From Granulicella sp. WH15 (GTDB taxonomy: Bacteria > Acidobacteriota > Terriglobia > Terriglobales > Acidobacteriaceae), in the NCBI RefSeq assembly GCF_009914315.1, contig NZ_CP042596.1, positions 2,108,001 through 2,172,000 on the forward strand: DNA of 64,000 nucleotides, in the 5' to 3' direction. How positions within the stretch are numbered: the stretch's first letter is position 1; each line of letters starts with the position of its first letter. Below, piece by piece: positions 1-64,000 of the stretch. Under the pieces are notes generated by a model. It searched no databases and was not told the DNA's origin. It worked only from the letters and a program-made list of their open reading frames with translations. Made by a program: the position numbers and the translations under genes.

Positions 1-2
1 AC

Positions 3-812
3 AAGCTCAAGCCCCTCCGCATCGCCATCTACGATCAGTTCGGCGGCATCCTGCCCGCAGGCTGGACCCGCTGGCTCTTCGAGCGCTTCGAGTTTCCCTT
101 CGAGATGGTCTACCCGCAGACGCTCGACAAGGGCGACCTGAAGAGCAAGTACGACGTCATTATCTTCACCGACGGAGCCTTCCGCCGCGGCCTCGCAGGA
201 CGCGGCAACGGCGGACAGGGAGCCAAGCTGCCCGACGACATTCCCGCCGAGTTCCAGGGCTGGACGGGCCGCATCACCGAGGCCACCACCTTCCCGCAGA
301 TCAAGGCATTCCTCAACGACGGAGGCTCCATCGTCACGGTGGGCAGTTCCACGGTGATGGCAGAGATCCTCGGCCTGCCCATCTCGAACTACCTCGTCGA
401 GCGCGCCCCCGGAGCGCCGGAGCGACCACTCGCCCGCGAGAAGTTCTTCATCCCCGGCTCTCTCATGGAGGCCAACATCGACAACACGGTGCCCCTGGCC
501 TACGGGATGCCGGACAAGGTGAACTTCTTCTTCGACAGCAGCCCCATCTTCCGGCTCGCGCCGAACGCGTCCTCAAAGCACACCTACGCGGCGGCCTGGT
601 TCTCCAAGCCCCAGACGCTGACCAGCGGCTGGGCCTGGGGGCAGGAGTACCTGAACGGGGGAACAGCAGCGGTTGCGGGCAAGCTAGGCAAGGGCAACGT
701 CATCGTCCTGGGGCCGGAGGTCTCGTTCCGAGGCGAGCCTCACGGCACCTTCAAGCTGCTCTTCAACGGCGTCATGTACGGAGGCTTGGAGCCAACCACG
801 TTAGGGAAGTAG
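3..812 (+). CDS. M14-type zinc carboxypeptidase, C-terminal part (5' end outside window)
   Basis: The frame is open from the first complete codon at position 3 and ends at a TAG at 810-812, so the start lies upstream of the window. About 270 residues are visible. They begin with a Rossmann-like segment (RIAIYDQFGG, then GWTRWLFE) followed by a glutamine-amidotransferase-like layout (SKYDVIIFTDGA, GGSIVTVGSS, GNVIVLGPEVSFRG). This arrangement is what I know from the C-terminal half of large secreted acidobacterial M14 carboxypeptidases, where it follows the zinc peptidase domain. The catalytic HxxE...H residues would lie upstream and cannot be checked. The family name rests on that C-terminal signature alone. 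An internal ATG at 105 is not a credible start because coding continues upstream of it. Confidence 0.6.
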   Translation, partial: KLKPLRIAIYDQFGGILPAGWTRWLFERFEFPFEMVYPQTLDKGDLKSKYDVIIFTDGAFRRGLAGRGNGGQGAKLPDDIPAEFQGWTGRITEATTFPQIKAFLNDGGSIVTVGSSTVMAEILGLPISNYLVERAPGAPERPLAREKFFIPGSLMEANIDNTVPLAYGMPDKVNFFFDSSPIFRLAPNASSKHTYAAAWFSKPQTLTSGWAWGQEYLNGGTAAVAGKLGKGNVIVLGPEVSFRGEPHGTFKLLFNGVMYGGLEPTTLGK

Positions 813-844
813 AGCCTTCCCGCCACTCTCTAAAACCCTTTACG

Positions 845-1095
845 GAATGGCTAAAGCTGTGCCGTAAAGGGCTTCTGTTTTTGTCGTTGCTGTTGTTGGT
901 TTTCTTGGTTGTCATTCAGGAGCGAAGCGGAGGAATCTGCTTCTGTCGTTGTTCTTGCTTTTGCTTTTGTTGTTGCTTCGGTTGTTGTCTTTGCCGTTGC
1001 TTCTGAGGTAGGTCGGGGCTTTAGCCCCGACACTAACCCTCACCCCAAAAGTGAGCGTTAGCCCCGAAGTATGCTTTCCCCCTCAGCCCACCAAC
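845..1095. repeat. Dispersed intergenic repeat, type A, copy 1
   Basis: A non-coding spacer made of TTG-rich hexamer-like runs (GTTGTT, GTTGCT, TTGCTTTTG), then the conserved core TCATTCAGGAGCGAAGCGG at about 912-930, more TTG-rich sequence, and a GGGCTTTAGCCCCGA hairpin at about 1017-1031. The same succession recurs near 2.9-3.3, 7.8-7.9 and 34.7-34.95 kb (inverted). There is no credible ORF with a ribosome site in it. Confidence 0.75.
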
Positions 1096-1581
1096 TCAAT
1101 CCAAAGCCACGCCCGTAACCCCCAACACCTCCGCCAACACCGCGACGACCATCTCATGGTCATCCCGCTGCGGCAGCCCGCTGGCCACAACCGTCCCCAC
1201 CAACCCGGTCCCACGCAGCACCACCGGAAACCCACCCCCATGCGCGGCATAGTCGGCGAGCTTCAACCCCTGCCGCTCCTCGAGCGTGGTCCCATCCAAA
1301 ACCAACTGCCGCCCCACATGGTACGACGACCGCCCAAACCGCATCACCGTATTCCTCTTCCGCCGAATCCAATCCTCCTGCCCCTGCGCGGCCCCATTCA
1401 TGGCGACGGCAAACAACATTCGCCCCGCCACCTGAATCTCGAAGGTCATCCCCGCGCCGAGAGCAATCGACCGATCTCTTAGCTTGCTCCCGATCGTCCA
1501 AGCTGTCTCCGCGCCAAACTCCGCAAACTGGAGCTTCGCCTCCTGCACCTTCATCCGTTCGATATCTTCCGCCAACCCCAT
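1096..1581 (-). CDS. UPF0303 / heme-degrading-domain family protein
   Basis: 161 residues from the chosen start. The central signature DWIRRKRNTV...RFGRSSYHVG and the later ADYAAHGGGFP and GLPQRDDHE are characteristic of the UPF0303 family (HbpS-like fold, IPR 'heme-degrading domain'). Members are small soluble proteins; HbpS-related ones bind haem, but the function of this one cannot be read from sequence. An in-frame ATG further upstream at 1653 would overlap the divergent Hsp70-like gene. I chose the ATG at 1581 because a GAGGAG ribosome site sits about six bases before it. The gene is divergent from the hsp70-like gene, leaving about 60 bp for both promoters. Confidence 0.8.
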   Translation of the reverse strand: MGLAEDIERMKVQEAKLQFAEFGAETAWTIGSKLRDRSIALGAGMTFEIQVAGRMLFAVAMNGAAQGQEDWIRRKRNTVMRFGRSSYHVGRQLVLDGTTLEERQGLKLADYAAHGGGFPVVLRGTGLVGTVVASGLPQRDDHEMVVAVLAEVLGVTGVALD

Positions 1582-1642
1582 CCTCATCTCCTCTGTTTCT
1601 GCATTAACTCTAGTCGGTCTATCTGCGCCATAATAACCCTTC

Positions 1643-2923
1643 ATGTGTCGCACGAATCCTCAGGCCATCGGCATCGACTTCGGAACCACCAACAGCTCAG
1701 TCGCACGAGCCGGCAACGCCGCACCAGCCACCACCGTCGAGCTGACCCGCTTCTCGAACGGCAGCGCCAGCTCGCGCTCCATCCTCTACCTAGAGAAGGT
1801 GAAAGGCCGCGTCCTCTCCGCCTCCGGTCCCGCCGCTATCGACCGCTACCTAGCCGCGCACGGCGAAGGCGACCACCCTGGCCGCCTCATCCAGTCGCTC
1901 AAGTCCTACCTGCCCAGCCGCTCGCTCACCGGCACCGAGGTCTTCGGTCGCCACTACACCCTCGAAGACCTCATCTCCCGCATCCTCACCGACCTGCGCC
2001 TGCGCGCCGAGCAGCAGTTCGCCACGCCCATCCGCCACGCCACCGTTGGCCGCCCCGTCCGCTTCGTCGGGGCAGAAACTCCCGAAGACGAGGAGTTCGC
2101 CCTCACCCGTCTGCGCGCCTCCTTCCTCCGCGCGGGCTTCGAGTCGGTCGAGTTCGAGCTGGAACCCATCGGCGCGGCCTACAGCTACCAGCTCACGCTC
2201 GACCACGACGAGACCATCCTCATCGGCGACTTCGGCGGCGGCACCAGCGACTTCTCCATCCTGACCGTCGGCCCCACGGCCAGCCGCAAGATCCTCGGCA
2301 CCTCCGGCCTGCCGCTGGCGGGCGACACCTTCGACGCCAAGATCGTCCGCAAGCTCATCTCCCCGGCGCTAGGGTCGGACTCGCTCGCCCGCGGCCTCAA
2401 CAAAACGTTGCCCGCCGTCCCAGCCTGGATCTACGCGAACCTGGAACGCTGGCACTACCTCAGTTTCCTGCGCACGCGCAACGTGCTGGAGATCCTGACC
2501 AGCGCCCACAAGCGAGCACTGGAGCCGGAAAAAATTCAGGCCCTGCTCACCCTCATCGACGAGGACCTCGGCTACCAGCTCCACCAGGCCGTGCAGCGCA
2601 CCAAGATCGACCTCTCCCGGCAAGAGGTCTCGCACTTCCAGTTCAAGGATGGCAGCCTCGACCTCCGGGCCACGGTCACGCGCAGCGAGTTCGAGCAGTG
2701 GATCGCCCCCGAACTCGAGCAGATCGCCGAGTCCATCGACTCGCTCCTCACCTCCACCGGCGTCGCCCCCGCCAGTATCGACCGCGTCTTCCTCACCGGC
2801 GGCACCAGCTTCGTCCCCGCCGTCCGCCACATCTTCGAGTCGCGCTTCCCCAACCGCATCACCACTGGCAACGAGTTCACCTCGGTCGCGCAGGGACTGG
2901 CCCTCCGCGCACTTCAGTCATAA
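1643..2923 (+). CDS. Hsp70-family ATPase, YegD-like short form
   Basis: 426 residues. The N-terminus has the Hsp70/actin phosphate-1 loop (IGIDFGTTNSSV, residues 9-20). A phosphate-2 loop DFGGGTSDFS lies near residue 195 and an adenosine-binding FLTGGTSFVP near residue 388. The ATPase domain is complete, but the protein ends where the substrate-binding domain of DnaK (about 640 residues) would begin. This matches the YegD group, putative chaperone-like ATPases of unknown client. It is followed directly by a type A repeat. The ATG at 1643 gives a short MCRTNPQ leader before the first strand, and no better start exists. Confidence 0.85.
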   Translation: MCRTNPQAIGIDFGTTNSSVARAGNAAPATTVELTRFSNGSASSRSILYLEKVKGRVLSASGPAAIDRYLAAHGEGDHPGRLIQSLKSYLPSRSLTGTEVFGRHYTLEDLISRILTDLRLRAEQQFATPIRHATVGRPVRFVGAETPEDEEFALTRLRASFLRAGFESVEFELEPIGAAYSYQLTLDHDETILIGDFGGGTSDFSILTVGPTASRKILGTSGLPLAGDTFDAKIVRKLISPALGSDSLARGLNKTLPAVPAWIYANLERWHYLSFLRTRNVLEILTSAHKRALEPEKIQALLTLIDEDLGYQLHQAVQRTKIDLSRQEVSHFQFKDGSLDLRATVTRSEFEQWIAPELEQIAESIDSLLTSTGVAPASIDRVFLTGGTSFVPAVRHIFESRFPNRITTGNEFTSVAQGLALRALQS

Positions 2924-2934
2924 CTGACAACAGC

Positions 2935-3312
2935 AAAAAAAAGGTCCGATTGTCACAAGGACGTTGTTGCCGTTGTTTGTTGTTGTCGTTGTTTGTTTTT
3001 GTTGCCGTTGCCTGTTTTTTTGTTGTCATTCAGGAGCGAAGCGGAGGAATATGCTTCTGCCTTTGTCGTTGCTGTTGCTTCTGGGGTAGGTCCGGGCTTT
3101 AGCCCGGACATCAAAACCCACCAAAGAAGCGGGCTTTAGCCCCTGAGGTATGCTTTCTTCCACCTAACCCAGACCATTAAGGGCACGGCTTCAGCCGTGC
3201 CATCCACGCACGCCGATCAACCGGCTTTAGCCGCTGAGGAACGCTTTCTTCACCCCCGTGACAACTCCGGGCCACTATCTCTCAATTACCCTCTCCAAAC
3301 CGCCTAAACTAA
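2935..3312. repeat. Dispersed intergenic repeat, type A, copy 2, with several GGGCTTTAGCCC-like hairpins
   Basis: This 380-bp spacer has no gene I can support. It repeats the layout of copy 1: TTG-rich runs (GTTGTTTGTTGTTG), the core TCATTCAGGAGCGAAGCGG at about 3028-3046, then hairpins GGGCTTTAGCCCGG (about 3095), GGGCTTTAGCCCC (about 3130) and GGCACGGCTTCAGCCGTGCC (about 3182-3201), and the words GAGGTATGCTTTCTTC. Confidence 0.75.
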
Positions 3313-3318
3313 CTCCAG

Positions 3319-4074
3319 ATGCTCCCCCTAGCCCACCGCCGCATCCTCATCACGCGCACTCGCACCCAGGGCTCCGACCTCGCCACGCAACTCGAAGCCC
3401 TGGGAGCCGAAACTATCCTCATACCTACTATCGAAATTGCTCCCCCCGAAGACCTCGCGGTACTCAACCAAATCCTGTCCAACCTGACCACTTTCGACTG
3501 GCTCATCCTGACCAGCGCCAACGCCGTCGAAGCCCTTGCACAACACAAAATTCCCCCAACCCTGAAGATCGCCGCCATCGGCCCAGCCACCGCCAAAGCC
3601 CTGCAATCCCGAGGCATCCACGCCGATCTCGTCCCCCCAAAGTACGTAGCCGAATCACTGGCCGAGGCACTGCTCCCACACGCCCCCGCCGCCCGTATGC
3701 TGCTGCTCCGCGCCGCCGTAGCCCGTGACTACCTGCCCGAAGCCCTAACTGCTGCCGGGGCACACATCACCATCGCCGAGGCCTACCGGGCGGTCATTCC
3801 CAAGGAGTCCATAGCAGCCTTAAAGCACCTGTTGGCCGACCCCACACACCACCCGCACGCCATCACCTTCACCAGCGCATCCACGGCCACCAACCTGACC
3901 GAGCTGCTCCACGCCGCCAGCCTGACCCTGCCTGAGACCATCGCCCGGGCCTCCATCGGCCCCATCACCACCCGCACCCTGCGCGAACTGAACCTACCCC
4001 CACAGATCGAAGCTCAGGAAGCCACCATCCCCAGCTTGGTCGAAGCCCTGGCCGCCTACTTCGCCAGCCTCTAA
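3319..4074 (+). CDS. hemD: Uroporphyrinogen-III synthase
   Basis: 251 residues, typical HemD length. HemD closes hydroxymethylbilane to uroporphyrinogen III with inversion of ring D, in cytoplasmic tetrapyrrole biosynthesis. Sequence conservation in this family is low. The identification rests on RILITRTRTQGSDLA at the start, the FDWLILTSANAVEAL segment at the end of the first half-domain, and the second half with FTSASTATNL and ASIGPITTRTLRE, which are the usual HemD landmarks. It stands alone here, away from hemC or hemB. Its stop overlaps by four bases, tail to tail, with the stop of nth. Confidence 0.88.
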   Translation: MLPLAHRRILITRTRTQGSDLATQLEALGAETILIPTIEIAPPEDLAVLNQILSNLTTFDWLILTSANAVEALAQHKIPPTLKIAAIGPATAKALQSRGIHADLVPPKYVAESLAEALLPHAPAARMLLLRAAVARDYLPEALTAAGAHITIAEAYRAVIPKESIAALKHLLADPTHHPHAITFTSASTATNLTELLHAASLTLPETIARASIGPITTRTLRELNLPPQIEAQEATIPSLVEALAAYFASL

Positions 4075-4760
4075 TGCGAACTCCAGGTCTTATCCCCTGA
4101 GTTACACAGCGTCTCCAGCGTACAGTCCACACATCGTGGCTTCCGCGCGATGCAAACCTGCCTCCCATGATGAATCAGCTCATGCGAGAAGGCGATCCAC
4201 CGATTCTGCGGAATAATCTTCACCAGATCCCGCTCGATCTTCTCCGGCGACTCCTCCTTGGTCAGCTCCAGCCGCCGCGAGATTCGCAGCACATGCGTAT
4301 CCACCACCACGCCCACGGCAATCTCGTAAAACGACCCCAGAACGACGTTCGCGGTCTTCCGCGCCACACCCGGCAGCCGCAGCAGCTCCTCCATCGTCTG
4401 CGGAACCTTGCCCCCAAACTCCTCCACAATGACCCGCGACGCGCCCTGAATCGACTTAGCCTTATTGCGAAAGAATCCCGTCGTCCGGATCAGCTCCTCA
4501 AGCTCCGGCAGGGAAGCCGCAGCCATCGCCTTCGGCGTGGGAAACATCTTGAACAGCGCCGGAGTCACCAGGTTCACGCGCACATCCGTACACTGCGCCG
4601 AGAGAATCGTGGCAATCGTCAACTCCCACGCGTTGCGATGGTTCAGCGCGCACACCACGCCGGGATAGGTCTTCGCCAGCACATCCAGAATCGCCGAGAT
4701 CCGCTCAGGAGCCAGAGGCTTCCTTGTCGTTTTCTTCCGTGCCACCTTGCTTGTCGTCAT
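4071..4760 (-). CDS. nth: Endonuclease III (DNA glycosylase/AP lyase)
   Basis: 229 residues. Removes oxidised pyrimidines in base excision repair. Visible landmarks are ATILSAQCTD, the helix-hairpin-helix LPGVARKTANVVL with the catalytic Lys, VDTHVLRISRRL with the catalytic Asp, and a C-terminal 4Fe-4S cluster loop with spacing C-x6-C-x2-C-x5-C (about residues 203-219). The N-terminal 20 residues are basic (KVARKKTTRKP) and extend beyond the E. coli enzyme. The gene is convergent with hemD, and the two stop codons interlock (TAG at 4073-4071, TAA at 4072-4074). Confidence 0.93.
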   Translation of the reverse strand: MTTSKVARKKTTRKPLAPERISAILDVLAKTYPGVVCALNHRNAWELTIATILSAQCTDVRVNLVTPALFKMFPTPKAMAAASLPELEELIRTTGFFRNKAKSIQGASRVIVEEFGGKVPQTMEELLRLPGVARKTANVVLGSFYEIAVGVVVDTHVLRISRRLELTKEESPEKIERDLVKIIPQNRWIAFSHELIHHGRQVCIARKPRCVDCTLETLCNSGDKTWSSH

Positions 4761-4779
4761 CTTTACCTGATGCTAACAA

Positions 4780-4856
4780 GAAGCAACGGCAAAAGCGTCC
4801 TCACGCCGGACGGGCGGCACTGCGTGCGGTCTTGGACGCTTCGCGTGCTTTTTAAT
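4780..4856 (+). repeat. Dispersed repeat, type B, copy 1
   Basis: AAGCAACGGCAAAAGCG, then GCCGGACGGGCGGCACTGCG and GGACGCTTCGCGTG. The same order of words (AAAAGCGCCCTC, GCCGGGCGGGCGG, GCACTTCGTGC, GACGCTTCGCGTG) occurs at 25.6 and 34.97 kb, and inverted at 17.46 and 30.5 kb. It sits between divergent nth and the DedA gene and may hold part of their promoter region. Confidence 0.7.
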
Positions 4857-4880
4857 CCCGACCCGCTATACTGCAAGCGC

Positions 4881-5504
4881 ATGTCCGAAAAAATCTTCAC
4901 CATACTCGTCGGCCTTATCGCCAGCGGCGGCTACGCCAGTGTCTTCATCCTCATGGCCATCCAGTCCGCCTGCGTCCCCATCCCGTCCGAGGTCGTCATG
5001 CCGCTCGCCGGTTACGCCCTCGCTCACAGCCAGTGGGAGCTGGTCATCCTGGCCACCGTCGCTTCCATTGCCAGCAACGTAGGCTCTGCCATCGCCTACT
5101 GGATCGGCGCCCGCGGCGGCCGCCCCATGGTCGAGCGCTTCGGCGGCTACGTGCTCCTCAGCCGTCGCGACCTCGACCGTGTCGAGCACTTCTTTGCCAA
5201 GTACGGCTCGCTCGCAGTCCTCATCGGCCGTATGCTGCCCATCGTCCGCACGTTCATCGCGCTGCCCGCGGGCGTCGCCAAGATGAACCAGCTCCGCTTC
5301 CACATCTACACCTTCATCGGCTCCTGGCCCTGGTGCTACGCGCTGGCTTACGTGGGTATGCGCCTGGGCGACACCTTCAACACCAACCCACAGTTCAAGG
5401 AAATCTTCCACCGCTTTCACCTGGGTGTGGAGGTCTTTCTGGTCGCAGGGTTCGTCTGGTTCATCTCCTCTCACTGGAAGAACCGCATCCGCACTGAAGC
5501 CTAG
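4881..5504 (+). CDS. DedA-family membrane protein
   Basis: 207 residues. The DedA (SNARE-associated/VTT) family consists of inner-membrane proteins implicated in undecaprenyl-phosphate or phospholipid translocation and envelope homeostasis. Family landmarks are the amphipathic entry around IPSEVVMPLAGY (about residues 34-45), the glycine-rich GSAIAYWIGARGGRP, FFAKYGSLAVLIGRMLP and the conserved RTFIALPAGVAKM. About four to five hydrophobic segments are visible. The frame is open far upstream, but that part is antisense to nth. The ATG at 4881 begins directly before the DedA homology. The substrate cannot be inferred. Confidence 0.9.
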   Translation: MSEKIFTILVGLIASGGYASVFILMAIQSACVPIPSEVVMPLAGYALAHSQWELVILATVASIASNVGSAIAYWIGARGGRPMVERFGGYVLLSRRDLDRVEHFFAKYGSLAVLIGRMLPIVRTFIALPAGVAKMNQLRFHIYTFIGSWPWCYALAYVGMRLGDTFNTNPQFKEIFHRFHLGVEVFLVAGFVWFISSHWKNRIRTEA

Positions 5505-5517
5505 CGAAAAAGATTTC

Positions 5518-5593
5518 AGATGCCGACCAACGGGAGGCACTCAGAAACTAATTCCGCCCCCACCGCCCCGACAACGGTACGAAGTACCTATTT
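5518..5593 (+). repeat. Dispersed repeat, type C, copy 1
   Basis: GCCGACCAACGGGAGGC followed by CCACCGCCCCGACAACGG and the small hairpin GGTACGAAGTACC. Copies with the same word order occur at 8072-8147 and 27304-27378. The spacing from the preceding stop codon is 13 bases. Confidence 0.7.
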
Positions 5594-5670
5594 GCGCCTC
5601 GTGTGTTGCGTGAGCGATACTAAACCGTCCGCTTTTACGGAATATCGTAGTCAAGAAGGGTCCTTACAGA

Positions 5671-7014
5671 ATGTCCAGCACCGGAGCCGCGAACCACGCC
5701 GCGGCCAGCATCAAGCCTCACACAGGTAAGCTCGGCGTCATGATTCCCGGCATGGGAGCAGTCGCCACCACACTCATCGCCGGCGTAGAGGCCGTCCGCC
5801 GCGGTTTCGCCAAGCCCTTCGGTTCCATGACTCAGATGGGAACCATCCGCCTCGGCAAGCGTACTGACGACCGTACGCCCCTCATCAAGAACTTCCTCGA
5901 TCTCGCGCCGCTCGAAGACCTCGTCTTCACCGGTTGGGATATCTTCGGCGGCAACCTGTACGACGCGGCCAAGACCGCTGCCGTGCTCGACCGCGACCAG
6001 CTCGAGAGCATGAAGGAGTTCCTCCAGTCCATCGAGCCCATGCCTGCGGCCTTCGACCAGCGCTGGGTCAAGCGCCTCGACCCCAAGGTGCAGAAGGTCG
6101 GCAAGAACAAGTGCGATCTGGCCAACCAGATCCGCAACGATATCGCCGAGTTCAAGACCAAGACCGACCGCCAGGTCATGATCTGGTGCGGCTCCACCGA
6201 GATCTACATCGAGCCCAAGCCGGTCCACCAGACCCTCGAGGCCTTCGAGAAGGGTCTCGTCGACGACGATCCGGATATCTCCCCGTCGATGCTCTACGCC
6301 TGGGCCGCGCTCAAGGAGGGCATCCCCTTCGCCAACGGCGCGCCCAACCTGACCGTGGACATCCCCGCTCTGCAGGAGCTCTCGAAGAAGATGGGCGCTC
6401 CGATCTGCGGTAAGGACTTCAAGACCGGCCAGACCTTCATCAAGACGGTTCTCGCGCCCGGTTTCAAGGTCCGCCAGCTCGGCGTCGCCGGATGGTACTC
6501 CACCAACATCCTCGGCAACCGCGATGGCGAAGTGCTGGACGATCCCGATAACTTCAAGACGAAGGAAGTCTCGAAGCTCGGTGTGCTCGAGCACATCTTC
6601 CAGCCCGAGAAGAACCCCGAACTCTACGGCGATATCTTCCATAAGGTGCGGATTAACTACTACCCGCCTCGTGGTGATAACAAAGAGGGTTGGGACAACA
6701 TCGATATCTTCGGATGGCTCGGTTACCCGATGCAGATCAAGGTAGACTTCCTCTGCCGCGACTCCATTCTGGCTGCGCCGCTCGCGCTCGACCTGGTTCT
6801 TTACATGGACCTCGCCGCCCGCACGGACATCCTCAAGGGCCTCGGTATCCAGGAATGGCTCAGCTTCTACTTCAAGGACCCCGATACCGCGCCCGGCGTC
6901 TACCCCGAGCACGATATCTTCATCCAGAACATGAAGCTCAAGAACACCCTGCGCTACATCATGGGCGAAGAGCTAATCACCCACCTCGGCCTGGACTACT
7001 ACGGCGAGGAGTAA
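5671..7014 (+). CDS. ino1: Myo-inositol-1-phosphate synthase
   Basis: 447 residues. The NAD-dependent enzyme turns glucose 6-phosphate into 1L-myo-inositol 1-phosphate, the entry to inositol lipids and other inositol compounds. The Rossmann loop MIPGMGAVATTLIAG lies at about residues 24-38. Other family marks are DIFGGNLYDAA, GAPNLTVDIP, GKDFKTGQTFIKT (the conserved lysine-bearing active-site segment), STNILGNRDGEVL and GWLGYPMQIKVDFLCRDSILAAPLALDL. The length fits bacterial and eukaryotic-type MIPS. It is followed by a strong hairpin terminator, suggesting a monocistronic unit. Confidence 0.93.
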   Translation: MSSTGAANHAAASIKPHTGKLGVMIPGMGAVATTLIAGVEAVRRGFAKPFGSMTQMGTIRLGKRTDDRTPLIKNFLDLAPLEDLVFTGWDIFGGNLYDAAKTAAVLDRDQLESMKEFLQSIEPMPAAFDQRWVKRLDPKVQKVGKNKCDLANQIRNDIAEFKTKTDRQVMIWCGSTEIYIEPKPVHQTLEAFEKGLVDDDPDISPSMLYAWAALKEGIPFANGAPNLTVDIPALQELSKKMGAPICGKDFKTGQTFIKTVLAPGFKVRQLGVAGWYSTNILGNRDGEVLDDPDNFKTKEVSKLGVLEHIFQPEKNPELYGDIFHKVRINYYPPRGDNKEGWDNIDIFGWLGYPMQIKVDFLCRDSILAAPLALDLVLYMDLAARTDILKGLGIQEWLSFYFKDPDTAPGVYPEHDIFIQNMKLKNTLRYIMGEELITHLGLDYYGEE

Positions 7015-7037
7015 ACCCGCAGTCCAGAACCAAACAT

Positions 7038-7072
7038 GCGGCGGCTGATACTCTCAGCCGCCGCTTTGTCTT
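7038..7072 (+). terminator. Rho-independent terminator after ino1
   Basis: Perfect 11-bp stem GCGGCGGCTGA / TCAGCCGCCGC with a five-base loop, followed by CTTTGTCTTAT, a moderately T-rich tail. It begins 23 bases after the ino1 stop. Confidence 0.8.
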
Positions 7073-7093
7073 ATCTGCCAATACGAGGGACCA

Positions 7094-7810
7094 ATGACGC
7101 AAGAAAGGGAAGAGAGCCACCAGGAGCGAGTCCTGCGCATGGTCACCCTCCTCCTGCTGGTCCGCCCGCTGGAGCAGTGGCCCGGCTCTCTGCTCCTCTG
7201 CACCAGCCTTAGCCCCATCGGAGCCGCCTTAGCCCGTGCCGCGAACATCGTCGGAGCCGTCGCGCTTGCCATCGACGCCAGTCCCAAAGTCTGCCGTGCT
7301 GCTCTCCGCGCAGGCGACTGCGACTTCGCCGTCAATACTCTCGATGAGGCCTTGCGCGTCCTCAAAAACGAGATTCGCAAGCGCCAGCCGCTCTCCGTTG
7401 CCCTTGAAGCCTCCCCTAACGAGGCTCTTGCCGAGCTTCTTGACCGAGGCGTCTGCCCCGAGCTATTCGCTGACACCGCAGAGGAGCCGACCACCTTCAT
7501 CGACCACTTTCACGATCAGGGAACCATCGTTCTCAACATCGATCACGCCCCGCGCCCCGATGCACTGGATGGCCCTGGGATTTTGAAGCGGTACCTTGAA
7601 ACCAACGGCCTCGATCTGGTCTCGTTCACCTTCGGCACCGCTGCCGAACTCCGCGATTTAGACTCGCGGCTGCTCGAAATCCTGCCCGCGGGAGACGTGC
7701 GTCGCCGTTGGTGTGCCGCTGCTCCCCATCACTTCTACCGCGAGCGCCCCCCGCGCCGCGATGCTTTTCTCACCAAGGCAGAACAATTGCAGCTAAAGCT
7801 GGGAACTTGA
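7094..7810 (+). CDS. Stand-alone urocanase-like NAD-binding-domain protein, function unknown
   Basis: 238 residues, soluble. I do not know a named family for it. The middle part reads like the central Rossmann domain of urocanate hydratase: ARAANIVGAVALAID (about residues 49-63), a CRAALRAGDCDFAVNTLDEAL stretch (about 71-92), PLSVALEASPNEALAELLDRG, then CPELF where urocanases have PD(V/L) and the TDQTSAHD motif. That last motif is absent here (ADTAEEPT), and the flanking urocanase domains are missing, so catalysis as urocanase is unlikely. The resemblance is from memory of motif spacing, not alignment. It may be co-transcribed with nothing: a terminator precedes it and a repeat region follows. 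Confidence 0.6.
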   Translation: MTQEREESHQERVLRMVTLLLLVRPLEQWPGSLLLCTSLSPIGAALARAANIVGAVALAIDASPKVCRAALRAGDCDFAVNTLDEALRVLKNEIRKRQPLSVALEASPNEALAELLDRGVCPELFADTAEEPTTFIDHFHDQGTIVLNIDHAPRPDALDGPGILKRYLETNGLDLVSFTFGTAAELRDLDSRLLEILPAGDVRRRWCAAAPHHFYRERPPRRDAFLTKAEQLQLKLGT

Positions 7811-8070
7811 GCCGTTGCTGTTGCCTGTTTTCTTGGTTGTCATTCAGGAGCGAAGCGGAGGAATCTGCTTTTGTCGTTGCTTTTGCTCTTGGGGTAAACC
7901 CGGGCTTTAGCCCCGAGGTATGCTTTCTTCAAAAGAGAAAAGTCTGCCTGCCGGACGGGGTTCGGTTGCGTCGGCAGAGCATTCGACTCTTAATCGACTG
8001 GTTGAAGGCGTGGGCGTTCACACGCCCTTTCCAAGTTTGGGCCGCTCCTTCTGTTGGCCGGAAGAAATAT
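7811..8070. repeat. Dispersed repeat, type A, copy 3, plus further small hairpins
   Basis: A non-coding spacer: TTGCTGTTGCC, the core TCATTCAGGAGCGAAGCGG at about 7840-7858, TTGTCGTTGCTTTTG, the GGGCTTTAGCCCC hairpin (about 7902) and GAGGTATGCTTTCTTC. A GGGCGTTCACACGCCC hairpin follows at about 8011-8026. Confidence 0.7.
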
Positions 8071-8071
8071 C

Positions 8072-8147
8072 CTCGCTGCCGACCAGCGGGAGGCCCCATG
8101 CCGTTGGTCCTGCCTATACCGCCCCGAGAACGGCACGAAGTGCCTGC
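8072..8147. repeat. Dispersed repeat, type C, copy 2, running into the 3' end of engB
   Basis: GCCGACCAGCGGGAGGCC, then ACCGCCCCGAGAACGG and the hairpin GGCACGAAGTGCC. The right part (8114-8147) is translated, on the minus strand, as the last residues of EngB. Confidence 0.7.
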
Positions 8148-8731
8148 CACAGAACCCCGGTGCCAGCCTCGGTCTTTGACGACACCACCAGAATCTCCTC
8201 CACCCCATGCGCCTTCTTCAGCGCAGCCACCGACTTTGCCAGCACATTGCCCGAGAGCCGGTCAGCCTTCGTTCCCACCACAAGATAAGGCTTACCCATC
8301 TCCTGCAAATACCGGATCAAAACCGTATCGTTCGCCTGCGGAGGAATGTTCGTATCCACCAGGCAGACCGCCAGCGCCAGCGTCTCGCGCTCAGCCAGAT
8401 AAGGCTCGATAAACTTCGGCCACTCCGCCGATATAGCCTTCGAGATCTTGGCGTACCCGTATCCCGGCAGGTCGGCGAAGATCATCGTCGGTCGCTGCTT
8501 CTTCTTATCGCCCGCGCCCTCGTGCAGCGCGAAGAAGTTGATGGCGCGCGTCCGTCCCGGCGTCGAGGAGGTGTGCGCCTGCTTCGATCCCAGCAAAGCA
8601 TTGATAAGGGAAGACTTACCGACGTTCGAGCGCCCGAGGAAGGCAATCTCCGGAGCCCCATAGGTCTTGGTCTCCCCAGGGAAGTGCGCGGCGTCGGTGG
8701 CGGAGAGAAGAAATACTGGAGTCAGGCGCAT
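8114..8731 (-). CDS. engB: Ribosome biogenesis GTP-binding protein EngB/YsxC/YihA
   Basis: 205 residues. Circularly ordinary TRAFAC GTPase: G1 GRSNVGKSSLINAL (about residues 33-46), G2 region with the conserved TSSTPGRTRAINFF, G3 DLPGYGYAKI, G4 TKADRL and a G5-like SSKTEAG near the end. EngB assists 50S subunit assembly. The C-terminal tail (LWQALRAVLGAV) is encoded by a dispersed type C repeat that also occurs in non-coding DNA elsewhere in the window, so the tail may be a recent change. A minus-strand terminator at 8759-8784 separates it from the upstream lipoprotein gene, so it has its own promoter. Confidence 0.95.
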   Translation of the reverse strand: MRLTPVFLLSATDAAHFPGETKTYGAPEIAFLGRSNVGKSSLINALLGSKQAHTSSTPGRTRAINFFALHEGAGDKKKQRPTMIFADLPGYGYAKISKAISAEWPKFIEPYLAERETLALAVCLVDTNIPPQANDTVLIRYLQEMGKPYLVVGTKADRLSGNVLAKSVAALKKAHGVEEILVVSSKTEAGTGVLWQALRAVLGAV

Positions 8732-8751
8732 CCCTCAAGTGTACCTCTCCG

Positions 8752-8786
8752 CAGACAACAAAGCCCGCGGTATCCGCGGGCCTTGC
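8752..8786 (-). terminator. Terminator after the glycine-zipper lipoprotein gene
   Basis: Stem GCCCGCGG / CCGCGGGC with loop TAT, followed on the minus strand by TTTGTTGTC. It lies 20 bases beyond the stop of the gene at 8806-9633. Confidence 0.75.
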
Positions 8787-8805
8787 TGCTTATGCTCTCT
8801 CAGGT

Positions 8806-9633
8806 CTAGGGAACTCTGATGGATGACACCAGCCGAAAGGTAATCACAGTCTCGGATGGAATCACTACATCGCGGCTTCCGGTAAAGGCACCCGCAGCCG
8901 TACCCGCGCCCGCACCGCTCAGTCCGCCGATCAGCGCGCCCTTGCCGCCGCCCGCGATGCCGCCGATGATGGCTCCCAGTCCAGCGCCGCCTCCGGCAAA
9001 GCCGGCCGTGCGCTTGCCCCGGCCCTTGTTCTCCACCTCGTAGCTGCTGGAGCTGACGCCCTGCCGACCGATTGCGGTCAGGTCGATGGCCAGCGCGCCC
9101 GCGCCCTTGAAGCGCCCCTTGCCCTTCGAGGCCACAACCGTTCCGCTCACCGGGGTTCCCCGGCTAAACACCGTACCGCCGCCCACCGTGGCCACCGGAC
9201 GCTCGAGCACACCCGACCAGCGATCGCCGACCTCGTTCTTGCTGGCGGCCAGAGCCTGGTTCACGCGAATCACTACCGGGGTGCCTGCCTTTACGGTCCT
9301 CAGCACCGGAGCGGGCGGTGGAGCAGGAGCCGCCGCTACAGGGGCCGGAGCCGGAGCCGGCGCGGCCACAGGAGCGGCAGCCGGAGCAGTAGCGGGCGCA
9401 GAAGCCGGAGCAGTCGTGGCCGGAGCTGTCTGTTGCGCAGCGGCAGCCGGAGCCGAGCCCGGCGGATACGTCACCGATCCATCCGGATTGGTCCGTGAGC
9501 CATCGGAGTTCAGCACTCCCTGGGGCTGTGTCGCCGGAGCCGGGCTCGGCGGCGCACTTTTGCATCCGCCAAGCATCATCGCGGCGCTCAAAGCCGCCGT
9601 AGTCAAAACTGCCATCTGTTTCGAGTTCAACAT
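8806..9633 (-). CDS. Lipoprotein with Pro/Ala linker and C-terminal glycine zipper
   Basis: 275 residues from an ATG at 9633, preceded by GGAGAAG. The N-terminus is a lipoprotein signal ending in a LGGC lipobox (Cys about residue 24). A low-complexity Pro/Ala-rich linker follows (about 60-105), then a beta-rich domain (GTPVVIRVNQALA, RGTPVSGTVVASKGKGRF) and a glycine-zipper stretch (GGGAGLGAIIGGIAGGGKGA, about 215-250) that probably inserts in a membrane, ending in VVIPSETVITFRL. The same domain order occurs in the protein at 22987-23877, so the two are paralogues. An upstream in-frame ATG at 9780 would put 49 non-signal residues ahead and was not used. Function unknown; an outer-membrane role is inferred. 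Confidence 0.8.
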   Translation of the reverse strand: MLNSKQMAVLTTAALSAAMMLGGCKSAPPSPAPATQPQGVLNSDGSRTNPDGSVTYPPGSAPAAAAQQTAPATTAPASAPATAPAAAPVAAPAPAPAPVAAAPAPPPAPVLRTVKAGTPVVIRVNQALAASKNEVGDRWSGVLERPVATVGGGTVFSRGTPVSGTVVASKGKGRFKGAGALAIDLTAIGRQGVSSSSYEVENKGRGKRTAGFAGGGAGLGAIIGGIAGGGKGALIGGLSGAGAGTAAGAFTGSRDVVIPSETVITFRLVSSIRVP

Positions 9634-9828
9634 ATCTTCTCCGTTCTTCAAGCCTGAACCATGATCGGGATCTCTGCGGACCGGGCTACCTTTTGGGTAG
9701 ATGACCTCCGGCCCGTTCAAGTTGTCCTGTTCCAGCAGGGCCATCATATACGCAGCGGAGGATGCTTTCACCCACAACAAAATCCTTCATCCAAGGTTCA
9801 AGCAACGAGAAAGGATGAGGTGCCTGCT

Positions 9829-10170
9829 ATGAAACTGAACCGTTTTTTTCTCCCCACGGTGGCCGCGATGGCGATATCGCTGGTCGGTTGTAGTCACCCC
9901 ATACAGCCGTACTACCCGCCTCCACCGCCTCCTCCATCCAACGCGCCCGTGCCGCAACTGGTGGAGATGGCCGAGAGCAACGGCTTCCGGGCTGGCGTCG
10001 ATGACGGTGCGCACGATGCCTATACGGCGGCCGGTTACGCTCCACGGAGCAACATCCGTTTCCGCAAGGCTCCCGGTTACGACCCCAACTACGGCCCGCG
10101 CGGACCTTACGTGCAGTACTTTCGGGGTGCATACCTGCGCGGCTACGACAAGGGCTTCTACCATCGCTGA
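9829..10170 (+). CDS. Small lipoprotein with proline-rich mature N-terminus
   Basis: 113 residues from the ATG at 9829, with GGATGAGG upstream. The signal peptide ends in a lipobox ISLVGC (Cys about residue 21). Seven consecutive prolines follow (PYYPPPPPPP), then a short conserved-looking domain with GFRAGVDDGAHDAYTAAGY and YFRGAYLRGYDKGFYHR, rich in Tyr, Gly and Arg. This resembles small acidobacterial envelope lipoproteins of unknown function. It is divergent from the glycine-zipper lipoprotein gene, so the 195-bp spacer should hold both promoters. Confidence 0.75.
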   Translation: MKLNRFFLPTVAAMAISLVGCSHPIQPYYPPPPPPPSNAPVPQLVEMAESNGFRAGVDDGAHDAYTAAGYAPRSNIRFRKAPGYDPNYGPRGPYVQYFRGAYLRGYDKGFYHR

Positions 10171-10223
10171 CAGTTCAAGGCAGGCAGCCGCGCTATAATC
10201 CGGCAGAAGCTACACCAACTCCC

Positions 10224-12587
10224 ATGGGGACCCAGAGCTGTATCTACCCCACAAGTCTTCTGCGCGCGCTGCTGTCCGTCGCCTTCCTCGCGACGGCACT
10301 GGCTTTGGTCGCCAATGCCCAAACAGCGCAGCAGGCACTCGCAGTGCCTCTGCTGCTGCCCAGCGCCTTGGCCTACGACGCGCGGGGCAACCTCTACTTC
10401 ACCGAGACAGCCAATCACGATGTTCGCTGCGTCGATACCTCCGGCGTCCTGACGACCGTGGCGGGCACAGGCGTGCAGGGCTTCGAGGGCGATGGCGGCG
10501 CGGCGACCTCGGCTCTGCTGGACTCGCCCGCCGGGCTGGCGATCACATCGAGCGGCACCCTCTACATCGCCGACACGCACAATCACCGCATTCGCCGCGT
10601 CGATGGCGTTACGAGGGCAATCACGACGTACGCCGGAACGGGCACCGCCAGCTTCTCCGGCGACGGATCGCTGGCCACCGCCGCCACGCTCAACCTGCCC
10701 ACGGCCCTCGCGCTCGACAGCTCCGGCAACCTCTTCGTGGCGGATACCCAGAACCACCGCATCCGCCGCATCGACGCGGTCTCGGGGATCATCACGACGG
10801 TAGCGGGCGACGGCACCCAGGGCTTTGCCGGTAGCTCGCTGGACAGCCCCTCCGGGTTGGCCGTCTCCTCGTCGGGCGACCTCTTTCTGGCAGACACGCA
10901 CAACCACCGCATCCTTCGTCTCGACCACCTGACCGGCTCGATTACCACGTTGGCCGGGAACGGCCTGCCCGGCTTCTCCGGCGACGGAGCTTCCGCCGCT
11001 GCGGCCACGCTGGCTCTGCCGCACGGCCTGAGCGTCGATGCCGCCGGAAACCTCTACCTCTCCGATTCCAGCAACCACCGCATCCGCCGCGTGGACGCCA
11101 GTACCGGCCTCATCACGACGGTAGCGGGGGATGGCACCCAGGGCTTCACCGGCGATGGAACCTCGGCCCTTACTGCTTCACTCGACTCCCCCCGCGCCGT
11201 CGGGCTTTCGTCCGGCGCGCTGGTCACGCTGGCCGATTCGGCTAACCAGCGTGTCCGCCAGCTCGACGCATCTGGCGAGATCCGTACGGTCGCCGGGTTG
11301 AGCACCGCTGCGAGCAGCGTCCTGACGCTTTCTGCTCCATCTGGAGTTGTGTATGGCAGCGGCGCAGTGACGGCGAGCCTTGCGGACAGCACCGCCACCG
11401 GTTCCATCACTCTCTTTGACACCACCGTCTCCCTTGGAACCGAGCCGCTCACGCAGGGCAGCGCCAGCTTTTCAACGAACACCCTATCAGCCACCAGCCA
11501 TCACCTGAGCGCGAGCTACACAGGCGACGCCACTCACTCCGCTACTACCTCCGCGCCGCTCGTGCTGACGATCTCGCCCGCTCCGCTGCGGGCTACACCG
11601 GCCGCAGTGTCGGTCTCCTATGGAGCGCCGATCCCCACGCTGACCGGGACTCTGACAGGGCTGCTGGCGCAGGACTCCACCGCCGTAACCGTCGCCTATT
11701 CCACCTCGGCGGCGCAGCTCTCGCCTGTAGGAAGCTACCCCATCACGGCTGCTTTGTCTGGGACGTCGGCGGGGAACTATGCCCTGACCACGGCTCCAGC
11801 TTCAATGACGATCACTCAGGCTCCAGCCACGGTTACGATCAGCCTGGGGAGCGCGACTATTGCCGCTGGAAGTCAGTCGACGGTCTCGGCGAAGGTTGTA
11901 TCGAGCACGTCGGGCGTCCCTACCGGCGCTATCACTCTACTTGACGGCGGGAAGGCCATTGCGACGGCGACGCTCGCGGGTGGGAGTGCCAGCTTTGCGC
12001 CACAGACGTTTGTCTCCGGCAGCCACACGCTCTCGGCGAGCTACGCGGGGGATGGCAACTTCCTTGCCGCGTCCAGCGCGCCTGTGGTGGAGACGGTGGG
12101 GGCAGCACCGGCTTCGGACTTCTCACTGGTCTCGACCGGTCCGTCGAGCGTCGCGGTCCCGGCTGGGAATCCAGCCAGCTTTGCCTTCTCGGTTGCAACC
12201 ACCGGCCCCGCGCTCTCCAGCCCAATCCTGCTGAGCGTGAGCGGCCTGCCGCCCGGAGCTACGGCGAGCTTCAATCCGGCGTATCTGCCGCCGGGGAGCT
12301 TTCCTGCCAGCTTCCAACTGACGATCCAGACGGTGACCCTTGCGATGCGGTACACGATTGGGGGCACGATTGCCCTGGCATTGCTGCTCTTTGTGGGGCC
12401 TCGGCGGCGGAGGCGAGCGGTGCTGATGGGGCTTGTGCTGACCTTGACTGCGTGCGGGGACCGGGTGAATCAGGGCGATGCGACACGGGCGGTCAAGAGC
12501 TACGCCATGACCGTTACGGGGACGGCTACGGCTCCTGACGGCAGTACGCTGGTGCACACGACAACGGTGATGCTGAATTTACAGTAG
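10224..12587 (+). CDS. NHL-repeat / bacterial Ig-like secreted protein
   Basis: 787 residues. A hydrophobic leader (about residues 12-33, ending VANAQ) directs export. Residues 40-360 hold about six NHL-type repeats with recurring words (GNLYFTETANH, IADTHNHRIRRVD, TVAGTGVQGFEGDG), forming a beta-propeller. Residues 370-660 hold Ig-like units (LTYGSG/VSVSYGAPIPTLTGT, GSHTLSASYAGDGNF) of the Big_3/MBG type. A hydrophobic segment (IGGTIALALLLFVG) followed by RRRRR near residue 710 looks like a membrane anchor. A lipobox-like TLTAC follows, then 50 residues more. This architecture is common in Acidobacteriota surface proteins and probably binds an external ligand. The ligand is unknown. Confidence 0.85.
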   Translation: MGTQSCIYPTSLLRALLSVAFLATALALVANAQTAQQALAVPLLLPSALAYDARGNLYFTETANHDVRCVDTSGVLTTVAGTGVQGFEGDGGAATSALLDSPAGLAITSSGTLYIADTHNHRIRRVDGVTRAITTYAGTGTASFSGDGSLATAATLNLPTALALDSSGNLFVADTQNHRIRRIDAVSGIITTVAGDGTQGFAGSSLDSPSGLAVSSSGDLFLADTHNHRILRLDHLTGSITTLAGNGLPGFSGDGASAAAATLALPHGLSVDAAGNLYLSDSSNHRIRRVDASTGLITTVAGDGTQGFTGDGTSALTASLDSPRAVGLSSGALVTLADSANQRVRQLDASGEIRTVAGLSTAASSVLTLSAPSGVVYGSGAVTASLADSTATGSITLFDTTVSLGTEPLTQGSASFSTNTLSATSHHLSASYTGDATHSATTSAPLVLTISPAPLRATPAAVSVSYGAPIPTLTGTLTGLLAQDSTAVTVAYSTSAAQLSPVGSYPITAALSGTSAGNYALTTAPASMTITQAPATVTISLGSATIAAGSQSTVSAKVVSSTSGVPTGAITLLDGGKAIATATLAGGSASFAPQTFVSGSHTLSASYAGDGNFLAASSAPVVETVGAAPASDFSLVSTGPSSVAVPAGNPASFAFSVATTGPALSSPILLSVSGLPPGATASFNPAYLPPGSFPASFQLTIQTVTLAMRYTIGGTIALALLLFVGPRRRRRAVLMGLVLTLTACGDRVNQGDATRAVKSYAMTVTGTATAPDGSTLVHTTTVMLNLQ

Positions 12588-12590
12588 GAG

Positions 12591-13088
12591 TTAATCTTCG
12601 AGCGGCAACTGCTCCCGCGACATAAGGAAGATCACTCCGAGGCCGACAAACAGAACCAGCCCCTCCACCCGCTCCGAGCGGACATGGAGCTTGTCGAAGT
12701 GGGCGCGGGCGGGGTTGTCCTTGGGGACAGACTCGATGGGTGCGCCGATGCTGTCGCGGTCGTGGTCCATGGTGGGCAGCACGCTGACCTGGAGATAAGC
12801 GGTCGCGGCCAGCATGATGACGGCCAGGACGAACTCCAGCTCGTAGCGGCCACGCGCACGCATGGGCGCGCCGCGGAAGATAAGGGCTGTGGCGATGCAG
12901 AACAAGGCTCCGCAGACCAGCCCGACGATGTGGAAGGGATGCAGCACCGCGCCCACGAGCATTCCGGCCTCGTGGATGGATGGCAACGTGTGGAAGGCTA
13001 TGGGTGCGAGCAGGAAGGCGAAGAAGATAAGGCCTCCTACCCACACCACCATCGTGAGTAGCTGGACGATGCGCAGGAGGCCTTGCAT
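12591..13088 (-). CDS. DUF4149-type membrane protein
   Basis: 165 residues with four hydrophobic segments (LLTMVVWVGGLIFFAFLL, FHIVGLVCGALFCIATALIF, FVLAVIMLAATAYLQ, VEGLVLFVGLGVIFLM). The final part has the HFDKLHVRSERVEG pattern typical of DUF4149/TMEM205-like proteins. Its start abuts the stop of the upstream gene, so it is the last gene of the ccm operon. Function unknown. Location next to cytochrome c maturation genes suggests a membrane role but does not prove one. Confidence 0.75.
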   Translation of the reverse strand: MQGLLRIVQLLTMVVWVGGLIFFAFLLAPIAFHTLPSIHEAGMLVGAVLHPFHIVGLVCGALFCIATALIFRGAPMRARGRYELEFVLAVIMLAATAYLQVSVLPTMDHDRDSIGAPIESVPKDNPARAHFDKLHVRSERVEGLVLFVGLGVIFLMSREQLPLED

Positions 13089-14414
13089 CTACTCTCCCGC
13101 CTCGGCTGCGGGGACGCCGGTACGGGCCAGGGCGCGGCGCAGGACGGTGTCGAGCGCGGCCTTCAGCTCGGTGTACTCGGCCTCGGTGATCCGGCCCTGA
13201 AGCCGGTCGGTCTCGGCGGCGAATAGCTCGTCGCGGAGCACCTGTAGGGGGCTGACGGAGGTTGGCTGCAAGCGCGAAGCCGAGGGCGAGACCGCAGCAG
13301 CAGAGCCCGAGGGGCTGCGCAGCATCAGGCCGGCGGCAGCGGCGAGCAGCAGGCCGAGGCCGCCGATCGTCCACCACTTGTACTTGGCCCACGGGTCCAG
13401 ATTGCCTTCGGAGTCGAGCGGTGCTCCGAGGCCCTTGCCGCCAGCGGTGTCGGCGCGCATCTGGGCGCTGGCCTGCGCGGGCGTCAGGTTGGGATCTCCG
13501 GCGCTGCCGGGAGCAGGACCACCGGAGGCGTCACCGCCACCCTGGCCTCCGCCCTGCTGGCCGGAGTCGCGCGGCAACTGGCCTGAGCCGCTGACCGTGA
13601 ACGAGAGCGGTTGCGAGGGCTGGACGTTCTGCGCCACGTAGGTCTGGGCGTTCACCTCGTCGTTGACGGGGTTGTACGGCGTGGATGCGCTGGGCTTGAA
13701 GGCCATGCTCTTCGGCATCATGATGGCGATGGTGCCGGTGGTGGCCACGGGGCGCGGCGAGAAGGTGAAGGAGTCCTTATAGGGCAGCCGGTAGGTGATC
13801 TGGAACTGCGTCTCGCCGGGCCGGATGGGGAAGATAAAGGTGTAGTGGTTGGGTTCGCCGAGCGGCACGGGCGGTGCCTGCACGGGCATCCCGTTGGGCG
13901 CGAGCGCGGCCGAACCCTGGATAACTGCTCCGGCGGGCAGGTAGAACTCGAACGGGCGGTCGGAGAACTGGGTCATCGGCGGCGACGACTCGTTCTTGAC
14001 GAAGTAGTGTTCGACCACGGTGAGGCCCTGGCCGCCGCCGTCGGTCTGGATGCGCATGACGTCGGCTTCGATGGAGATGCCGTCGACCTTGGGCTTGGCG
14101 TTGAAGACCTCAAGCTCGACCGACTGCGTGCCCGGAGGCGCGGGGCGGAAGTAGTTGGCCTTGTCGTGGGTGACGCGGACCAGGTGCAGGCCGGGGTCAG
14201 GCACGTCGAGCGTGAAGCGGCCCTTGGCGTCGGTCTTGGTGTGGGTGGACTCCTGCATCCCCTGCTGTAGACGGATGAGGGTGACCTCGTCTCCGGCGGC
14301 GGGCTTGTTGGTCGTCTTGTTGGTGACGACGCCGGTGAGGGTATCGGCCAGCGCGGCGGCGGGCGCAAGGCTGAGGGCGCAGAGCAGGAGGGCGGGGATT
14401 CGTCTGAAAGTCAC
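13089..14414 (-). CDS. Exported carboxypeptidase-regulatory-like (Cna-B-type) domain protein with C-terminal membrane helix
   Basis: 441 residues. A signal peptide ends at AALADT (about residue 23). The first domain (DTLTGVVTNKTTNKPAAGDEV...DAKGRFTLDVPDPG) is a carboxypeptidase-regulatory-like/Cna-B beta-sandwich. A second beta-rich domain follows (PFEFYLPAGAVI, FPIRPGETQFQITYRLPY). A Gly/Ser-rich linker, a transmembrane helix (WTIGGLGLLLAAAAGLML, about 345-362) and a cytoplasmic tail with a SHOCT-like pattern (LQGRITEAEYTELKAALD) complete it. It lies 43 bp behind the CcmI-like gene, on the same strand. Proteins of this build accompany ccm genes in other Acidobacteriota, as I recall, but their role is not known. 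Confidence 0.75.
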   Translation of the reverse strand: MTFRRIPALLLCALSLAPAAALADTLTGVVTNKTTNKPAAGDEVTLIRLQQGMQESTHTKTDAKGRFTLDVPDPGLHLVRVTHDKANYFRPAPPGTQSVELEVFNAKPKVDGISIEADVMRIQTDGGGQGLTVVEHYFVKNESSPPMTQFSDRPFEFYLPAGAVIQGSAALAPNGMPVQAPPVPLGEPNHYTFIFPIRPGETQFQITYRLPYKDSFTFSPRPVATTGTIAIMMPKSMAFKPSASTPYNPVNDEVNAQTYVAQNVQPSQPLSFTVSGSGQLPRDSGQQGGGQGGGDASGGPAPGSAGDPNLTPAQASAQMRADTAGGKGLGAPLDSEGNLDPWAKYKWWTIGGLGLLLAAAAGLMLRSPSGSAAAVSPSASRLQPTSVSPLQVLRDELFAAETDRLQGRITEAEYTELKAALDTVLRRALARTGVPAAEAGE

Positions 14415-14457
14415 GCTGTAAGTTTACCTTTATGTCGTTTGCGGGGCCGGATACGGG

Positions 14458-14766
14458 TTAGCGGGAACGGCCGATGGGGTTGCTGCGGCCGGTGATGCCG
14501 CGGGCTTCGAGGCGTTCCATCTCGGCGATGACCGAGGCGGCTTCGTCTTCGAGCGCGGCGCGCTGCTCGGCATAGTCGGCCTCGGGATACTTACCCGCGA
14601 GGTACTCGAAGTTGAGGTCGCGAAGGTTCTCGTAGACGGACTCCTTGCGCTCGCGCAGGTAGTCGACGCGGGTCTTGTCGGCCTGGACGAAGGGATTGCG
14701 CTCGGGCCAGAAGATATAGGCAAAGCAGCCGAGGACGAGGATGCAACCGGCAATGAGGCTATTCAT
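14458..14766 (-). CDS. CcmI-like N-terminal membrane protein
   Basis: 102 residues: one N-terminal transmembrane helix (LIAGCILVLGCFAYIFW) and a charged, probably coiled-coil remainder (YLRERKESVYENLRDLNFEYLAGKYPEADYAEQRAALEDEA). The pattern 'L..L..e...GK.s..dY...R..L..E' is that of the N-terminal part of CcmI, which presents apocytochrome c to the CcmF/H ligase. The TPR half of CcmI is missing. Its ATG overlaps the ccmH stop by one base, so translation is likely coupled. A CcmI-like role is inferred from context and this pattern. Confidence 0.7.
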   Translation of the reverse strand: MNSLIAGCILVLGCFAYIFWPERNPFVQADKTRVDYLRERKESVYENLRDLNFEYLAGKYPEADYAEQRAALEDEAASVIAEMERLEARGITGRSNPIGRSR

Positions 14767-15284
14767 CAGTACTCCGTTTCACGGCGGATGCGGGCTTTGA
14801 GGGCATCCGAACTCGCGTCGTCGATGGGGGCTGCGGTGGCGGCCGCCGGTTGCAGCCCGGCACGCTTGCGATACCAGCTACGGACGACGTAGGCGGTGCC
14901 GATGGTGGCAAGCAGGAAGACGGCGATGGGGATGATCCAGGCGACATCATCGAAGCCGCCTCGGATGGGAGCGGCGAGAACCGTGGCTCCATACTTGGCG
15001 ACGAACCAGTTGAGGATCTGGGAGTCGAGGCCAGGGGTTCCGCCTGCGCCGGGGGGGTGGGCGGAGACTTGCTCGCGCAGTTCGCCGATCATGCGCTCGG
15101 AGTCGGGGCAGCCGACGTGATTGCACTCGAGCAGGATCTGGCCGCAGCTACAGACGCACATCATCTGGTGGCCGAGCTTGCCGAAGCGCGCGCTGGGGTC
15201 GGGCGCCGCGCCAAGCATAGCCACGGCGAGCAGGCAGGCGGTCAGGCTGAAGAGCCAACGGCGGAGTTTAGGTTGTTTACGCAT
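14766..15284 (-). CDS. ccmH: Cytochrome c maturation protein CcmH/CcmL
   Basis: 172 residues. A signal anchor (WLFSLTACLLAVAML) precedes the redox domain, and a second membrane helix (DDVAWIIPIAVFLLATIGTAYVV) follows. CcmH reduces or carries apocytochrome c for haem ligation in the periplasm. The usual LRCxxCQ is here replaced by C-V-C-S-C-G-Q, followed by LLECNHVGC, so no CxxC spacing is present in the core motif. The rest fits: SERMIGELREQV and ILNWFVAKYG match the conserved 'iv.yf..kYG' segment. The gene overlaps ccmF by eight bases upstream and the CcmI-like gene by one base downstream. Confidence 0.85.
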   Translation of the reverse strand: MRKQPKLRRWLFSLTACLLAVAMLGAAPDPSARFGKLGHQMMCVCSCGQILLECNHVGCPDSERMIGELREQVSAHPPGAGGTPGLDSQILNWFVAKYGATVLAAPIRGGFDDVAWIIPIAVFLLATIGTAYVVRSWYRKRAGLQPAAATAAPIDDASSDALKARIRRETEY

Positions 15285-17376
15285 GGTGCACCTCGGCGAC
15301 CAGCTCTGTGACCGGGGCAGCGGCCTCGCGTTTGCGGGCCACCGCGCTGGGCACGAGGGCGTAGAGCGTGCCCGCGACGACGATCAGGACGCCGATCCAG
15401 ATCCACGCGATCAGCGGGTTGAGGAAGACCTTGATGATGGGCTTGTTGGTGTCAGGGTCGCGGCCCTCGAAGACGACGTAGAGGTCGGCCTGTGCGGTGG
15501 AGTGCAGGGCAACCATCGTCGAGGTCTGCTGGCTGGCCTGGTAGAAGCGCTTTTCTGGCGCGAGCTGCGTGATCTTTTTGCCACCCTTGTAGACATCGAG
15601 CAGGGCGAAGTCGGTGTCGTAGTTGGGGGTCGAGTCCTGCGTGTAGCTTAGGCAGACGAGTTTATACGGCCCCATCTGCATGGAGTCGCCGAAGCCCATC
15701 TCCTGCTCGTGCGACTGGTTGAATGCGCCGCCCGCGATGCCGATGAACATGACCACGATGCCGAAGTGGACGAGATATCCGCCGTAGCGGCGGGTGTTGC
15801 GCTGCATCAGCGTGCCCATCGAGGCAACGATGTTGCGGCCCGTCTGGGTGCGGACGACGGCGGCTCCGCGCAGGAACTCGGCCGAGATGGCGGTGATGAC
15901 GGCGGCTCCCATGGAGAAGGCCAGCAGGGAGAAGAAGACCGACTGCCAATCGTCGCCGGAAGCCCAGGGACGAATGCCGCCGATCATCAGGCCGATGGCC
16001 GAAACCGCGAAGGCGATGCCGGGAAGAACGAAATTCCGGCGGATGGAGCGCAGCGAGGTGGAGCGCCACGCCAGCAGCGGGCCAACGCCGGTGAGCAGCA
16101 GCAGGAAGAGGCCGATGGGGATGTTGACGCGGTTGTAGAAGGGCGCGCCCATCGTGACCTTGGTGCCCTGCACGTACTCGCTGAGGACGGGGAAGAGCGT
16201 GCCCCAGAGGACGGTGAAGCAAGCGGCCAGCAGCACCATGTTGTTGAACAGGAAGCTGGACTCGCGGCTGACGATGGACTCCAGCTTGTTCTCGCTCTTC
16301 AAGTGGTCCTTCTGCTTGAAGAAGGTGAAGAGGCAGACCGCCAGCACGATGGCCATGAAGCCGACGAACCAGTTGCCGATGGAGCTTTGCGCGAAGGCGT
16401 GGACCGAACTGACGAGGCCCGCGCGGGTGAGCAGCGTGCCCAGCAGCGTCAGCAGGAAGGTGGAGAAGATGAGCCAGACGTTCCAGCTCTTCATCATGCC
16501 GCGCTTCTCCTGCATCATCACCGAGTGCAGGAAGGCGGTGCCGGTGAGCCACGGCATCAGGCTGGCGTTCTCGACCGGGTCCCAACCCCAGTAGCCGCCC
16601 CAACCGAGGACGCTGTAGGCCCAGTGCGCGCCGAGGAAGATGCCGCAGGTGAGGAACATCCACGTAACCATCGTCCAGCGGCGGGTGATGTGAATCCACT
16701 TCTCGCCGGGGTAGCGCATCATCAGCGCGCCGAGGGCGAAGGCGAAGGGCACCGAAAAGCCGACATAGCCGAGGTAGAGCATCGGCGGGTGGACGACCAT
16801 CTCGGGGTACTGGAGCAGGGGATTGAGGCCGAACCCATTGAGTGCGACCGGGCCGGGCTGGATGGCGAAGGGCGGCGCGGCGAAGTTGAGCAGGACGAGG
16901 AAGAAGACCTGGATTGCGGCCAGGATGGTGGAGGCGAAGGCCGAGAGGCGGACGTCCACCTTGTGGCGGATGCGGAGGACGAAACCGTAGGTGGCCAGCA
17001 GCCACGACCAGAGCAGCAGCGAGCCTTCCTGGCCGCTCCAGAGTGCGGAGAACTTGTAGGCCGCGTTCAGCTCGCGGTTGGTGTGGTGCAGGATGTAGGA
17101 GACCGAGTAGTCGTCGGTGAAGGCTGCCCAGACGAGCGCGAAGGCGGCGCAGCTGACGGCGATGAAGCTGGCGATTCCAGCGCGCCTCGCGGTCTCCTGC
17201 AGGCGGCTGCTGACGGCCTGTTCGGCGCTGCGCAGAACTCCAGGGAGCCCGGCGGCGAGGGCCTCACGATGCGAGCGCCAGAGAGCTGCTCCTCCGGCCA
17301 GCAGCGTGTAGACGGCCAGCATGAGCGCGATGACCAGCGAAAAGCTGCCGAACTCAGGCATGGGGTGTAGATTCAT
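15277..17376 (-). CDS. ccmF: Haem lyase CcmF (CcsA/CcmF superfamily)
   Basis: 699 residues with about 14-15 hydrophobic segments. CcmF ligates haem to CxxCH motifs of apocytochromes in the periplasm. The haem-handling WWD domain is evident: GWGGYWGWDPVENASLMPW (about residues 258-276). Conserved histidines stand in VVHPPMLYLGYVG, VHFGIVVMFIG and FLHSVMMQEKRGMMKSWN. It is the first gene of the minus-strand ccm operon ending at 12591. ccmE and the CcmABC exporter are not in the window. A type B repeat lies upstream near 17.46-17.5 kb. Confidence 0.93.
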   Translation of the reverse strand: MNLHPMPEFGSFSLVIALMLAVYTLLAGGAALWRSHREALAAGLPGVLRSAEQAVSSRLQETARRAGIASFIAVSCAAFALVWAAFTDDYSVSYILHHTNRELNAAYKFSALWSGQEGSLLLWSWLLATYGFVLRIRHKVDVRLSAFASTILAAIQVFFLVLLNFAAPPFAIQPGPVALNGFGLNPLLQYPEMVVHPPMLYLGYVGFSVPFAFALGALMMRYPGEKWIHITRRWTMVTWMFLTCGIFLGAHWAYSVLGWGGYWGWDPVENASLMPWLTGTAFLHSVMMQEKRGMMKSWNVWLIFSTFLLTLLGTLLTRAGLVSSVHAFAQSSIGNWFVGFMAIVLAVCLFTFFKQKDHLKSENKLESIVSRESSFLFNNMVLLAACFTVLWGTLFPVLSEYVQGTKVTMGAPFYNRVNIPIGLFLLLLTGVGPLLAWRSTSLRSIRRNFVLPGIAFAVSAIGLMIGGIRPWASGDDWQSVFFSLLAFSMGAAVITAISAEFLRGAAVVRTQTGRNIVASMGTLMQRNTRRYGGYLVHFGIVVMFIGIAGGAFNQSHEQEMGFGDSMQMGPYKLVCLSYTQDSTPNYDTDFALLDVYKGGKKITQLAPEKRFYQASQQTSTMVALHSTAQADLYVVFEGRDPDTNKPIIKVFLNPLIAWIWIGVLIVVAGTLYALVPSAVARKREAAAPVTELVAEVHHA

Positions 17377-17454
17377 GGGCAGGTCAGATCCTCACCCATC
17401 ATTCTCTCAAGTTCCTGTCAACCGCGCCAACTGGAGTCGCTAACCGCACGAGGG

Positions 17455-17520
17455 GCGGAGAAAACACGCGCAGCGTCGAGTACCGCACGAAGTGTCCCGG
17501 CATGAGAGCATTTTTGCTGC
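17455..17520 (-). repeat. Dispersed repeat, type B, degenerate inverted copy
   Basis: AAAACACGCGCAGCGTCGAG then CCGCACGAAGTGTCCCGG and GAGAGCATTTTTGCTGCTG. This is the reverse-strand order of the type B words seen at 25.6 kb. Confidence 0.55.
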
Positions 17521-17547
17521 TGTCTCTAAAGCTTGTCGGAGGGGGAA

Positions 17548-17973
17548 TTAGTGCTCGATCAGATGCTGAACCGTGGCCAGAAGATGATCGGGCATCAGGG
17601 GCTTGACCCGGAAGGTGACGCCCATTCCCGTGTACTGACTCTCGGCCTCTTCCAGACCGCTGATGACCAGCACCGGCATCTCCGGACGAAACTTCCGCAG
17701 CTCCGTCACAAAGGTTGCGCCGGACATATCCGGCATCAGGTGGTCGGTGATAACCAACTGGATGGCGATAGGGAACTCGTCCTGGCGGAACTGCTCGAGC
17801 GCGCGGCACGGATTCAGAGCTGCGATGACGTAGTATCCGGCGCGCCGGAGGATGGTCTGCCGCGTCGCCGCCTGGATGGCGTTGTCGTCGATCAGCAGAA
17901 TGGCGGGTGTTTTCGCCGCAGCGTCCGCATCCCCCGATCCTGCAATCCCAGTCTCCATTGAATCGGTCTGCAT
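17548..17973 (-). CDS. Single-domain response regulator (receiver)
   Basis: 141 residues. The receiver fold is complete: acidic pair D29-D30 in LLIDDN, phospho-acceptor D77 in ITDHLMPDMSG, the Ser switch in VLVISG and Lys124 in FRVKP. There is no output domain. No histidine kinase gene is adjacent, so it is an orphan regulator, possibly acting by protein contact. The first 20 residues are Ala/Gly/Asp-rich and poorly defined. A second in-frame ATG lies five residues in. Confidence 0.88.
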   Translation of the reverse strand: MQTDSMETGIAGSGDADAAAKTPAILLIDDNAIQAATRQTILRRAGYYVIAALNPCRALEQFRQDEFPIAIQLVITDHLMPDMSGATFVTELRKFRPEMPVLVISGLEEAESQYTGMGVTFRVKPLMPDHLLATVQHLIEH

Positions 17974-18192
17974 CGTTGCAGTGCCTTTGCGGGGCTCTTA
18001 AAAGCGCGCCCGAATCTCTCGTACTTCGAGCCTGAGATGCTCAATCGTTCTGTTTCGTTATCTGGATTTAGATTTAATGTATGACGTTGGGTCGCCTGCG
18101 CACCTTTACGATAGATCAGTAAACCAAGTACAGTTGGCCCCAGCAGGATACGCAAACCGTTTCGGAAAAGACGCAACAGACAGGAAGCTCAA

Positions 18193-19989
18193 GTGAACCT
18201 CACCTATCTCGACTGGCTTATCATGCTGGTCTACTTCGCCTTCGTCCTCGGCATCGGCTTTGCGCTCAAGCGCTACATGCGCACCTCGAACGACTTTTTC
18301 CTGGCGGGGCGCTCGATTCCCGCCTGGGTCTGCGGCCTTGCCTTCATCTCGGCAAACCTGGGCGCGCAGGAGGTCATCGGCATGGCCGCCTCGGGGGCCA
18401 AGTACGGTATTGTCACCAGTCACTTCTACTGGATCGGTGCTATCCCCGCGATGGTCTTCGTGGGTATCTTCATGATGCCGTTCTACTACGGGTCCAAGGC
18501 GCGGTCGGTGCCGGAGTACCTCAGGATGCGCTTCGATGAGAAGACCCGTGCGGTGAACGCGATCTCCTTCGCCTTCATGACGGTCTTCAGTTCGGGCATC
18601 AGCATGTACGCCATGGCGCTGCTCATCCAGACGCTCGGCCTCTTCCACGGCATTATTCCCGATCCGTACATCTTCCACGTCTCGGTGATTCTCTCGGCGC
18701 TGATCGTGCTGGGGTACATCTTCCTCGGTGGCCTCACCAGCGCCATCTACAACGAGGTGCTGCAGTTCTTCCTGATCGTCGCGGGCTTCCTGCCGCTGGT
18801 ATGGATCGGGCTGAAGAACGTCGGCGGATGGCACGGAATCCAGCAGCGCCTTCCCGCCACCATGACCCACTCGTGGCGCGGCATGACCCACGCCTCCACC
18901 AACTCGCTGGGCGTGGAGAGCTTCGGGCTGGTCGCCGGGCTGGGCTTCGTAGTGAGCTTCGGCTACTGGTGCACGGACTTCCTCGTGATCCAGCGCGCGA
19001 TGGCTGCTGACTCGGAAGCCTCGGCGCGGCGGGTGCCGCTGATCGCCGCGATCCCGAAGATGTTCTTTCCGCTGCTGGTGATCTTGCCCGGTCTGCTGGC
19101 CGTTTCGATCTCCTCGAAGGTGATGACCCCGGGTCCAGCGGCGCTTACGCAGTCGGCTGCGGCGAACCCCGCTGACGACGCGTTGCATCCGCATGGGCTC
19201 ATCCCCATCAAGACCGACGCCCTGACCGGCCAGCCTGTTTACGACAGCCAGGGGCAGCCGGTGTACAACTACGACCTTGCGATCCCGATCATGCTGTTGC
19301 GTTTCTTCCCCACGGGCGTTCTGGGTCTGGGGCTCACGGCGCTGCTGGCCAGCTTCATGTCGGGCATGGCGGGTAATGTCACCGCGTTCAATACGGTCTG
19401 GACCTACGATATCTATCAGGCCTACATCAACAAACGCGGCACCGACCAGCACTACCTGTGGATGGGCCGAATGGCCACGGTGGGGGGCGTCTTACTCTCG
19501 ATCGGCGCGGCCTACGCGGTCACCAGCTTCAACAACATCATGGACGCGCTGCAACTGGTCTTCTCGCTGGTCAACGCGCCGCTGCTGGCGACCTTCCTGC
19601 TGGGCATGTTCTGGAAGCGGACGACCAGCAACGGAGCCTTCGCCGGGCTGGTGAGCGGCACGCTGGCGGCACTGGTTCACCACGGCCTCACCATTCCGGC
19701 GGGGACTGCGCCGGGCATCCACGGCGCGTGGATCGCGCACCTGCACACTTACCCCAGCGATATGGCCCAAAACTTCTGGACCTCCATCTTCGCCTTCTCG
19801 GTCAACCTCATCGTCACGGTCGGCGTGAGCCTGGTTACGACGCCGCGACCCGAGGCGGAGCTGGTCGGACTGGTTTATTCGCTCACCCCGAAGCCCATCG
19901 AGTCGCACCTGAGCTGGTATCAGAAGCCCGCGGCGCTGGCGATTGCGGTGCTCGTGATGCTGGTCATCCTCAACTTGGTATTTGCGTAA
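18193..19989 (+). CDS. Sodium:solute symporter (SSS/SLC5 family)
   Basis: 598 residues, about 13-14 membrane helices. It begins at GTG 18193 with AGGAAG seven bases before. Family marks are NDFFLAGRSIPAW (about 36-48), the Na+ site helix FISANLGAQEVIGMAASGAKYG, the long RSVPEYLRMRFDEKTR segment, and LGLTALLASFMSGMAGNVTAFNTVW late in the protein, matching the SSS signature. This predicts Na+-driven uptake of a sugar or similar small solute. The substrate is not readable. A small membrane protein gene follows after 11 bp and is probably co-expressed. Confidence 0.9.
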   Translation: MNLTYLDWLIMLVYFAFVLGIGFALKRYMRTSNDFFLAGRSIPAWVCGLAFISANLGAQEVIGMAASGAKYGIVTSHFYWIGAIPAMVFVGIFMMPFYYGSKARSVPEYLRMRFDEKTRAVNAISFAFMTVFSSGISMYAMALLIQTLGLFHGIIPDPYIFHVSVILSALIVLGYIFLGGLTSAIYNEVLQFFLIVAGFLPLVWIGLKNVGGWHGIQQRLPATMTHSWRGMTHASTNSLGVESFGLVAGLGFVVSFGYWCTDFLVIQRAMAADSEASARRVPLIAAIPKMFFPLLVILPGLLAVSISSKVMTPGPAALTQSAAANPADDALHPHGLIPIKTDALTGQPVYDSQGQPVYNYDLAIPIMLLRFFPTGVLGLGLTALLASFMSGMAGNVTAFNTVWTYDIYQAYINKRGTDQHYLWMGRMATVGGVLLSIGAAYAVTSFNNIMDALQLVFSLVNAPLLATFLLGMFWKRTTSNGAFAGLVSGTLAALVHHGLTIPAGTAPGIHGAWIAHLHTYPSDMAQNFWTSIFAFSVNLIVTVGVSLVTTPRPEAELVGLVYSLTPKPIESHLSWYQKPAALAIAVLVMLVILNLVFA

Positions 19990-20000
19990 GGAGTACTTGT

Positions 20001-20255
20001 ATGGGACTCGATATTCGTATTCCGCTTGGACTGATCTTCCTCATCATCGGCGGCATCATGGCGGTCTTCGGGGTGGTCACGCACTCGGACACGGCGCTGT
20101 ATGAGCGGTCGATGGGGGTCAACCTCAACCTGACCTGGGGCACGATCATGTTCTTCTTCGGGCTGGTAATGTTCCTCGTGGGCCGTCGGCAGCGGTGGCA
20201 GGACGATCCGGTGACGCCGCGTCCGTGGGAGCGAGGCGGGCCACCCAGGCACTAA
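20001..20255 (+). CDS. Small two-helix membrane protein, symporter partner
   Basis: 84 residues from the ATG at 20001, with AAGGAG ten bases before it. Two hydrophobic segments are visible (IPLGLIFLIIGGIMAVFGVV and LTWGTIMFFFGLVMFLVG), followed by a basic and proline-rich tail (GRRQRWQDDPVTPRPWERGG). It follows the symporter stop by 11 bp on the same strand. I recognise no named family. Context suggests an accessory protein of the symporter. Confidence 0.75.
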   Translation: MGLDIRIPLGLIFLIIGGIMAVFGVVTHSDTALYERSMGVNLNLTWGTIMFFFGLVMFLVGRRQRWQDDPVTPRPWERGGPPRH

Positions 20256-20379
20256 AGCCGAGGGGAATGGTTCCACTTCGGGATTGCGGCGGCCGAGTGT
20301 TCCCAGATAGCTATCATCTCGACACGTCAAATAGCTTCCTCTTCAATATCCACACATCGCCACAGGCGATAATGGACGC

Positions 20380-22911
20380 ATGAAGCGCCGCGTTATCAAG
20401 CATTATGAGTTCATCCGCCGCATCGGAGCTGGCGGATCGGGTGTCGTGTACCTTGCCAACGACACCCTGCTGCAACGTCCTGTCGTCCTCAAGCTCCTCA
20501 AGCGCGGCGCGCTCACCATGGACCAGGTGCGCACCACCCAGCTCCGCGAGGCGCGGCTGGCCTCGGCAATCGACCACCCCAACGTCTGCGCCATCTACGA
20601 TGTCGGCGAGGCGGCGGCTGAGGCGGGCGAGCCCGATGAAGCTTACATTGTGATGCAGTACATCCCCGGCCAGGCGCTCGATAAGCTGATTGCTGCCGGG
20701 CCTGCCAACCTGCAACTGGTCCTCTCGGCCGGAATGCAGATCGCCGACGGACTCTCCGCCGCGCATAACCTGGGCATCTTCCACCGCGACCTGAAGCCGG
20801 CCAACGTCATGCTGACCGAGGGCGGCCTTATCAAGATCCTCGACTTCGGTCTGGCTCGCCGCCTCAACCTTGGCGATGGCTCGAACGATCAGGCTGAGTT
20901 CGATCCATCTGCACCTTCGGCTCCGCGCATCGTGCCTCCGGGGGCAACGTACACGGCGCGCGGCGGCACCATCGCCTACATGGCTCCCGAGCAGTTCGTC
21001 ACCGGGCAGTCCTCGGTCCAGTCCGACATCTTCGCGCTTGGTCTCATCCTCTACGAGCTGGCTACGGGCCGCCATCCCTTCCACCGGCCCGACGCGCAGG
21101 AGTTCCAGTCCATCCGCGCCATCCAGTACGCCGAGCCAACGCGACTGCGCGATATCGTTCCCAACCTGCCCATCGAGCTGGAGTCTGTCATCTTCCGCTG
21201 CCTAGAGAAGCAGCCGTCGGCGCGGTTTGCCTCGGCTGCGGAGGTGCGTGAGGCGCTGAAGACGATCATGATGACCATGCACATGGACTCGGTCGGAATG
21301 CCCGGTGAGGCCATCGCCCTGCTGCCCTCGCAGGGCCGCCTGCCCGTGGATACGCCTGAAGAGGAGAAGCGCACTACGGGCATCCTCTCCATGCTGGCCG
21401 AACGGTTTCGCGAGTCCGGCTCCTCCGCGCAGGCCAAGCAGAACACGATCGTGGTGCTGCCCTTCATCAACTTCGGCAGCTTCGGCGCGGCTCGCGCGCC
21501 TGAGTCTTCGGACCCGTCGCCGCTCTACGGTTACGCCCTGGCCGATGCCATCGCCGCGCGTCTGGCGCGTATGCCGTCGCTGGTCGTGCGGCCTTCCAGC
21601 TCACTGGCGCTGGTGCCCACGCAGCAGCTCGATCCGCTCTCGGTCGGTCGCAAGCTCATGGTTCACTTCGTGCTGGCGGGCAACTTCCTGCGCTCGGACA
21701 AGGGCTTCGACCTGAACTGGCAGTTGCTGGATGTGACCGGACAGAGCGTGCGCGCCGGAGGCTCCATCAACGTGGCCAGCTTCGACCTGGTCGCTGTTCA
21801 GTCCGAGATCTGCAATGAGGTCTTCTCCACGCTGCAAGGGCTGGGCGGGTTGCCCGGCATCTCCACGGACGCCTCGCGCTCGGCCTCGCTGACCGAGGAC
21901 AACTCGGAGGACTATCTACAAGCCCGCGCTGTGCTCAGCTCGTTCATGTCGCGCACCGGCAGCAGGGAAGACCTCGACCGCGCGCGTGAGCTGTTCGAGT
22001 CCGTGACCCGGCAGCATGTGGACTACGCTCCCGGCTGGTCTGGTCTCGGCATCACGCATCTGCAATATGCGCGGCACGGGCTGGGTGGACAGATGCACCT
22101 GCTCGAGGCTCGCCGCGCCTTCGACAAGGCGCTCGCGCTCGATCCGGGGTCGGTCGAATCGAACCTCTACCGCGTGTACATGCTGCTCTCGCGTGGAGAA
22201 AAAGAGTCTGCGCGCCACGGCATCGAGAGCCTGCTCCAGACCGCAGCCAATGACTGGAACGTCCACCTCGTCGCCGGGCAGACGCTGCGCATCGACGGCA
22301 TGTACGAGGAGGCGCTGGAGCAGTTCAACATCTCGCTGCGGCTGAACCCCGCGAACGCCGCGCTGATCTATAACAACCGTGCCCGCGTCTACCAGTATCA
22401 GAATCAACTGGAACTGGCTGCCGAAGAGCTGGAGAAGGGGCTGACGCTCGAGCCGAAGCAGCCGCTGCTGCGCATCTCGCTCGGATACCAGCAGATGCGC
22501 TCGGGCGACCTGACCAAGGCGATCGAGACGCTCGAATCCGTGACCCGCGAGGAGCGCAGTCTGCGTATTGTCTACCCGACGATCGCGCTCTGTTATGTGC
22601 AGCTCGGCGACCGCGAGAAGGCCGCGAGCTTCATCGTCGATGAGACGCTCTCCGCCGCCGAGGCCGACTCCGAGATGGCCTATCGGTTGGCTACCTACTT
22701 CGCGCTCGAAGGCGATGAGTCCGAGGCGCTGCACTGGCTGCGGCGCGCCATCTACCTGGGCAACGAGAACTATCCGTGGTTCTCGATCAATCCCGCATGG
22801 CGCAAGCTGGGCGGCCACTCGGACTTCGAGCGGATTCTCGAAGACCTGAAAAAGTCCTTCAAGCGCAACCAGAAGAACTGGCGGCGGTTGCTGGCGCAGG
22901 TGCGGGACTAG
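20380..22911 (+). CDS. Ser/Thr protein kinase with C-terminal TPR repeats
   Basis: 843 residues. The N-terminal Hanks-type kinase domain (about 8-290) has the G-loop IGAGGSGVVYLA (15-26), Lys38, the catalytic loop HRDLKPANVM (about 135-144), DFG at 155-157 and the APE-like MAPEQF. All catalytic residues are present, so it should be active. A middle region (about 340-480) has NTIVVLPFINFGS and a 'YALADAIAARL' segment, as in CadC/adenylate-cyclase-like TolB-type regulators. The C-terminus (about 510-830) is a row of TPR units (YAPGWSGLGITHLQYA, ALIYNNRARVYQYQNQ). No transmembrane helix is seen. This fusion is frequent in Acidobacteriota. Substrates unknown. Confidence 0.92.
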   Translation: MKRRVIKHYEFIRRIGAGGSGVVYLANDTLLQRPVVLKLLKRGALTMDQVRTTQLREARLASAIDHPNVCAIYDVGEAAAEAGEPDEAYIVMQYIPGQALDKLIAAGPANLQLVLSAGMQIADGLSAAHNLGIFHRDLKPANVMLTEGGLIKILDFGLARRLNLGDGSNDQAEFDPSAPSAPRIVPPGATYTARGGTIAYMAPEQFVTGQSSVQSDIFALGLILYELATGRHPFHRPDAQEFQSIRAIQYAEPTRLRDIVPNLPIELESVIFRCLEKQPSARFASAAEVREALKTIMMTMHMDSVGMPGEAIALLPSQGRLPVDTPEEEKRTTGILSMLAERFRESGSSAQAKQNTIVVLPFINFGSFGAARAPESSDPSPLYGYALADAIAARLARMPSLVVRPSSSLALVPTQQLDPLSVGRKLMVHFVLAGNFLRSDKGFDLNWQLLDVTGQSVRAGGSINVASFDLVAVQSEICNEVFSTLQGLGGLPGISTDASRSASLTEDNSEDYLQARAVLSSFMSRTGSREDLDRARELFESVTRQHVDYAPGWSGLGITHLQYARHGLGGQMHLLEARRAFDKALALDPGSVESNLYRVYMLLSRGEKESARHGIESLLQTAANDWNVHLVAGQTLRIDGMYEEALEQFNISLRLNPANAALIYNNRARVYQYQNQLELAAEELEKGLTLEPKQPLLRISLGYQQMRSGDLTKAIETLESVTREERSLRIVYPTIALCYVQLGDREKAASFIVDETLSAAEADSEMAYRLATYFALEGDESEALHWLRRAIYLGNENYPWFSINPAWRKLGGHSDFERILEDLKKSFKRNQKNWRRLLAQVRD

Positions 22912-22937
22912 GTCAGTCTCCAGACAAATATGTACCC

Positions 22938-22981
22938 ATAAAAAACGTCCTCTGCCCGCTATGGGCAGAGGGCGTTTTTCA
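22938..22981. terminator. Bidirectional terminator between kinase and glycine-zipper genes
   Basis: A-rich AAAAAACG, a stem with CCTCTGCCC / GGGCAGAGG and loop GCTAT, then CGTTTTT. The symmetric A and T tracts let it serve the plus-strand kinase gene and the convergent minus-strand gene ending at 22987. Confidence 0.85.
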
Positions 22982-22986
22982 GCGAT

Positions 22987-23877
22987 CTACTCAGCCCCAA
23001 CCATCAGCGCGCTGGTCAGCGAGAAGATGATCTTCGTGTCGGCGGGCAGGGCGGTCTGGCGATCCTGCTTCAGCCACCATGCGGTGCTCACGCCCGCGCC
23101 AATGCCTGCCCCGATCAGCGCTCCGGGAGCGCCTCCCAAAACCGCGCCAGCCACTGCGCCGGTACCGGTTACGCCGCCCAGCACGGCCAGCGTCTCCTTG
23201 GGGTGATCGCGCCGCGAGATGGTGCCTTCACGGTCGACCTTCACCAGCTTGTACATGTCCGTGTCGATGACCTGCGCCCGCAGCGCGTAGTGGGTGCCGT
23301 CGGGCAGCGTCAGCGAGATCGGCAGCAGGTGAATCGAGGCCGCGCCGCTGATCCTGTGGCCGCCGCGCACTTCTGTCACCCGTCCCGCGACCAGCGTTCC
23401 GACGGGCAGCAGAACCTTGCCCTGCCACTCCACGGGCTCAAATAGTTCGCCGTCAAAGTTGGTGCCCGGCTTGGTCTCCATCGTGGAGAGAGTCTGGTGC
23501 AACCGCATCTTCAGCAGCGTTCCCTCGGGCAGACGATTGTGCGGCCCACCCTCAACCTCGGTAACCACATTTGCGTCGATGTCCGGCGTATTCACAGCGG
23601 GCCCCATCCCCATCGGATGAGGAGAGACAGGGGCCATCGGCGCGCTCGGAACTGCGGCGTAGGCCACTGGAACAGGAGCCGCGGGGGACTCATAAGCCCG
23701 GACTACCGGAGCCCCGTAGGCCGAAGGCTTGGCCGCTGGGGGAGTTACAACCGGCGGGTCCGGAGCGATCTCGATGACCTCATCCGGATGGCTTACGCCG
23801 CTCATCTGCGCCCGCGCGCCCGTCGCGCCGCACATCGCCAATCCCACAACCGCCGCAACCGCTACCTTTGTCCGCAT
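22987..23877 (-). CDS. Exported glycine-zipper protein, paralogue of the 8.8-kb lipoprotein
   Basis: 296 residues. A cleavable signal peptide ends in GARAQ (about residue 24). A Pro/Ala-rich linker follows (about 40-85), then a beta-rich domain (PEGTLLKMRLHQTLSTME, LPVGTLVAGRVTEVRGGHR, SGAASIHLLPISLTLPDG) and a glycine-zipper segment (VTGTGAVAGAVLGGAPGALIG, about 232-252), ending in PADTKIIFSLTS. The protein at 8806-9633 has the same order and equivalent phrases, but this one lacks a lipobox. The function is unknown; periplasmic or outer-membrane placement is inferred. Confidence 0.75.
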   Translation of the reverse strand: MRTKVAVAAVVGLAMCGATGARAQMSGVSHPDEVIEIAPDPPVVTPPAAKPSAYGAPVVRAYESPAAPVPVAYAAVPSAPMAPVSPHPMGMGPAVNTPDIDANVVTEVEGGPHNRLPEGTLLKMRLHQTLSTMETKPGTNFDGELFEPVEWQGKVLLPVGTLVAGRVTEVRGGHRISGAASIHLLPISLTLPDGTHYALRAQVIDTDMYKLVKVDREGTISRRDHPKETLAVLGGVTGTGAVAGAVLGGAPGALIGAGIGAGVSTAWWLKQDRQTALPADTKIIFSLTSALMVGAE

Positions 23878-25535
<1,658 letters not shown>

Positions 25536-25545
25536 GTGCTTTGGA

Positions 25546-25585
25546 CCTACCCCGGAATTTGTTTCCGGGGTAGGTTTCTTTGTTC
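25546..25585 (+). terminator. Rho-independent terminator after eno
   Basis: Stem CCTACCCCGGAA / TTCCGGGGTAGG, loop TTTGT, then TTTCTTTGTTC. It starts ten bases after the eno stop. Confidence 0.88.
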
Positions 25586-25586
25586 G

Positions 25587-25665
25587 ATAGAAGCAACAAC
25601 AAAAGCGCCCTCACGCCGGGCGGGCGGTACTTCGTACGGTTCTCGACGCTGCGCGTGTTTCTTTG
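25587..25665 (+). repeat. Dispersed repeat, type B, copy 2
   Basis: AGAAGCAACAACAAAAGCG, CCCTCACGCCGGGCGGGCGG, the hairpin GTACTTCGTAC, and CTCGACGCTGCGCGTGTTTC. It separates the eno terminator from gpmI. Confidence 0.75.
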
Positions 25666-25693
25666 CTCAACTACCTTGGTATCCTGAATCTCC

Positions 25694-27295
25694 ATGAAGA
25701 AACCCATCATCCTGACCATCCTCGACGGCTGGGGCTACCGCGCCGAGACGCACGGCAACGCCATCGCCCAGGCCCGCAAGCCTGTCTACGACCGCCTGCT
25801 GCGCGAGTACCCCAACACCCTGGTACGCGCGAGTGAGCACTTCGTCGGCCTGCCCGACGGACAGATGGGCAACTCCGAGGTAGGCCACCTGAACCTGGGG
25901 GCCGGGCGCATCGTCCGCATGGATATGACCCGGATCGACACGGCCATCATGGACGGCAGCTTCTTCACCGATCCCACGCTGCTCGAAGCCATGAAGCTGG
26001 CGCAGCAGAAGGGCCGCGCGCTGCACCTGATCGGCCTGCTCTCGGATGGCGGCGTCCACTCGCACCAGCGCCACCTGTATGCGTTGCTGAAGCTGGCCAA
26101 GCAGCAGGGGTTGATGCAGGTCTTCGTCCACGCGTTCATGGATGGCCGCGACACGCTGCCGTCGAGCGGGCTGGGCTATCTGGAGTCGCTGGCGCAGCAG
26201 TTCCGCGAGATCGGCGTGGGCCAGCTTGCGAGCTGTAGCGGACGCTACTTCGCTATGGATCGCGACCTACGCTGGGAGAAGGAGAAGCAGGCCTTCGATG
26301 CGATGGTCACCGGTCAGGCCGAGGGCGGCTCGTACGCCGACGCCTTCGCACGGGTGAAGGAGTGCTACTCGAACGGCGTCACGGATGAGTTCATCCCGCC
26401 GTTTACGTGCCTCGACGCGGAGGGTAAGCCGGTCGGGCTGATCCGCGATGAGGACGTTGTCATCAACTTCAACTACCGCGCCGACCGTGTGCGCCAGATT
26501 ACGCGGGTGCTGACGCGCACCTCGGGGTTGAACCAGTCGATGGGACGCGACCTGCCCAAGGCCGCCGAACTGGACGAGGCGATTCCGCTGCACACGTTGC
26601 CGCAGAAGATCCACTACGTCTGCATGACCCAGTACGACCCCAAGTACAAGTTGCCCATCGTGATTCCGCCGGAGTCGATGGACAACCTGCTGGCCAACGT
26701 GATGGCTAATGCGGGGCTGCGCAACCTGCGCGTCGCTGAGACTGAGAAGTACGCGCACGTGACCTACTTCTTCAACGGCGGCATCGAGAAGCCGTTCGGT
26801 GGTGAAGACCGTGAGCTGGTGGCGTCGCAGAAGGTGGCGACGTACGACCTGGCCCCAGAGATGTCGGCTCCGGGGATCGCGGACGTGGTGATCAAGGCGC
26901 TGAACGATACGGCCTTCGACGTCATCATCGTGAACTTCGCCAACGCCGATATGGTTGGACACTCGGGCAAGATGGAGCCGACGATCAAGGCGGTCGAGAC
27001 CGTGGACGCGCAGTTGGGGCGGATCTACAGCACCATCAAGCAGCAGGGTGGCTCGATGCTGATTACGGCCGACCACGGCAACGCCGAGATGCTGATCGAC
27101 CCGATCGGCGGCGGACCGCACACCTCGCACACAACCAACCCGGTGCCGTTCATCCTCGTCAACGACGAGAAGAATGTGACCCTGCGCGAAGATGGAAGCC
27201 TGCGCGATCTTAGCCCGACGATTCTGGCCCTGTTGGGAATCGACCTGCCGCAGCAGATGACGGGTGGGGATATGCGGATCAAGCCGCAAGCCTGA
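25694..27295 (+). CDS. gpmI: 2,3-bisphosphoglycerate-independent phosphoglycerate mutase
   Basis: 533 residues, usual length for iPGM. It interconverts 3- and 2-phosphoglycerate with Mn2+ and a phosphoserine intermediate. The alkaline-phosphatase-like metal site is seen in ILDGWGYR (Asp, residues 8-15) and the phospho-acceptor Ser in [17 protein letters not shown] (about 56-72). The second metal cluster is in [12 protein letters not shown] and ADHGNAEM near the C-terminus. It lies directly downstream of eno. The ATG at 25694 begins the conserved [13 protein letters not shown]. Confidence 0.96.
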
Positions 27296-27303
27296 TCTCT
27301 AAT

Positions 27304-27378
27304 CTCAATCCCGACCAGCGGGAGGGCCGGTGCCCTTGATTCCCCCATACCGCCCCGAGAACGGTACGAAGTACCTAG
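27304..27378. repeat. Dispersed repeat, type C, copy 3, touching the recR stop codon
   Basis: CCGACCAGCGGGAGGG, CATACCGCCCCGAGAACGG and the hairpin GGTACGAAGTACC. The last bases (27375-27377) form the recR stop codon on the minus strand. Confidence 0.7.
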
Positions 27379-27977
27379 AACTCGCGGCGGCCTTCCATGG
27401 CGCGGGTCATGGTGACTTCGTCGGCGTACTCGATGTCGCTGCCCGCGGGGACGCCGGTAGCGATGCGGGTAATCTTGAGGCCGGGCTTGAGCTTGCGCAT
27501 CTCGGTGGCGAGATAGCCTGCGGTGGCTTCGCCCTCCGTGGTCGGCGAAGTTGCAAGGATTACTTCATCTATATCGGATAAACGATTGAGCAGGTTTAAG
27601 ATGCGGAGATGCTCCGGGCCTACGCCGCCGATGGGCGAGAGCGTGCCGTGGAGGACGTGGTAGACGCCGCCATAGCTGCGGGTCTTCTCGACCGTGGCGA
27701 TGTTGGTCGGCTCTTCCACTACGCAGACCAGGTGCTGGTCGCGGCTGGGGCTGGAGCAGTAGCCGCAGGGATCCACGTCGGTGATGTTGTTGCAGATGGA
27801 GCAGAGGCGGAGGTGCTTTTTCACCTCGCGGATGGCGTGGGCGAGCTTTTCGGCGTCGTCCATAGGCGAGCGCAGGACGTGGAAGGCCAGCCGCTGCGCC
27901 GTCTTGGTACCGATGCCGGGCAGCTTGCGCAGCTCCTCGATCAGCCGCGCCATCGGCTCTGCGAAGCGGGTGGTCAC
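27375..27977 (-). CDS. recR: Recombination mediator RecR
   Basis: 200 residues, standard length. RecR works with RecF/RecO at single-strand gaps. It has the N-terminal helix-hairpin-helix [18 protein letters not shown] (about 17-34), a C4 zinc finger (CSICNN...CGYC, about 58-73), and a Toprim domain beginning VCVVEEPTN and including [19 protein letters not shown]. It is the third gene of a dnaX-ybaB-recR minus-strand operon. Its ATG shares one base with the ybaB stop. Its stop codon lies inside a dispersed repeat. Confidence 0.96.
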
Positions 27978-28303
27978 TAGAGAAGCCCCGGCGGCAGGTT
28001 CAGACCGCCGAGCATCCCTGAGACGCCGGAGTTCATGGCCTCGTCGGCGCGGCGGCCGGCCTCGTTAAAGGCGGCGGTTATGAGGTCTTCGAGCAGTTCG
28101 AGGTCGCTGGCGTTTGAACCCATGACGGCGGGGTCGATCTTGAGCTTCAGAAGCTGTTTACGGCCGTTCATCCGCACGGTGACGACACCGCCGCCGGAGC
28201 TGGCTTCGACGATGGTTGAGGCCAGCTTCTGCTCCATCTCGTCCTGCATGGCCTTGGCCTGGGACATCATCTCCTGCATCTTGCCGAGGTCGGAGAAGTT
28301 CAT
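27977..28303 (-). CDS. YbaB/EbfC-family nucleoid-associated protein
   Basis: 108 residues. The family marks are the N-terminal helix [20 protein letters not shown], the central sheet [21 protein letters not shown] and the helix [16 protein letters not shown]. These small dimers bind DNA and are regularly encoded between dnaX and recR, as here. It overlaps both neighbours by one base, so the three genes are probably translated from one message. The C-terminus [10 protein letters not shown] is short and Gly/Pro-rich as usual. Confidence 0.95.
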
Positions 28304-30459
28304 TATTTACCCTCACTTAGATCGATTACGGTCTGGATCTCGGCGTTGAAGAGCTGCTGCGCCTGCTGAATCAGGGGGTGCTGCTCAGCCTTGGCCTGGG
28401 CGGAGCCGGAGCGGGCGGCGCGTGGTGCTTTGGCGGTGACGGCGCGGCTGGCTCCGGGGAGGAAGATGAGCTTGAGGGCACCGGCTCCGGCGGCGCGCAT
28501 GGCGTCCTTGACGGTTTTCTCGGCCTCGGCGTTCATCACGACAGGGAGCATCGTCTTCGAGAGGTGGGTCTGGACGCGGATCTCGCCGCCGTCGATGGTG
28601 AAGGTGGAGTCTTCGATGGCGTCGGAGGCGGAGCCTTGTTTGGAGGCGGAGAGAGCATCGCTGGCGGCGCGTTGCAGCTTCTCTGCTTCGCCGTTGGAGC
28701 TTGGGGCAGGGGCGTTGGTGGGTGCGGCTGGCGCGGGTTCCGGTTCAGGGTCGGCTGCTGCGACGATACTGAACGTTGGCTGAGGAATGGAGACTTCGAG
28801 CACTGGTTCAGGTTCTGCGGTTAATTCTATGGCTGGCTTTGAGATCGGTTCAGGAGCTGATTGGATGACCGGTTTTAGAACGGGTTCTTCCGCGACTGGG
28901 TTGCCGAATGGGTTTACGGCTGGTTCGGCTACCGGCTCAGGTTCGGGGGCCGGTTCAGGGACTGGTGCTGGAGCAAGCTCGACCACTGGCTTTGGGGTGG
29001 GAACTGCGACTGGTATGGCGGGCGGGACGGGTGCTGGCTTTGATGCGGGTACAGCTACCGGTGGTGGTGGCGGTGTGGGTGCTGTGCGGATTGGCTCGGC
29101 GACGGCGACGGGCGCGGGGGCGCGGACCGGTTCGGGGCCACCGGCGGCGATGCCGTCGTAACGGCGGGTTTTGTCCTGGTCGAAGGGGGAGAATGCGGGT
29201 TTTGACGGCGGCGGCGTGGTGGTGATTGTGGACTTAGCCGATGGAGTTTGTGTGGCTGCGCGTGGAGTGGGACGTGGACCGGCCCCGCTCATGGAGCTGA
29301 GGACTTCCTCGACGGGGAGGAGACGGCGCAGGTGGACCAGCTTGAGGAGGCCCAGCTCGAAGTGGAAGCGCTGCTCTTGTCTGTAGCCCAGCTCGTCGAA
29401 GGTGCGGAGCATGGTCTGGAGGAAGCGGGTCAGCTCCTCTTCGGTGAAGAGGGCAGCGGTGCGGGCGGCGCGGCGCTGCTCGTCGGGGGAGATTTGCAGG
29501 AGTTCGGTGCCGGGGCCGTCGGGGGTGAGTCCGGCGATCTTGGCGATGACGCACGAGCGTAGGTAGCGGACGGCCTGGCGAGCGAGCTGGGCGGGGGAGT
29601 TGCCTGCGTCGAGCAGCTCGTTGGCCACGGTGATGACCTGCGCGGAGTTGTTCTCGTTGACCGCCTCCATGATGCGCTCGAAGACGGCGTTCGGGACCGC
29701 GCCCATCAGCTCGCGGATTTGGCTGGCGTCGAGGCGGGCCTTGCCGTCCTCGAGCGGAGCCGAGGCGATGGCCTGGTCCATGATGCTGAGGGCGTCGCGC
29801 ATACTGCCGTCGCCAGCCTCGGCGAGGAGCGAGAGGGCGGCTTCGTCGGCGTCGATGCCCTCGTGCCTGGCGATGCCGCGCAGCTCGCCCATGATGTCGA
29901 CCAGCTTGACGGCGTGGAAGCTGAAGTGCTGGCAGCGCGAGCGGACGGTTTGGGGGATGTCCTCGGGCTGGGTGGTCGCCATCATGAAGACGATGTGGTC
30001 GGGCGGCTCCTCGAGCGTCTTGAGCAGGGCGTTGAAGGCCGCGTCGGTGATCTGGTGGGCCTCGTCGAGGATGTAGATCTTGAAGCGGTCGCGCGAGGGG
30101 CGGTAGCGGGCGGCGTCGCGCAGCTCGCGGATCTCGTCGATGCCGCGGTTGGTGGCGGCGTCGATCTCGATGACGTCGACGGAGTTACCGGCGCGGATCT
30201 CGAGGCAGGACTCGCAGACCTCGCACGGCTCGGGCGTGGGCCGCAGGGCGGAGCCGATGGCGTTGCGGCAGTTGAGCGCGCAGGCCAGGATGCGGGCGAT
30301 GGTGGTCTTGCCGATGCCGCGGTGGCCGGAGAAGATGTAGCCGTGGGCGATGCGGTTCTGAGTGAGCGCGTTCATCAGGGTGACGGTGACGTGGTCCTGT
30401 CCCGCGACGTCGGCGAAGCGCTGTGGCCGGTACTTTCTTGCTAAGACTTGATAACCCAT
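28303..30459 (-). CDS. dnaX: DNA polymerase III subunits gamma/tau
   Basis: 718 residues. Clamp-loader ATPase: Walker A GHRGIGKTT (45-53), a zinc module with Cys64, Cys79, Cys82 and Cys85, DEAH at 132-135 in LDEAHQITDAAFNALLKTLEEPP-like context, and the sensor RCQHFSFH. Residues 1-370 form the AAA+ and collar domains. Then a long Pro/Ala/Val-rich linker (about 385-590; repeated PVPEPAPEPEP-like words) leads to a conserved C-terminal domain with VNAEAEKTVKDAMRAAGAGALKLIFLP. I did not see a clear slippery heptamer for frameshifting to gamma. First gene of dnaX-ybaB-recR. Confidence 0.96.
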   Translation of the reverse strand: MGYQVLARKYRPQRFADVAGQDHVTVTLMNALTQNRIAHGYIFSGHRGIGKTTIARILACALNCRNAIGSALRPTPEPCEVCESCLEIRAGNSVDVIEIDAATNRGIDEIRELRDAARYRPSRDRFKIYILDEAHQITDAAFNALLKTLEEPPDHIVFMMATTQPEDIPQTVRSRCQHFSFHAVKLVDIMGELRGIARHEGIDADEAALSLLAEAGDGSMRDALSIMDQAIASAPLEDGKARLDASQIRELMGAVPNAVFERIMEAVNENNSAQVITVANELLDAGNSPAQLARQAVRYLRSCVIAKIAGLTPDGPGTELLQISPDEQRRAARTAALFTEEELTRFLQTMLRTFDELGYRQEQRFHFELGLLKLVHLRRLLPVEEVLSSMSGAGPRPTPRAATQTPSAKSTITTTPPPSKPAFSPFDQDKTRRYDGIAAGGPEPVRAPAPVAVAEPIRTAPTPPPPPVAVPASKPAPVPPAIPVAVPTPKPVVELAPAPVPEPAPEPEPVAEPAVNPFGNPVAEEPVLKPVIQSAPEPISKPAIELTAEPEPVLEVSIPQPTFSIVAAADPEPEPAPAAPTNAPAPSSNGEAEKLQRAASDALSASKQGSASDAIEDSTFTIDGGEIRVQTHLSKTMLPVVMNAEAEKTVKDAMRAAGAGALKLIFLPGASRAVTAKAPRAARSGSAQAKAEQHPLIQQAQQLFNAEIQTVIDLSEGK

Positions 30460-30489
30460 AAGATCTTCTGAGCCATTCTATCTCTGGCG

Positions 30490-30585
30490 GGTGTGGGGAT
30501 GCGGGTACGAAACACGCGCCGCGTCCAATACCCCACGAAGTGGCGCCCGCCCGGCGTTTGGGCGTAGTTGTGGTTGCCGTTGCTT
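30490..30585 (-). repeat. Dispersed repeat, type B, inverted copy
   Basis: Reading the plus strand: AAACACGCGCCGCGTCCAA, CCCCACGAAGTGGCGCCCGC, CCGGCGTTTGGGCG, and GGTTGCCGTTGCTTC. This is the reverse complement order of the copies at 4.8 and 25.6 kb. It lies between the dnaX start and the end of the cox operon. Confidence 0.7.
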
Positions 30586-30780
30586 CTAACGAAAACGCCG
30601 CATAACCAGGAAGCTGGTGATGAAGATCCCGGCTCCGGCGAAGGCCATCAGCGCGATGGCGTGACGGTAGACGCGCTGGGTCTGGGGCGGGGTGGAGCGT
30701 AGGTTGTCCTGGCACTGGGCACAGCCCTGGGCGTGGACGGCCGGTGCAAGCAGAATGCAGGCGGCGGCAATCGCCAGCAC
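30586..30780 (-). CDS. Small exported CxxC membrane protein at end of cox operon
   Basis: About 64 residues from a GTG at 30780: a hydrophobic signal-like segment (LAIAAACILLAPAVHAQ), the motif GCAQCQ, then TPPQTQRVYRHA and a transmembrane helix (IALMAFAGAGIFITSFLVM) with RRFR at the end. I recall similar short proteins (hydrophobic leader, GCxxC, 'P..t..ayr.ai..l', one helix) beside cytochrome oxidase genes in other Acidobacteriota. The start is uncertain: the frame stays open upstream to 31185, but that stretch is Arg/Pro-rich without structure, and no clear ribosome site is seen. A role in oxidase assembly is only a guess. Confidence 0.6.
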   Translation of the reverse strand: MLAIAAACILLAPAVHAQGCAQCQDNLRSTPPQTQRVYRHAIALMAFAGAGIFITSFLVMRRFR

Positions 30781-31233
30781 CGTGGATAGGTGCGGATGGT
30801 TCAGCGATGTGAGTTGGGATGGGAGTTCGACCGGAAGGCAGTCGGCTGGAATCCGCTGAACCAGGGGTGGCTGGACGAGAGCTGGCTGGATGGGATCGGT
30901 CTGGAGGGAATAGGGACGCCGGGGATGTAGGCGCTGAAACGTGCGGCATGGCTGGATATTTTTTACCGGTCGGCGTCGCGGGGTATGGTGAAAGCCGATC
31001 ACGCTGGACTGTGGGCCTGACGCAGAGGGGCGATGAATTACTTTCGCCCGGATGTGCGCTCTTCCTGATGGCCTGATGGAGACTTTGGAGGTGATGCGAG
31101 CGGAGGGGCGTGTGCTGGTTCTGGCTGGGGCTTTGGGCTGTAGCTTTCTTGTGATCCTGGGAAGTGATGCACGCCTATTCTTCATAGTCAGTACACTCCG
31201 TTTGTGCCCTCGGATTTATCGTTCTTGTTGGAT
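30781..31233. other. Spacer between coxC and the small CxxC gene, no gene supported
   Basis: About 450 bp. A minus-strand frame is open through most of it, but its composition (many Arg, Pro, Ser) and lack of a ribosome site argue against coding. No repeat of types A-C is present. Confidence 0.4.
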
Positions 31234-32004
31234 TTACTGGAAGAATACCAGCAGGGCGAAGAGCAGCAGCCAGAGAGCGCCCATGGAGTGCCAGTACCAG
31301 GCCGCGCAATCCACGCAGATCTGGCGGTTCTCCATCTGTTTGGACCAGTAGAGGCCGCCGAGTGCAGCGGCCAGGGCGAGCACGCCGATCAACAGGTGGG
31401 CGGCGTGGACACCCGTGATGAGATAGAACGAGTGGCTGCTGGGGCTGGTGCGGAAGAAGACGCGCTGGCTGGCGAGCTGGTGCCAGGCGGCGACCTGTCC
31501 GGCCAGAAAGAGCGAGCCTAGGACCACGGTGGCGATGACCCAGGGGACGGCGCGGACGGTGCTGGGCTTGCCCATGCCTAGCCACTCTTCCATCACGTCT
31601 ACCTCGTGAAACATGTGGCGGCGGGCGATCTCGATGGTGATGGAGCTAAGGACCAGGACCAGCGTGTTGAGCCAGAGCAGCGGCGGAATCGTGGTGGGGA
31701 GCCACTCGTTGATGTAGCGGGAGTTGGCGTCCCAGTGGCCGGTGGACTGGGCCACGAAGAAGACGCTGATGATGGCGATGAAGAACATGAAGACCGCAGA
31801 CAGGGCGAAGAAGAGGCCCAGACGGTAGCGGATGAGACGCTCACGGGGTCCGCGACGGCCCGGCGGACGGTTGTTCCAGTTATCGTTATCGCCACCGCCG
31901 CCGGTGCGTTTGTCGGTGGGTGGACGGCGTCCGTTGCCCCCGTCCTCGGGATCGCGTCTTCGGCTGCGCGGGTCGGTCTCGGTGGGGGTGTACGTCGCGG
32001 GCAT
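31234..32004 (-). CDS. coxC: Cytochrome c oxidase subunit III
   Basis: 256 residues. After a hydrophilic, Gly/Asn/Arg-rich N-terminus of about 60 residues come five hydrophobic segments (LGLFFALSAVFMFFIAII; TIPPLLWLNTLVLVLSSITIEIA; VPWVIATVVLGSLFLAGQVAAW; SFYLITGVHAAHLLIGVLALAAAL; YWHSMGALWLLLFALLVFF). HAAHLLIG and WYWHSMGALWLLLF are the conserved COX3 helices. Five rather than seven helices is normal for the shorter bacterial form. It is third in a coxB-coxA-coxC run, 80 bp after coxA. Confidence 0.93.
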   Translation of the reverse strand: MPATYTPTETDPRSRRRDPEDGGNGRRPPTDKRTGGGGDNDNWNNRPPGRRGPRERLIRYRLGLFFALSAVFMFFIAIISVFFVAQSTGHWDANSRYINEWLPTTIPPLLWLNTLVLVLSSITIEIARRHMFHEVDVMEEWLGMGKPSTVRAVPWVIATVVLGSLFLAGQVAAWHQLASQRVFFRTSPSSHSFYLITGVHAAHLLIGVLALAAALGGLYWSKQMENRQICVDCAAWYWHSMGALWLLLFALLVFFQ

Positions 32005-32084
32005 CGGATGGTCCTCTGGAGGGGGAAATTTTTGTTGGAGGTTTCGTTATAGCTCCGCGCGTTCGTTGGCCCTATGGAAACAGC

Positions 32085-33746
32085 TTACTCCGGTTTATGG
32101 GCCGGTTCCCACTGTGGAGAAAAACTTCCGTCGGCGGCATACTCACAGGGCTCGCGGTGGACAGAGGGTTCTGCGTCGGGGGCGATGGGTGGGCTCCACT
32201 CGAGGGTGGTTGCGTCCCAGGGATTGTTAGATGCGTGGCCGGGGCGGCGGAGGGTTTGGATTAGGTTGACTACGAAGATTAGCTGGGCCTCGGCCAACAG
32301 GAAGGCCGCGTGGGTGATGAAGTCCTGGAGCGGCAGTTGTCTGCCGAGGAGACGGCTGCTGGCGGAGGCCATGCCTGTGAGCTGGGAGTAGTGACGGGGT
32401 TCTCCGGCCAGCCCGGCCAGGTGCATGGGCAGGAAGGTCGCGTAGGCTCCGGCGAAGGTGGTGAAGAAGTGCCAGCGGCCCAATCGCTCGGAGAGGATAC
32501 GACCATTGGCTATGAGGGGGAACCAGTAGTAGGTGGCCGCGTAGAGACCGAAGATGCCAGCCATCGCCATGATGAGGTGGAAGTGGGCGACGACGAAGTA
32601 GGTGTTGTGCAGGTACTGGTCGAGGATGGGCTGGGCCAGGATGGGGCCGGTGAGACCGCCGGTGATGAACAGCGAGACGAAGCCCAAGGCGAAGAGCATC
32701 GGCGTGGTGTAGCGGGGGCGGCTGCGCCAGGTGGTCGCGAGCCAGCTCAGGACCTTGGCCGAGGAGGGGAGCGCGATGGCCATCGTGGAGATGGAGAAGG
32801 CCGAGCCGACGAAGGGGTTGAGACCGGCGACGAACATGTGGTGGCCCCAGACGAGGATGCCCAGCAGGCCGATGAGCAGGGTGGTCGAGATCATGGTGCG
32901 GTAGGCGAAGACGCGGCGGCGGCTGAAGTTGGCGAGGATCATCGAGGTGAGGCCCATGCCGGGGAGGATGGCGATGTAGACCTCGGGGTGGCCGAAGAAC
33001 CAGAAGAGATGCAGCCAGAGGAGGGGAGAGCCGTTGCCCTGGGTGTGGAGGGTGCCACTGACGAGGTCGCCTGCAGGGATGAAGAAGCTGGCGTGAGCGT
33101 GGCGGTCCAGGAAGAGAAGCAGAAGGGCTGCGAGGAGGACCGAGAAGGCGATGATCGAGAGCAGAGATGCGGTAAACCAGCCCCAGACCGTCAGGGGGAG
33201 GCGCTGCCACGTCATGCCGGAGCAGCGGCGGGCGACGATGGTGGTGAGGGTGTTGATGGAGCTGGCCGTGGTGGCGATGCCGAAGAGGGCGATCGAGGCC
33301 AGCCAGAGGTCCATGCCGAGGCCCTGGCCGGGACCGGCAGAGGCTACGGCCGAGAGCGGCGGGTAGGCTGTCCAGCCGGAGATGGCTGCGCCTCCTTGCA
33401 CGAAGCTTGAGGCCAGCAGGGTGGCGAGGGCCACGGCGGTTAGCCAGAACGAGGCCGCGTTTAGCAGCGGGAAGGCCATGTGGCGTGCGCCGATCTGCGC
33501 GGGGAGGATCAGGTTGCCGAAGCCCGACTGCGGGGCCGTGGTGAGGACGAAGAAGAGCATCAGCGTGCCGTGGAGGGTGACCAGGGCAAGGTAGTCCTCG
33601 GGCTTGATGGGCAGGAAGCGGTCCGGCCAGACTAGGTGGATGCGCATCATCAGCGACATGATTGTGCCGATGACGACCGCCACGGCGGCGAGCAGAAGGT
33701 ACTGGAGGCCGATGGTGCGGTGGTCGGTGGAGAAGATGCGGTTCAT
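32085..33746 (-). CDS. coxA: Cytochrome c oxidase subunit I
   Basis: 553 residues, about 12 helices. This is the haem-copper catalytic subunit reducing O2 and pumping protons. The metal ligands are visible: HGTLMLFF (low-spin haem His), WFFGHPEVY (CuB His and the cross-linked Tyr, about 268-276), WGHHMFVAG (two CuB His) and VVAHFHLIMAM (haem His pair). The Glu of HPEVY fits the A-type oxidases. The frame is open further upstream, but the ATG at 33746 begins NRIFSTDHRTIGLQY, the usual COX1 start. It overlaps the coxB stop as ATGA, so translation is coupled. Confidence 0.96.
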   Translation of the reverse strand: MNRIFSTDHRTIGLQYLLLAAVAVVIGTIMSLMMRIHLVWPDRFLPIKPEDYLALVTLHGTLMLFFVLTTAPQSGFGNLILPAQIGARHMAFPLLNAASFWLTAVALATLLASSFVQGGAAISGWTAYPPLSAVASAGPGQGLGMDLWLASIALFGIATTASSINTLTTIVARRCSGMTWQRLPLTVWGWFTASLLSIIAFSVLLAALLLLFLDRHAHASFFIPAGDLVSGTLHTQGNGSPLLWLHLFWFFGHPEVYIAILPGMGLTSMILANFSRRRVFAYRTMISTTLLIGLLGILVWGHHMFVAGLNPFVGSAFSISTMAIALPSSAKVLSWLATTWRSRPRYTTPMLFALGFVSLFITGGLTGPILAQPILDQYLHNTYFVVAHFHLIMAMAGIFGLYAATYYWFPLIANGRILSERLGRWHFFTTFAGAYATFLPMHLAGLAGEPRHYSQLTGMASASSRLLGRQLPLQDFITHAAFLLAEAQLIFVVNLIQTLRRPGHASNNPWDATTLEWSPPIAPDAEPSVHREPCEYAADGSFSPQWEPAHKPE

Positions 33747-34471
33747 TGGGTGGCCGCCGCTTCCTTGGCCTTCAGCCAGGCTTGGTACTCCGGTTGGGGC
33801 AGGACGCGCAGGTTGGCCGACATGCGGTGGTGGCCGAGGCCGCAGAGCTGGGTGCAGAGGATCGCGTAGGTGCCGGGGAGCGTGGGGGTGAGGTGGATGT
33901 GCTGGGGCTGGCCGGGGATGGCGTTCTGCTTGATGCGTAGCTCGGGGACCGAGAAGCCGTGGATGACGTCCTGGGCCTCGAGGCGAAGGTCGACTTCGCG
34001 GTTGGCGGGCAGGACCAGATTGGAGGAGAGGAAGTCGTCGGCAGAGGTAGGGTCGGCGGGGTCGAGGCCGAGGGGATTGCCCGCAGGGGCGTCGGCGAGT
34101 TGAGGACGGGTGGTGCCGAAGCGGGCGTCGGAGCCGGGGTAGCGAAAGTACCAGGCGAACTGGAGGCCGGTGACCTCGACCTGAAGAGCGGCGGGGTCGG
34201 CCCCGGTGTAGCGGGTGGAGGCCCATAGGCGCTCGGCGTGGATCGTGAGGGCCGCAAAGAGGAGGGCCAGGGCGGCGAGGGGAAGGTACTCGACGGCCCA
34301 GATGCTGCGCTGGGTGGAGATGCGGGAACGCACAAGGCCGATGAGGAGGATGAGGTGCGTGATCGCGAGGAGTGCCAGGGCGATTGCGAGGTTCAGGATC
34401 AGGTGGCGATCAAGTGCGGGGCCGTGAGCGCTGGCGTCGATGGGAAGCAGCGGGCTGAAGGGCAGGCTCAC
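33743..34471 (-). CDS. coxB: Cytochrome c oxidase subunit II
   Basis: 242 residues. Two N-terminal membrane helices (LILNLAIALALLAITHLILLIGL and YLPLAALALLFAALTI) anchor a periplasmic cupredoxin domain. The CuA site is complete: DVIHGFSVPELRIK (His) and CTQLCGLGHHRM near residues 207-218 (two Cys, His, Met). The aromatic patch is reduced to LQFAWYFRYPG. There is no C-terminal cytochrome c domain. First gene of the cox operon; the gene order II-I-III with the ATGA overlap supports a single transcript. Confidence 0.95.
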   Translation of the reverse strand: MSLPFSPLLPIDASAHGPALDRHLILNLAIALALLAITHLILLIGLVRSRISTQRSIWAVEYLPLAALALLFAALTIHAERLWASTRYTGADPAALQVEVTGLQFAWYFRYPGSDARFGTTRPQLADAPAGNPLGLDPADPTSADDFLSSNLVLPANREVDLRLEAQDVIHGFSVPELRIKQNAIPGQPQHIHLTPTLPGTYAILCTQLCGLGHHRMSANLRVLPQPEYQAWLKAKEAAATQ

Positions 34472-34499
34472 AGTTTCAGCATACGCGGAGGCGAGTATC

Positions 34500-35020
34500 T
34501 TTCTATTCCAGCCAATGGGAGGACCACGCGGAGCCTTAAAAAGGCCTGTGAACGCCCGCCCCGCGCGTAGCGGGCCTGTCCGGCAGGATAAGTTTGTGGC
34601 AGGGATAGATCGGGCCTTCAGCCCTCATTCTCTTTATGCGTCCAGTTACCTAGGGCTTCGCCCTAGGCTGGTATAGAGCGCGCCTTCAGCGCTTTTGGGG
34701 AGCATCCAGAGGTTTGGGTTGGGTGGAAGAAAGCATACCTCGGGGGCTAAAGCCCGCATTGTGTGTGGGTTTTGATGTCCGGGCCAAAAAGCCCGAACCT
34801 ATCCCAGAAGCAAGGGCAACGGCAAGAACAACGACAAGTGCAAAGGCAGAAGCAGATTCCTCCGCTTCGCTCCTGAATGACAACCAAGAAAACAAGCAAC
34901 CGCAAGGACAAGCGAGAAAACAGGCAACGGCAAGGACAAGCGAGAAAACAGGCAACAGCAACAGCGCCCTCGCGCCGGGCGGGCGGCACTTCGTGCAGTG
35001 TTTGACGCTTCGCGTAACAA
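34500..35020. repeat. Composite intergenic repeat block: small hairpins, inverted type A copy 4, type B copy 3
   Basis: The 700-bp gap between coxB and the zinc-ribbon gene is filled with repeats. From the left: GCCCGCCCCGCGCGTAGCGGG-like sequence, GGGCCTTCAGCCC (about 34611), CTAGGGCTTCGCCCTAG (about 34651-34667) and GCGCGCCTTCAGCGC. Then comes type A in reverse orientation: GAAAGCATACCTC, GGGCTAAAGCCC, AAGAACAACGACAAG, and the core CCGCTTCGCTCCTGAATGA at about 34861-34879. A tandem unit (CAAGGACAAGCGAGAAAACA, 22-bp period, two to three times, about 34903-34950) follows. Type B follows directly (GCGCCGGGCGGGCGGCACTT and GACGCTTCGCG). No gene is supported. Confidence 0.75.
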
Positions 35021-35169
35021 CGTCAGGTCTGCCTCGGGTATACTTGCAGATGGACTCGTACGCGGGTCTTCGGTCGCCGATTGGCTGCCGGAGATTTAAG
35101 GACGCCCGGACCGTAGCTCTCACGTCCGGCTCCAGCCGAAGAGCCGATTTTTCTCAGGAGAGCAAAGTT

Positions 35170-35349
35170 ATGTCGAAGATTGCCAAGACCGGCGACCGTA
35201 AGAAGGTCATGGATACGAACAAGAGCACGGACTGTCCGAAGTGCTCCAAGGCTACCCGCATCGTCAAGCGGGTGAAGGATCGGGAGCGCGGGATTCCGGG
35301 TGGAGTGTATATCTCTTGCTCGGCGTGTGACTTCTTTGAGAAGCTCTAG
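35170..35349 (+). CDS. Small zinc-ribbon protein
   Basis: 59 residues from the ATG at 35170, with AGGAGA nine bases ahead. Two CxxC pairs, CPKC (about 22-25) and CSAC (about 51-54), flank a basic segment (IVKRVKDRERGIPGG), giving a C4 zinc ribbon as in small nucleic-acid-binding or regulator proteins. No named family is recognised. The gene is single and is closed by a long hairpin shared with the convergent rlpA-like gene. Confidence 0.75.
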   Translation: MSKIAKTGDRKKVMDTNKSTDCPKCSKATRIVKRVKDRERGIPGGVYISCSACDFFEKL

Positions 35350-35358
35350 TTTTTAGAA

Positions 35359-35409
35359 GCTCCGAAATAGAAAAAGCTCCCGCGTGGGAGCTTTTTTCTA
35401 TTTCGGAGC
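35359..35409. terminator. Long bidirectional terminator (23-bp stem)
   Basis: Left arm from GCTCCGAAATAG through AAAAAGCTCCC, loop GCGT, right arm GGGAGCTTTTTT then CTATTTCGGAGC. The arms pair over 23 bp with a single unpaired T. The inner part is a classic A-tract/T-tract bidirectional terminator and the outer part lengthens it. It lies between the convergent zinc-ribbon and RlpA-like genes. Confidence 0.9.
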
Positions 35410-35415
35410 AAACAT

Positions 35416-35958
35416 CTAGCGGCTTAAGAGCTCAGGCGGCATGTGCAGCTGAGCGATCAGTGCCTTGGCCATCTCGGGATCTCCCTCGCGGACAGCCTCC
35501 AGCTTGACCTTGCTGACACCGGCCAGGCCGACCGCGCGCGCCGCCGCGTATGAGAGATCGACGATGCGATTGCCGCCGATGGGGCCGCGGTCGTTGACTC
35601 GGACGAAGATGCTCTTGCGGGTGTGCAGGTTGGTGACCCGGATCCAGCTGCCCAGCGGCAGACTGCGGTGAGCACAGGTCAGGCTGTTCATGTCGAACTT
35701 TTCACCGTTGGCGGTCTTGTGTCCCTGGAAGCGGAATCCATACCAGGAGGCTTTGCCTATCTGGAACCAGCGGGAGGGGATGCTCTGAGGGCTTTCTTGG
35801 GTTGGGGAGGTGGTGGCTGCCTTGCTTTCCACGCGGTCGCTGGCAACAGCCGAGAGGCTGAGACCGACGATGGTGGAAAGAACTGCGGCGCGAGCCAGGA
35901 GACGCGAGGGGCCGGATTGTTTTGTCAGATTTGTCTCAATCTGCTTCAAGTCTGTCAT
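35416..35958 (-). CDS. RlpA-family septal ring lytic transglycosylase-like protein
   Basis: 180 residues from the ATG at 35958, preceded by GAAGAGGTG; an upstream ATG at 36006 has no such site. An N-terminal hydrophobic segment (LLARAAVLSTIVGLSLSAVAS) exports it. The double-psi beta-barrel of RlpA is clear: GKASWYGFRFQGHKTANGEKF, HRSLPLGSWIRVTNLHT, SIFVRVNDRGP and IVDLSYAAARAVGL. The conserved catalytic Asp of the family (VNDRGP) and the T-A-N-G-E segment are present. No SPOR domain follows, so it is the short form. It may cleave denuded glycan, as RlpA does. Convergent with the zinc-ribbon gene. Confidence 0.88.
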   Translation of the reverse strand: MTDLKQIETNLTKQSGPSRLLARAAVLSTIVGLSLSAVASDRVESKAATTSPTQESPQSIPSRWFQIGKASWYGFRFQGHKTANGEKFDMNSLTCAHRSLPLGSWIRVTNLHTRKSIFVRVNDRGPIGGNRIVDLSYAAARAVGLAGVSKVKLEAVREGDPEMAKALIAQLHMPPELLSR

Positions 35959-36186
35959 CACCTCTTCATTGTCCCGATTTGGAAAGTCCCAAGTCAAACA
36001 TTGCATGAGGGTTAGACGTTACCCTTGGTTGCCAGCGTTGCCTTGGCGTGATATAGATAGATCAAGATCGTGCCGCTCGAAAATGTCGCTAAAACGGCGC
36101 TTTCTGGCCGTTTTTGGCCATTTTCAGGTGCAATCCGGCTTCCGATAAAAAAGTTTGTTTTTTCTCGATTTTCTGGTTCAGGCCCT

Positions 36187-37014
36187 TTGACGCCTCATAA
36201 GAAGCCCCAAAACGTCCTTTTGACGATCGCCGGCTTCGATCCCTCGTCCGGAGCGGGCGTCACTGCGGATCTGGCCGTCTTCGCCGCGCTGGGGTGTTTC
36301 GGCGTCTCCTGTATTACGGCTTTGACTGTGCAATCTACACTTGGAGTCGAGGCCACGCACCCGGTTGCGGGAGATATCGTCGCCGCCACGCTGGACTGCC
36401 TCAATCGTGACATCCCTGCGGCTGGGGTGAAGATTGGAATGCTTGCCACGGAGGCCAATGTCGGGGCTGTCGCGAGCTTTCTTGAGCGATTGAACCCCAG
36501 GCCGGTGGTTGTGCTGGACCCGGTTTTGCGCTCGAGTTCAGGAAGGGAACTGCTGTCTCCTGAAGGTGTGCGACGGATGCAGGAACGCCTGCTGCCGCTG
36601 GTGGATTGGGTGACGCCGAATCTGGATGAGCTGGCCGTTCTTACGGGGCTCCCGGTGGGTTCGCGGATGGAGATGGCGGCTGCGGCTGGGGTTTTGCAGG
36701 AACGGTTTCCTGGCCTGACCGTGCTGGCGACGGGAGGACATCTCGATCCGCCGGACGATCTTCTGCTGCAACCTTTATATGAAGGGATCTGGTTGCCGGG
36801 CGTTAGGGTAGAGTCCAGCTCCACGCATGGCACGGGCTGCGCCTTGTCCAGCGCGCTGCTGGCGTGGCTCGTGCGGGGGAACTCGGCACTGGAGGCTGCG
36901 CAGGCTGCCAAACAGTACGTCACCGAGGCTATCCGCCGCGCGCCTGGGCTAGGCGGTGGGCACGGGCCTCTGGGGCATTACTGGCCGCTTCAGCCTGATA
37001 GCATCCGGCAGTGA
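36187..37014 (+). CDS. thiD: Hydroxymethylpyrimidine (phosphate) kinase ThiD
   Basis: 275 residues if the TTG at 36187 is used. Phosphorylates HMP and HMP-P for thiamine synthesis. Ribokinase-fold marks: VLLTIAGFDPSSGAGVTADL near the start, VQSTLGVEATHP, KIGMLAT, VLDPVLRSSSGRELL, TPNLDELAVLTG, LATGGHL, and the anion hole with catalytic Asp position SSSTHGTGCALSSALLAWL. The usual Asp of GTGCTxSAA appears intact. The frame is open from GTG 36070, and that start would add 39 basic residues not seen in ThiD. Neither start has a strong ribosome site, so the N-terminus is uncertain. ThiS lies 480 bp downstream; no TPP riboswitch was recognised. Confidence 0.87.
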   Translation: MTPHKKPQNVLLTIAGFDPSSGAGVTADLAVFAALGCFGVSCITALTVQSTLGVEATHPVAGDIVAATLDCLNRDIPAAGVKIGMLATEANVGAVASFLERLNPRPVVVLDPVLRSSSGRELLSPEGVRRMQERLLPLVDWVTPNLDELAVLTGLPVGSRMEMAAAAGVLQERFPGLTVLATGGHLDPPDDLLLQPLYEGIWLPGVRVESSSTHGTGCALSSALLAWLVRGNSALEAAQAAKQYVTEAIRRAPGLGGGHGPLGHYWPLQPDSIRQ

Positions 37015-37110
37015 CGGCTGGCGGCCGCTTTTGGTTGTGTTCGGGATTGATTCGATTGATTATTTTCGTTTCCGCTGTCGATATATGGGGGAGACGGAGG
37101 TTCCAGCACA

Positions 37111-37449
37111 ATGTCCATGGCAGCCACCCCTAACTCCTTTCCATCCATTCTTCGCTCCCGGCGTTCGCTGATCGGCCAGTCCCGGCAGGCCGTGAACAAG
37201 GCAAGGTTCGTCGGCGTAAGGCGGCGTGGCACCATGCAGCAGGGGCTCGCGCTCGAAAACCTCGGCCACGCCGTGGAGTACCTGATCGACTCGCGGATGT
37301 TCTCGTGCCAGGAGTTTGAGGCCACCGCACATGCTGAGGCGATCCAGATACTGAAGTGCGCCAGCCGTGCGGTCTTCAATGACTGCGCCGAGGTGGTGCC
37401 GATACGCCTGCGGCTGACCCGCTGGCTCTCCGCGGATCTCTGGGACTAG
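37111..37449 (+). CDS. Small protein of unknown function
   Basis: 112 residues from the ATG at 37111. The first 40 residues are basic (LRSRRSLIGQSRQAVNKARFVGVRRRG) and the rest is mixed helical (LALENLGHAVEYLIDSRMF, EAIQILKCASRAVF). It lies between thiD and thiS on the same strand, and the spacing of 47 bp to thiS allows co-transcription. I recognise no family. Composition matches the host genes rather than the island that starts 280 bp later. Confidence 0.6.
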   Translation: MSMAATPNSFPSILRSRRSLIGQSRQAVNKARFVGVRRRGTMQQGLALENLGHAVEYLIDSRMFSCQEFEATAHAEAIQILKCASRAVFNDCAEVVPIRLRLTRWLSADLWD

Positions 37450-37496
37450 TGGGCGTAGTCCTTACGGCGGCCATCTGCTGGTAGGCTGTTAGGGAT

Positions 37497-37730
37497 ATGT
37501 CTCTGGTTTTGATTGTGAATGGCCGCGAACGTAGTTTTGAGAGCCTTGCCGCCGGATCGACGGTCGACGAGGTGGTTCGGGAACTCGGACTCCAGTCCGA
37601 TCGGGTTGCCGTGGAGTGGAACGGCGAGATCGTCCCCAGAACCGCCTGGGTCGCCTCGGCGGTAGTGGCGGGAGATAAGCTGGAAGTCGTCCACTTTGTG
37701 GGCGGGGGATGCGTGGGGTTGAGTGCCTAA
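37497..37730 (+). CDS. thiS: Sulfur carrier protein ThiS with C-terminal extension
   Basis: 77 residues. Ubiquitin-like fold: LIVNGRERSF, the STVDEVVREL helix and VAVEWNGEIVPRTAW, all typical of ThiS, which carries thiocarboxylate sulfur for the thiazole ring. Standard ThiS ends in Gly-Gly. Here VVHFVGGG (residues 64-71) is followed by six more residues, CVGLSA, before the TAA. Either the protein is processed, as for sulfur carriers with a tail after GG, or the coding end has drifted. It is the last host gene before the A+T-rich island. Confidence 0.87.
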   Translation: MSLVLIVNGRERSFESLAAGSTVDEVVRELGLQSDRVAVEWNGEIVPRTAWVASAVVAGDKLEVVHFVGGGCVGLSA

Positions 37731-37851
37731 CGTGTTGTTCTGGCTTGAGTGTACATAATATACGTTATCGGACACGGAGGTTCTTTTCTTAATGTTGCGT
37801 AAGGGGCTGGATAATGACCCTTTGCTATGCAACAGCGTGACTTGCGAAGCA

Positions 37852-38565
37852 TCATCTCGTCTCTTTGTTTTTTTGTTCGGCTGCTATTGCATGTTTTGCA
37901 TCGGCAGTCTCTTTCTGTTTTGTGAGCCATTTCCTTTCCAGATTCTCCAGCTCCGGCATGACATAGCTCCAGTACCCAGATGGAATTTCTGGATCACAGA
38001 CCTCCTCGATGACCTCCCGAAAATACGCGATGCTGAAAATCGGTCCGCTGTCGGTGCCGTTTAGAAGACTCACATACTTTCGGCAGCAACCCAGTGCAAT
38101 TGCCCGTTCGATTTGTCGTAGGGGTATTTGCTGAGCGATAAAATTTGCGATAACCCCTTCCTCTGCCGCCTCGAAGTCGGATCGAACGCAAGCTCGCTTT
38201 GCCAGAAAAGCCTTGATGTGGGTGAGATATTGTTCGTTTTCCGCGCGTCCAATACTTGAGTTTGCTCTGGTATATGGCCAGAACTCATCACATACCTCGA
38301 TCTCCGTGCGATGGTGTTGGTTGACGGCCGGGTTCATGCGACAGATGCCTTGCTGCCGCAACTCGTTAAAATGTGAGGCGATGGAACGTCGGCTCCTTCC
38401 AAGCCTGGTTGCCAGATCGAGATAGCTTATTGAAATCCGGCCGGTCTTCCGACTCGCATTCAGGCAAATATAGAAGTACAGCCTAAATGCGCCATCGGAC
38501 AACAACAGTAGTGCCTTCTGAATTTCCGGTCCCGCTGCAAACCAATTAGAATTTTTGATTTCCAT
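37852..38565 (-). CDS. Helix-turn-helix protein divergent from the recombinase genes
   Basis: 237 residues from the ATG at 38565. Residues about 25-75 form a winged-helix domain (GAFRLYFYICLNASRKTGRISISYLDLATRLGRSRRSIASHFNELRQQGI), with a turn at LATRLGRSRRS like that in replication-initiator or GntR-type DNA binders. The rest is helical and charged and ends in Lys/Glu-rich sequence (TKQKETADAKHAIAAEQKNKETR). It is divergent from the recombinase operon across 101 bp, as expected for a repressor or initiator of the element. An earlier ATG at 38703 would overlap the recombinase gene and was rejected. No exact family known. Confidence 0.65.
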   Translation of the reverse strand: MEIKNSNWFAAGPEIQKALLLLSDGAFRLYFYICLNASRKTGRISISYLDLATRLGRSRRSIASHFNELRQQGICRMNPAVNQHHRTEIEVCDEFWPYTRANSSIGRAENEQYLTHIKAFLAKRACVRSDFEAAEEGVIANFIAQQIPLRQIERAIALGCCRKYVSLLNGTDSGPIFSIAYFREVIEEVCDPEIPSGYWSYVMPELENLERKWLTKQKETADAKHAIAAEQKNKETR

Positions 38566-38666
38566 GACCGATTCTTTTCTTTCAGTCGATTGAACGGGAT
38601 TATTCGACGCTTGACTTTCGCCTAGCATTCGCCTAAATAATACATTGAGCAACGATTTGGGGTGAA

Positions 38667-39881
38667 ATGCTTGCCAACTTTCGCACTCTGTCTCTCCCTG
38701 CATTTCGCGGGCCTGTACTCGTCGATACTTTGGGGCTCCCTAGATATTGGGCTGTCGTATGGGCCGCGTTCCTACCCGCCGATCTTGCACCGGCGACTGT
38801 CAGTAAGAAACTGAGCCAACTTGAAGCTTTCTATCAGCACGCCGACACCCAGCTTGGCCTAGGGCGTTTGGATGATGCGTTGGCTGATTTTGACGTTGAG
38901 GTGCTGAGCACTGCTCTTGAAGGGTACTTTCTGACATTGCGTAATCTGCCGTCATTCACTCCTGCGTCTGAAGATCGGTGGCAGGTAGCTTTGCAGTTCA
39001 TTACGGAGATCGCACAGAGGGTGACACGGAACTACCTTCAGTTGGGGAGTCTGACCGTGCTCAGCGGAAAGTTTGAGCGTCTTGAGCTTCTCCACTCAAA
39101 GTTGCATATTGGGAAACGGAGGCGTCCCGAACAAATTCGCTCTCTTCCTGCTGACGTTGTTGAGTTTCTATATGAACTCTTAGACCCTGAATCCAGAACG
39201 AATCCCTTCCAGAATGAAGTCTCACGATGGAGGGTCTATGTCCTTTTCATCCTTATGCTTCATCAGGGGCTCCGACGAGGCGAACTACTTGTTTTGCCAG
39301 CGGATGCAATAAAGAGCAGCTTTGACCGCGATCTTCAGAAGGAGCGGTTTTGGATGTCGGTCAGATACAACGAATATGAAGATGATCCTCGATCTTCCAA
39401 ACCCTCTATCAAGAACGCACCGTCTATTCGCCAACTTCCAGTGAGCGAAGTAGTCGCGTTGATCGTCCAGGAATATGTCTCCAATTACAGGGGGAGGGTG
39501 GGCCACTCATTCCTAATCAACTCCCAAAAGAGCGCACCCATGTCGCCGGAGGCAGTGTCCAAGACGTTTCAAAAGATTACTAATTCCCTACCCACCAGCT
39601 TACGGAAACTTCTCCTAGATCACACCAGGAATGATTCAGTCACGGCACACGCAATGAGGCACACCTGTGCGGTAGTTCGCCTCAACCAAATTTTAGCGGA
39701 AGGCGTTGAGATGAATGACGCGCTACAGAGGTTACGGGCGTTCTTCGGATGGTCACGAGATTCTGAAATGCCGCTGCGTTACGCCCGCGCTGTGTTCGAA
39801 GATCGGCTGTCATCTGTTTGGAGGAACGAATTTGATGAGCGAGTGTCGGTTCTTAGGTCATTGCCGTCGAGGTTGAAATGA
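38667..39881 (+). CDS. Tyrosine recombinase 1 (Tn554 TnpA-like)
   Basis: 404 residues from the ATG at 38667, with a GGGG-rich ribosome site. An N-terminal SAM-like core-binding domain (about 35-150) precedes the catalytic domain. The catalytic set is nearly complete: Arg in HQGLRRGE (about 203), a likely Lys in PSIKNAP, HAMRHT with His328 and Arg331, Gly-Trp at 361-362 in place of Gly-His (Trp is an accepted variant), and Tyr372 in PLRYAR. It should therefore be an active strand-exchange enzyme. Its stop overlaps the next start as ATGA. The trio arrangement resembles Tn554 tnpA-tnpB and 'recombinase in trio' elements. Confidence 0.85.
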   Translation: MLANFRTLSLPAFRGPVLVDTLGLPRYWAVVWAAFLPADLAPATVSKKLSQLEAFYQHADTQLGLGRLDDALADFDVEVLSTALEGYFLTLRNLPSFTPASEDRWQVALQFITEIAQRVTRNYLQLGSLTVLSGKFERLELLHSKLHIGKRRRPEQIRSLPADVVEFLYELLDPESRTNPFQNEVSRWRVYVLFILMLHQGLRRGELLVLPADAIKSSFDRDLQKERFWMSVRYNEYEDDPRSSKPSIKNAPSIRQLPVSEVVALIVQEYVSNYRGRVGHSFLINSQKSAPMSPEAVSKTFQKITNSLPTSLRKLLLDHTRNDSVTAHAMRHTCAVVRLNQILAEGVEMNDALQRLRAFFGWSRDSEMPLRYARAVFEDRLSSVWRNEFDERVSVLRSLPSRLK

Positions 39882-41383
39882 TACCGATGTCAAAGCGGAA
39901 ACTGGCCTCGGAGTTTCTGGCAAATATTCCACCACTCCCGGCGTCAATAGGTTATTACGACGGCTTTTCTGATTCCTACGGGCAGATTACTGAGCCAAAT
40001 CGCTCTGATCAGTGGCCGGTATCGTTTGATGGGCGTGATGTAACGCTTGACTTTAGTGTTTTTGATACTCAGGTCCGACAGCTCATGAAAAGTTGGTGTG
40101 CTTTACTTTTAAGCCGTCTTTCCCCGGTCACTGCAGAATACTACTTTTACCGGCTATCCACAGTTCCCATTGATCAAATCGAAGAATTGTTGACCTGCAA
40201 TATCCAAGAAATCAAATCAGTATGGAGACAATTGCACGATGAAAATATTCCCTATCCTGTGTTTCAAGCACTTAAGAGTCTCTTATCTTTTCTGTGTACA
40301 CATGGCGTTGGAAACTGGAGACCCGAATGGCTCGATCTAATCTCACAACTACAGTTACCGAAGATCGATAAATATGCTTCGGTCAGGATGGGAAAAGTAT
40401 TCCTGACGGTCGATGAAGAGGCCGCAATCGTGCGGCACATCGATGATCTATGTATTCAGCTTCAGACGCAACAGTCGTCTGTCTCGACTGATCTACTTGA
40501 GGCGTCTGCCATCCTGATGTGTTCTTACCAATTCGGACTGAGGGCCAAGCAAATTGCCATGCTTGAAATGCGGAATATCCGAATTTGGAAGGATGGTCTT
40601 GATGGACACTCCGCAGTTCACCTTACCTTTACGATGATTAAGCAGCGGTCTTCGAACCGAGTCTTTCCAATGGTGCGAAGAGTTAAACGAGAATGGACCC
40701 CATTGTTCATTGAATTATTCGAGAACGCACGAATGCGTGGGCTGGGAGGGGGAGACCATGTTTTTCATCGCACCCCCCTCGAGGTTGGAAAAGTACTTGG
40801 TGACTTGACAGAGTCTTTGTTAAATTCCCGGCGAACGGTGATTGAGCTGCGGCACACAGCAGCTCAGCGACTCGTTGATGCGGGCGCAAGCGAGGAGGAG
40901 CTTGCCGCATTCATGGGACACACAGACCTCAATACCGGTCTGATCTATTTCAGTTCTTCACCTTCGCAGGGAGCCCGTATCAACCAAGCGCTTGGCATTT
41001 CAAAAACCTATCAGAATGTGGTGAAGATTGCTCACGATCGTTTCATTTCTCCAGCGGAGCTGGCTGAGCTGAAAGGTGACCAACAGATCGGCGGCGTCCC
41101 GCATGGGATTCCAATTGCAGGCATTGGTGGTTGCACAGTCGGACAGCCGAGTTGCCCGTACAATCCGGTCACGTCCTGTTATGGGTGCAGTCGATTTATG
41201 CCTGTCGCGGTCGCTGCTATTCATCAGGAGGTACTGAATAATCTGCGTGAGGTTATGAAGCTCTTCTATTCGTCGTCGCACGGAGAGCGCGGCTCGCCGG
41301 CATTTCAGATCGAGAGCACAATCTCTAAGGTGCAAGCAATTCTCGATGAAATCGGAGGCGAACAACATGAACCCATACTTTGA
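39878..41383 (+). CDS. Tyrosine recombinase 2 with C-terminal cysteine cluster
   Basis: 501 residues from ATG 39878 (a second ATG lies nine bases on). The catalytic domain covers about 170-375: Arg222 in QFGLRAKQ, Lys255 in TMIKQRS, then VIELRHTAAQRL, where the box II position of the first His is Ile322 while Arg325 is kept, Gly-His at 347-348 in FMGHTDLNTG and Tyr357. A separate C-terminal module (about 380-490) has Cys419, Cys426, Cys434 and Cys437 in a zinc-finger-like spacing (GGCT...SCPY...SCYGC). The gene overlaps its neighbours by four and 17 bases, so all three recombinases are made from one message. Confidence 0.82.
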   Translation: MIPMSKRKLASEFLANIPPLPASIGYYDGFSDSYGQITEPNRSDQWPVSFDGRDVTLDFSVFDTQVRQLMKSWCALLLSRLSPVTAEYYFYRLSTVPIDQIEELLTCNIQEIKSVWRQLHDENIPYPVFQALKSLLSFLCTHGVGNWRPEWLDLISQLQLPKIDKYASVRMGKVFLTVDEEAAIVRHIDDLCIQLQTQQSSVSTDLLEASAILMCSYQFGLRAKQIAMLEMRNIRIWKDGLDGHSAVHLTFTMIKQRSSNRVFPMVRRVKREWTPLFIELFENARMRGLGGGDHVFHRTPLEVGKVLGDLTESLLNSRRTVIELRHTAAQRLVDAGASEEELAAFMGHTDLNTGLIYFSSSPSQGARINQALGISKTYQNVVKIAHDRFISPAELAELKGDQQIGGVPHGIPIAGIGGCTVGQPSCPYNPVTSCYGCSRFMPVAVAAIHQEVLNNLREVMKLFYSSSHGERGSPAFQIESTISKVQAILDEIGGEQHEPIL

Positions 41384-43796
41384 ATCGTTTATCCGTAATG
41401 CTCGGGCTATTGCCGACGACCGTGGGGTGGAGTGGGAAGTCCCGTTCGGTCCGGACGGTGTTGCTCCAAAAGGTAAAGGGTGGAACTTGACCCGGATGGC
41501 CCAAGCTTCGCCGCCTCCGATTGTATGGATCAATGATTTTGGAACAGATCAGGGAACGGTCAGTGCTCTCAACTCCGATCCGCCGCCGGGGCCTATGCGT
41601 ACCTACGCCAAAAAACCGCTTTCACGAGATTGGCAGGACCTAATCAAAGCGACTGCCATTGACCAGATATTCGTTCGCATGAACACGTGTTCCCACGTGT
41701 CTGGTAATGTCGTGCGCCCATTGCGTGTGTTGGCAACATGTGCTGCCAGCGTAAGCCCGTGGACCCTTACTGTTGACGATATTGCTCTTGCCATCGACAC
41801 CGCTCGCAAGATCCAGGCATCTGGAAAGCTCGCAGACCTTATCTTCGGTGTCGTTAGGAGTGTACTGGACCTCAATCATCTAACCGACAATGGTCCTCTC
41901 TCTCCGTCACTGGAGCGAGACAAGAAAATCCATGTGAGAACGTCTAAGTTCACCAAGTCAATAGGCGATCTGCGATCTGACCTAGAAGAAAGGAAACATG
42001 CTGAGAAACTTCCGGAACGACGAGCGTTCTGGGAGCTGGTTCGGATCGTGTTCACCGAAACGCCGAAGAGTTTCCTCGACGTCCTGCGGTTTGCACAAGC
42101 AAAGACGCTTATTCTATCGGGTCTTCGAGACGGTGAGTGTTCCCTGCTTCCAGCTGACTGGAAAAGATACCGAGAGTATTTCGATACTCGTGATCAAGCA
42201 GGAGATCAAGCCGGAGCAGTTTCGCGCTCCTTGATGCTCAGGCATTTCGCAGAGAAGCAGAGGGTTCAGGGAAAGGATGGGATTGCCCTCTTTGAAACGG
42301 TGCAACATGTTCCAGCGGTATTTGAGGGAGTTCTTGAAAGCACACTGGACAATATTGTCGCGTTGACTGAGCCGCTACGCAGGACTCTCAAGCTACAGCT
42401 TGAAACCGGGCGGAATCTCCCTCAATTCGAGATGGGGGCGTTGGTTCGTGCAGTTGAGCTTTATACCTTCTTGACTGGAAATCCGTTTTTGATTGAACAC
42501 TACAAATCAGAACGCGCCATTTGGGTTACTGAATATCAGAAAAGCTATGATCAAACCATTTTCGAGAAGCTTAGGGCTCATCAACTTAAAGCAATTTATA
42601 AAGGAAGTCGATTGAGCCTGGCAGTCCTTATGTACTTCATGCGTCTTAAGGGAATTCCCTGGCGTAAATCGAATGGAGACATCTGGCAAGGTTCTTGGGA
42701 GGGAACAAAGATATGGTCAGAAGTATATTTTCGCATTGAGGACATTGAAACATATCTCAGTACTCAACTTGTAACGAAGCAATCAGACTTGACGCCGATC
42801 AAACTTTCGACCGGAAATCTTTCAGCGTGGGAAATCCTGTTCCTCATGCCTAAGCGTGCTCTAAGTGATGGCAGGAATGATGGGCTATGCGATGTTACGC
42901 GGTATTGTGCTGTCGGGCGGATGGATCGACAGATGGTTACTCACGCTCTTAGTAGTGGAAAAGCACAGACCATTTTCTCCGTGTATGGGCAAACCGACGA
43001 GGATCGCGCATTGACAGTCCGTCCTCATAGTCTCCGCCATCTGCAGAACACGGAGTTATTCCGGCTGGGGATTGCTGACACCATCATCACCAAGCGGTTT
43101 AACCGGCGGAGCGTAACGCAGAGCTACGATTACGATCACCGGAGTCTCGCGGAAGAGCTGGACCACGTGAGTCTGAAGCCTGACGTGGAAGCTCGTTTAG
43201 GGGAAAAGTCCGCAACCATCGCACGTTTGATAAAGTCCGGTAAGGCGCGTGGGCCCATCGTGGAAGCGTTCAAAAGAATACAGAGCACGAGCGGCGAGGA
43301 TGCTGCAATCGAGTATCTGAGTACCGAAGCGGACGGGTTTCACTCCACGCCCTATGGGCATTGCATCAACAGTTTTACGGTCGATCCCTGCCCGAAGCAT
43401 TTGGAATGTTTCACTGGCTGTAAGCACCTTTCCGCAACCGACCTCTCACAGACGCGGCACAATCTGGTGCAGCTGGAAGCCCGTTTTGAAGTAGCAGTGC
43501 AATCGATTGAAGCTCGGATGTCACGCATCCTGGGCGGAGTAAGCCCGGCTCAGCTCGATACTCACGCCCTTCAGCACGAGGCTTCGACCGCTCTTCAGGT
43601 TGCTGCGCGACCTCTGGAGATCAGTGCGCCAAACGGCATCGGCTTAGAGAACCAGCTGAACCATGCAAAGGTTCGCTTGGCGGGGGTCCGAAAGCTTTTA
43701 GAGACTCGTCCAGGGGAGTTGGTCTTCCCTGACGGCCTTGATTTGTCCCACGACGTCGCGAAGACAAGAGGAACGGTGCTTGATGACGTTCGATGA
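41367..43796 (+). CDS. Large tyrosine recombinase 3 (TnpB/GmtZ-like) with cysteine cluster
   Basis: 809 residues from the ATG at 41367, eight bases after GGAGG. The first 230 residues and the middle are helical and unlike simple integrases. Catalytic residues: Arg254 in SGLRDGE, His554 and Arg557 in PHSLRHLQN, then KRFNRRSVTQSY with Tyr587, where the usual second His is Asn. A C-terminal cysteine module follows (Cys666, Cys675, Cys681, Cys685: GHC...PCPKHLEC..GC), then a coiled-coil-like tail. Large integrases with this HSLRH...FNRRSV...CPKH pattern are known from Tn554 TnpB-type and gamma-mobile-trio-type elements. The exact class is not decidable by eye. Confidence 0.8.
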   Translation: MNPYFESFIRNARAIADDRGVEWEVPFGPDGVAPKGKGWNLTRMAQASPPPIVWINDFGTDQGTVSALNSDPPPGPMRTYAKKPLSRDWQDLIKATAIDQIFVRMNTCSHVSGNVVRPLRVLATCAASVSPWTLTVDDIALAIDTARKIQASGKLADLIFGVVRSVLDLNHLTDNGPLSPSLERDKKIHVRTSKFTKSIGDLRSDLEERKHAEKLPERRAFWELVRIVFTETPKSFLDVLRFAQAKTLILSGLRDGECSLLPADWKRYREYFDTRDQAGDQAGAVSRSLMLRHFAEKQRVQGKDGIALFETVQHVPAVFEGVLESTLDNIVALTEPLRRTLKLQLETGRNLPQFEMGALVRAVELYTFLTGNPFLIEHYKSERAIWVTEYQKSYDQTIFEKLRAHQLKAIYKGSRLSLAVLMYFMRLKGIPWRKSNGDIWQGSWEGTKIWSEVYFRIEDIETYLSTQLVTKQSDLTPIKLSTGNLSAWEILFLMPKRALSDGRNDGLCDVTRYCAVGRMDRQMVTHALSSGKAQTIFSVYGQTDEDRALTVRPHSLRHLQNTELFRLGIADTIITKRFNRRSVTQSYDYDHRSLAEELDHVSLKPDVEARLGEKSATIARLIKSGKARGPIVEAFKRIQSTSGEDAAIEYLSTEADGFHSTPYGHCINSFTVDPCPKHLECFTGCKHLSATDLSQTRHNLVQLEARFEVAVQSIEARMSRILGGVSPAQLDTHALQHEASTALQVAARPLEISAPNGIGLENQLNHAKVRLAGVRKLLETRPGELVFPDGLDLSHDVAKTRGTVLDDVR

Positions 43797-44280
43797 TCAG
43801 AAAGTTAATACCAGCGATGATTCACCTGAAATGGTGCGCATCCTGGAAGAGATGATTGCAGCGGATGTCACAATCACCGCGAGGGCTGTGGCACGAATGC
43901 ACAGCACGGTGAAACACGCTTCTTCGATCATCCGGCACTCGGCTCGCTCTTCCCTGATGGCTCAGTACCAGGAGCGCCAGAAGCAATTCCGGGCAATGCG
44001 AGGCCGGATGCCGAAGCGTTCACTGGATCAGATCGCTGCCCAGATAGTCCAGAAGGATGCTCGCATTGCAGAGTTGGAACGACGGGTAGAAATACTGTCT
44101 GTGTCTCACCTGGCTATGATGCGGGCAGTAGGTGAACTGGGCGGCATCAGCAAATGGCTGAAGTTGTATGCAAATCATCGCGAAATCAGAGACGAGCTCA
44201 ACAAGATGGGTATGCTGCCAAAGACGGATGTGAAGCAATTTCAGATGCCTAAACCCGAAGGGATTGACGATCCAAATTAG
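43783..44280 (+). CDS. Small coiled-coil accessory protein of the recombinase module (TnpC-like)
   Basis: 165 residues from the ATG at 43783, overlapping recombinase 3 by 14 bases. The N-terminal half has a helix-turn-helix-like segment (ITARAVARMHSTVKHASSIIRH), the middle a basic patch (YQERQKQFRAMRGRMPKR) and a clear coiled coil (QIVQKDARIAELERRVEILSVSH, about 92-115). Small DNA-binding coiled-coil proteins close the operon in Tn554 (TnpC) and in other integrase-trio elements. The assignment is by position and general features, not by sequence identity. Confidence 0.7.
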   Translation: MTFDDQKVNTSDDSPEMVRILEEMIAADVTITARAVARMHSTVKHASSIIRHSARSSLMAQYQERQKQFRAMRGRMPKRSLDQIAAQIVQKDARIAELERRVEILSVSHLAMMRAVGELGGISKWLKLYANHREIRDELNKMGMLPKTDVKQFQMPKPEGIDDPN

Positions 44281-44458
44281 ATGAACCTTGTCGCGAGGAA
44301 CGAACTCTCCTTTTCGGAAGATCAAATACGCTCAATGGTTTTTGCAAAGCCGCTTCCCTGCTCCTCAAGTGTTGGATTGCTGGAGTAAACAGGGGCCAGT
44401 ATACAGAGCATTGATGGTAAGAGACACTATAGAGAAGACGGCAAGCACTGACAAACCT

Positions 44459-44508
44459 AGCCTCGCCCTACGTGACGGGCGAAGGCAGTGACGATGCCAT
44501 AAGGGGGT
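44459..44508 (+). promoter_or_regulatory. Hairpin and ribosome site before the methyltransferase operon
   Basis: In the 236-bp spacer between the mobility genes and the defence operon, GCCTCGCCC and GGGCGAAGGC pair around TACGTGAC (about 44459-44486). AAGGGGG at about 44500-44506 is followed by the TTG start at 44517. The hairpin could be a weak terminator or an operator for the operon. No T-tract follows it. Confidence 0.45.
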
Positions 44509-44516
44509 AGAAAAAG

Positions 44517-47297
44517 TTGAACGCCGTTGAAATAGAAGAAGCCATCTCTCAACTGGCGGATCAACCATTCGATCCAGATAATTTTCCATACGTCTTTCTG
44601 GAAGCCTTCGGCAACAAGGAGACAACGATCAAGAGGCTCCGCGCTGGAGCTTCCAACAAGTCCGATCTCGGCGGCGTTCTCCAAACCAACAATATTCATA
44701 TCGCCGTCTGCGACGCTGGACAGGTCACAGAGACGCTCACGGCGTTGAAGGGTAGTCCAGCAACCGCTAAGGCGAAGGCTAAATATGTTCTCGCAACAGA
44801 CGGCGTAGATTTTGAGGCCGAGGAGCTGACAAACGGTGAAACCGTCGCCTGTGCCTACACGGACTTTCCAGACCACTTCGGCTTCTTTCTGCCGCTGGCT
44901 GGCATCACTACCGTCCGGCAGATCACGGAGAACTCATTCGACATTCGAGCAACGAGCCGACTGAACCGGCTTTATCTCGAACTGTTGAAGGACAATCCCG
45001 AGTGGGGTACGGCAGAACGCCGCCACGACATGAACCATTTCATGGCGCGGCTCATCTTCTGTTTTTTCGCCGAGGACACAGACATCTTCATCGGCAAGGG
45101 GCTGTTTACCGACACCATTGTGCAGATGAGCGAACGCGACTCGTCCAATACCCATGAAATCATCGGCGCTCTCTTCCGCTCGATGAATACCAAGACGGCA
45201 GTTCGGGAGTTCGAAGGGATGCCGCGATGGGCCATCTCTTTTCCTTATGTGAATGGCGGCCTCTTCTCAGGAAACATGGATGTGCCGCGATTCAGTAAGA
45301 TTGCGCGATCCTATCTCTTGCACATCGGCAATCTTGACTGGACCAAGATCAACCCCGACATCTTTGGTTCGATGATCCAGGCCGTCGCCGAAGACGAAGA
45401 GCGCGGCGCGCTTGGCATGCACTACACCAGCGTGCCCAATATTCTCAAAGTCCTCAACCCGCTCTTCCTCGACGACCTGCGCTCGAAACTCGCCGAAGCG
45501 GGCGATAACTCCCGCTCCTTGCTCAATCTCCGCAAGCGGATGGCGAAGATTCGTGTTTTCGATCCCGCCTGTGGCTCCGGAAACTTCCTCGTTATTGCGT
45601 ACAAGCAGATGCGCGAGATTGAAGCGGAGATCAACCGGCGGCGTGGAGAGGCTGCGATTCGCAGTGAGATTCCGCTGACCAACTTCCGAGGTATCGAGCT
45701 GCGTGATTTTCCAGCGGAGATTGCCCGACTTGCTCTAGTGATTGCCGAGTACCAAAGTGATGTCTACTATCGCGGACAGAAATTGGCTCTAGCGGAGTTT
45801 CTCCCGCTGAAGGCGGATAACTGGATTACGTGCGGCAATGCGTTACGGCTGAACTGGCTGAGCATCTGCCCGCCAACCGGTATGGGCGTCAAGTTAAAAT
45901 CCGACGATCTATTTAGCACGCCATTGGACCAAGCACAGATTGACTTTGAAAACGAAGGCGGGGAAACATACATCTGCGGGAATCCCCCCTATTTAGGCTC
46001 GAAATGGCAGTCCACGGAGCATAAGGCCGACCTCGCAACGGTATTCGATCACCGAGTGAAGAGCTGGAAATCACTCGATTATGTATCGGGTTGGTTTATT
46101 AAGGCTGCGGATTACGGTCAGCATACCAGCACAGTTTCCGCGTTCGTCGCGACGAACTCCATATGTCAAGGTCAGTCGGTTCCTATCCTTTGGCCCGCAA
46201 TTTTCAAGACTGGCCATCAACTTGCATTCGCTTACACAAGTTTCAAGTGGGCGAATCTCGCAAGCCACAATGCGGGCGTGACCGTTGTCATTGTCGGTCT
46301 CTCCAACCACCCAAGTAAATCCCGACGACTTTTCTCCGTCCTTGACGATGGTGAAGTTGTCGTCAAGGATGTTGAGAATATCAATGGCTATCTCGTTCCG
46401 AGTCAAAACATAGAAGTTTACCCTCTCTCAAGGGCTCCCGATGAACGGTCACCAATGCAGTTTGGTAACCACACCTACTATGGAGTTGACCTGTTGTTCA
46501 GTCGCGCAGAAGCAGCCGACATGATAAGTGTCTGGCCATCAGCATTACGGTTCCTTCGGCCATTCTTGGGCTCTCAGGAAGTAGTGTCTGGGCTACCACG
46601 CTACTGCCTTTGGATATCCAATGGCGAGGTGGACTATGCAAGAGAGATACCTCCCATCGCAGAGCGGCTTAACAAAGTTTCCGCCGCACGCGCGAAGCAG
46701 ACGACGGACAAGGGCGCACAGAAGCTTGCCCGCACTCCACACAAGTTTCGAGAGGAGTTCGTCGCCACATGTCAAGTAGTCGTTATGCCGGCCATCTCCT
46801 CAGAAAACCGGCCATACCTGCCCGTCGCTCTTGTTGATGCGAGACACATCATTGGACACAAATGCTACGCCCTCTACGACGCTGAGCTTTGGAATTTCTC
46901 AATAATGGCGTCGAGTCTACATCGCGTCTGGATTGGAACGGTTTGCGCGCGTATGCGCTCAGACTACTCTTATTCCAACACGCTAGGGTGGAATACCTTC
47001 CCGATTCCTGTACTCACCGAAAAGAACAAGGCCGACCTCACGCGCTGTGCCGAAAATATTGTGCTTGCTCGTGAGCATCATTTTCCCGCCACCATTGCCG
47101 ACCTCTACGATCCAAAAGCCATGCCAGAAGATTTGCGCCAGGCGCACGAGCGCAACGACGAAGTGTTGGAACGCATTTATGTAGGTCGACGTTTCAAAAA
47201 CGACACTGAGCGGTTGGAAAAGCTGTTCGACCTTTATACGAGGATGGCCGCTAAAGCCGATGCCACGCCGAAGCGGAAGCAAGGCGGTGCGGTATGA
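44517..47297 (+). CDS. MmeI-like DNA (adenine-N6) methyltransferase
   Basis: 926 residues from a TTG start with AAGGGGG upstream. The order matches MmeI-type large methyltransferases: helical N-terminal region (1-165), a helical spacer (HFMARLIFCFFAEDTDIF, about 174-191), MTase domain with SAM motif I FDPACGSGNF (348-357) and catalytic motif IV NPPYLGS (489-495, of the N/D-PPY type used by N6-adenine enzymes), then target recognition (about 630-830) and a C-terminal helical domain. The N-terminal part (FGNKETTIKRLRAG, NNIHIAVCDAGQV) is not the MmeI nuclease, and I see no D-x(n)-E-x-K there. Modification is thus likely, with cutting by partner genes. It overlaps the next ORF as ATGA. Confidence 0.88.
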   Translation: MNAVEIEEAISQLADQPFDPDNFPYVFLEAFGNKETTIKRLRAGASNKSDLGGVLQTNNIHIAVCDAGQVTETLTALKGSPATAKAKAKYVLATDGVDFEAEELTNGETVACAYTDFPDHFGFFLPLAGITTVRQITENSFDIRATSRLNRLYLELLKDNPEWGTAERRHDMNHFMARLIFCFFAEDTDIFIGKGLFTDTIVQMSERDSSNTHEIIGALFRSMNTKTAVREFEGMPRWAISFPYVNGGLFSGNMDVPRFSKIARSYLLHIGNLDWTKINPDIFGSMIQAVAEDEERGALGMHYTSVPNILKVLNPLFLDDLRSKLAEAGDNSRSLLNLRKRMAKIRVFDPACGSGNFLVIAYKQMREIEAEINRRRGEAAIRSEIPLTNFRGIELRDFPAEIARLALVIAEYQSDVYYRGQKLALAEFLPLKADNWITCGNALRLNWLSICPPTGMGVKLKSDDLFSTPLDQAQIDFENEGGETYICGNPPYLGSKWQSTEHKADLATVFDHRVKSWKSLDYVSGWFIKAADYGQHTSTVSAFVATNSICQGQSVPILWPAIFKTGHQLAFAYTSFKWANLASHNAGVTVVIVGLSNHPSKSRRLFSVLDDGEVVVKDVENINGYLVPSQNIEVYPLSRAPDERSPMQFGNHTYYGVDLLFSRAEAADMISVWPSALRFLRPFLGSQEVVSGLPRYCLWISNGEVDYAREIPPIAERLNKVSAARAKQTTDKGAQKLARTPHKFREEFVATCQVVVMPAISSENRPYLPVALVDARHIIGHKCYALYDAELWNFSIMASSLHRVWIGTVCARMRSDYSYSNTLGWNTFPIPVLTEKNKADLTRCAENIVLAREHHFPATIADLYDPKAMPEDLRQAHERNDEVLERIYVGRRFKNDTERLEKLFDLYTRMAAKADATPKRKQGGAV

Positions 47298-48025
47298 GAT
47301 TCGCTTTGATCAACGACGAAAGAACAGATCCTCAACCCAAACTGCACGGGCATTGTCCTCATTGTGGCGAAGAAGTTATATCCAAATGCGGCAAAGTAAA
47401 AATTTGGCATTGGGCGCACAAGTCAACGATGGTCTGTGATCCGTGGTGGGAGAATGAGACCGAGTGGCATCGTGCATGGAAGGATAATTTCCCAAAAGAG
47501 TGGCAGGAAATATCCGCTGTCGATGCAGGAACGGGTGAAACGCACATCGCAGACGTGAAAACCTCTCATGGCTTGACCGTAGAATTTCAGCATTCCCCAA
47601 TGCCATTAGAAGAACTGATGGCAAGAGAGAGTTTCTACGGAAACATGATCTGGATTGTTGATGGGCTAAGAAGTGACCTCGACATTAGCTATTTTCAACT
47701 GGGTCTTGGACGCACCCCCGTTCAAACGAATCCTCTCGCATACGGATTTGCATGGTACGGACGTAGCAGAATCATGCATAACTGGTCAGATGCTAAATCT
47801 CGTGTGTTTATAGATTTTGGGAACAGCCTGACCAAAGGCCCTCCAGTTGTTTGGAGGTTGGTCTTCTTTGATAAGGAACAAAAACGAGGAGCTGTCGGAC
47901 CTTATCCGAAGCATCTATTGGTCAAAGCAATCTTGCAGGGACAAGAAATAGGAGTCACCTGCTTACCCACACAGGAAGGCAATATGGCGACACCAGAATC
48001 GGAAAGCCGGAGCGAAAATATATGA
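47294..48025 (+). CDS. CoiA-like PD-(D/E)XK nuclease-family protein
   Basis: 243 residues. The N-terminus has a zinc-binding pair CPHCGEEVI (21-29) followed by WHWAHKS, as in the competence protein CoiA family. Next is ETEWHRAWK (55-63), the conserved helix, and then a PD-(D/E)XK-like core HIADVKTSHG and VEFQHSPM (Asp87, Glu97, Gln99, Ser101). In CoiA this core is 'DV...IEiQ.S'. DNA cleavage or nicking is therefore predicted. The gene is embedded with four-base overlaps between the methyltransferase and the helicase. CoiA proteins act in natural transformation; here the context points to a restriction role. Confidence 0.8.
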   Translation: MRFALINDERTDPQPKLHGHCPHCGEEVISKCGKVKIWHWAHKSTMVCDPWWENETEWHRAWKDNFPKEWQEISAVDAGTGETHIADVKTSHGLTVEFQHSPMPLEELMARESFYGNMIWIVDGLRSDLDISYFQLGLGRTPVQTNPLAYGFAWYGRSRIMHNWSDAKSRVFIDFGNSLTKGPPVVWRLVFFDKEQKRGAVGPYPKHLLVKAILQGQEIGVTCLPTQEGNMATPESESRSENI

Positions 48026-50082
48026 CCGACATCAAAACCATTCCCTCCATTTCTGTCACCTACGCGCATAACGGATATTCGACGAAAGCGAACGCGCTGG
48101 GCATGCGTCCCATGCAGGAGAAAGCGTATGAGAGGCGCGGCGAACAATTTCTGCTCATCAAGTCACCGCCAGCGTCGGGAAAGAGCCGTGCGCTGATGTT
48201 CATTGCGCTCGATAAGCTCGTGCATCAGGGGATAAAGCAAGCGATCATCGTTGTTCCCGAGCGGTCGATCGGCACCAGCTTTCACGACGAGTCCTTGACC
48301 AAATTCGGCTTCTGGGCGGACTGGCATGTGGAACCAAAGTGGAACCTCTGCAACGCTCCGGGTGGCGAGAACGGCGGCAAGGTGAAGGCAGTCGGAGCGT
48401 TTCTTGCAAGCGCAGACGAGGTGTTGGTTTGTACCCACGCAACGTTCCGCTTCGCGGTCGATGAGTATGGCGTTGAAGCGTTCGACGGCCGTCTGATTGC
48501 CGTAGATGAGTTCCACCACGTCTCGTCCAATCCAGACAACAAGCTCGGCCTGCACCTGAGCCAGTTCCTCGCCCGCAATCGCGTGCATCTTGTAGCGATG
48601 ACCGGGTCGTACTTCCGTGGCGACGCCGAGGCCGTGTTGACTCCGCTTGAAGAAGCGAAGTTCGATACAGTTACCTATACCTACTACGAGCAGCTCAATG
48701 GCTACGAGCACCTGAAGCAGCTCGATATGGGCTATTTCTTTTACAGCGGATCATATGTCGATGACATCCTGAACGTGCTCGACTCCTCGGAGAAAACAAT
48801 CATCCATATCCCAAATGTCAATTCGCGCGAGAGCACGAAAGACAAAATAAGGGAGGTGGAGCACATTATCGGAGCTTTAGGTGAATGGCAGGGCGTGGAT
48901 GATGCGACAGGCTTCCAGCTTGTCAAAACACCGGAAGGCAATGTGTTGCGTATTGCCGATCTAGTCGATGATGACGCCGCCCGACGTGATCGCGTCTCCG
49001 CCGCTCTGAAGGACTCGTCGCAGAAACACAATCGGGACTATGTCGATATCATCATCGCGCTCGGAATGGCAAAAGAGGGCTTCGACTGGATTTGGTGTGA
49101 ACACGCCTTGACGGTCGGCTATCGTTCCAGCCTGACGGAGATTGTTCAGATCATCGGTCGAGCCACACGCGATGCCCCAGGCAAGATTCGAGCGCGCTTC
49201 ACTAACCTGATCGCTGAGCCTGATGCATCAGAGGATGCTGTTACCGAAGCGGTGAACGACACTCTGAAAGCCATTGCGGCCAGCCTGCTCATGGAGCAGG
49301 TTCTGGCTCCGCGTTTCGAGTTCAAGCCAAAACATCAGGAGAGTGAACCCGCGCCTGGCTATAGCTATGGAGAGGGTGGCTATGACCCAACGAAGTGTAA
49401 TGTAGGGTTCAACGACCAGACGGGACAGTTCCAGATTGAGATCAAGGGGTTGGCCGAACCTAAGAGCAACGAGGCTGCACGTATCTGCCAGGAAGATTTG
49501 AACGAGGTGATTGCCGCCTTCGTCCAGGAGAAGACTGCCATCGAGCGCGGACTCTTCGATGAAGAACTGGTGCCCGAAGAGCTGACTCAGGTTCGCCTTG
49601 GTAAGATCATCAAAGACAAGTACCCAGAGCTGGATGCCGAAGATCAGGAAGCTGTTCGCCAGCACGCTATTGCCGCTCTCAATCTGACTCAGCAGGCGAA
49701 ACAGTTTGCAGTGGGTGGGAGTGGCGGCAACAACGAGCCTACTGCCAATACCGCTTTGATCGACGGGGTGCGGCGGTTTGCAATGGACATGCGGGAACTC
49801 GATATTGATCTCATCGACCGGATCAACCCGTTCGGGGAAGCTTATGCGATCTTAGCGAAGTCGATGAGCGAAGATAGTCTCAAACAGGTTGCGGCTGCTA
49901 TTGCGGCAAAGCGGACAAGTTTGAGCCCAGAGGAGGCGAAAGAATTGGCGGTACGCGCTCTGAAGTTCAAAAAAGAGCGTGGACGGCTTCCATCTCTTGA
50001 TTCGCAGGATGCTTGGGAGAAGCGCATGGCCGAGGGTGCAGCCGCGTTTGTACGTTATAAGGATGAGGGTCGTTATGAGTGA
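48022..50082 (+). CDS. SF2 DEAD/DEAH-type helicase (restriction-type)
   Basis: 686 residues. The N-terminal RecA-like domain has Walker A SPPASGKSR (48-56), VVPERSIG (Ia), DEFHH at 162-166 as motif II, and AMTGS at 192-196 as motif III. The second domain has GFDWIWC and motif VI QIIGRATRD (376-384). The spacing is that of the UvrB/ResIII-type helicases found in restriction systems. The last 250 residues are helical and charged, without a nuclease motif I can name. ATP-driven DNA translocation is predicted. It starts inside the CoiA-like gene (ATGA) and ends eight bases into the GIY-YIG gene. Confidence 0.9.
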   Translation: MTDIKTIPSISVTYAHNGYSTKANALGMRPMQEKAYERRGEQFLLIKSPPASGKSRALMFIALDKLVHQGIKQAIIVVPERSIGTSFHDESLTKFGFWADWHVEPKWNLCNAPGGENGGKVKAVGAFLASADEVLVCTHATFRFAVDEYGVEAFDGRLIAVDEFHHVSSNPDNKLGLHLSQFLARNRVHLVAMTGSYFRGDAEAVLTPLEEAKFDTVTYTYYEQLNGYEHLKQLDMGYFFYSGSYVDDILNVLDSSEKTIIHIPNVNSRESTKDKIREVEHIIGALGEWQGVDDATGFQLVKTPEGNVLRIADLVDDDAARRDRVSAALKDSSQKHNRDYVDIIIALGMAKEGFDWIWCEHALTVGYRSSLTEIVQIIGRATRDAPGKIRARFTNLIAEPDASEDAVTEAVNDTLKAIAASLLMEQVLAPRFEFKPKHQESEPAPGYSYGEGGYDPTKCNVGFNDQTGQFQIEIKGLAEPKSNEAARICQEDLNEVIAAFVQEKTAIERGLFDEELVPEELTQVRLGKIIKDKYPELDAEDQEAVRQHAIAALNLTQQAKQFAVGGSGGNNEPTANTALIDGVRRFAMDMRELDIDLIDRINPFGEAYAILAKSMSEDSLKQVAAAIAAKRTSLSPEEAKELAVRALKFKKERGRLPSLDSQDAWEKRMAEGAAAFVRYKDEGRYE

Positions 50083-51277
50083 TATTGACCTCGACGAACT
50101 ACGCTCAGAGCTTAGCGACTTTGCGGAGCCGGAGAAGAAGGGCGGGCGCTCTCCGCGCGAAGAGCGCATTATTGCGGGCTTCGAGGAGATTCAACGCTTT
50201 GTCGAGAAACACGAACGCACTCCACAACATGGGGAGGACCGGGACATCTTCGAGAGGATTTACGCTGTCCGCCTCGACCGCTTGCGCTCGCTTGAAGAAG
50301 GGCGTTCGTTGCTCGCACCGCTTGATCATCAGGGATTGCTCTCCAGTCAGCAGACTGTGGCCACAGCCACATCATTAACCGTTGACGACGATGAGTTGCT
50401 CGCCGAACTACAAGTGGCCTCAGGTGGAATCAATATCACCGAATTACGTCATGTCCGTAAGAGTGTCGATAAGCGAGCGGCTGAAGAAATCGCAAATCGT
50501 ATAGTTTGCGAGGATTTTGAGACGTTCAAGCCACTTTTTGAACGAGTACAGAGAGAACTGGCATCTGGTGCTCGCCAGGCAATACCTGTTCAGAGCATGG
50601 ACGAGTTCAGGCTCACTGAGATCAAACAGGGCCAATTCTTCATCGTCGGAGGGCAGGTCGCCTACGTTGCCGACGTCGGCGAGAATTTCAAGACACAGTA
50701 CGACCGCCGCGATAGCCGTTTACGAGTGATCTATGACAATGGCACCGAGAGCAACCTGCTGATTCGCTCCTTCCAGCGTTCGCTCTATCCCGATAAAGAT
50801 AAGGCAGGTCGCCTGATAACGAACCCAGAAGTGGGTCCGTTATTTGCAAACGAACCAGAGGCTGACGACTTGGCGAGTGGAACTATCTATGTTCTCCGCA
50901 GCAAGTCGGAGCACCCAGTAGTCGCGGCCAATCGGAGTGTTCTGCACAAGATCGGCGTTACAGGTGGGAAAGTTGAGACGCGCATAGCCAACGCAAGCCT
51001 AGACCCGACATTCTTAATGGCCGATGTAGATGTAATCGCCACGTATGAACTCTATAACGTCAACCGAATTCGGCTCGAAAATCTGATTCATCGCGTGTTT
51101 GATCCCGCACAGTTGGATATTGAGATCAGGGATCGCTTCGGAAACCCAGTCAAACCGCGCGAATGGTTTCTCGCCCCTCTCTTTATCGTGAATGAAGTAG
51201 TTGAGCGCATAAAGAATGGGACAATCACCCAATATATCTATGATCCGGCGACAGCAAGTCTTGTGAAGACGACGTGA
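50075..51277 (+). CDS. GIY-YIG nuclease of the T5orf172 type
   Basis: 400 residues from the ATG at 50075. The first 260 residues are helical and charged (EERIIAGFEEIQRFVEKHERTPQ, a helicase-associated-domain-like start). The GIY-YIG domain follows: GTIYVLRS (269-276), HKIGVTGGKVETRIANA (291-307, with the catalytic Arg303) and RLENLIHRVF (Glu335 as metal ligand). The second motif's Tyr is replaced by HKIG, as usual in T5orf172 proteins. All residues needed for single-metal DNA cleavage are present. It is the last gene of the four-gene operon and overlaps the helicase gene by eight bases. Confidence 0.88.
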   Translation: MSDIDLDELRSELSDFAEPEKKGGRSPREERIIAGFEEIQRFVEKHERTPQHGEDRDIFERIYAVRLDRLRSLEEGRSLLAPLDHQGLLSSQQTVATATSLTVDDDELLAELQVASGGINITELRHVRKSVDKRAAEEIANRIVCEDFETFKPLFERVQRELASGARQAIPVQSMDEFRLTEIKQGQFFIVGGQVAYVADVGENFKTQYDRRDSRLRVIYDNGTESNLLIRSFQRSLYPDKDKAGRLITNPEVGPLFANEPEADDLASGTIYVLRSKSEHPVVAANRSVLHKIGVTGGKVETRIANASLDPTFLMADVDVIATYELYNVNRIRLENLIHRVFDPAQLDIEIRDRFGNPVKPREWFLAPLFIVNEVVERIKNGTITQYIYDPATASLVKTT

Positions 51278-51486
51278 TGAGGAGTGCTAATTGGCTGGAT
51301 ATATAGAAATTCAACGCGCGGTCGTGTGACCGAGCTGGCGCATCCACTCCACCTAATCCGGAAAACTAAGAAACGCAGAATAACGAACCTCAACAACATG
51401 CACCTAGTCGAGCAGAGCGAGCTGAACTTGACATGCAGAGGCTTTTCTTGGTGCCCAGAGGTGGCCATCTGCGCGATACTGTTGTC

Positions 51487-52020
51487 ATGGTCAGAGCCAC
51501 GCTCATCCCGGTCAGCGAGTACCTTAACACCACCTACCGCCCGGACTGTGACTACATCGACGGCGCAATTGAGGAGCGAAATGTCGGAGAGCGGCCACAT
51601 GCTTTTATGCAATCAATTTTGGTTGCAATCTTCAACGGTAATCGCCGTGCCTGGAATGTGGTCGCAGCTACGGGGCTGCGCGTTCAAACTTCCGTAACGC
51701 GCTATCGAATTCCTGATGTGTGTGTGTTGCGCCGCTCTGATCAGGTCGAGGCGATCGTTTTAGCCGCGCCTCTTGTGTGCATCGAAGTTCTCTCTCCGCG
51801 AGATACGATGAGCTCGATGCAAGAGCGCGTGGATGACTACACTCGCATGGGTGTAGAACATATATGGCTCATCGACCCGGTTAGCCGTCACGCTTACATC
51901 GCTACTGATACTGGCTTTCAGCGTCCATCAGAGGGCGCGTTCACCGTATCCGGTACGCCGATCCGTGTATTGCTCGATGAAGTGTTTGGGGAATTTGATG
52001 AGATGATGTCACAGCTGTGA
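51487..52020 (+). CDS. Uma2-family (DUF820) endonuclease-like protein
   Basis: 177 residues from the ATG at 51487. The Uma2 family is a PD-(D/E)XK-fold group. Here are DCDYIDGAIEERN (about 17-29), RIPDVCVLRRSD (Asp), VCIEVLSPRDTM (Glu/Ser) and YTRMGVEHIWLIDPVSRHAY, the family's full set, so an active site is probable. Members are very abundant in cyanobacteria and Acidobacteriota, and their function is uncertain. It lies 209 bp after the GIY-YIG gene on the same strand and may have its own promoter. Earlier in-frame starts from 51433 lack support. Confidence 0.85.
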   Translation: MVRATLIPVSEYLNTTYRPDCDYIDGAIEERNVGERPHAFMQSILVAIFNGNRRAWNVVAATGLRVQTSVTRYRIPDVCVLRRSDQVEAIVLAAPLVCIEVLSPRDTMSSMQERVDDYTRMGVEHIWLIDPVSRHAYIATDTGFQRPSEGAFTVSGTPIRVLLDEVFGEFDEMMSQL

Positions 52021-52168
52021 GTCAATGTCCTGTTTGTGCAAGGCGTTCCACATTCCCAAGAGGAACGGATAGCCGTCGCCAAGGTGAGAGCCGCGAGGTA
52101 ATCAGCGTGGGGTGGTTTTGCCAAAGAGCAAAGACAGAAAATTTCATAAACTATAGAAGGAGGCACTA

Positions 52169-52387
52169 ATGAGCGCATCAACGGGCGAGTTTTCAGTTCC
52201 AGCCACGCAGATCGACCCCGCCGAACGTGCGCGGCGTATCGCAGCCGTGCAGTCCGCAACCGGACACCTCCGCATGGAAGGTATGTACGCTTCGCCTCTG
52301 GCCCTCGCGCTTCAACAGCGTTATATCGACGGCGAGATAACGCTTGAGGAAGCTCGCAATGCGCTACTCGCTCCCTATAACCGCTAA
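52169..52387 (+). CDS. VbhA-like antitoxin, copy 1
   Basis: 72 residues from ATG 52169 with AAGGAGGC eight bases ahead. The middle (RRIAAVQSATGHLRMEGMYASP) and the C-terminal YIDGEITLEEA follow the layout of the antitoxin VbhA family, whose inhibitory helix blocks Fic AMP-transferases. The VbhA core (S/T)xxxE(G/N) is only partly met: Glu-Gly is present, but the residue four positions before is His. No Fic-domain gene (HPFxxGNG) lies in the window. The second copy follows 357 bp later. Confidence 0.7.
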   Translation: MSASTGEFSVPATQIDPAERARRIAAVQSATGHLRMEGMYASPLALALQQRYIDGEITLEEARNALLAPYNR

Positions 52388-52525
52388 TGGGACTGAGCGA
52401 GTAGCTACCCAGCTTGCGAAGCATGAGCGAAGCCGTCATGGTGCCCTGCTTGGTGGAAGTGGCGCGAGTTGAGCTTTATCAAAGGGCAAAGACAGAGAAC
52501 CTCTAAACTATAGAGGGGGGTATTA

Positions 52526-52744
52526 ATGAGCACACTAAGGGGTGTGTTTCCAGTCCCAGCCACGCAGATCGACCCCGCCGAACGTGCGCGGCGTATCGCA
52601 GCCGTGCAGTCCGCAACGAGACACCTCCGCATGGAAGGTTTGTACGCTTCGCCTTTCGCTAACGCCCTTGAGCAGCGTTACATCGAAGGCGAGATAACGG
52701 ATGCGGAAATCCTGCACGAACTGCTTGCTCACCATCGTCGCTGA
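52526..52744 (+). CDS. VbhA-like antitoxin, copy 2
   Basis: 72 residues from ATG 52526 with GAGGGGGG ahead. It is a close duplicate of copy 1. Residues from VPATQIDPAERARR through AVQSAT are identical, and a run of about 60 bases in this part is unchanged. Differences gather at the N-terminus and in the last 20 residues (YIEGEITDAEILHELLAHHRR). Like copy 1 it has no neighbouring Fic toxin gene. Confidence 0.7.
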   Translation: MSTLRGVFPVPATQIDPAERARRIAAVQSATRHLRMEGLYASPFANALEQRYIEGEITDAEILHELLAHHRR

Positions 52745-52844
52745 TGGGACTGAGCGAGTAGTCGATGGCTGAAGGAAATTGATCGTTCTTCCTGGAGTGC
52801 CCGGCTTGAGATATGCCAGTGGAGAAGGAGATGTGAATGAAGGA

Positions 52845-54086
52845 TTAGGTCGTAGGACCGAAGACGATCCCAATGTCATCTTCATTTGTTTTCGGAACAG
52901 CCGATGTCAGTGTGTCGTTGGACAGGGTTTTGAAACCCGGAAGGCCGGTACCCAGGACACGATTAAACAAAACCGTCAGAAGGACAGGCTCGTTATTTTG
53001 CCAGTCGCGTAGAATCGGCCACACTGGCCAACCTTCACTCACGGCCCTATCCACGTAGCTAATTAGGTTTCCCGGAATCGTGTTCAGAGCGTGTCGTCTC
53101 ACAAAATCGCGATGCTGTGATAGTGCTGCTGCATTTTTCACTACATTAGTGATCTGCCTACGTACTTGAGGAATGGAAAAATGACGGAGTGCATGCCAAA
53201 TAGCCTCCTCGGTTTTGGGGCCTACGCGCACATTCGGCAGCCGATAATTGTCAACCTCTCTAGAAAGATGGTCCAGAGCATCGTCGTATGCAATCATCCT
53301 CCACAGCTCCTCTACTGAGGTGCCATACTCCGCATCCTTTTCCCGAGCATCGACTATCTTACCGAGAAGTGTCATTACGGCTGGAAAGGAACGACCACCT
53401 GAATCCGGAGCGAATCTCCAGTTCACCTTGTGCGGAAAATAACTCCATTCATCACCTTCGCCGATCTCAATCGCTTGCGGTGAAGTCTCTCCGTCAATAC
53501 TGAGGATACCGGCCTTAAACAGGCGGCTCAGGAGTTTGCCGGAAAGCGAACTGCTGGCACATAGGTATAGATTTTCGCTTTGTTGGAATGTCCCAGCTTC
53601 GCACGCTTCATCGGAGGCGAGCATAATGCTGAAGGCAATCACCGCATCCGTGTAACGAATGTCATCGTAAGGGAAAGTCTTGTTTCTCTGACTAATTTCA
53701 GCGATCACTGCACGCTGGGCTGCAAATCGCTGTCTTTCCTCCTCCTGCTGCTGCTGTAAACGAGCCTGATTACGAATTCGCAAACACGCGTTGCAGCAGT
53801 GATCCCCATAAGCAGCTGTAGTCATCGCCGAACGAGACGAAATCTCTTGCGGAGAATTACAACCGATGCAACGACGAGTGAAACGCACGGCCATGGCCGC
53901 CAATTTCGCAAGCTTCGGTACATCTGTTTTAGAGAGATTATGCTGTCTGGACAGTTCCTCAACCGAGGCATTCCATTTCAAGCGGCCCCCGACATCACTG
54001 CAGCTCCAGTAATCGATTGCCAGTTGCCGATATTCCGGATAAGTTTCAGCGAAGCAAAGGAAGGGGTGCTTCAATAGAGAATCCAT
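52845..54086 (-). CDS. Unknown protein with C4 zinc finger
   Basis: 413 residues, no family recognised. The first 70 residues are helical. A probable zinc finger has CIGC (about 73-76) and CCNAC (about 97-101), followed by a Gln/Glu/Arg-rich coiled coil (ARLQQQQEEERQRFAAQR). The next 280 residues alternate helices and strands (YTDAVIAFSIMLASDEAC, NLYLCASSSLSGKLLSRLFKAGI, DEWSYFPHKVNWRFAPD). The form suggests a nucleic-acid-binding or sensing protein. It is convergent to the VbhA-like pair and lies between the defence operon and the nested transposon. Confidence 0.7.
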   Translation of the reverse strand: MDSLLKHPFLCFAETYPEYRQLAIDYWSCSDVGGRLKWNASVEELSRQHNLSKTDVPKLAKLAAMAVRFTRRCIGCNSPQEISSRSAMTTAAYGDHCCNACLRIRNQARLQQQQEEERQRFAAQRAVIAEISQRNKTFPYDDIRYTDAVIAFSIMLASDEACEAGTFQQSENLYLCASSSLSGKLLSRLFKAGILSIDGETSPQAIEIGEGDEWSYFPHKVNWRFAPDSGGRSFPAVMTLLGKIVDAREKDAEYGTSVEELWRMIAYDDALDHLSREVDNYRLPNVRVGPKTEEAIWHALRHFSIPQVRRQITNVVKNAAALSQHRDFVRRHALNTIPGNLISYVDRAVSEGWPVWPILRDWQNNEPVLLTVLFNRVLGTGLPGFKTLSNDTLTSAVPKTNEDDIGIVFGPTT

Positions 54087-54323
54087 AGGCGTACTCCTAA
54101 TTTTAGAGGAGCGCGTCCTGAGCCACCGGAGGAAAACGCGGACAATGCTCTAATATCGTTTTCGGAGTCTGAAGCTGGTAGTCCGGCGAGCGGAGACGAT
54201 GGCGAATGAAGCACCGGTTATTGATGCGGTGTGCGCTTAATCCGCGTGATGGTCTTGTCCATGCTCCCCTACTGCAATTTTCTGAGACGTTCCCCGCTTG
54301 TGCAGGAATCGTGAGTGTTGGTA

Positions 54324-54340
54324 GTGTCTCAGCTTGAAAA
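54324..54340 (+). repeat. Left terminal inverted repeat of the nested transposon
   Basis: GTGTCTCAGCTTGAAAA, 46 bases before the first gene of the element. Matches the right end over 15 of 16 positions. Confidence 0.65.
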
Positions 54341-54385
54341 CCACAACCATTGCGCCAGGGATGGGGCCGACGGGATAATGGGAAC

Positions 54386-54610
54386 ATGGCTAAGCGACCC
54401 CGTGATCTGAACCAACTGGCGAAGATGGTGGTAGACATTGCGATTGGGGAGGCCGAGGACACTGAGAGCGCAAAGATGCGATCTCCTGAAAGTGTCCGGG
54501 GCCGCAGTGGAGGCTTAAAAGGCGGCAAGGCAAGGGCTGCGGCCTTACCACCCGACAAATTGGCGGATATTGCGCGTTTAGCCGCTACTGCTCGCTGGAA
54601 GAAAAGCTAG
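54386..54610 (+). CDS. Small basic protein, unknown
   Basis: 74 residues from ATG 54386 (GGGAACATGG context). The C-terminal half has a Gly/Lys/Ala-rich pattern RGRSGGLKGGKARAAALPPDKLADIARLAATARW, seen in small nucleic-acid-binding proteins encoded near restriction and toxin genes, as I recall. The function is unknown. The stop overlaps tail to tail with the gene on the other strand by four bases (54607-54610). It is the first gene inside the left inverted repeat. Confidence 0.65.
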   Translation: MAKRPRDLNQLAKMVVDIAIGEAEDTESAKMRSPESVRGRSGGLKGGKARAAALPPDKLADIARLAATARWKKS

Positions 54611-55098
54611 CTAATTTTCGCGATCTCCACAACTTCATCAGCAGCTCTCCGCTCTGCAACGTCTTGCGACAGGTTGGTCACGAACTGCAGCTCCATCTGA
54701 CGGGGGTTCATTCGGTTCCAGTGCTCAGCAGTATTAACACCGACGATAGCCTCGCTGACCATCTGTTCTCTGTAATGATGCAGACCTTTGAGCATCTGTG
54801 CGCGCGAGGCCTCGTCTACATCGAACCAAAACCAAAGCTGCTTACCGTCGGAGTTCTTCCTGGCGTAAGCGAGGTTTGCTTTATAGACCTTGTTGGTTAC
54901 CTTGTCGTGCCGTGTCTCTTCTCTAGCCGCGTCTGCGAACTGTTTAGCGAAGATTTCCATGGGGTCGATAGGTTTTGGTAACGGCCATCCCATCTGCCTC
55001 GCCATCTCGGCGACTTCTTGCATCGTCGCTTCGCTGGTTCCCTTGACCTTACGAACGTGCCTGATGAAAGCTTGCCGTCTCTGAATAGCTGTGGACAT
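54607..55098 (-). CDS. Unknown partner of the Xre-ImmA/IrrE protein
   Basis: 163 residues. The N-terminus is basic and helical (IQRRQAFIRHVRKVKGTSEATMQEVAEMARQMGWPLPKP). The middle has LWFWFDVDEASRAQMLKGLHHYREQMVSEA, and the end is helical (MELQFVTNLSQDVAERRAADEVVEI). No family recognised. It follows the Xre-ImmA gene by nine bases on the same strand, so the two are almost certainly expressed together as a toxin-antitoxin-like or regulatory pair. Confidence 0.75.
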   Translation of the reverse strand: MSTAIQRRQAFIRHVRKVKGTSEATMQEVAEMARQMGWPLPKPIDPMEIFAKQFADAAREETRHDKVTNKVYKANLAYARKNSDGKQLWFWFDVDEASRAQMLKGLHHYREQMVSEAIVGVNTAEHWNRMNPRQMELQFVTNLSQDVAERRAADEVVEIAKIS

Positions 55099-55107
55099 TA
55101 GTTCTCC

Positions 55108-56241
55108 TTATCCTTCGATTTGTGCGACATCACCCCAGCCATCATGTTCGGCAGTTGGCAGGATGATGGAGCGAATGTTTACAAGGTGGTTTCTGAATAG
55201 TTCATATCTATTGGTTCGGTGCTGCAACTGACCGGCGACAATACCCGGATGAACTTGTAGGGTTGCTGCAAACCCGCGAATGTCACGCTCCGCGAAAACC
55301 GGGGCTTTTCTTGCAATGAAGTCAACTAGCCTGTCGCTGGGTACGCAAAACTCTGCTGCCGCATGATTGGCCAGTTGCTCCTCCTCTGGGATATCCGACA
55401 CAGATGCGGTCTTCTCCATGTCTGTGTCGAGACGAACCTGCCCTTGACCGTGCTCCCTAAGCACATGCTCGATTTCGTGCCGCAGGACGAACCAAAAGTT
55501 GTCAATTCGATCAAACCGCAGACTGACACCAACAACGGGCTTCGTCGAATCTAGCCAACAGCAAACGCCGTCAATCCGGGCGGCGGGGAGGGACTCGACG
55601 ATTACAAATCGAACTCCGGCTTCCATCATGATGCGTGGCACCTTGCTGATGGCGTCAGCAGAAACTAACAATGCTTTCAGTTTTCCGAGTGCCGCCTCAA
55701 GCTTATGTTGAGAATATTTCGGCGCGGGGTAGTCGGCAGCTATTTGGCGGACACGATACAGCCATGCCAATTGCGCTGGTGATGCGTCTGAATCAGACGC
55801 CGTCTTTTTGGCGGCGTGCGGCAGCACCTCAATCTCATCAATGGATTTCGCCTTGAAGAATGTACAGATAGCACTATCGAGGTTCGGATCCCAAAGGTCG
55901 CGTACGCCGGGGAGCCAACCTCGTGAAATCATCTCGGACACCGGTAGGTCGCCAAACACGGTTGCTCGCGTGGTCAGGGCAGGATCAAGCCTGAAAGCAA
56001 GCTGCGCCTTCTTCAGTTCAAACGATGCCTGAAGCTTCAGCAGGCTGTCCGCATCCACCGCTAATGCTGCCTGGAGTTGAAGAGCCAACTCATTACTGAT
56101 TTTCGTTCGACCGTTCATGAATGAACTAACCGTTTTTTCTGATACTCCTAACACCATTGCCAACGCTCGCTGTGACCAACCGCGCTCGCGAAGGCGAGCT
56201 TCAATCATTTGGCCGGGAGTCACAAACTCAACTTCTCTCAT
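55108..56241 (-). CDS. Xre-type regulator fused to ImmA/IrrE-family metallopeptidase
   Basis: 377 residues. Residues 10-65 are a Cro/C1-type helix-turn-helix (GWSQRALAMVLGVSEKTVSSFMNGR) of the HigA kind. A linker (about 80-190) leads to the COG2856 peptidase domain with zinc motif HEIEH (255-259) and the downstream EEQLANHAAAEF, where the third ligand is expected. Such proteins bind and cleave repressors or act in toxin-antitoxin modules. Together with the gene nine bases downstream it forms one operon, divergent from the transposase gene across 99 bp, so it may repress both. Confidence 0.85.
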   Translation of the reverse strand: MREVEFVTPGQMIEARLRERGWSQRALAMVLGVSEKTVSSFMNGRTKISNELALQLQAALAVDADSLLKLQASFELKKAQLAFRLDPALTTRATVFGDLPVSEMISRGWLPGVRDLWDPNLDSAICTFFKAKSIDEIEVLPHAAKKTASDSDASPAQLAWLYRVRQIAADYPAPKYSQHKLEAALGKLKALLVSADAISKVPRIMMEAGVRFVIVESLPAARIDGVCCWLDSTKPVVGVSLRFDRIDNFWFVLRHEIEHVLREHGQGQVRLDTDMEKTASVSDIPEEEQLANHAAAEFCVPSDRLVDFIARKAPVFAERDIRGFAATLQVHPGIVAGQLQHRTNRYELFRNHLVNIRSIILPTAEHDGWGDVAQIEG

Positions 56242-56340
56242 AAATTGATCCTAGCAGGTAAAATTGAGGAAATCTATGGAAAAGGTGTAACTGAACTTTA
56301 TGCTTGACTAAAGTGAGGTTTGTCACTTATTGTAAGTGTT

Positions 56341-57162
56341 ATGAATAGGTTGCCCATTGTGAAGCGCGCTCGTATTATCCAGATGCTCGCAGAGGGGAGC
56401 AGCCTTCGCGCTACCAGCCGGATGGCGGATGTTTCGATCAACACCGTTACTAAGCTATTGGTAGACGTTGCAGAAGCCGCATATGAGTATCACGATAAGG
56501 CTGTGCGAGATGTCCGGTGCAACCGCGTTCAGGCGGATGAAATTTGGTGCTTTGTAGGAGCCAAGGCTAAAAACGTACTTGCATCACGAGAGCGGGAAAG
56601 CTGGGGTGATGTTTGGACGTGGGTAGCCCTCGACAGCGATTCGAAACTCTGCGTCAGCTATCTAGTGGGCGGTCGTGACGGCTGGTGGGCTACCGAGTTC
56701 ATGCGAGACGTGGCAGCGCGTATCAGGGGCCGAGTACAGCTAACTACAGACGGCCATCGCGCCTATTTGAACGCCGTGGAAGATGCGTTTGGCATGGATG
56801 TGGACTATGCCCAGCTACAGAAAATATACCGCGCATCAAACGAGCCTGAGAGACGTTACAGCCCAGCCCAGTGTATTGGCTTCGATATGAAGACGGTAAG
56901 CGGCCACCCCGATCCTAATCGGGTCACTACGGGCTTCGTAGAGCGTCAGAATCTGACTATGAGAATGTCGATGCGCCGCCTTACATGCGTCACGAATGCT
57001 TTCTCAAAAAAGGTGGAGAATCATGCAGCGGCGGTTGCGCTCCACTTCATTCACTACAACTTTGCCCGGATTCACAAGACCCTGAGAATCACCCCTGCAA
57101 TGGCCGCAGGAATCTCTGACCATGTTTGGAGCCACGAGGAAATCGCGGCTCTAGCAAACTAA
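56341..57162 (+). CDS. IS1-like DDE transposase
   Basis: 273 residues from ATG 56341. An N-terminal helix-turn-helix (SLRATSRMADVSINTVTKLLVD, about 21-42) precedes a DDE core: Asp66 in QADEIWCF, Asp137 in LTTDGHRAY and Glu201 in VERQNLTMRMSMRRLT. The end IHKTLRITPAMAAG is typical of the single-ORF IS1-type transposases. All three acidic residues are present and there is no frameshift, so the enzyme looks intact. The inverted repeats at 54324 and 57462 enclose it with passenger genes. Confidence 0.88.
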   Translation: MNRLPIVKRARIIQMLAEGSSLRATSRMADVSINTVTKLLVDVAEAAYEYHDKAVRDVRCNRVQADEIWCFVGAKAKNVLASRERESWGDVWTWVALDSDSKLCVSYLVGGRDGWWATEFMRDVAARIRGRVQLTTDGHRAYLNAVEDAFGMDVDYAQLQKIYRASNEPERRYSPAQCIGFDMKTVSGHPDPNRVTTGFVERQNLTMRMSMRRLTCVTNAFSKKVENHAAAVALHFIHYNFARIHKTLRITPAMAAGISDHVWSHEEIAALAN

Positions 57163-57181
57163 TGCTGAGGGGCGAAAATAA

Positions 57182-57445
57182 ATGGATACCTATGCACGAC
57201 TGAACAAATGGCTATTAGCTCAATCCCCACATACCTCTGCATTTCAAGTGGCCTTTGTGCAGATCGAAGAAATACTAGGTTTAATGCTTCCACCGACTGC
57301 TCGACGTAATCCGGCATGGTGGGCTAACAATCCAGATCATCACTCGCAAGCTAGGGCCTGGCTGGAAGCTGGGTTTATGGCTGACAATGTCAATCTTGAT
57401 GCCGAGATGCTAGTTTTTCGGCGCGTCGCAGTTTCACCTAAATGA
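57182..57445 (+). CDS. Small protein, DUF7662-like, in the transposon
   Basis: 87 residues from ATG 57182. The pattern LNKWLLAQSPHTSAFQVAFVQIEEILGLMLPPTARRNPAWWANN-x-HSQARAWLEAGF corresponds to a small domain (I recall it as DUF7662) found as single-domain proteins beside mobile genes. The function is unknown. It follows the transposase by 19 bp and ends one base before the right inverted repeat, so the element's end directly abuts its stop codon. Confidence 0.65.
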   Translation: MDTYARLNKWLLAQSPHTSAFQVAFVQIEEILGLMLPPTARRNPAWWANNPDHHSQARAWLEAGFMADNVNLDAEMLVFRRVAVSPK

Positions 57446-57446
57446 A

Positions 57447-57462
57447 TTTCAAACTGAGACAC
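57447..57462 (-). repeat. Right terminal inverted repeat of the nested transposon
   Basis: TTTCAAACTGAGACAC, the reverse complement of the left end with one mismatch. A partial second copy (CAGAGACACC) lies just outside at about 57475. Confidence 0.65.
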
Positions 57463-57703
57463 CCCTGACTGTTGCAGAGACACCTAAATTCCAACGCAAC
57501 AAAAGCGGTCGTTTTGATTAAGCAACAGAAGATTACCAAAGTTTCTCATTATGCTGCTGAATAAACAGTAGTTATATTCGCAACGCGTGACCATAACTAC
57601 CTAGAATCAGACGTATCCATTCTTTTCGTTATATTGCCTGGAAACCTCCCGGAGCCCACACCGTAGCCTCCTGATTTCATGATCGAACGTCCGGATGCGG
57701 AGA
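57463..57703. other. A+T-rich spacer at the right island edge, no gene seen
   Basis: 240 bp with no supported gene. The word GTTGCAGAGACACC and A+T-rich runs (AAACAGTAGTTATATTCG) occur. The change back to host-like sequence falls here or shortly after. Confidence 0.4.
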
Positions 57704-58288
57704 TCACTGAGGATGGAAAAGTCGCAATGCCGTTTCTGCAACTCGCATCAGAGACGTGCGGTTCATCCCCGCTTTTGCAGCAACCCTTATCCCGGCGAGA
57801 GTAACCTCGAAGAAATCCGCCAGGGCGTCAATCTCGACATCAGCAGAGAGTTCCCCTTTCATCTGAGCCTGCTTCAACGTCGTCAGCAATGCCCGTCGCA
57901 GATCCACCCCTGAACCGCGCATAACTTGCAGAATCTCACGATCCTGCAAGCCAAACTCACAGATCGTGTTGATCCCCATGCACCCATCTGCGCTGGAAAG
58001 ATCCTTTCTCTTTGCAAATTGCACAAGAGCGTTACGGACATTGCCCAGAGGAGAACCAGGCTTTTGAAGCTCCGCGATGATTGCGGCTGTATTCTCTCTT
58101 GAATAGACCGCAAGAGCTTTCAGAAACAGGGCGCGCTTGTCTCCGAAGGTGCCATACATGCTCTGACGGCCAATATTCATGGCCTGCATCAGATCGTCCG
58201 TCGAGGTGGCCGCGAATCCCTTTTGCGAAAAGGTGACAATCGCACGACGTAGCGCTTCCTCTTGATTGAACTCCTTTGGGCGTCCCAT
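57704..58288 (-). CDS. TetR/AcrR-family repressor
   Basis: 194 residues. The N-terminal TetR helix-turn-helix is clear: ALRRAIVTFSQKGFAATSTDDLMQAMNIGRQSMYGTFGDKRALF (about 12-56). The ligand domain follows (FAKRKDLSSADGCMGINTICEFG, then LLTTLKQAQMKGEL and ADFFEVTLAGIRVAAKAG), as in TetR_C16-like oxidoreductase regulators. It is divergent from an SDR gene across 126 bp, with a perfect 30-bp palindrome between them, so it probably represses the SDR gene and itself. Confidence 0.93.
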   Translation of the reverse strand: MGRPKEFNQEEALRRAIVTFSQKGFAATSTDDLMQAMNIGRQSMYGTFGDKRALFLKALAVYSRENTAAIIAELQKPGSPLGNVRNALVQFAKRKDLSSADGCMGINTICEFGLQDREILQVMRGSGVDLRRALLTTLKQAQMKGELSADVEIDALADFFEVTLAGIRVAAKAGMNRTSLMRVAETALRLFHPQ

Positions 58289-58366
58289 ATCAGGTCAACT
58301 CTCATTATGACGCCTTATGCCGCGGAGCCGGAAGCCTAAAGGTTTTTCGTTGCGCATAGACACAAC

Positions 58367-58396
58367 TTCATTATGGATAATATTATCCATAATGAA
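58367..58396. promoter_or_regulatory. 30-bp perfect palindrome, probable TetR operator
   Basis: The half-site is TTCATTATGGATAAT and the second half is its exact reverse complement, without any loop. The site ends 18 bases before the SDR start and lies 79 bases from the tetR start. It is A+T-rich and long enough for two TetR dimers, or one dimer plus flanks. It may also carry the -10 region of the SDR promoter (TATTAT). Confidence 0.85.
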
Positions 58397-58414
58397 AGGC
58401 GATAGACAAATTCT

Positions 58415-59215
58415 ATGAAGACGGTTCTCATCACGGGAGTGTCCAGCGGGATCGGAGAAGCAGCGGCGCAGCATTTTCTCAGTCGGGGATGGCGTGTAGT
58501 GGCCACTGCGCGCAAACTGGAGACACTCGGAGCCTGGAGTCGTTCCGAGAACGTCATTTCCCTTCCTCTCGATGTCACCAGTTCAGATTCTGTTCGGGGT
58601 GCAATCGCAGATGTGTTGCAGCGTCTGGGGGCGCTGGACGTTCTCGTTAACAATGCGGGCATTGGTTTGGCAGGCCCGCTGGAGGCAATCCCTCTTTCAG
58701 ATATGGAGCAGCACTTTCAGACAAATTTCTTTGGTGCAGTACGGGTGATTCAAGAGGTTATGCCCGTCTTTCGCGAGCAAAAACATGGTGTCATCATCAA
58801 TGTTTCGTCTGTTGCGGGAAGGTTTGGAGTGCCGTTTCTCTCTCCATATTGCGCGGGTAAATTTGCGATCGAGGGCCTAAGCGAGTCGCTCTACTACGAA
58901 CTGCGCCCCTTCAATATCCGGATCAAGCTCGTGGAGCCCGGCGGTATCAAGACAAAGTTCAGACAAGTATTCGTCCAAGACAGAGCGTATGAACCCGGCT
59001 TGGGCGCTGTGAGTAGACGAATGGATCAGGCGTCTGCGGCGGATTCAAAGCTACCCGAACCGGAGAGCGTCGCCAAGACCATCTTTACAGCCGCCAATGA
59101 TGGTTCTGAGAAACTCCGCTATCCGATTGAGACGCAGGGGGCGTCGAGCCTTAGCCGTATCCTTCCAGAAAGAGCCTGGAGGGGAATAATAAGAAAATCG
59201 TTCGGTCTCTCTTGA
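58415..59215 (+). CDS. Short-chain dehydrogenase/reductase
   Basis: 266 residues of the classical SDR family. NAD(P) loop TGVSSGIG (about 7-14), NNAG (about 83-86), catalytic Ser in INVSSVAG and YCAGK as YxxxK (about 148-152). The Arg after the nucleotide loop (VVATARK) suggests NADP preference. The C-terminal extension has VEPGGIKTKF and LPERAWRGIIRKSFG, seen in small-molecule or steroid-type SDRs. The substrate is unknown. The TetR gene next door with the palindrome suggests induction by a small compound. Confidence 0.92.
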   Translation: MKTVLITGVSSGIGEAAAQHFLSRGWRVVATARKLETLGAWSRSENVISLPLDVTSSDSVRGAIADVLQRLGALDVLVNNAGIGLAGPLEAIPLSDMEQHFQTNFFGAVRVIQEVMPVFREQKHGVIINVSSVAGRFGVPFLSPYCAGKFAIEGLSESLYYELRPFNIRIKLVEPGGIKTKFRQVFVQDRAYEPGLGAVSRRMDQASAADSKLPEPESVAKTIFTAANDGSEKLRYPIETQGASSLSRILPERAWRGIIRKSFGLS

Positions 59216-59353
59216 TTAGTGGAGGTTACGGGCGAAGTCAGAAGCCGAGCAAGGTGAAACTAACGTGCCAATGTCATTCGGCTCTGTTATTTCGGCAGTA
59301 GCGGATATTCTTGAAGGAGTTGTGTTTGCCGAAAAACATCTTAAGGACATTGT

Positions 59354-60982
59354 GTGAAGAAAACCCTGCTACCCATTGAAACGGTTGCCGCCAAGCTGGA
59401 CCTGCCTGAAGAACTCTATGAGAAACGCAGCCCGGTCAGTGCGAAGCTCAGTTTGGACCTGCTGAAAGACGCGCGATTTCGCTGCGACGGAAAGCTGGTG
59501 CTGGTGACGGCAACTACGCCAACGGTCTCGGGTGAAGGCAAGACCGTCACATCTATCGGTCTGGTGCAAGGGCTGGAGAAGATTGGTAAGCGCGCGGTGC
59601 TTACATCGCGTGAGCCCTCGTTGGGCCCGGTGTTTGGCATGAAGGGCGGCGCGGCTGGCGGCGGGCGCTCGCAGGTAGAGCCTGCGGAGAAGATCAATCT
59701 TCACTTCCACGGCGACTTTCATGCGATCACCTCGGCGCACAACCTTCTGGCGGCACTCGTCGATTCGCACATGTTTCATGGCAATGAGCTTGACCTCGAC
59801 CCGAACGGCATCACGTGGCCGCGCACGCTGGATATGAACGATCGCGCGTTGCGCCACATCACCGTCAGCGTGACGGGAGCGGACAAGAAACAGCGCGATG
59901 GCAGCAATCGGCCTAGCGGCTTTCTCATTACGGCGGCTTCGGAGATTATGGCCATCCTGTCGCTTGCTACAGGCCGCGAGGACCTGCGTGCCCGGTTGGC
60001 TCGGATTGTGATTGGGCAGGACCGCAAGGGGAATCCAGTGCGTGCAGCAGATCTGAACGCGACTGGCCCGATGATGGCGCTGTTGCACGAAGCGTTGCTG
60101 CCGAACCTGGCGCAGACTACCGAAGGTACGCCTGCGATGGTGCATTGCGGGCCGTTCGCAAACATCGCGCACGGCACCAGCTCCGTCATCTCGCAGAAGA
60201 TGGGAATGCAGATGGCGGACTACGTGGTCAACGAGACTGGCTTCGCATCGGACCTGGGTTTTGAAAAGTACATGGACCTTGTTAGCCCTTTGTCCGGCAT
60301 CAAGCCTTCCGTCGCAGTGCTGGTAACGACGGTTCAGAGCGTGAAGCAGCAAGGCGAAGGCAACCTCGAGCGAGGGGCCACGAACCTCGAAAAACACATT
60401 GCCATTGTGCGCAGCTTTGGACTCCCGGTGGTGGTCGCGATCAATCAATTCCCTGACGACACCGAGGCGGAGCTTGACGCGTTGCGCACGTTCTGCAAAG
60501 CACGCGGGGCGGAGTTCGAACTTTCAGAGGCGTATGCAAAGGGCGGAGAAGGTGCGGCGGCGCTGGCGCAGAAGGTCGTCGAGGTGATCGAGGCAAACCC
60601 GGATGTCGAGCTGACGACCGCCTACGAGTTGGGCGACCCGGTGATAGAAAAGATCACCAAGGTGGCGCAAAAGGTATACGGTGCCGGATCAATCGAGCTG
60701 AGCGAGCGTGCGCAGGAGAACCTCGCCCGCTTCACGCGCTGGGGCTTCGGCGAACTGCCCATCTGTATCGCAAAGACCCAGTACTCGCTCAGCGACGATC
60801 CCAAGCAACTGGGCGCGCCGACTGGATGGACGCTTCACGTAACGGACGTTGCACTCTCCGCAGGCGCAGGATTTCTCGTTGTCATCTCGGGCTCAATGAT
60901 GCTGATGCCGGGATTGCCCAAAGTGTCCCGCGCGATGGGAATCGACGTAGATGAGCACGGCGAAATCACCGGGATGTCGTAA
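59354..60982 (+). CDS. fhs: Formate-tetrahydrofolate ligase
   Basis: 542 residues starting at GTG 59354, with AAGGA seven bases earlier. It joins formate to tetrahydrofolate with ATP, giving 10-formyl-THF. Marks: ATP loop TPTVSGEGKTVTSIGL (about 54-69; usual TPxGEGKST), the EPSLGPVFGMKGGAAGGG segment (about 94-111), DFHAITSAHNLL and GNPVRAADLNATGPM in the folate region, and KYMDLVSPLSGIKPS. It is about 15 residues shorter than the 557-residue standard, with gaps in loops. Here it would feed C1 units from formate. No folate or C1 gene lies next to it. Confidence 0.95.
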   Translation: MKKTLLPIETVAAKLDLPEELYEKRSPVSAKLSLDLLKDARFRCDGKLVLVTATTPTVSGEGKTVTSIGLVQGLEKIGKRAVLTSREPSLGPVFGMKGGAAGGGRSQVEPAEKINLHFHGDFHAITSAHNLLAALVDSHMFHGNELDLDPNGITWPRTLDMNDRALRHITVSVTGADKKQRDGSNRPSGFLITAASEIMAILSLATGREDLRARLARIVIGQDRKGNPVRAADLNATGPMMALLHEALLPNLAQTTEGTPAMVHCGPFANIAHGTSSVISQKMGMQMADYVVNETGFASDLGFEKYMDLVSPLSGIKPSVAVLVTTVQSVKQQGEGNLERGATNLEKHIAIVRSFGLPVVVAINQFPDDTEAELDALRTFCKARGAEFELSEAYAKGGEGAAALAQKVVEVIEANPDVELTTAYELGDPVIEKITKVAQKVYGAGSIELSERAQENLARFTRWGFGELPICIAKTQYSLSDDPKQLGAPTGWTLHVTDVALSAGAGFLVVISGSMMLMPGLPKVSRAMGIDVDEHGEITGMS

Positions 60983-61069
60983 ACGTTTGAGGGCGATCGA
61001 CCTTCATCTTCTCAAGAGTATGTACAGGATAAGCAAAGCCCCACTAGTTCAAATGGGGCTTGCTCTGGG

Positions 61070-62725
61070 TTATGGGAGAGCGAAGGTGAAGAGATCGTTT
61101 CCGGCGGCGATTGCAAAGTACTGCCGTCCGTTAACTGCATAGCTCATCGGAGAGGCGTGCATTGTTTGACCTACATTAAAGTGATAGAGCGGATGACCGG
61201 TGCGTCCGTCAACTACTTCAAACTCTTCTGCATCGTCTCCGAATGCAACCAGGCCCGATGCGGTAGACATCACTCCCCCGGAAGAATGTGCGCCACCCGC
61301 CTGGGGATTGATCCAGGCGAATTTATCCTTGAACGGGTCGAAGGCCATAAGAAACTTCTTCGCGTTTTCGTTCGGCGGATGCGACGCGCCCGTGGAGTAG
61401 TACTCGTGGCCCTGTTCGAAGTCCTCCGTCTTGACCTTGAAGATGGAACAGTCATCGAGGGCAAGGAAGTAGAACAAATGAGTCGTCTCGCTGTAAGTGG
61501 GTGAGTACCAGTTGGTTCCACCGCCGTAGCTTGGGCACATGCGTGTACCCTCTGCTGTCGGAACTAAATCCGTGCGGATGGGACGACCGTTGGCGTCAAT
61601 TCCCTTCGCCCAGTTCTGCTTTTGCGCAAACTGCTTGGACGCAAGATACTTTCCTGTTGTGCGATCGAGAATATAGATAAAACCATTTCGATTGGCCTGG
61701 ATCAACAGCTTGCGCGGTACACCTTGATAGGTGGCGTCCACGAGCACAGGAGTTTCAGTCGCGTCGTAGTCGTTCAGATCGTGCGGTGAGAACTGAAAGT
61801 GCCACTTCAGCTTTCCAGTATCCGGATCGAGCGCCAATACACTGCTGGTGTATAGATTGTCCCCCAGGCGCACTGAGCCATCGAAGTCGGGCGAAGGATT
61901 GCTCGTGGGCCAGTAGATGAGATTGAGTTCGGTGTCGTAAGTGCCCGGCAGCCAGGTAGTGGCACCGCCATTCTTCCATGAGTCCTTATATTTTCCAGTC
62001 GTCGGCCATGTCTCTGAACCTGGTTGGCCCGGCTCGGGAATGGTCCAGAAACGCCACGCTTCCCTGCCCGTCTTTGCATCGAAGGCTGCTACGAAGCCAC
62101 GAACACCGTCGTCTCCGCCAGAGGTGCCGACAAGGATCTTATCCTTCACGACGAGCGGCGCACTGGTGGCTCCGTAGTTGCGATTGTCGAAGGCGTAGGG
62201 GACATCCCAGATAAGATTGCCGCTTCGCGCGTCGAGGCAAAGCAGGTGGGCGTTGTCGGTCTCCATATAGATGCGCGTGCCGAGTACTGCTACGCCGCGA
62301 TTGATGTGGCCTGAGGCATCGTCGATGAGCCCTTGTGAGATGGGCCGCTCGTGATGCCATAGGGTCTTGCCGGTGGTTGCGTCCAGTGCGTACGCGTCGT
62401 TGGAGCCAGTAACAAACATCACTCCCGCAACAACGACCGGAGTGACCTGGAGGATGCCCGCGTTGCGGCTGTGGAAGACCCACTGCGGGCTGAGGTGGTG
62501 AGCATTCTCGGGAGTCACCTGCGTGAGACTGCTATAGCGACGGCCAGTATAGTCGCCGTTATAAGAGGGCCAGTCCTCATCGACGGGCTGCTTCATTAGG
62601 TCGGCAGTCGTGACGTTGACGATGCCGTTATGGCTGCTTTGCTTGGGAGTGGAAGACCTAGTCTGGGAGATTAATGGGGAAGATAGAAAAGAAGCGAGTG
62701 CCAGTAGCTTGAAAGCAACGTTCAC
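61070..62725 (-). CDS. PQQ-dependent dehydrogenase (quinoprotein alcohol dehydrogenase type)
   Basis: 551 residues from GTG 62725, which overlaps the stop of the upstream gene as GTGA. Signal peptide VAFKLLALASFLSSPLIS. An eight-bladed propeller follows: DWPSYNGDYTGRRYSSL at the start, repeated W-motif ends (ALDATTGKTLWHH, DARSGNLIWDVPY, DAKTGREAWRFW, DPDTGKLKWHFQ), the catalytic Asp region RLGDNLYTSSVLALD and HDLNDYDATETPVLV. The vicinal Cys-Cys of methanol dehydrogenase is not seen. It oxidises an alcohol or sugar in the periplasm with PQQ. The electron partner may be the cytochrome-like gene upstream. Confidence 0.9.
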   Translation of the reverse strand: MNVAFKLLALASFLSSPLISQTRSSTPKQSSHNGIVNVTTADLMKQPVDEDWPSYNGDYTGRRYSSLTQVTPENAHHLSPQWVFHSRNAGILQVTPVVVAGVMFVTGSNDAYALDATTGKTLWHHERPISQGLIDDASGHINRGVAVLGTRIYMETDNAHLLCLDARSGNLIWDVPYAFDNRNYGATSAPLVVKDKILVGTSGGDDGVRGFVAAFDAKTGREAWRFWTIPEPGQPGSETWPTTGKYKDSWKNGGATTWLPGTYDTELNLIYWPTSNPSPDFDGSVRLGDNLYTSSVLALDPDTGKLKWHFQFSPHDLNDYDATETPVLVDATYQGVPRKLLIQANRNGFIYILDRTTGKYLASKQFAQKQNWAKGIDANGRPIRTDLVPTAEGTRMCPSYGGGTNWYSPTYSETTHLFYFLALDDCSIFKVKTEDFEQGHEYYSTGASHPPNENAKKFLMAFDPFKDKFAWINPQAGGAHSSGGVMSTASGLVAFGDDAEEFEVVDGRTGHPLYHFNVGQTMHASPMSYAVNGRQYFAIAAGNDLFTFALP

Positions 62726-63687
62726 GGACGTACCGCCTTTGCCGGATAGGAAAGATGCCCTTGCACTTTCGTCGGAAGGGTGTAGACAAAATGACCTGCG
62801 GTCAGGAAGAGGGTAGAGTTTTTGGCGTCGCCCCATGTCAGGTTGGCAGGTTGATGCGGAAGAAGAACGGTGCCGAGATGTTTACCAGTGGGGCTCCACA
62901 CCCATACTCCACCCGGGCCAGTTACGTAGAGATCGCCTTTTTTATCCGTCTTCATGCCATCCGGGACGCCATCACTTCCTAGTACATTTTCATCGGCAAA
63001 GATCGTTCCATCGCTCAACGCTCCCTTGTGAAAGCGATAGCGTCGAATATTCTTCTGCGCGGTGTCATCTATATAGAGAAACTTACCATCTGGAGAAAAT
63101 GCCAGGCCGTTCGGCTGCTGGAGGTCTTTCGTCAACAGCGAAATATTACCCTTTGCATCGAGTCGATAAACACCCTGGAATGGAGTCTCCTGCTTTTCGC
63201 CCTTTACGAGATCGAGCGTCGGATCGGTGAAGTAAATCGCCCCATCGGGGCCGAGAGTTACATCGTTGGGACTGTTCAGACGTTGCCCGTTGTAGCGATC
63301 TACCAGTACGTCGTAGGTCTTCATGTCGGGTGAGAGACGGATGATCGCTCGAAGCACGCTGGCGGTTACGAGCAGGCGATGCTCACGGTCAAAGGTACTG
63401 CCATCAGGATCGCCAAGCTGGATCAACTCATCGCGATGTCCATCAGGGTAAATTCGATAGATCCAGTTCTTTGTTTCATCACTTACAAGCAGCGAACCAG
63501 TAGGCTCCCATACTGGACCTTCGGTAAAGCCGAAGTCTTTGCCCATAGTGTTGAGCGTTGCGCCGCGATCGAATAGCTTCCAGAAGCCAGGATCTTCGGC
63601 TTTTAGTTCGAACCTTGGTTCGGGTGCTTTTTGCTGAGCTGCCAGCGGCAAAGCAAGGAGAAGCGTCATGCAGAAAAGACGTCTCAA
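62722..63687 (-). CDS. SMP-30/gluconolactonase/LRE-type exported protein
   Basis: 321 residues from a TTG at 63687 with GGAGG six bases ahead. The start overlaps the upstream stop (TTGA). Signal peptide MRRLFCMTLLLALPLAAQ. The six-bladed propeller of the SMP-30 family has FTEGPVWEPTGSLLVSDE (metal Glu), RLNSPNDVTLGPDGAIYFTD (metal Asn), QQPNGLAFSPDGKFLYIDD and the DGVPDGMKTDKKGDLYVT that holds the catalytic Asp. It hydrolyses a lactone, fitting the product of the neighbouring PQQ dehydrogenase. An alternative ATG lies six codons on. Confidence 0.92.
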   Translation of the reverse strand: MRRLFCMTLLLALPLAAQQKAPEPRFELKAEDPGFWKLFDRGATLNTMGKDFGFTEGPVWEPTGSLLVSDETKNWIYRIYPDGHRDELIQLGDPDGSTFDREHRLLVTASVLRAIIRLSPDMKTYDVLVDRYNGQRLNSPNDVTLGPDGAIYFTDPTLDLVKGEKQETPFQGVYRLDAKGNISLLTKDLQQPNGLAFSPDGKFLYIDDTAQKNIRRYRFHKGALSDGTIFADENVLGSDGVPDGMKTDKKGDLYVTGPGGVWVWSPTGKHLGTVLLPHQPANLTWGDAKNSTLFLTAGHFVYTLPTKVQGHLSYPAKAVRP

Positions 63688-63998
63688 TTGTTCCTCCGTC
63701 GTGCAGGCTTGGCGGGTGCATCTGCAGCCGAAGTTACAAGGTAACTCGCGAGGTCATCCAGCTCCTTCGTTGAAAGGCGGGTGCTATAGTCTCTGGGATG
63801 AAGAGAGTGGTCGGTGTGTTTCACGTCTGTCAGCTTCGACTTGTCGAATGTGCGCCAACGACCGTCTTTCGTCTGAACTGTGATCTGGAAGTTATCTTCT
63901 GCGCGCGCTACTCCGATAACATGCTCGCCATTCGGAAGCAGCAGATCTACCACCGTCGAGGTAGAAGCCAGAACGGCATCCGGCCTGGTGATGGCGAG
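63684..63998 (-). CDS. C-terminal part of a probable cytochrome-c-like/PQQ-operon protein (start outside window)
   Basis: 105 residues are visible, open to the window edge. A beta-rich part (LLLPNGEHVIGVARAEDNFQITVQTKDGRWRTFDKSKLTDVKH) leads to SLHPRDYSTRLSTKELDDLASYLV, typical of the tail of membrane-bound cytochrome c and PQQ-dehydrogenase-associated c-type cytochromes. A CxxCH motif would be upstream. A GTG at 63953 is not a start, because coding extends past it. It is followed directly by the SMP-30 gene with a four-base overlap. Confidence 0.6.
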   Translation of the reverse strand, partial: LAITRPDAVLASTSTVVDLLLPNGEHVIGVARAEDNFQITVQTKDGRWRTFDKSKLTDVKHTDHSLHPRDYSTRLSTKELDDLASYLVTSAADAPAKPARRRNN

Positions 63999-64000
63999 TT

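Follow-up and report, generated by a model that had tools for sequence, protein, structure and literature searches.

A probable mobile restriction-modification operon of the DnmA-YeeB-YeeC family with an embedded CoiA-like gene in Granulicella sp. WH15

The closest described relatives of the operon studied here are the DnmA-YeeB-YeeC (yeeABC) genes of Bacillus subtilis and their relatives, in which a methyltransferase (MTase) without nuclease motif is followed by a helicase and a T5orf172/GIY-YIG protein in a mobile context. Published work has considered the family a possible Type I-like restriction-modification (RM) system. In the published excerpts, DnmA of B. subtilis is described as placing m6A at the non-palindromic GACGAG, and single deletions of dnmA, yeeB or yeeC as leaving growth unharmed. 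According to the excerpts of PMC9973331, three phages were tested and the three genes showed no activity against them. In the case of V. crassostreae, deletions of dnmA and yeeB were reported, according to part of a citing paper, to give higher sensitivity to some phages. An “uncharacterized” neighbouring family was suggested in part of PMC9973331 to be another member of the system in some bacteria, and CoiA is not mentioned in the parts of the published descriptions examined (PMC9973331 among them).

The window, that is, the whole 64,000-nt stretch of Granulicella sp. WH15 DNA analysed, resembles this family in the MTase lacking a nuclease motif, the helicase, the T5orf172/GIY-YIG gene, their order and the mobile context, but differs in having a CoiA-like gene between MTase and helicase. 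The operon and the genes directly upstream of it are as follows.

38667-39881, plus strand, first of three consecutive tyrosine-recombinase-like genes
39878-41383, plus strand, second tyrosine-recombinase-like gene
41346-43796, plus strand, third tyrosine-recombinase-like gene
43738-44280, plus strand, small ORF beside the recombinase genes
44517..47297, plus strand, MmeI-family DNA methyltransferase (DnmA/YeeA type) with TRD, N-terminal nuclease motif lost; TTG start, 926 aa
47294..48025, plus strand, CoiA-like protein that occupies a variable slot, with CoiA N-terminal domain and predicted PD-(D/E)XK-like core; 243 aa
48022..50082, plus strand, SF2 helicase/translocase (YeeB type) with DEAD domain (Pfam); 686 aa
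50075..51277, plus strand, GIY-YIG (T5orf172/MUG113, Pfam) nuclease-like protein (YeeC type); 400 aa, counted from an ATG at 50075 (the program-made ORF list puts the start of this ORF at 49979)

An earlier note on this DNA had described four intact plus-strand genes overlapping by 4, 4 and 8 bases, and the ORF coordinates agree. In Pfam each of the four proteins has domains above cut-off: MmeI_N, MmeI_hel, MmeI_Mtase (387 bits), MmeI_TRD and MmeI_C in the MTase, CoiA_N in the CoiA-like protein (36.8 bits, cut-off 26.3; CoiA_nuc falls below with 13.6 against 20.3), DEAD in the helicase (ResIII and Helicase_C under cut-off), and MUG113 and T5orf172 in the GIY-YIG protein. Walker A, DEFHH and most of QIIGRATRD are invariant among 27 helicase sequences, and K292, G294, R303 and E335 of the GIY-YIG protein are found in 74 of 74 aligned rows; this scoring covered the GIY motif except for its initial tyrosine. 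The restriction-like logic proposed in that note, with two separate nuclease-like proteins bearing conserved residues, is supported. For the window and L005, dN/dS was 0.06 for CoiA and 0.05 for the helicase, and for L007 and L009 it was 0.04 and 0.02, with synonymous sites near saturation; the close four-gene relatives are under purifying selection.

The MTase, helicase and GIY-YIG genes, the core of the operon, belong to the DnmA-YeeB-YeeC family, which is suspected of being a restriction system split over separate genes. As in that family, the helicase and then the T5orf172/GIY-YIG gene lie downstream of the MTase, with one gene inserted after the latter. The comparison with B. subtilis was made by domains and order, and public records give relatives the name YeeB. 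Plasmid-borne helicases of Bacillota show 41-42% identity, and the core order was seen in dozens of loci, from Acidobacteriota, plasmids and IMG/VR. The core is spread over several phyla and many plasmids. Helicase matches occur in 260 of 72,556 plasmid records; 25 of the 260 were picked for diversity and studied together with all 43 IMG/VR loci returned; one 7.7 kb plasmid is annotated with just three genes, the MTase-helicase-GIY-YIG core. A phage origin of the operon was dismissed, the helicase matching 2 of 50,697 phage records, each match spanning 26% of the helicase. The overlap of helicase and GIY-YIG genes is exactly 8 bases in 42 of 73 measured loci and is a feature of the family. The core order in dozens of loci, this family-wide overlap and the purifying selection argue that the four-gene arrangement is more than chance. 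The operon, which the earlier note could not place in a named system, has three of its four genes in a published family.

The MTase scores 910 bits with the PADLOC model PDLC03598 REase_MTase_IIG, and it shares the MTase, TRD and C-terminal domains with MmeI and the Type IIL-IIG enzymes, the MmeI structure 5hr4 matching from residue 88 onward. Nevertheless, the D-x9-ExK found in all six MmeI relatives without visible helicase is missing in the window. At the corresponding position of the alignment PD-ExK is lacking in all 17 helicase-linked MTases examined (the window and 16 others) and kept in those six, two of which (L141 and L142) lie on contigs ending about 1.1 kb and <20 bases past the gene, where a helicase is possible. 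A D-x-(E/D)xK-like string occurs elsewhere in the N-terminus of 4 of the 17. The absence of the nuclease motif rules out a plain Type IIG enzyme, as the PADLOC label would have it. Recognition domains are swapped between close relatives, in three sets of which the divergence is confined to the TRD.

The junction between MTase and helicase was found to be variable. Among 64 loci it is filled in 17, unclear in 3 (L091, L171, L179) and empty in 44, where empty means no more than 160 nt from the MTase stop to the extrapolated helicase start; the largest gap among the empty slots is 136 nt in L102, whose record annotates a tiny ORF. This count excludes the window, L005-L009, which were picked for CoiA, L150 and L169, in which a cargo gene stands right before the helicase and the MTase was not seen, loci with the MTase not found or lying past the contig end, and another 15 loci from the searches that were short or partial, 14 of them repeating longer stretches and one (L094) being half of a system split across two contigs. 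It includes L049, a locus obtained through the CoiA scan, as well as a few shortened or interrupted MTases (e.g., L097, L156, L157). The cargo in relatives consists of unrelated genes, viz. YhcG, PDDEXK_4, RhuM, FRG, RelBE, AlbA and unknowns; the cargo proteins of L096, L147/L167, L148 (first gene), L089, L185 and L199 gave no Pfam match above cut-off, and the PLD-like assignment in L145 is below it. Seven of 16 scanned cargo proteins strongly match PADLOC models of defence or defence-candidate genes. At the helicase/GIY-YIG junction no inserted gene was found in 69 of 69 measured loci not selected for CoiA (the gap of L191 lies outside the measured set); the small ORF annotated there in L156 is an N-terminal piece of the GIY-YIG protein. 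Among related backbones, the slot of L176 holds RhuM, and L174, L175 and L186 have a 97-nt gap with no gene. In L006 a scar between CoiA and an AAA gene consists of 46 bp of the helicase start and 51 bp from near the MTase end. These observations suggest refilling of the slot by recombination with differing cargo. Because the slot of relatives holds other defence-like genes or none, the operon has the look of a restriction system to which an additional, replaceable part has been joined. A large helicase tree, with L091, L171, L179, L150 and L169 scored as filled, was quick and site-homogeneous and gave long-branch warnings.

The full order MTase-CoiA-helicase-GIY-YIG was found outside the window in L007, L008, L009 and L168; L006 has an additional gene, the contig of L005 ends before the GIY-YIG gene, and L010 is a CoiA locus with no helicase seen. 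The CoiA tree, from which L036 was left out, contains a clade of seven sequences, each located after a DnmA-type MTase (SH-aLRT 97), with L168 separate. Six loci of the CoiA clade have a helicase, and a grouping of these six helicases into one clade is rejected (p-AU 4e-8); the CoiA label needs 5 changes on a 34-row helicase tree compared with 5.7 for shuffled labels. The trees disagree; CoiA has its own history, occupies the variable slot and is not part of the core. It is single copy in the genome and gave no match in PADLOC. The place of CoiA varies across the family, which speaks against a fixed four-gene system; the joint transfer proposed earlier fits the core genes, CoiA having a history of its own.

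The island setting proposed earlier is corroborated by the GC content, which is 0.58-0.65 at first and drops near 38 kb of the window to about 0.50-0.55, and by the three recombinase-like genes. The first two of these are above the Phage_integrase cut-off and the third, a single-copy gene in the genome, is below it; together with the small ORF they probably form the mobility module of the island (38667..44280). The region is flanked by thiD and fhs, with matches in 40 and 13 of 41 genomes of the genus, respectively, its own included. Since the listed matches lie near each other in no other of these genomes, no empty island site was obtained. Terminal repeats were sought and none was convincing.

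No model for the whole four-gene set was found in PADLOC, NCBIfam or Pfam, which name only the methyltransferase, CoiA_N, DEAD and T5orf172/MUG113 parts. DISARM and BREX were dismissed, the match being limited to the common methylase domain. The methylase domain is related to DrmMI of DISARM class 1, which scores 108 bits where the IIG model scores 910, but the helicase and the other two genes have no DISARM match. In PADLOC, no Drm match was obtained for CoiA, the helicase, GIY-YIG, Uma2, the 413-aa gene and the ORFs at 39878, 41346 and 43738, and the helicase gave only weak PbeA and Cas3 matches. The main text of a 2026 BREX survey contains no MmeI, T5orf172, GIY-YIG, CoiA, YeeA or YeeB. Type I RM and Hma systems, in the sections seen of their descriptions, similarly carry unrelated defence genes (TgvAB, DarTG2) inserted among modification and motor genes, but their core proteins are different. 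Embedded genes are already known for Type I and Hma and apparently unreported for DnmA-YeeB-YeeC, literature searches having found no published report of embedding within this operon.

Taken together, the gene order, the motifs, the loss of the MTase nuclease motif, the slot variability, the TRD divergence and the selection, all read from the sequence, make it probable that the locus, a member of the DnmA-YeeB-YeeC family, is a mobile, split, motor-driven RM operon in which an accessory nuclease gene is embedded. We infer for it an m6A specificity, translocation, cutting and phage restriction, and a role for CoiA. The MTase would read an asymmetric site via its TRD and put m6A on one strand, its own nuclease being gone, and the helicase would be an ATP-driven motor acting on DNA with unmodified sites. 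In Type III/ISP enzymes the motor compares sites methylated on one strand; since only one strand of the site would be methylated here, a site-comparing motor would be sensible for sparing newly replicated host DNA. The GIY-YIG protein would be the core cutter, and the CoiA-like protein would most likely provide a second means of attacking DNA that invades the cell; several of the slot cargoes appear nuclease- or toxin-like, much of the cargo having no assigned function.

CoiA could instead be a dedicated fourth subunit, recruited by the MTase-helicase complex to cut or trim DNA in a distinct four-component restriction type. The four-base overlaps on both sides of CoiA, the clade of seven CoiA directly after DnmA-type MTases and the strong purifying selection agree with this, as does DUF6575 fused N-terminally to close helicase relatives (10 among the 120 homologues listed, from precomputed domains, one being checked), a sign that one added part, at least, is physically coupled. 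We nevertheless hold it unlikely, as most slots are empty, unrelated cargo families fill the same junction, and of 80 loci retrieved through their similarity to CoiA, 73 show no match to the MTase, the helicase or the GIY-YIG protein within the sequence examined, a further one, L049, having core matches solely on the other strand and >5 kb away. The conclusion drawn for B. subtilis, as given in the excerpts of PMC9973331, would favour an orphan methyltransferase whose operon has decayed or become regulatory, so that restriction is lost and methylation regulates genes. For the window this seems quite improbable, because all four genes are intact, dN/dS is far below 1 in close four-gene relatives, the key helicase and GIY-YIG residues are invariant, and TRD swapping is expected under selection by invaders and less so for a fixed regulatory mark. 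That the cluster chiefly stabilises its own mobile element by selfish post-segregational killing, and does not serve host defence in the first place, would suit the plasmid-borne loci, the 7.7 kb three-gene plasmid included, and the toxin-antitoxin genes within or beside some loci, but is very hard to reconcile with the harmless single deletions in B. subtilis, unlike those of a killing module, and with the defence matches of the cargo.

Beyond the split RM operon with an accessory gene, a broader and rather doubtful proposal is a plug-in restriction platform, in which one exchange slot encodes effector nucleases that can replace one another (CoiA, YhcG, Mrr, PDDEXK_4, PLD-like proteins and DUF6575 fusions) and are recruited by a common core for recognition and motor activity, cutting chemistry and TRD specificity being swapped independently. 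If true, such independent swapping would outpace phage counter-defence. The best-studied member of the family showed, in the published excerpts, no restriction despite the wide spread of the core, and the slot offers one possible explanation, since activity may escape notice when only one genotype is tested. The slot also adds one more place where defence genes may be sought through “guilt by embedding”. Moreover, L176 compared with L186 and L006 compared with L168, related backbones with a different slot or TRD, are natural experiments on core versus cargo defence.

CoiA-domain and DUF6575 proteins have been described, in the part of PMC9519451 seen, as components of functional E. coli anti-phage systems. 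The CoiA-domain protein and that of the window have the CoiA domain in common, and the same part mentions no link to an MTase-helicase-GIY-YIG operon. Both CoiA and DUF6575 occur as cargo in DnmA-YeeB-YeeC-type loci.

The region around the operon is laid out as follows (window positions).

38667-44280, plus strand: three consecutive tyrosine-recombinase-like genes and a small ORF
44517-51277, plus strand: the operon, four genes overlapping by 4, 4 and 8 bases
51433-52020, plus strand: gene for a putative restriction endonuclease of the Uma2 family, 155 bases 3' of the operon and counted as outside it (PADLOC candidate family PDC-S03)
52147-52404 and 52504-52761: a 258-base sequence present twice in direct orientation, the copies sharing 83% identity and their starts lying 357 bases from each other
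54607-56241, minus strand: HTH and IrrE/M78 peptidase-like gene with an adjoining 163-aa gene lacking a Pfam match

The ORF coordinates bear out the four overlapping plus-strand genes of the earlier note. Pfam found the complete set of MmeI-type domains in gene 1 (N, helicase-spacer, methyltransferase, target recognition, C-terminal) and identified gene 2 as CoiA_N with a CoiA nuclease domain below threshold, gene 3 as a DEAD helicase and gene 4 as T5orf172/MUG113 of the GIY-YIG group. Near 38 kb of the window, GC changes from 0.58-0.65 to about 0.50-0.55, and the three recombinase-like genes stand in a row upstream of the operon; the host genome is a single 4.67 Mb contig. The minus-strand genes are possibly a toxin-antitoxin or regulator pair. 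The first and third recombinase-like genes are weakly similar (27% and 30%) to sequence close to the copy of the system on a Pseudomonas aeruginosa plasmid.

The earlier note could not place the operon in a named system. Methyltransferase (MTase), helicase and GIY-YIG protein, in that order, are the DnmA-YeeB-YeeC operon (yeeABC of Bacillus subtilis). In two papers (PMC7261158, PMC9973331), DnmA is described as methylating non-palindromic GACGAG and as having no MmeI endonuclease motif, and the three genes are mentioned as a proposed Type I-like restriction-modification (RM) system and as proposed defence-island genes. The three genes gave no protection against three phages in B. subtilis; dnmA and yeeB deletions reportedly made Vibrio crassostreae more sensitive to some phages. 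The window shares the gene order, and its MTase likewise lacks the nuclease motif.

In an N-terminal alignment, D-x9-ExK was present in all six MmeI relatives that showed no helicase or GIY-YIG match within the 6.3 to 20 kb covered, two of those stretches stopping soon after the MTase gene. At the aligned place it was found in none of 17 helicase-linked MTases, the window's included. Judged from this alignment, the window MTase has lost its own nuclease motif. A Type IIG reading from the PADLOC label REase_MTase_IIG was rejected as misleading because of this absence. The GIY-YIG protein keeps K292, G294, R303 and E335 in 74/74 aligned rows, and helicase motifs are mostly invariant across 27 sequences. 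Any DNA cleavage by the operon would then be expected to fall to the GIY-YIG protein, CoiA, or both.

In relatives, the MTase/helicase junction (the slot, held by CoiA in the window) is either directly closed or occupied by other genes. The slot was scored in 64 loci that were readable at its two ends and had not been picked for a CoiA in it: 17 were filled, 44 empty and 3 unclear; at 95% helicase identity there were 15 filled and 40 empty clusters, and one with both states. The helicase/GIY-YIG junction served as control: the overlap was exactly 8 bases in 42 of 73 measured loci, and gaps were 11 bases or less except for one of 119. No inserted gene was found there among 69 loci; a small annotated ORF at one relative (L156) was rejected as an insert because it encodes part of the GIY-YIG protein itself. 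Fisher's exact test (17/64 against 0/69) gave 1.1e-6, which is only indicative because the loci are related. Three genomes of the window's genus show three slot states: CoiA, a 127-aa protein without assigned family (L089), and empty (L090). Among named genomes, the CoiA of an uncultured Terriglobus is 81% identical to that of the window over 161 residues.

The cargo is varied. Pfam assigned, over cut-off, CoiA_N (locus L168), YhcG/DUF1016 (L177, L150), RhuM (L176), PDDEXK_4 (L191), FRG with DUF3800 (L196), SLFN_AlbA_2 (L148), RelB (L092), AAA_15 (L006) and, immediately 5' of the helicase, Mrr (L169), no MTase being seen at L150 and L169; a RelE/ParE-type pair (L101) is known from record annotation. 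A PADLOC scan of 16 cargo proteins gave 7 strong matches (E < 1e-20), 2 weak and 7 none. The strong matches were YhcG twice (PDC-S02), Mrr (mREase_IV, PDC-S02), RhuM (PDC-S05), PDDEXK_4 (PDC-S26), FRG (PDC-S15) and the AAA protein (AriA).

Comparison of close relatives indicates that slot content changes by exchange, not by loss alone. L176 carries RhuM at a place where only a gap of 97 nt is present in L174, L175 and L186. DNA identity on these backbones is 90-91% across helicase and GIY-YIG gene and 87-94% across the upstream part, dropping to 75-81% in the final 360 bases of the MTase. The helicases of L006 and L168 are 96% identical as proteins, their CoiA genes about 55% over the 124 residues compared. 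L006 has an extra AAA gene, preceded by 46 bp that match the helicase start and 51 bp that match sequence near the MTase end of L168, which read as a scar built from the slot's own borders. In the CoiA tree, seven main-type proteins form one clade (SH-aLRT 97) and the L168 CoiA falls elsewhere. All seven genes lie directly 3' of a DnmA-type MTase; a single clade for the helicases of the six loci having one was rejected (p-AU 4e-8). On an 80-row helicase tree, taken over 71 labelled rows, the minimum number of changes was 22 for slot content, 15 for filled/empty and 5 for CoiA/other.

The locus is best read as a split, motor-driven RM system that belongs to the DnmA-YeeB-YeeC family, lies on an island bearing recombinase-like genes and holds CoiA as a putative embedded accessory nuclease. 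Defence genes are known to lie embedded in Type I RM (TgvAB, DarTG2) and Hma systems; no description of embedding inside a DnmA-YeeB-YeeC operon was found in open-licence papers. As to whether CoiA is coupled to the core or acts alone, the evidence points both ways. Coupling is favoured by the seamless gene overlaps and by helicase fusions (DUF6575 at the N-terminus in 10 among 120 homologues listed, from precomputed domains, one confirmed), while the variety of cargo favours independence.

The target recognition domain (TRD; residues 629-832 of the window MTase by Pfam) appears to be swapped between otherwise similar operons. In three close-relative sets (L099/L164; L159/L160; L176 with L174, L175 and L186), DNA identity is 83-94% elsewhere in most of the operon, and 75-81% at the end of the third set's MTase. 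The sole MTase stretch without DNA-level alignment covers about residues 591-791, 596-784, and 609-820 or 511-813 (window numbering). Divergence confined to the TRD is the trace expected if a recognition system in active use is under diversifying selection, and L099/L164, L159/L160 and L176/L186 offer natural pairs for reading specificity.

The window helicase is strongly conserved: entries from Bradyrhizobium and Cupriavidus are 85% identical to it. Helicase matches were found in 260 of 72,556 plasmid records, at 43 IMG/VR loci, in 7 of the 396 genomes covered for the host's phylum (the window's own included) and in only 2 of 50,697 phage records, both partial. The Pediococcus pentosaceus plasmid pP76 (7677 bases) has the MTase, helicase and GIY-YIG core as its sole three annotated genes.
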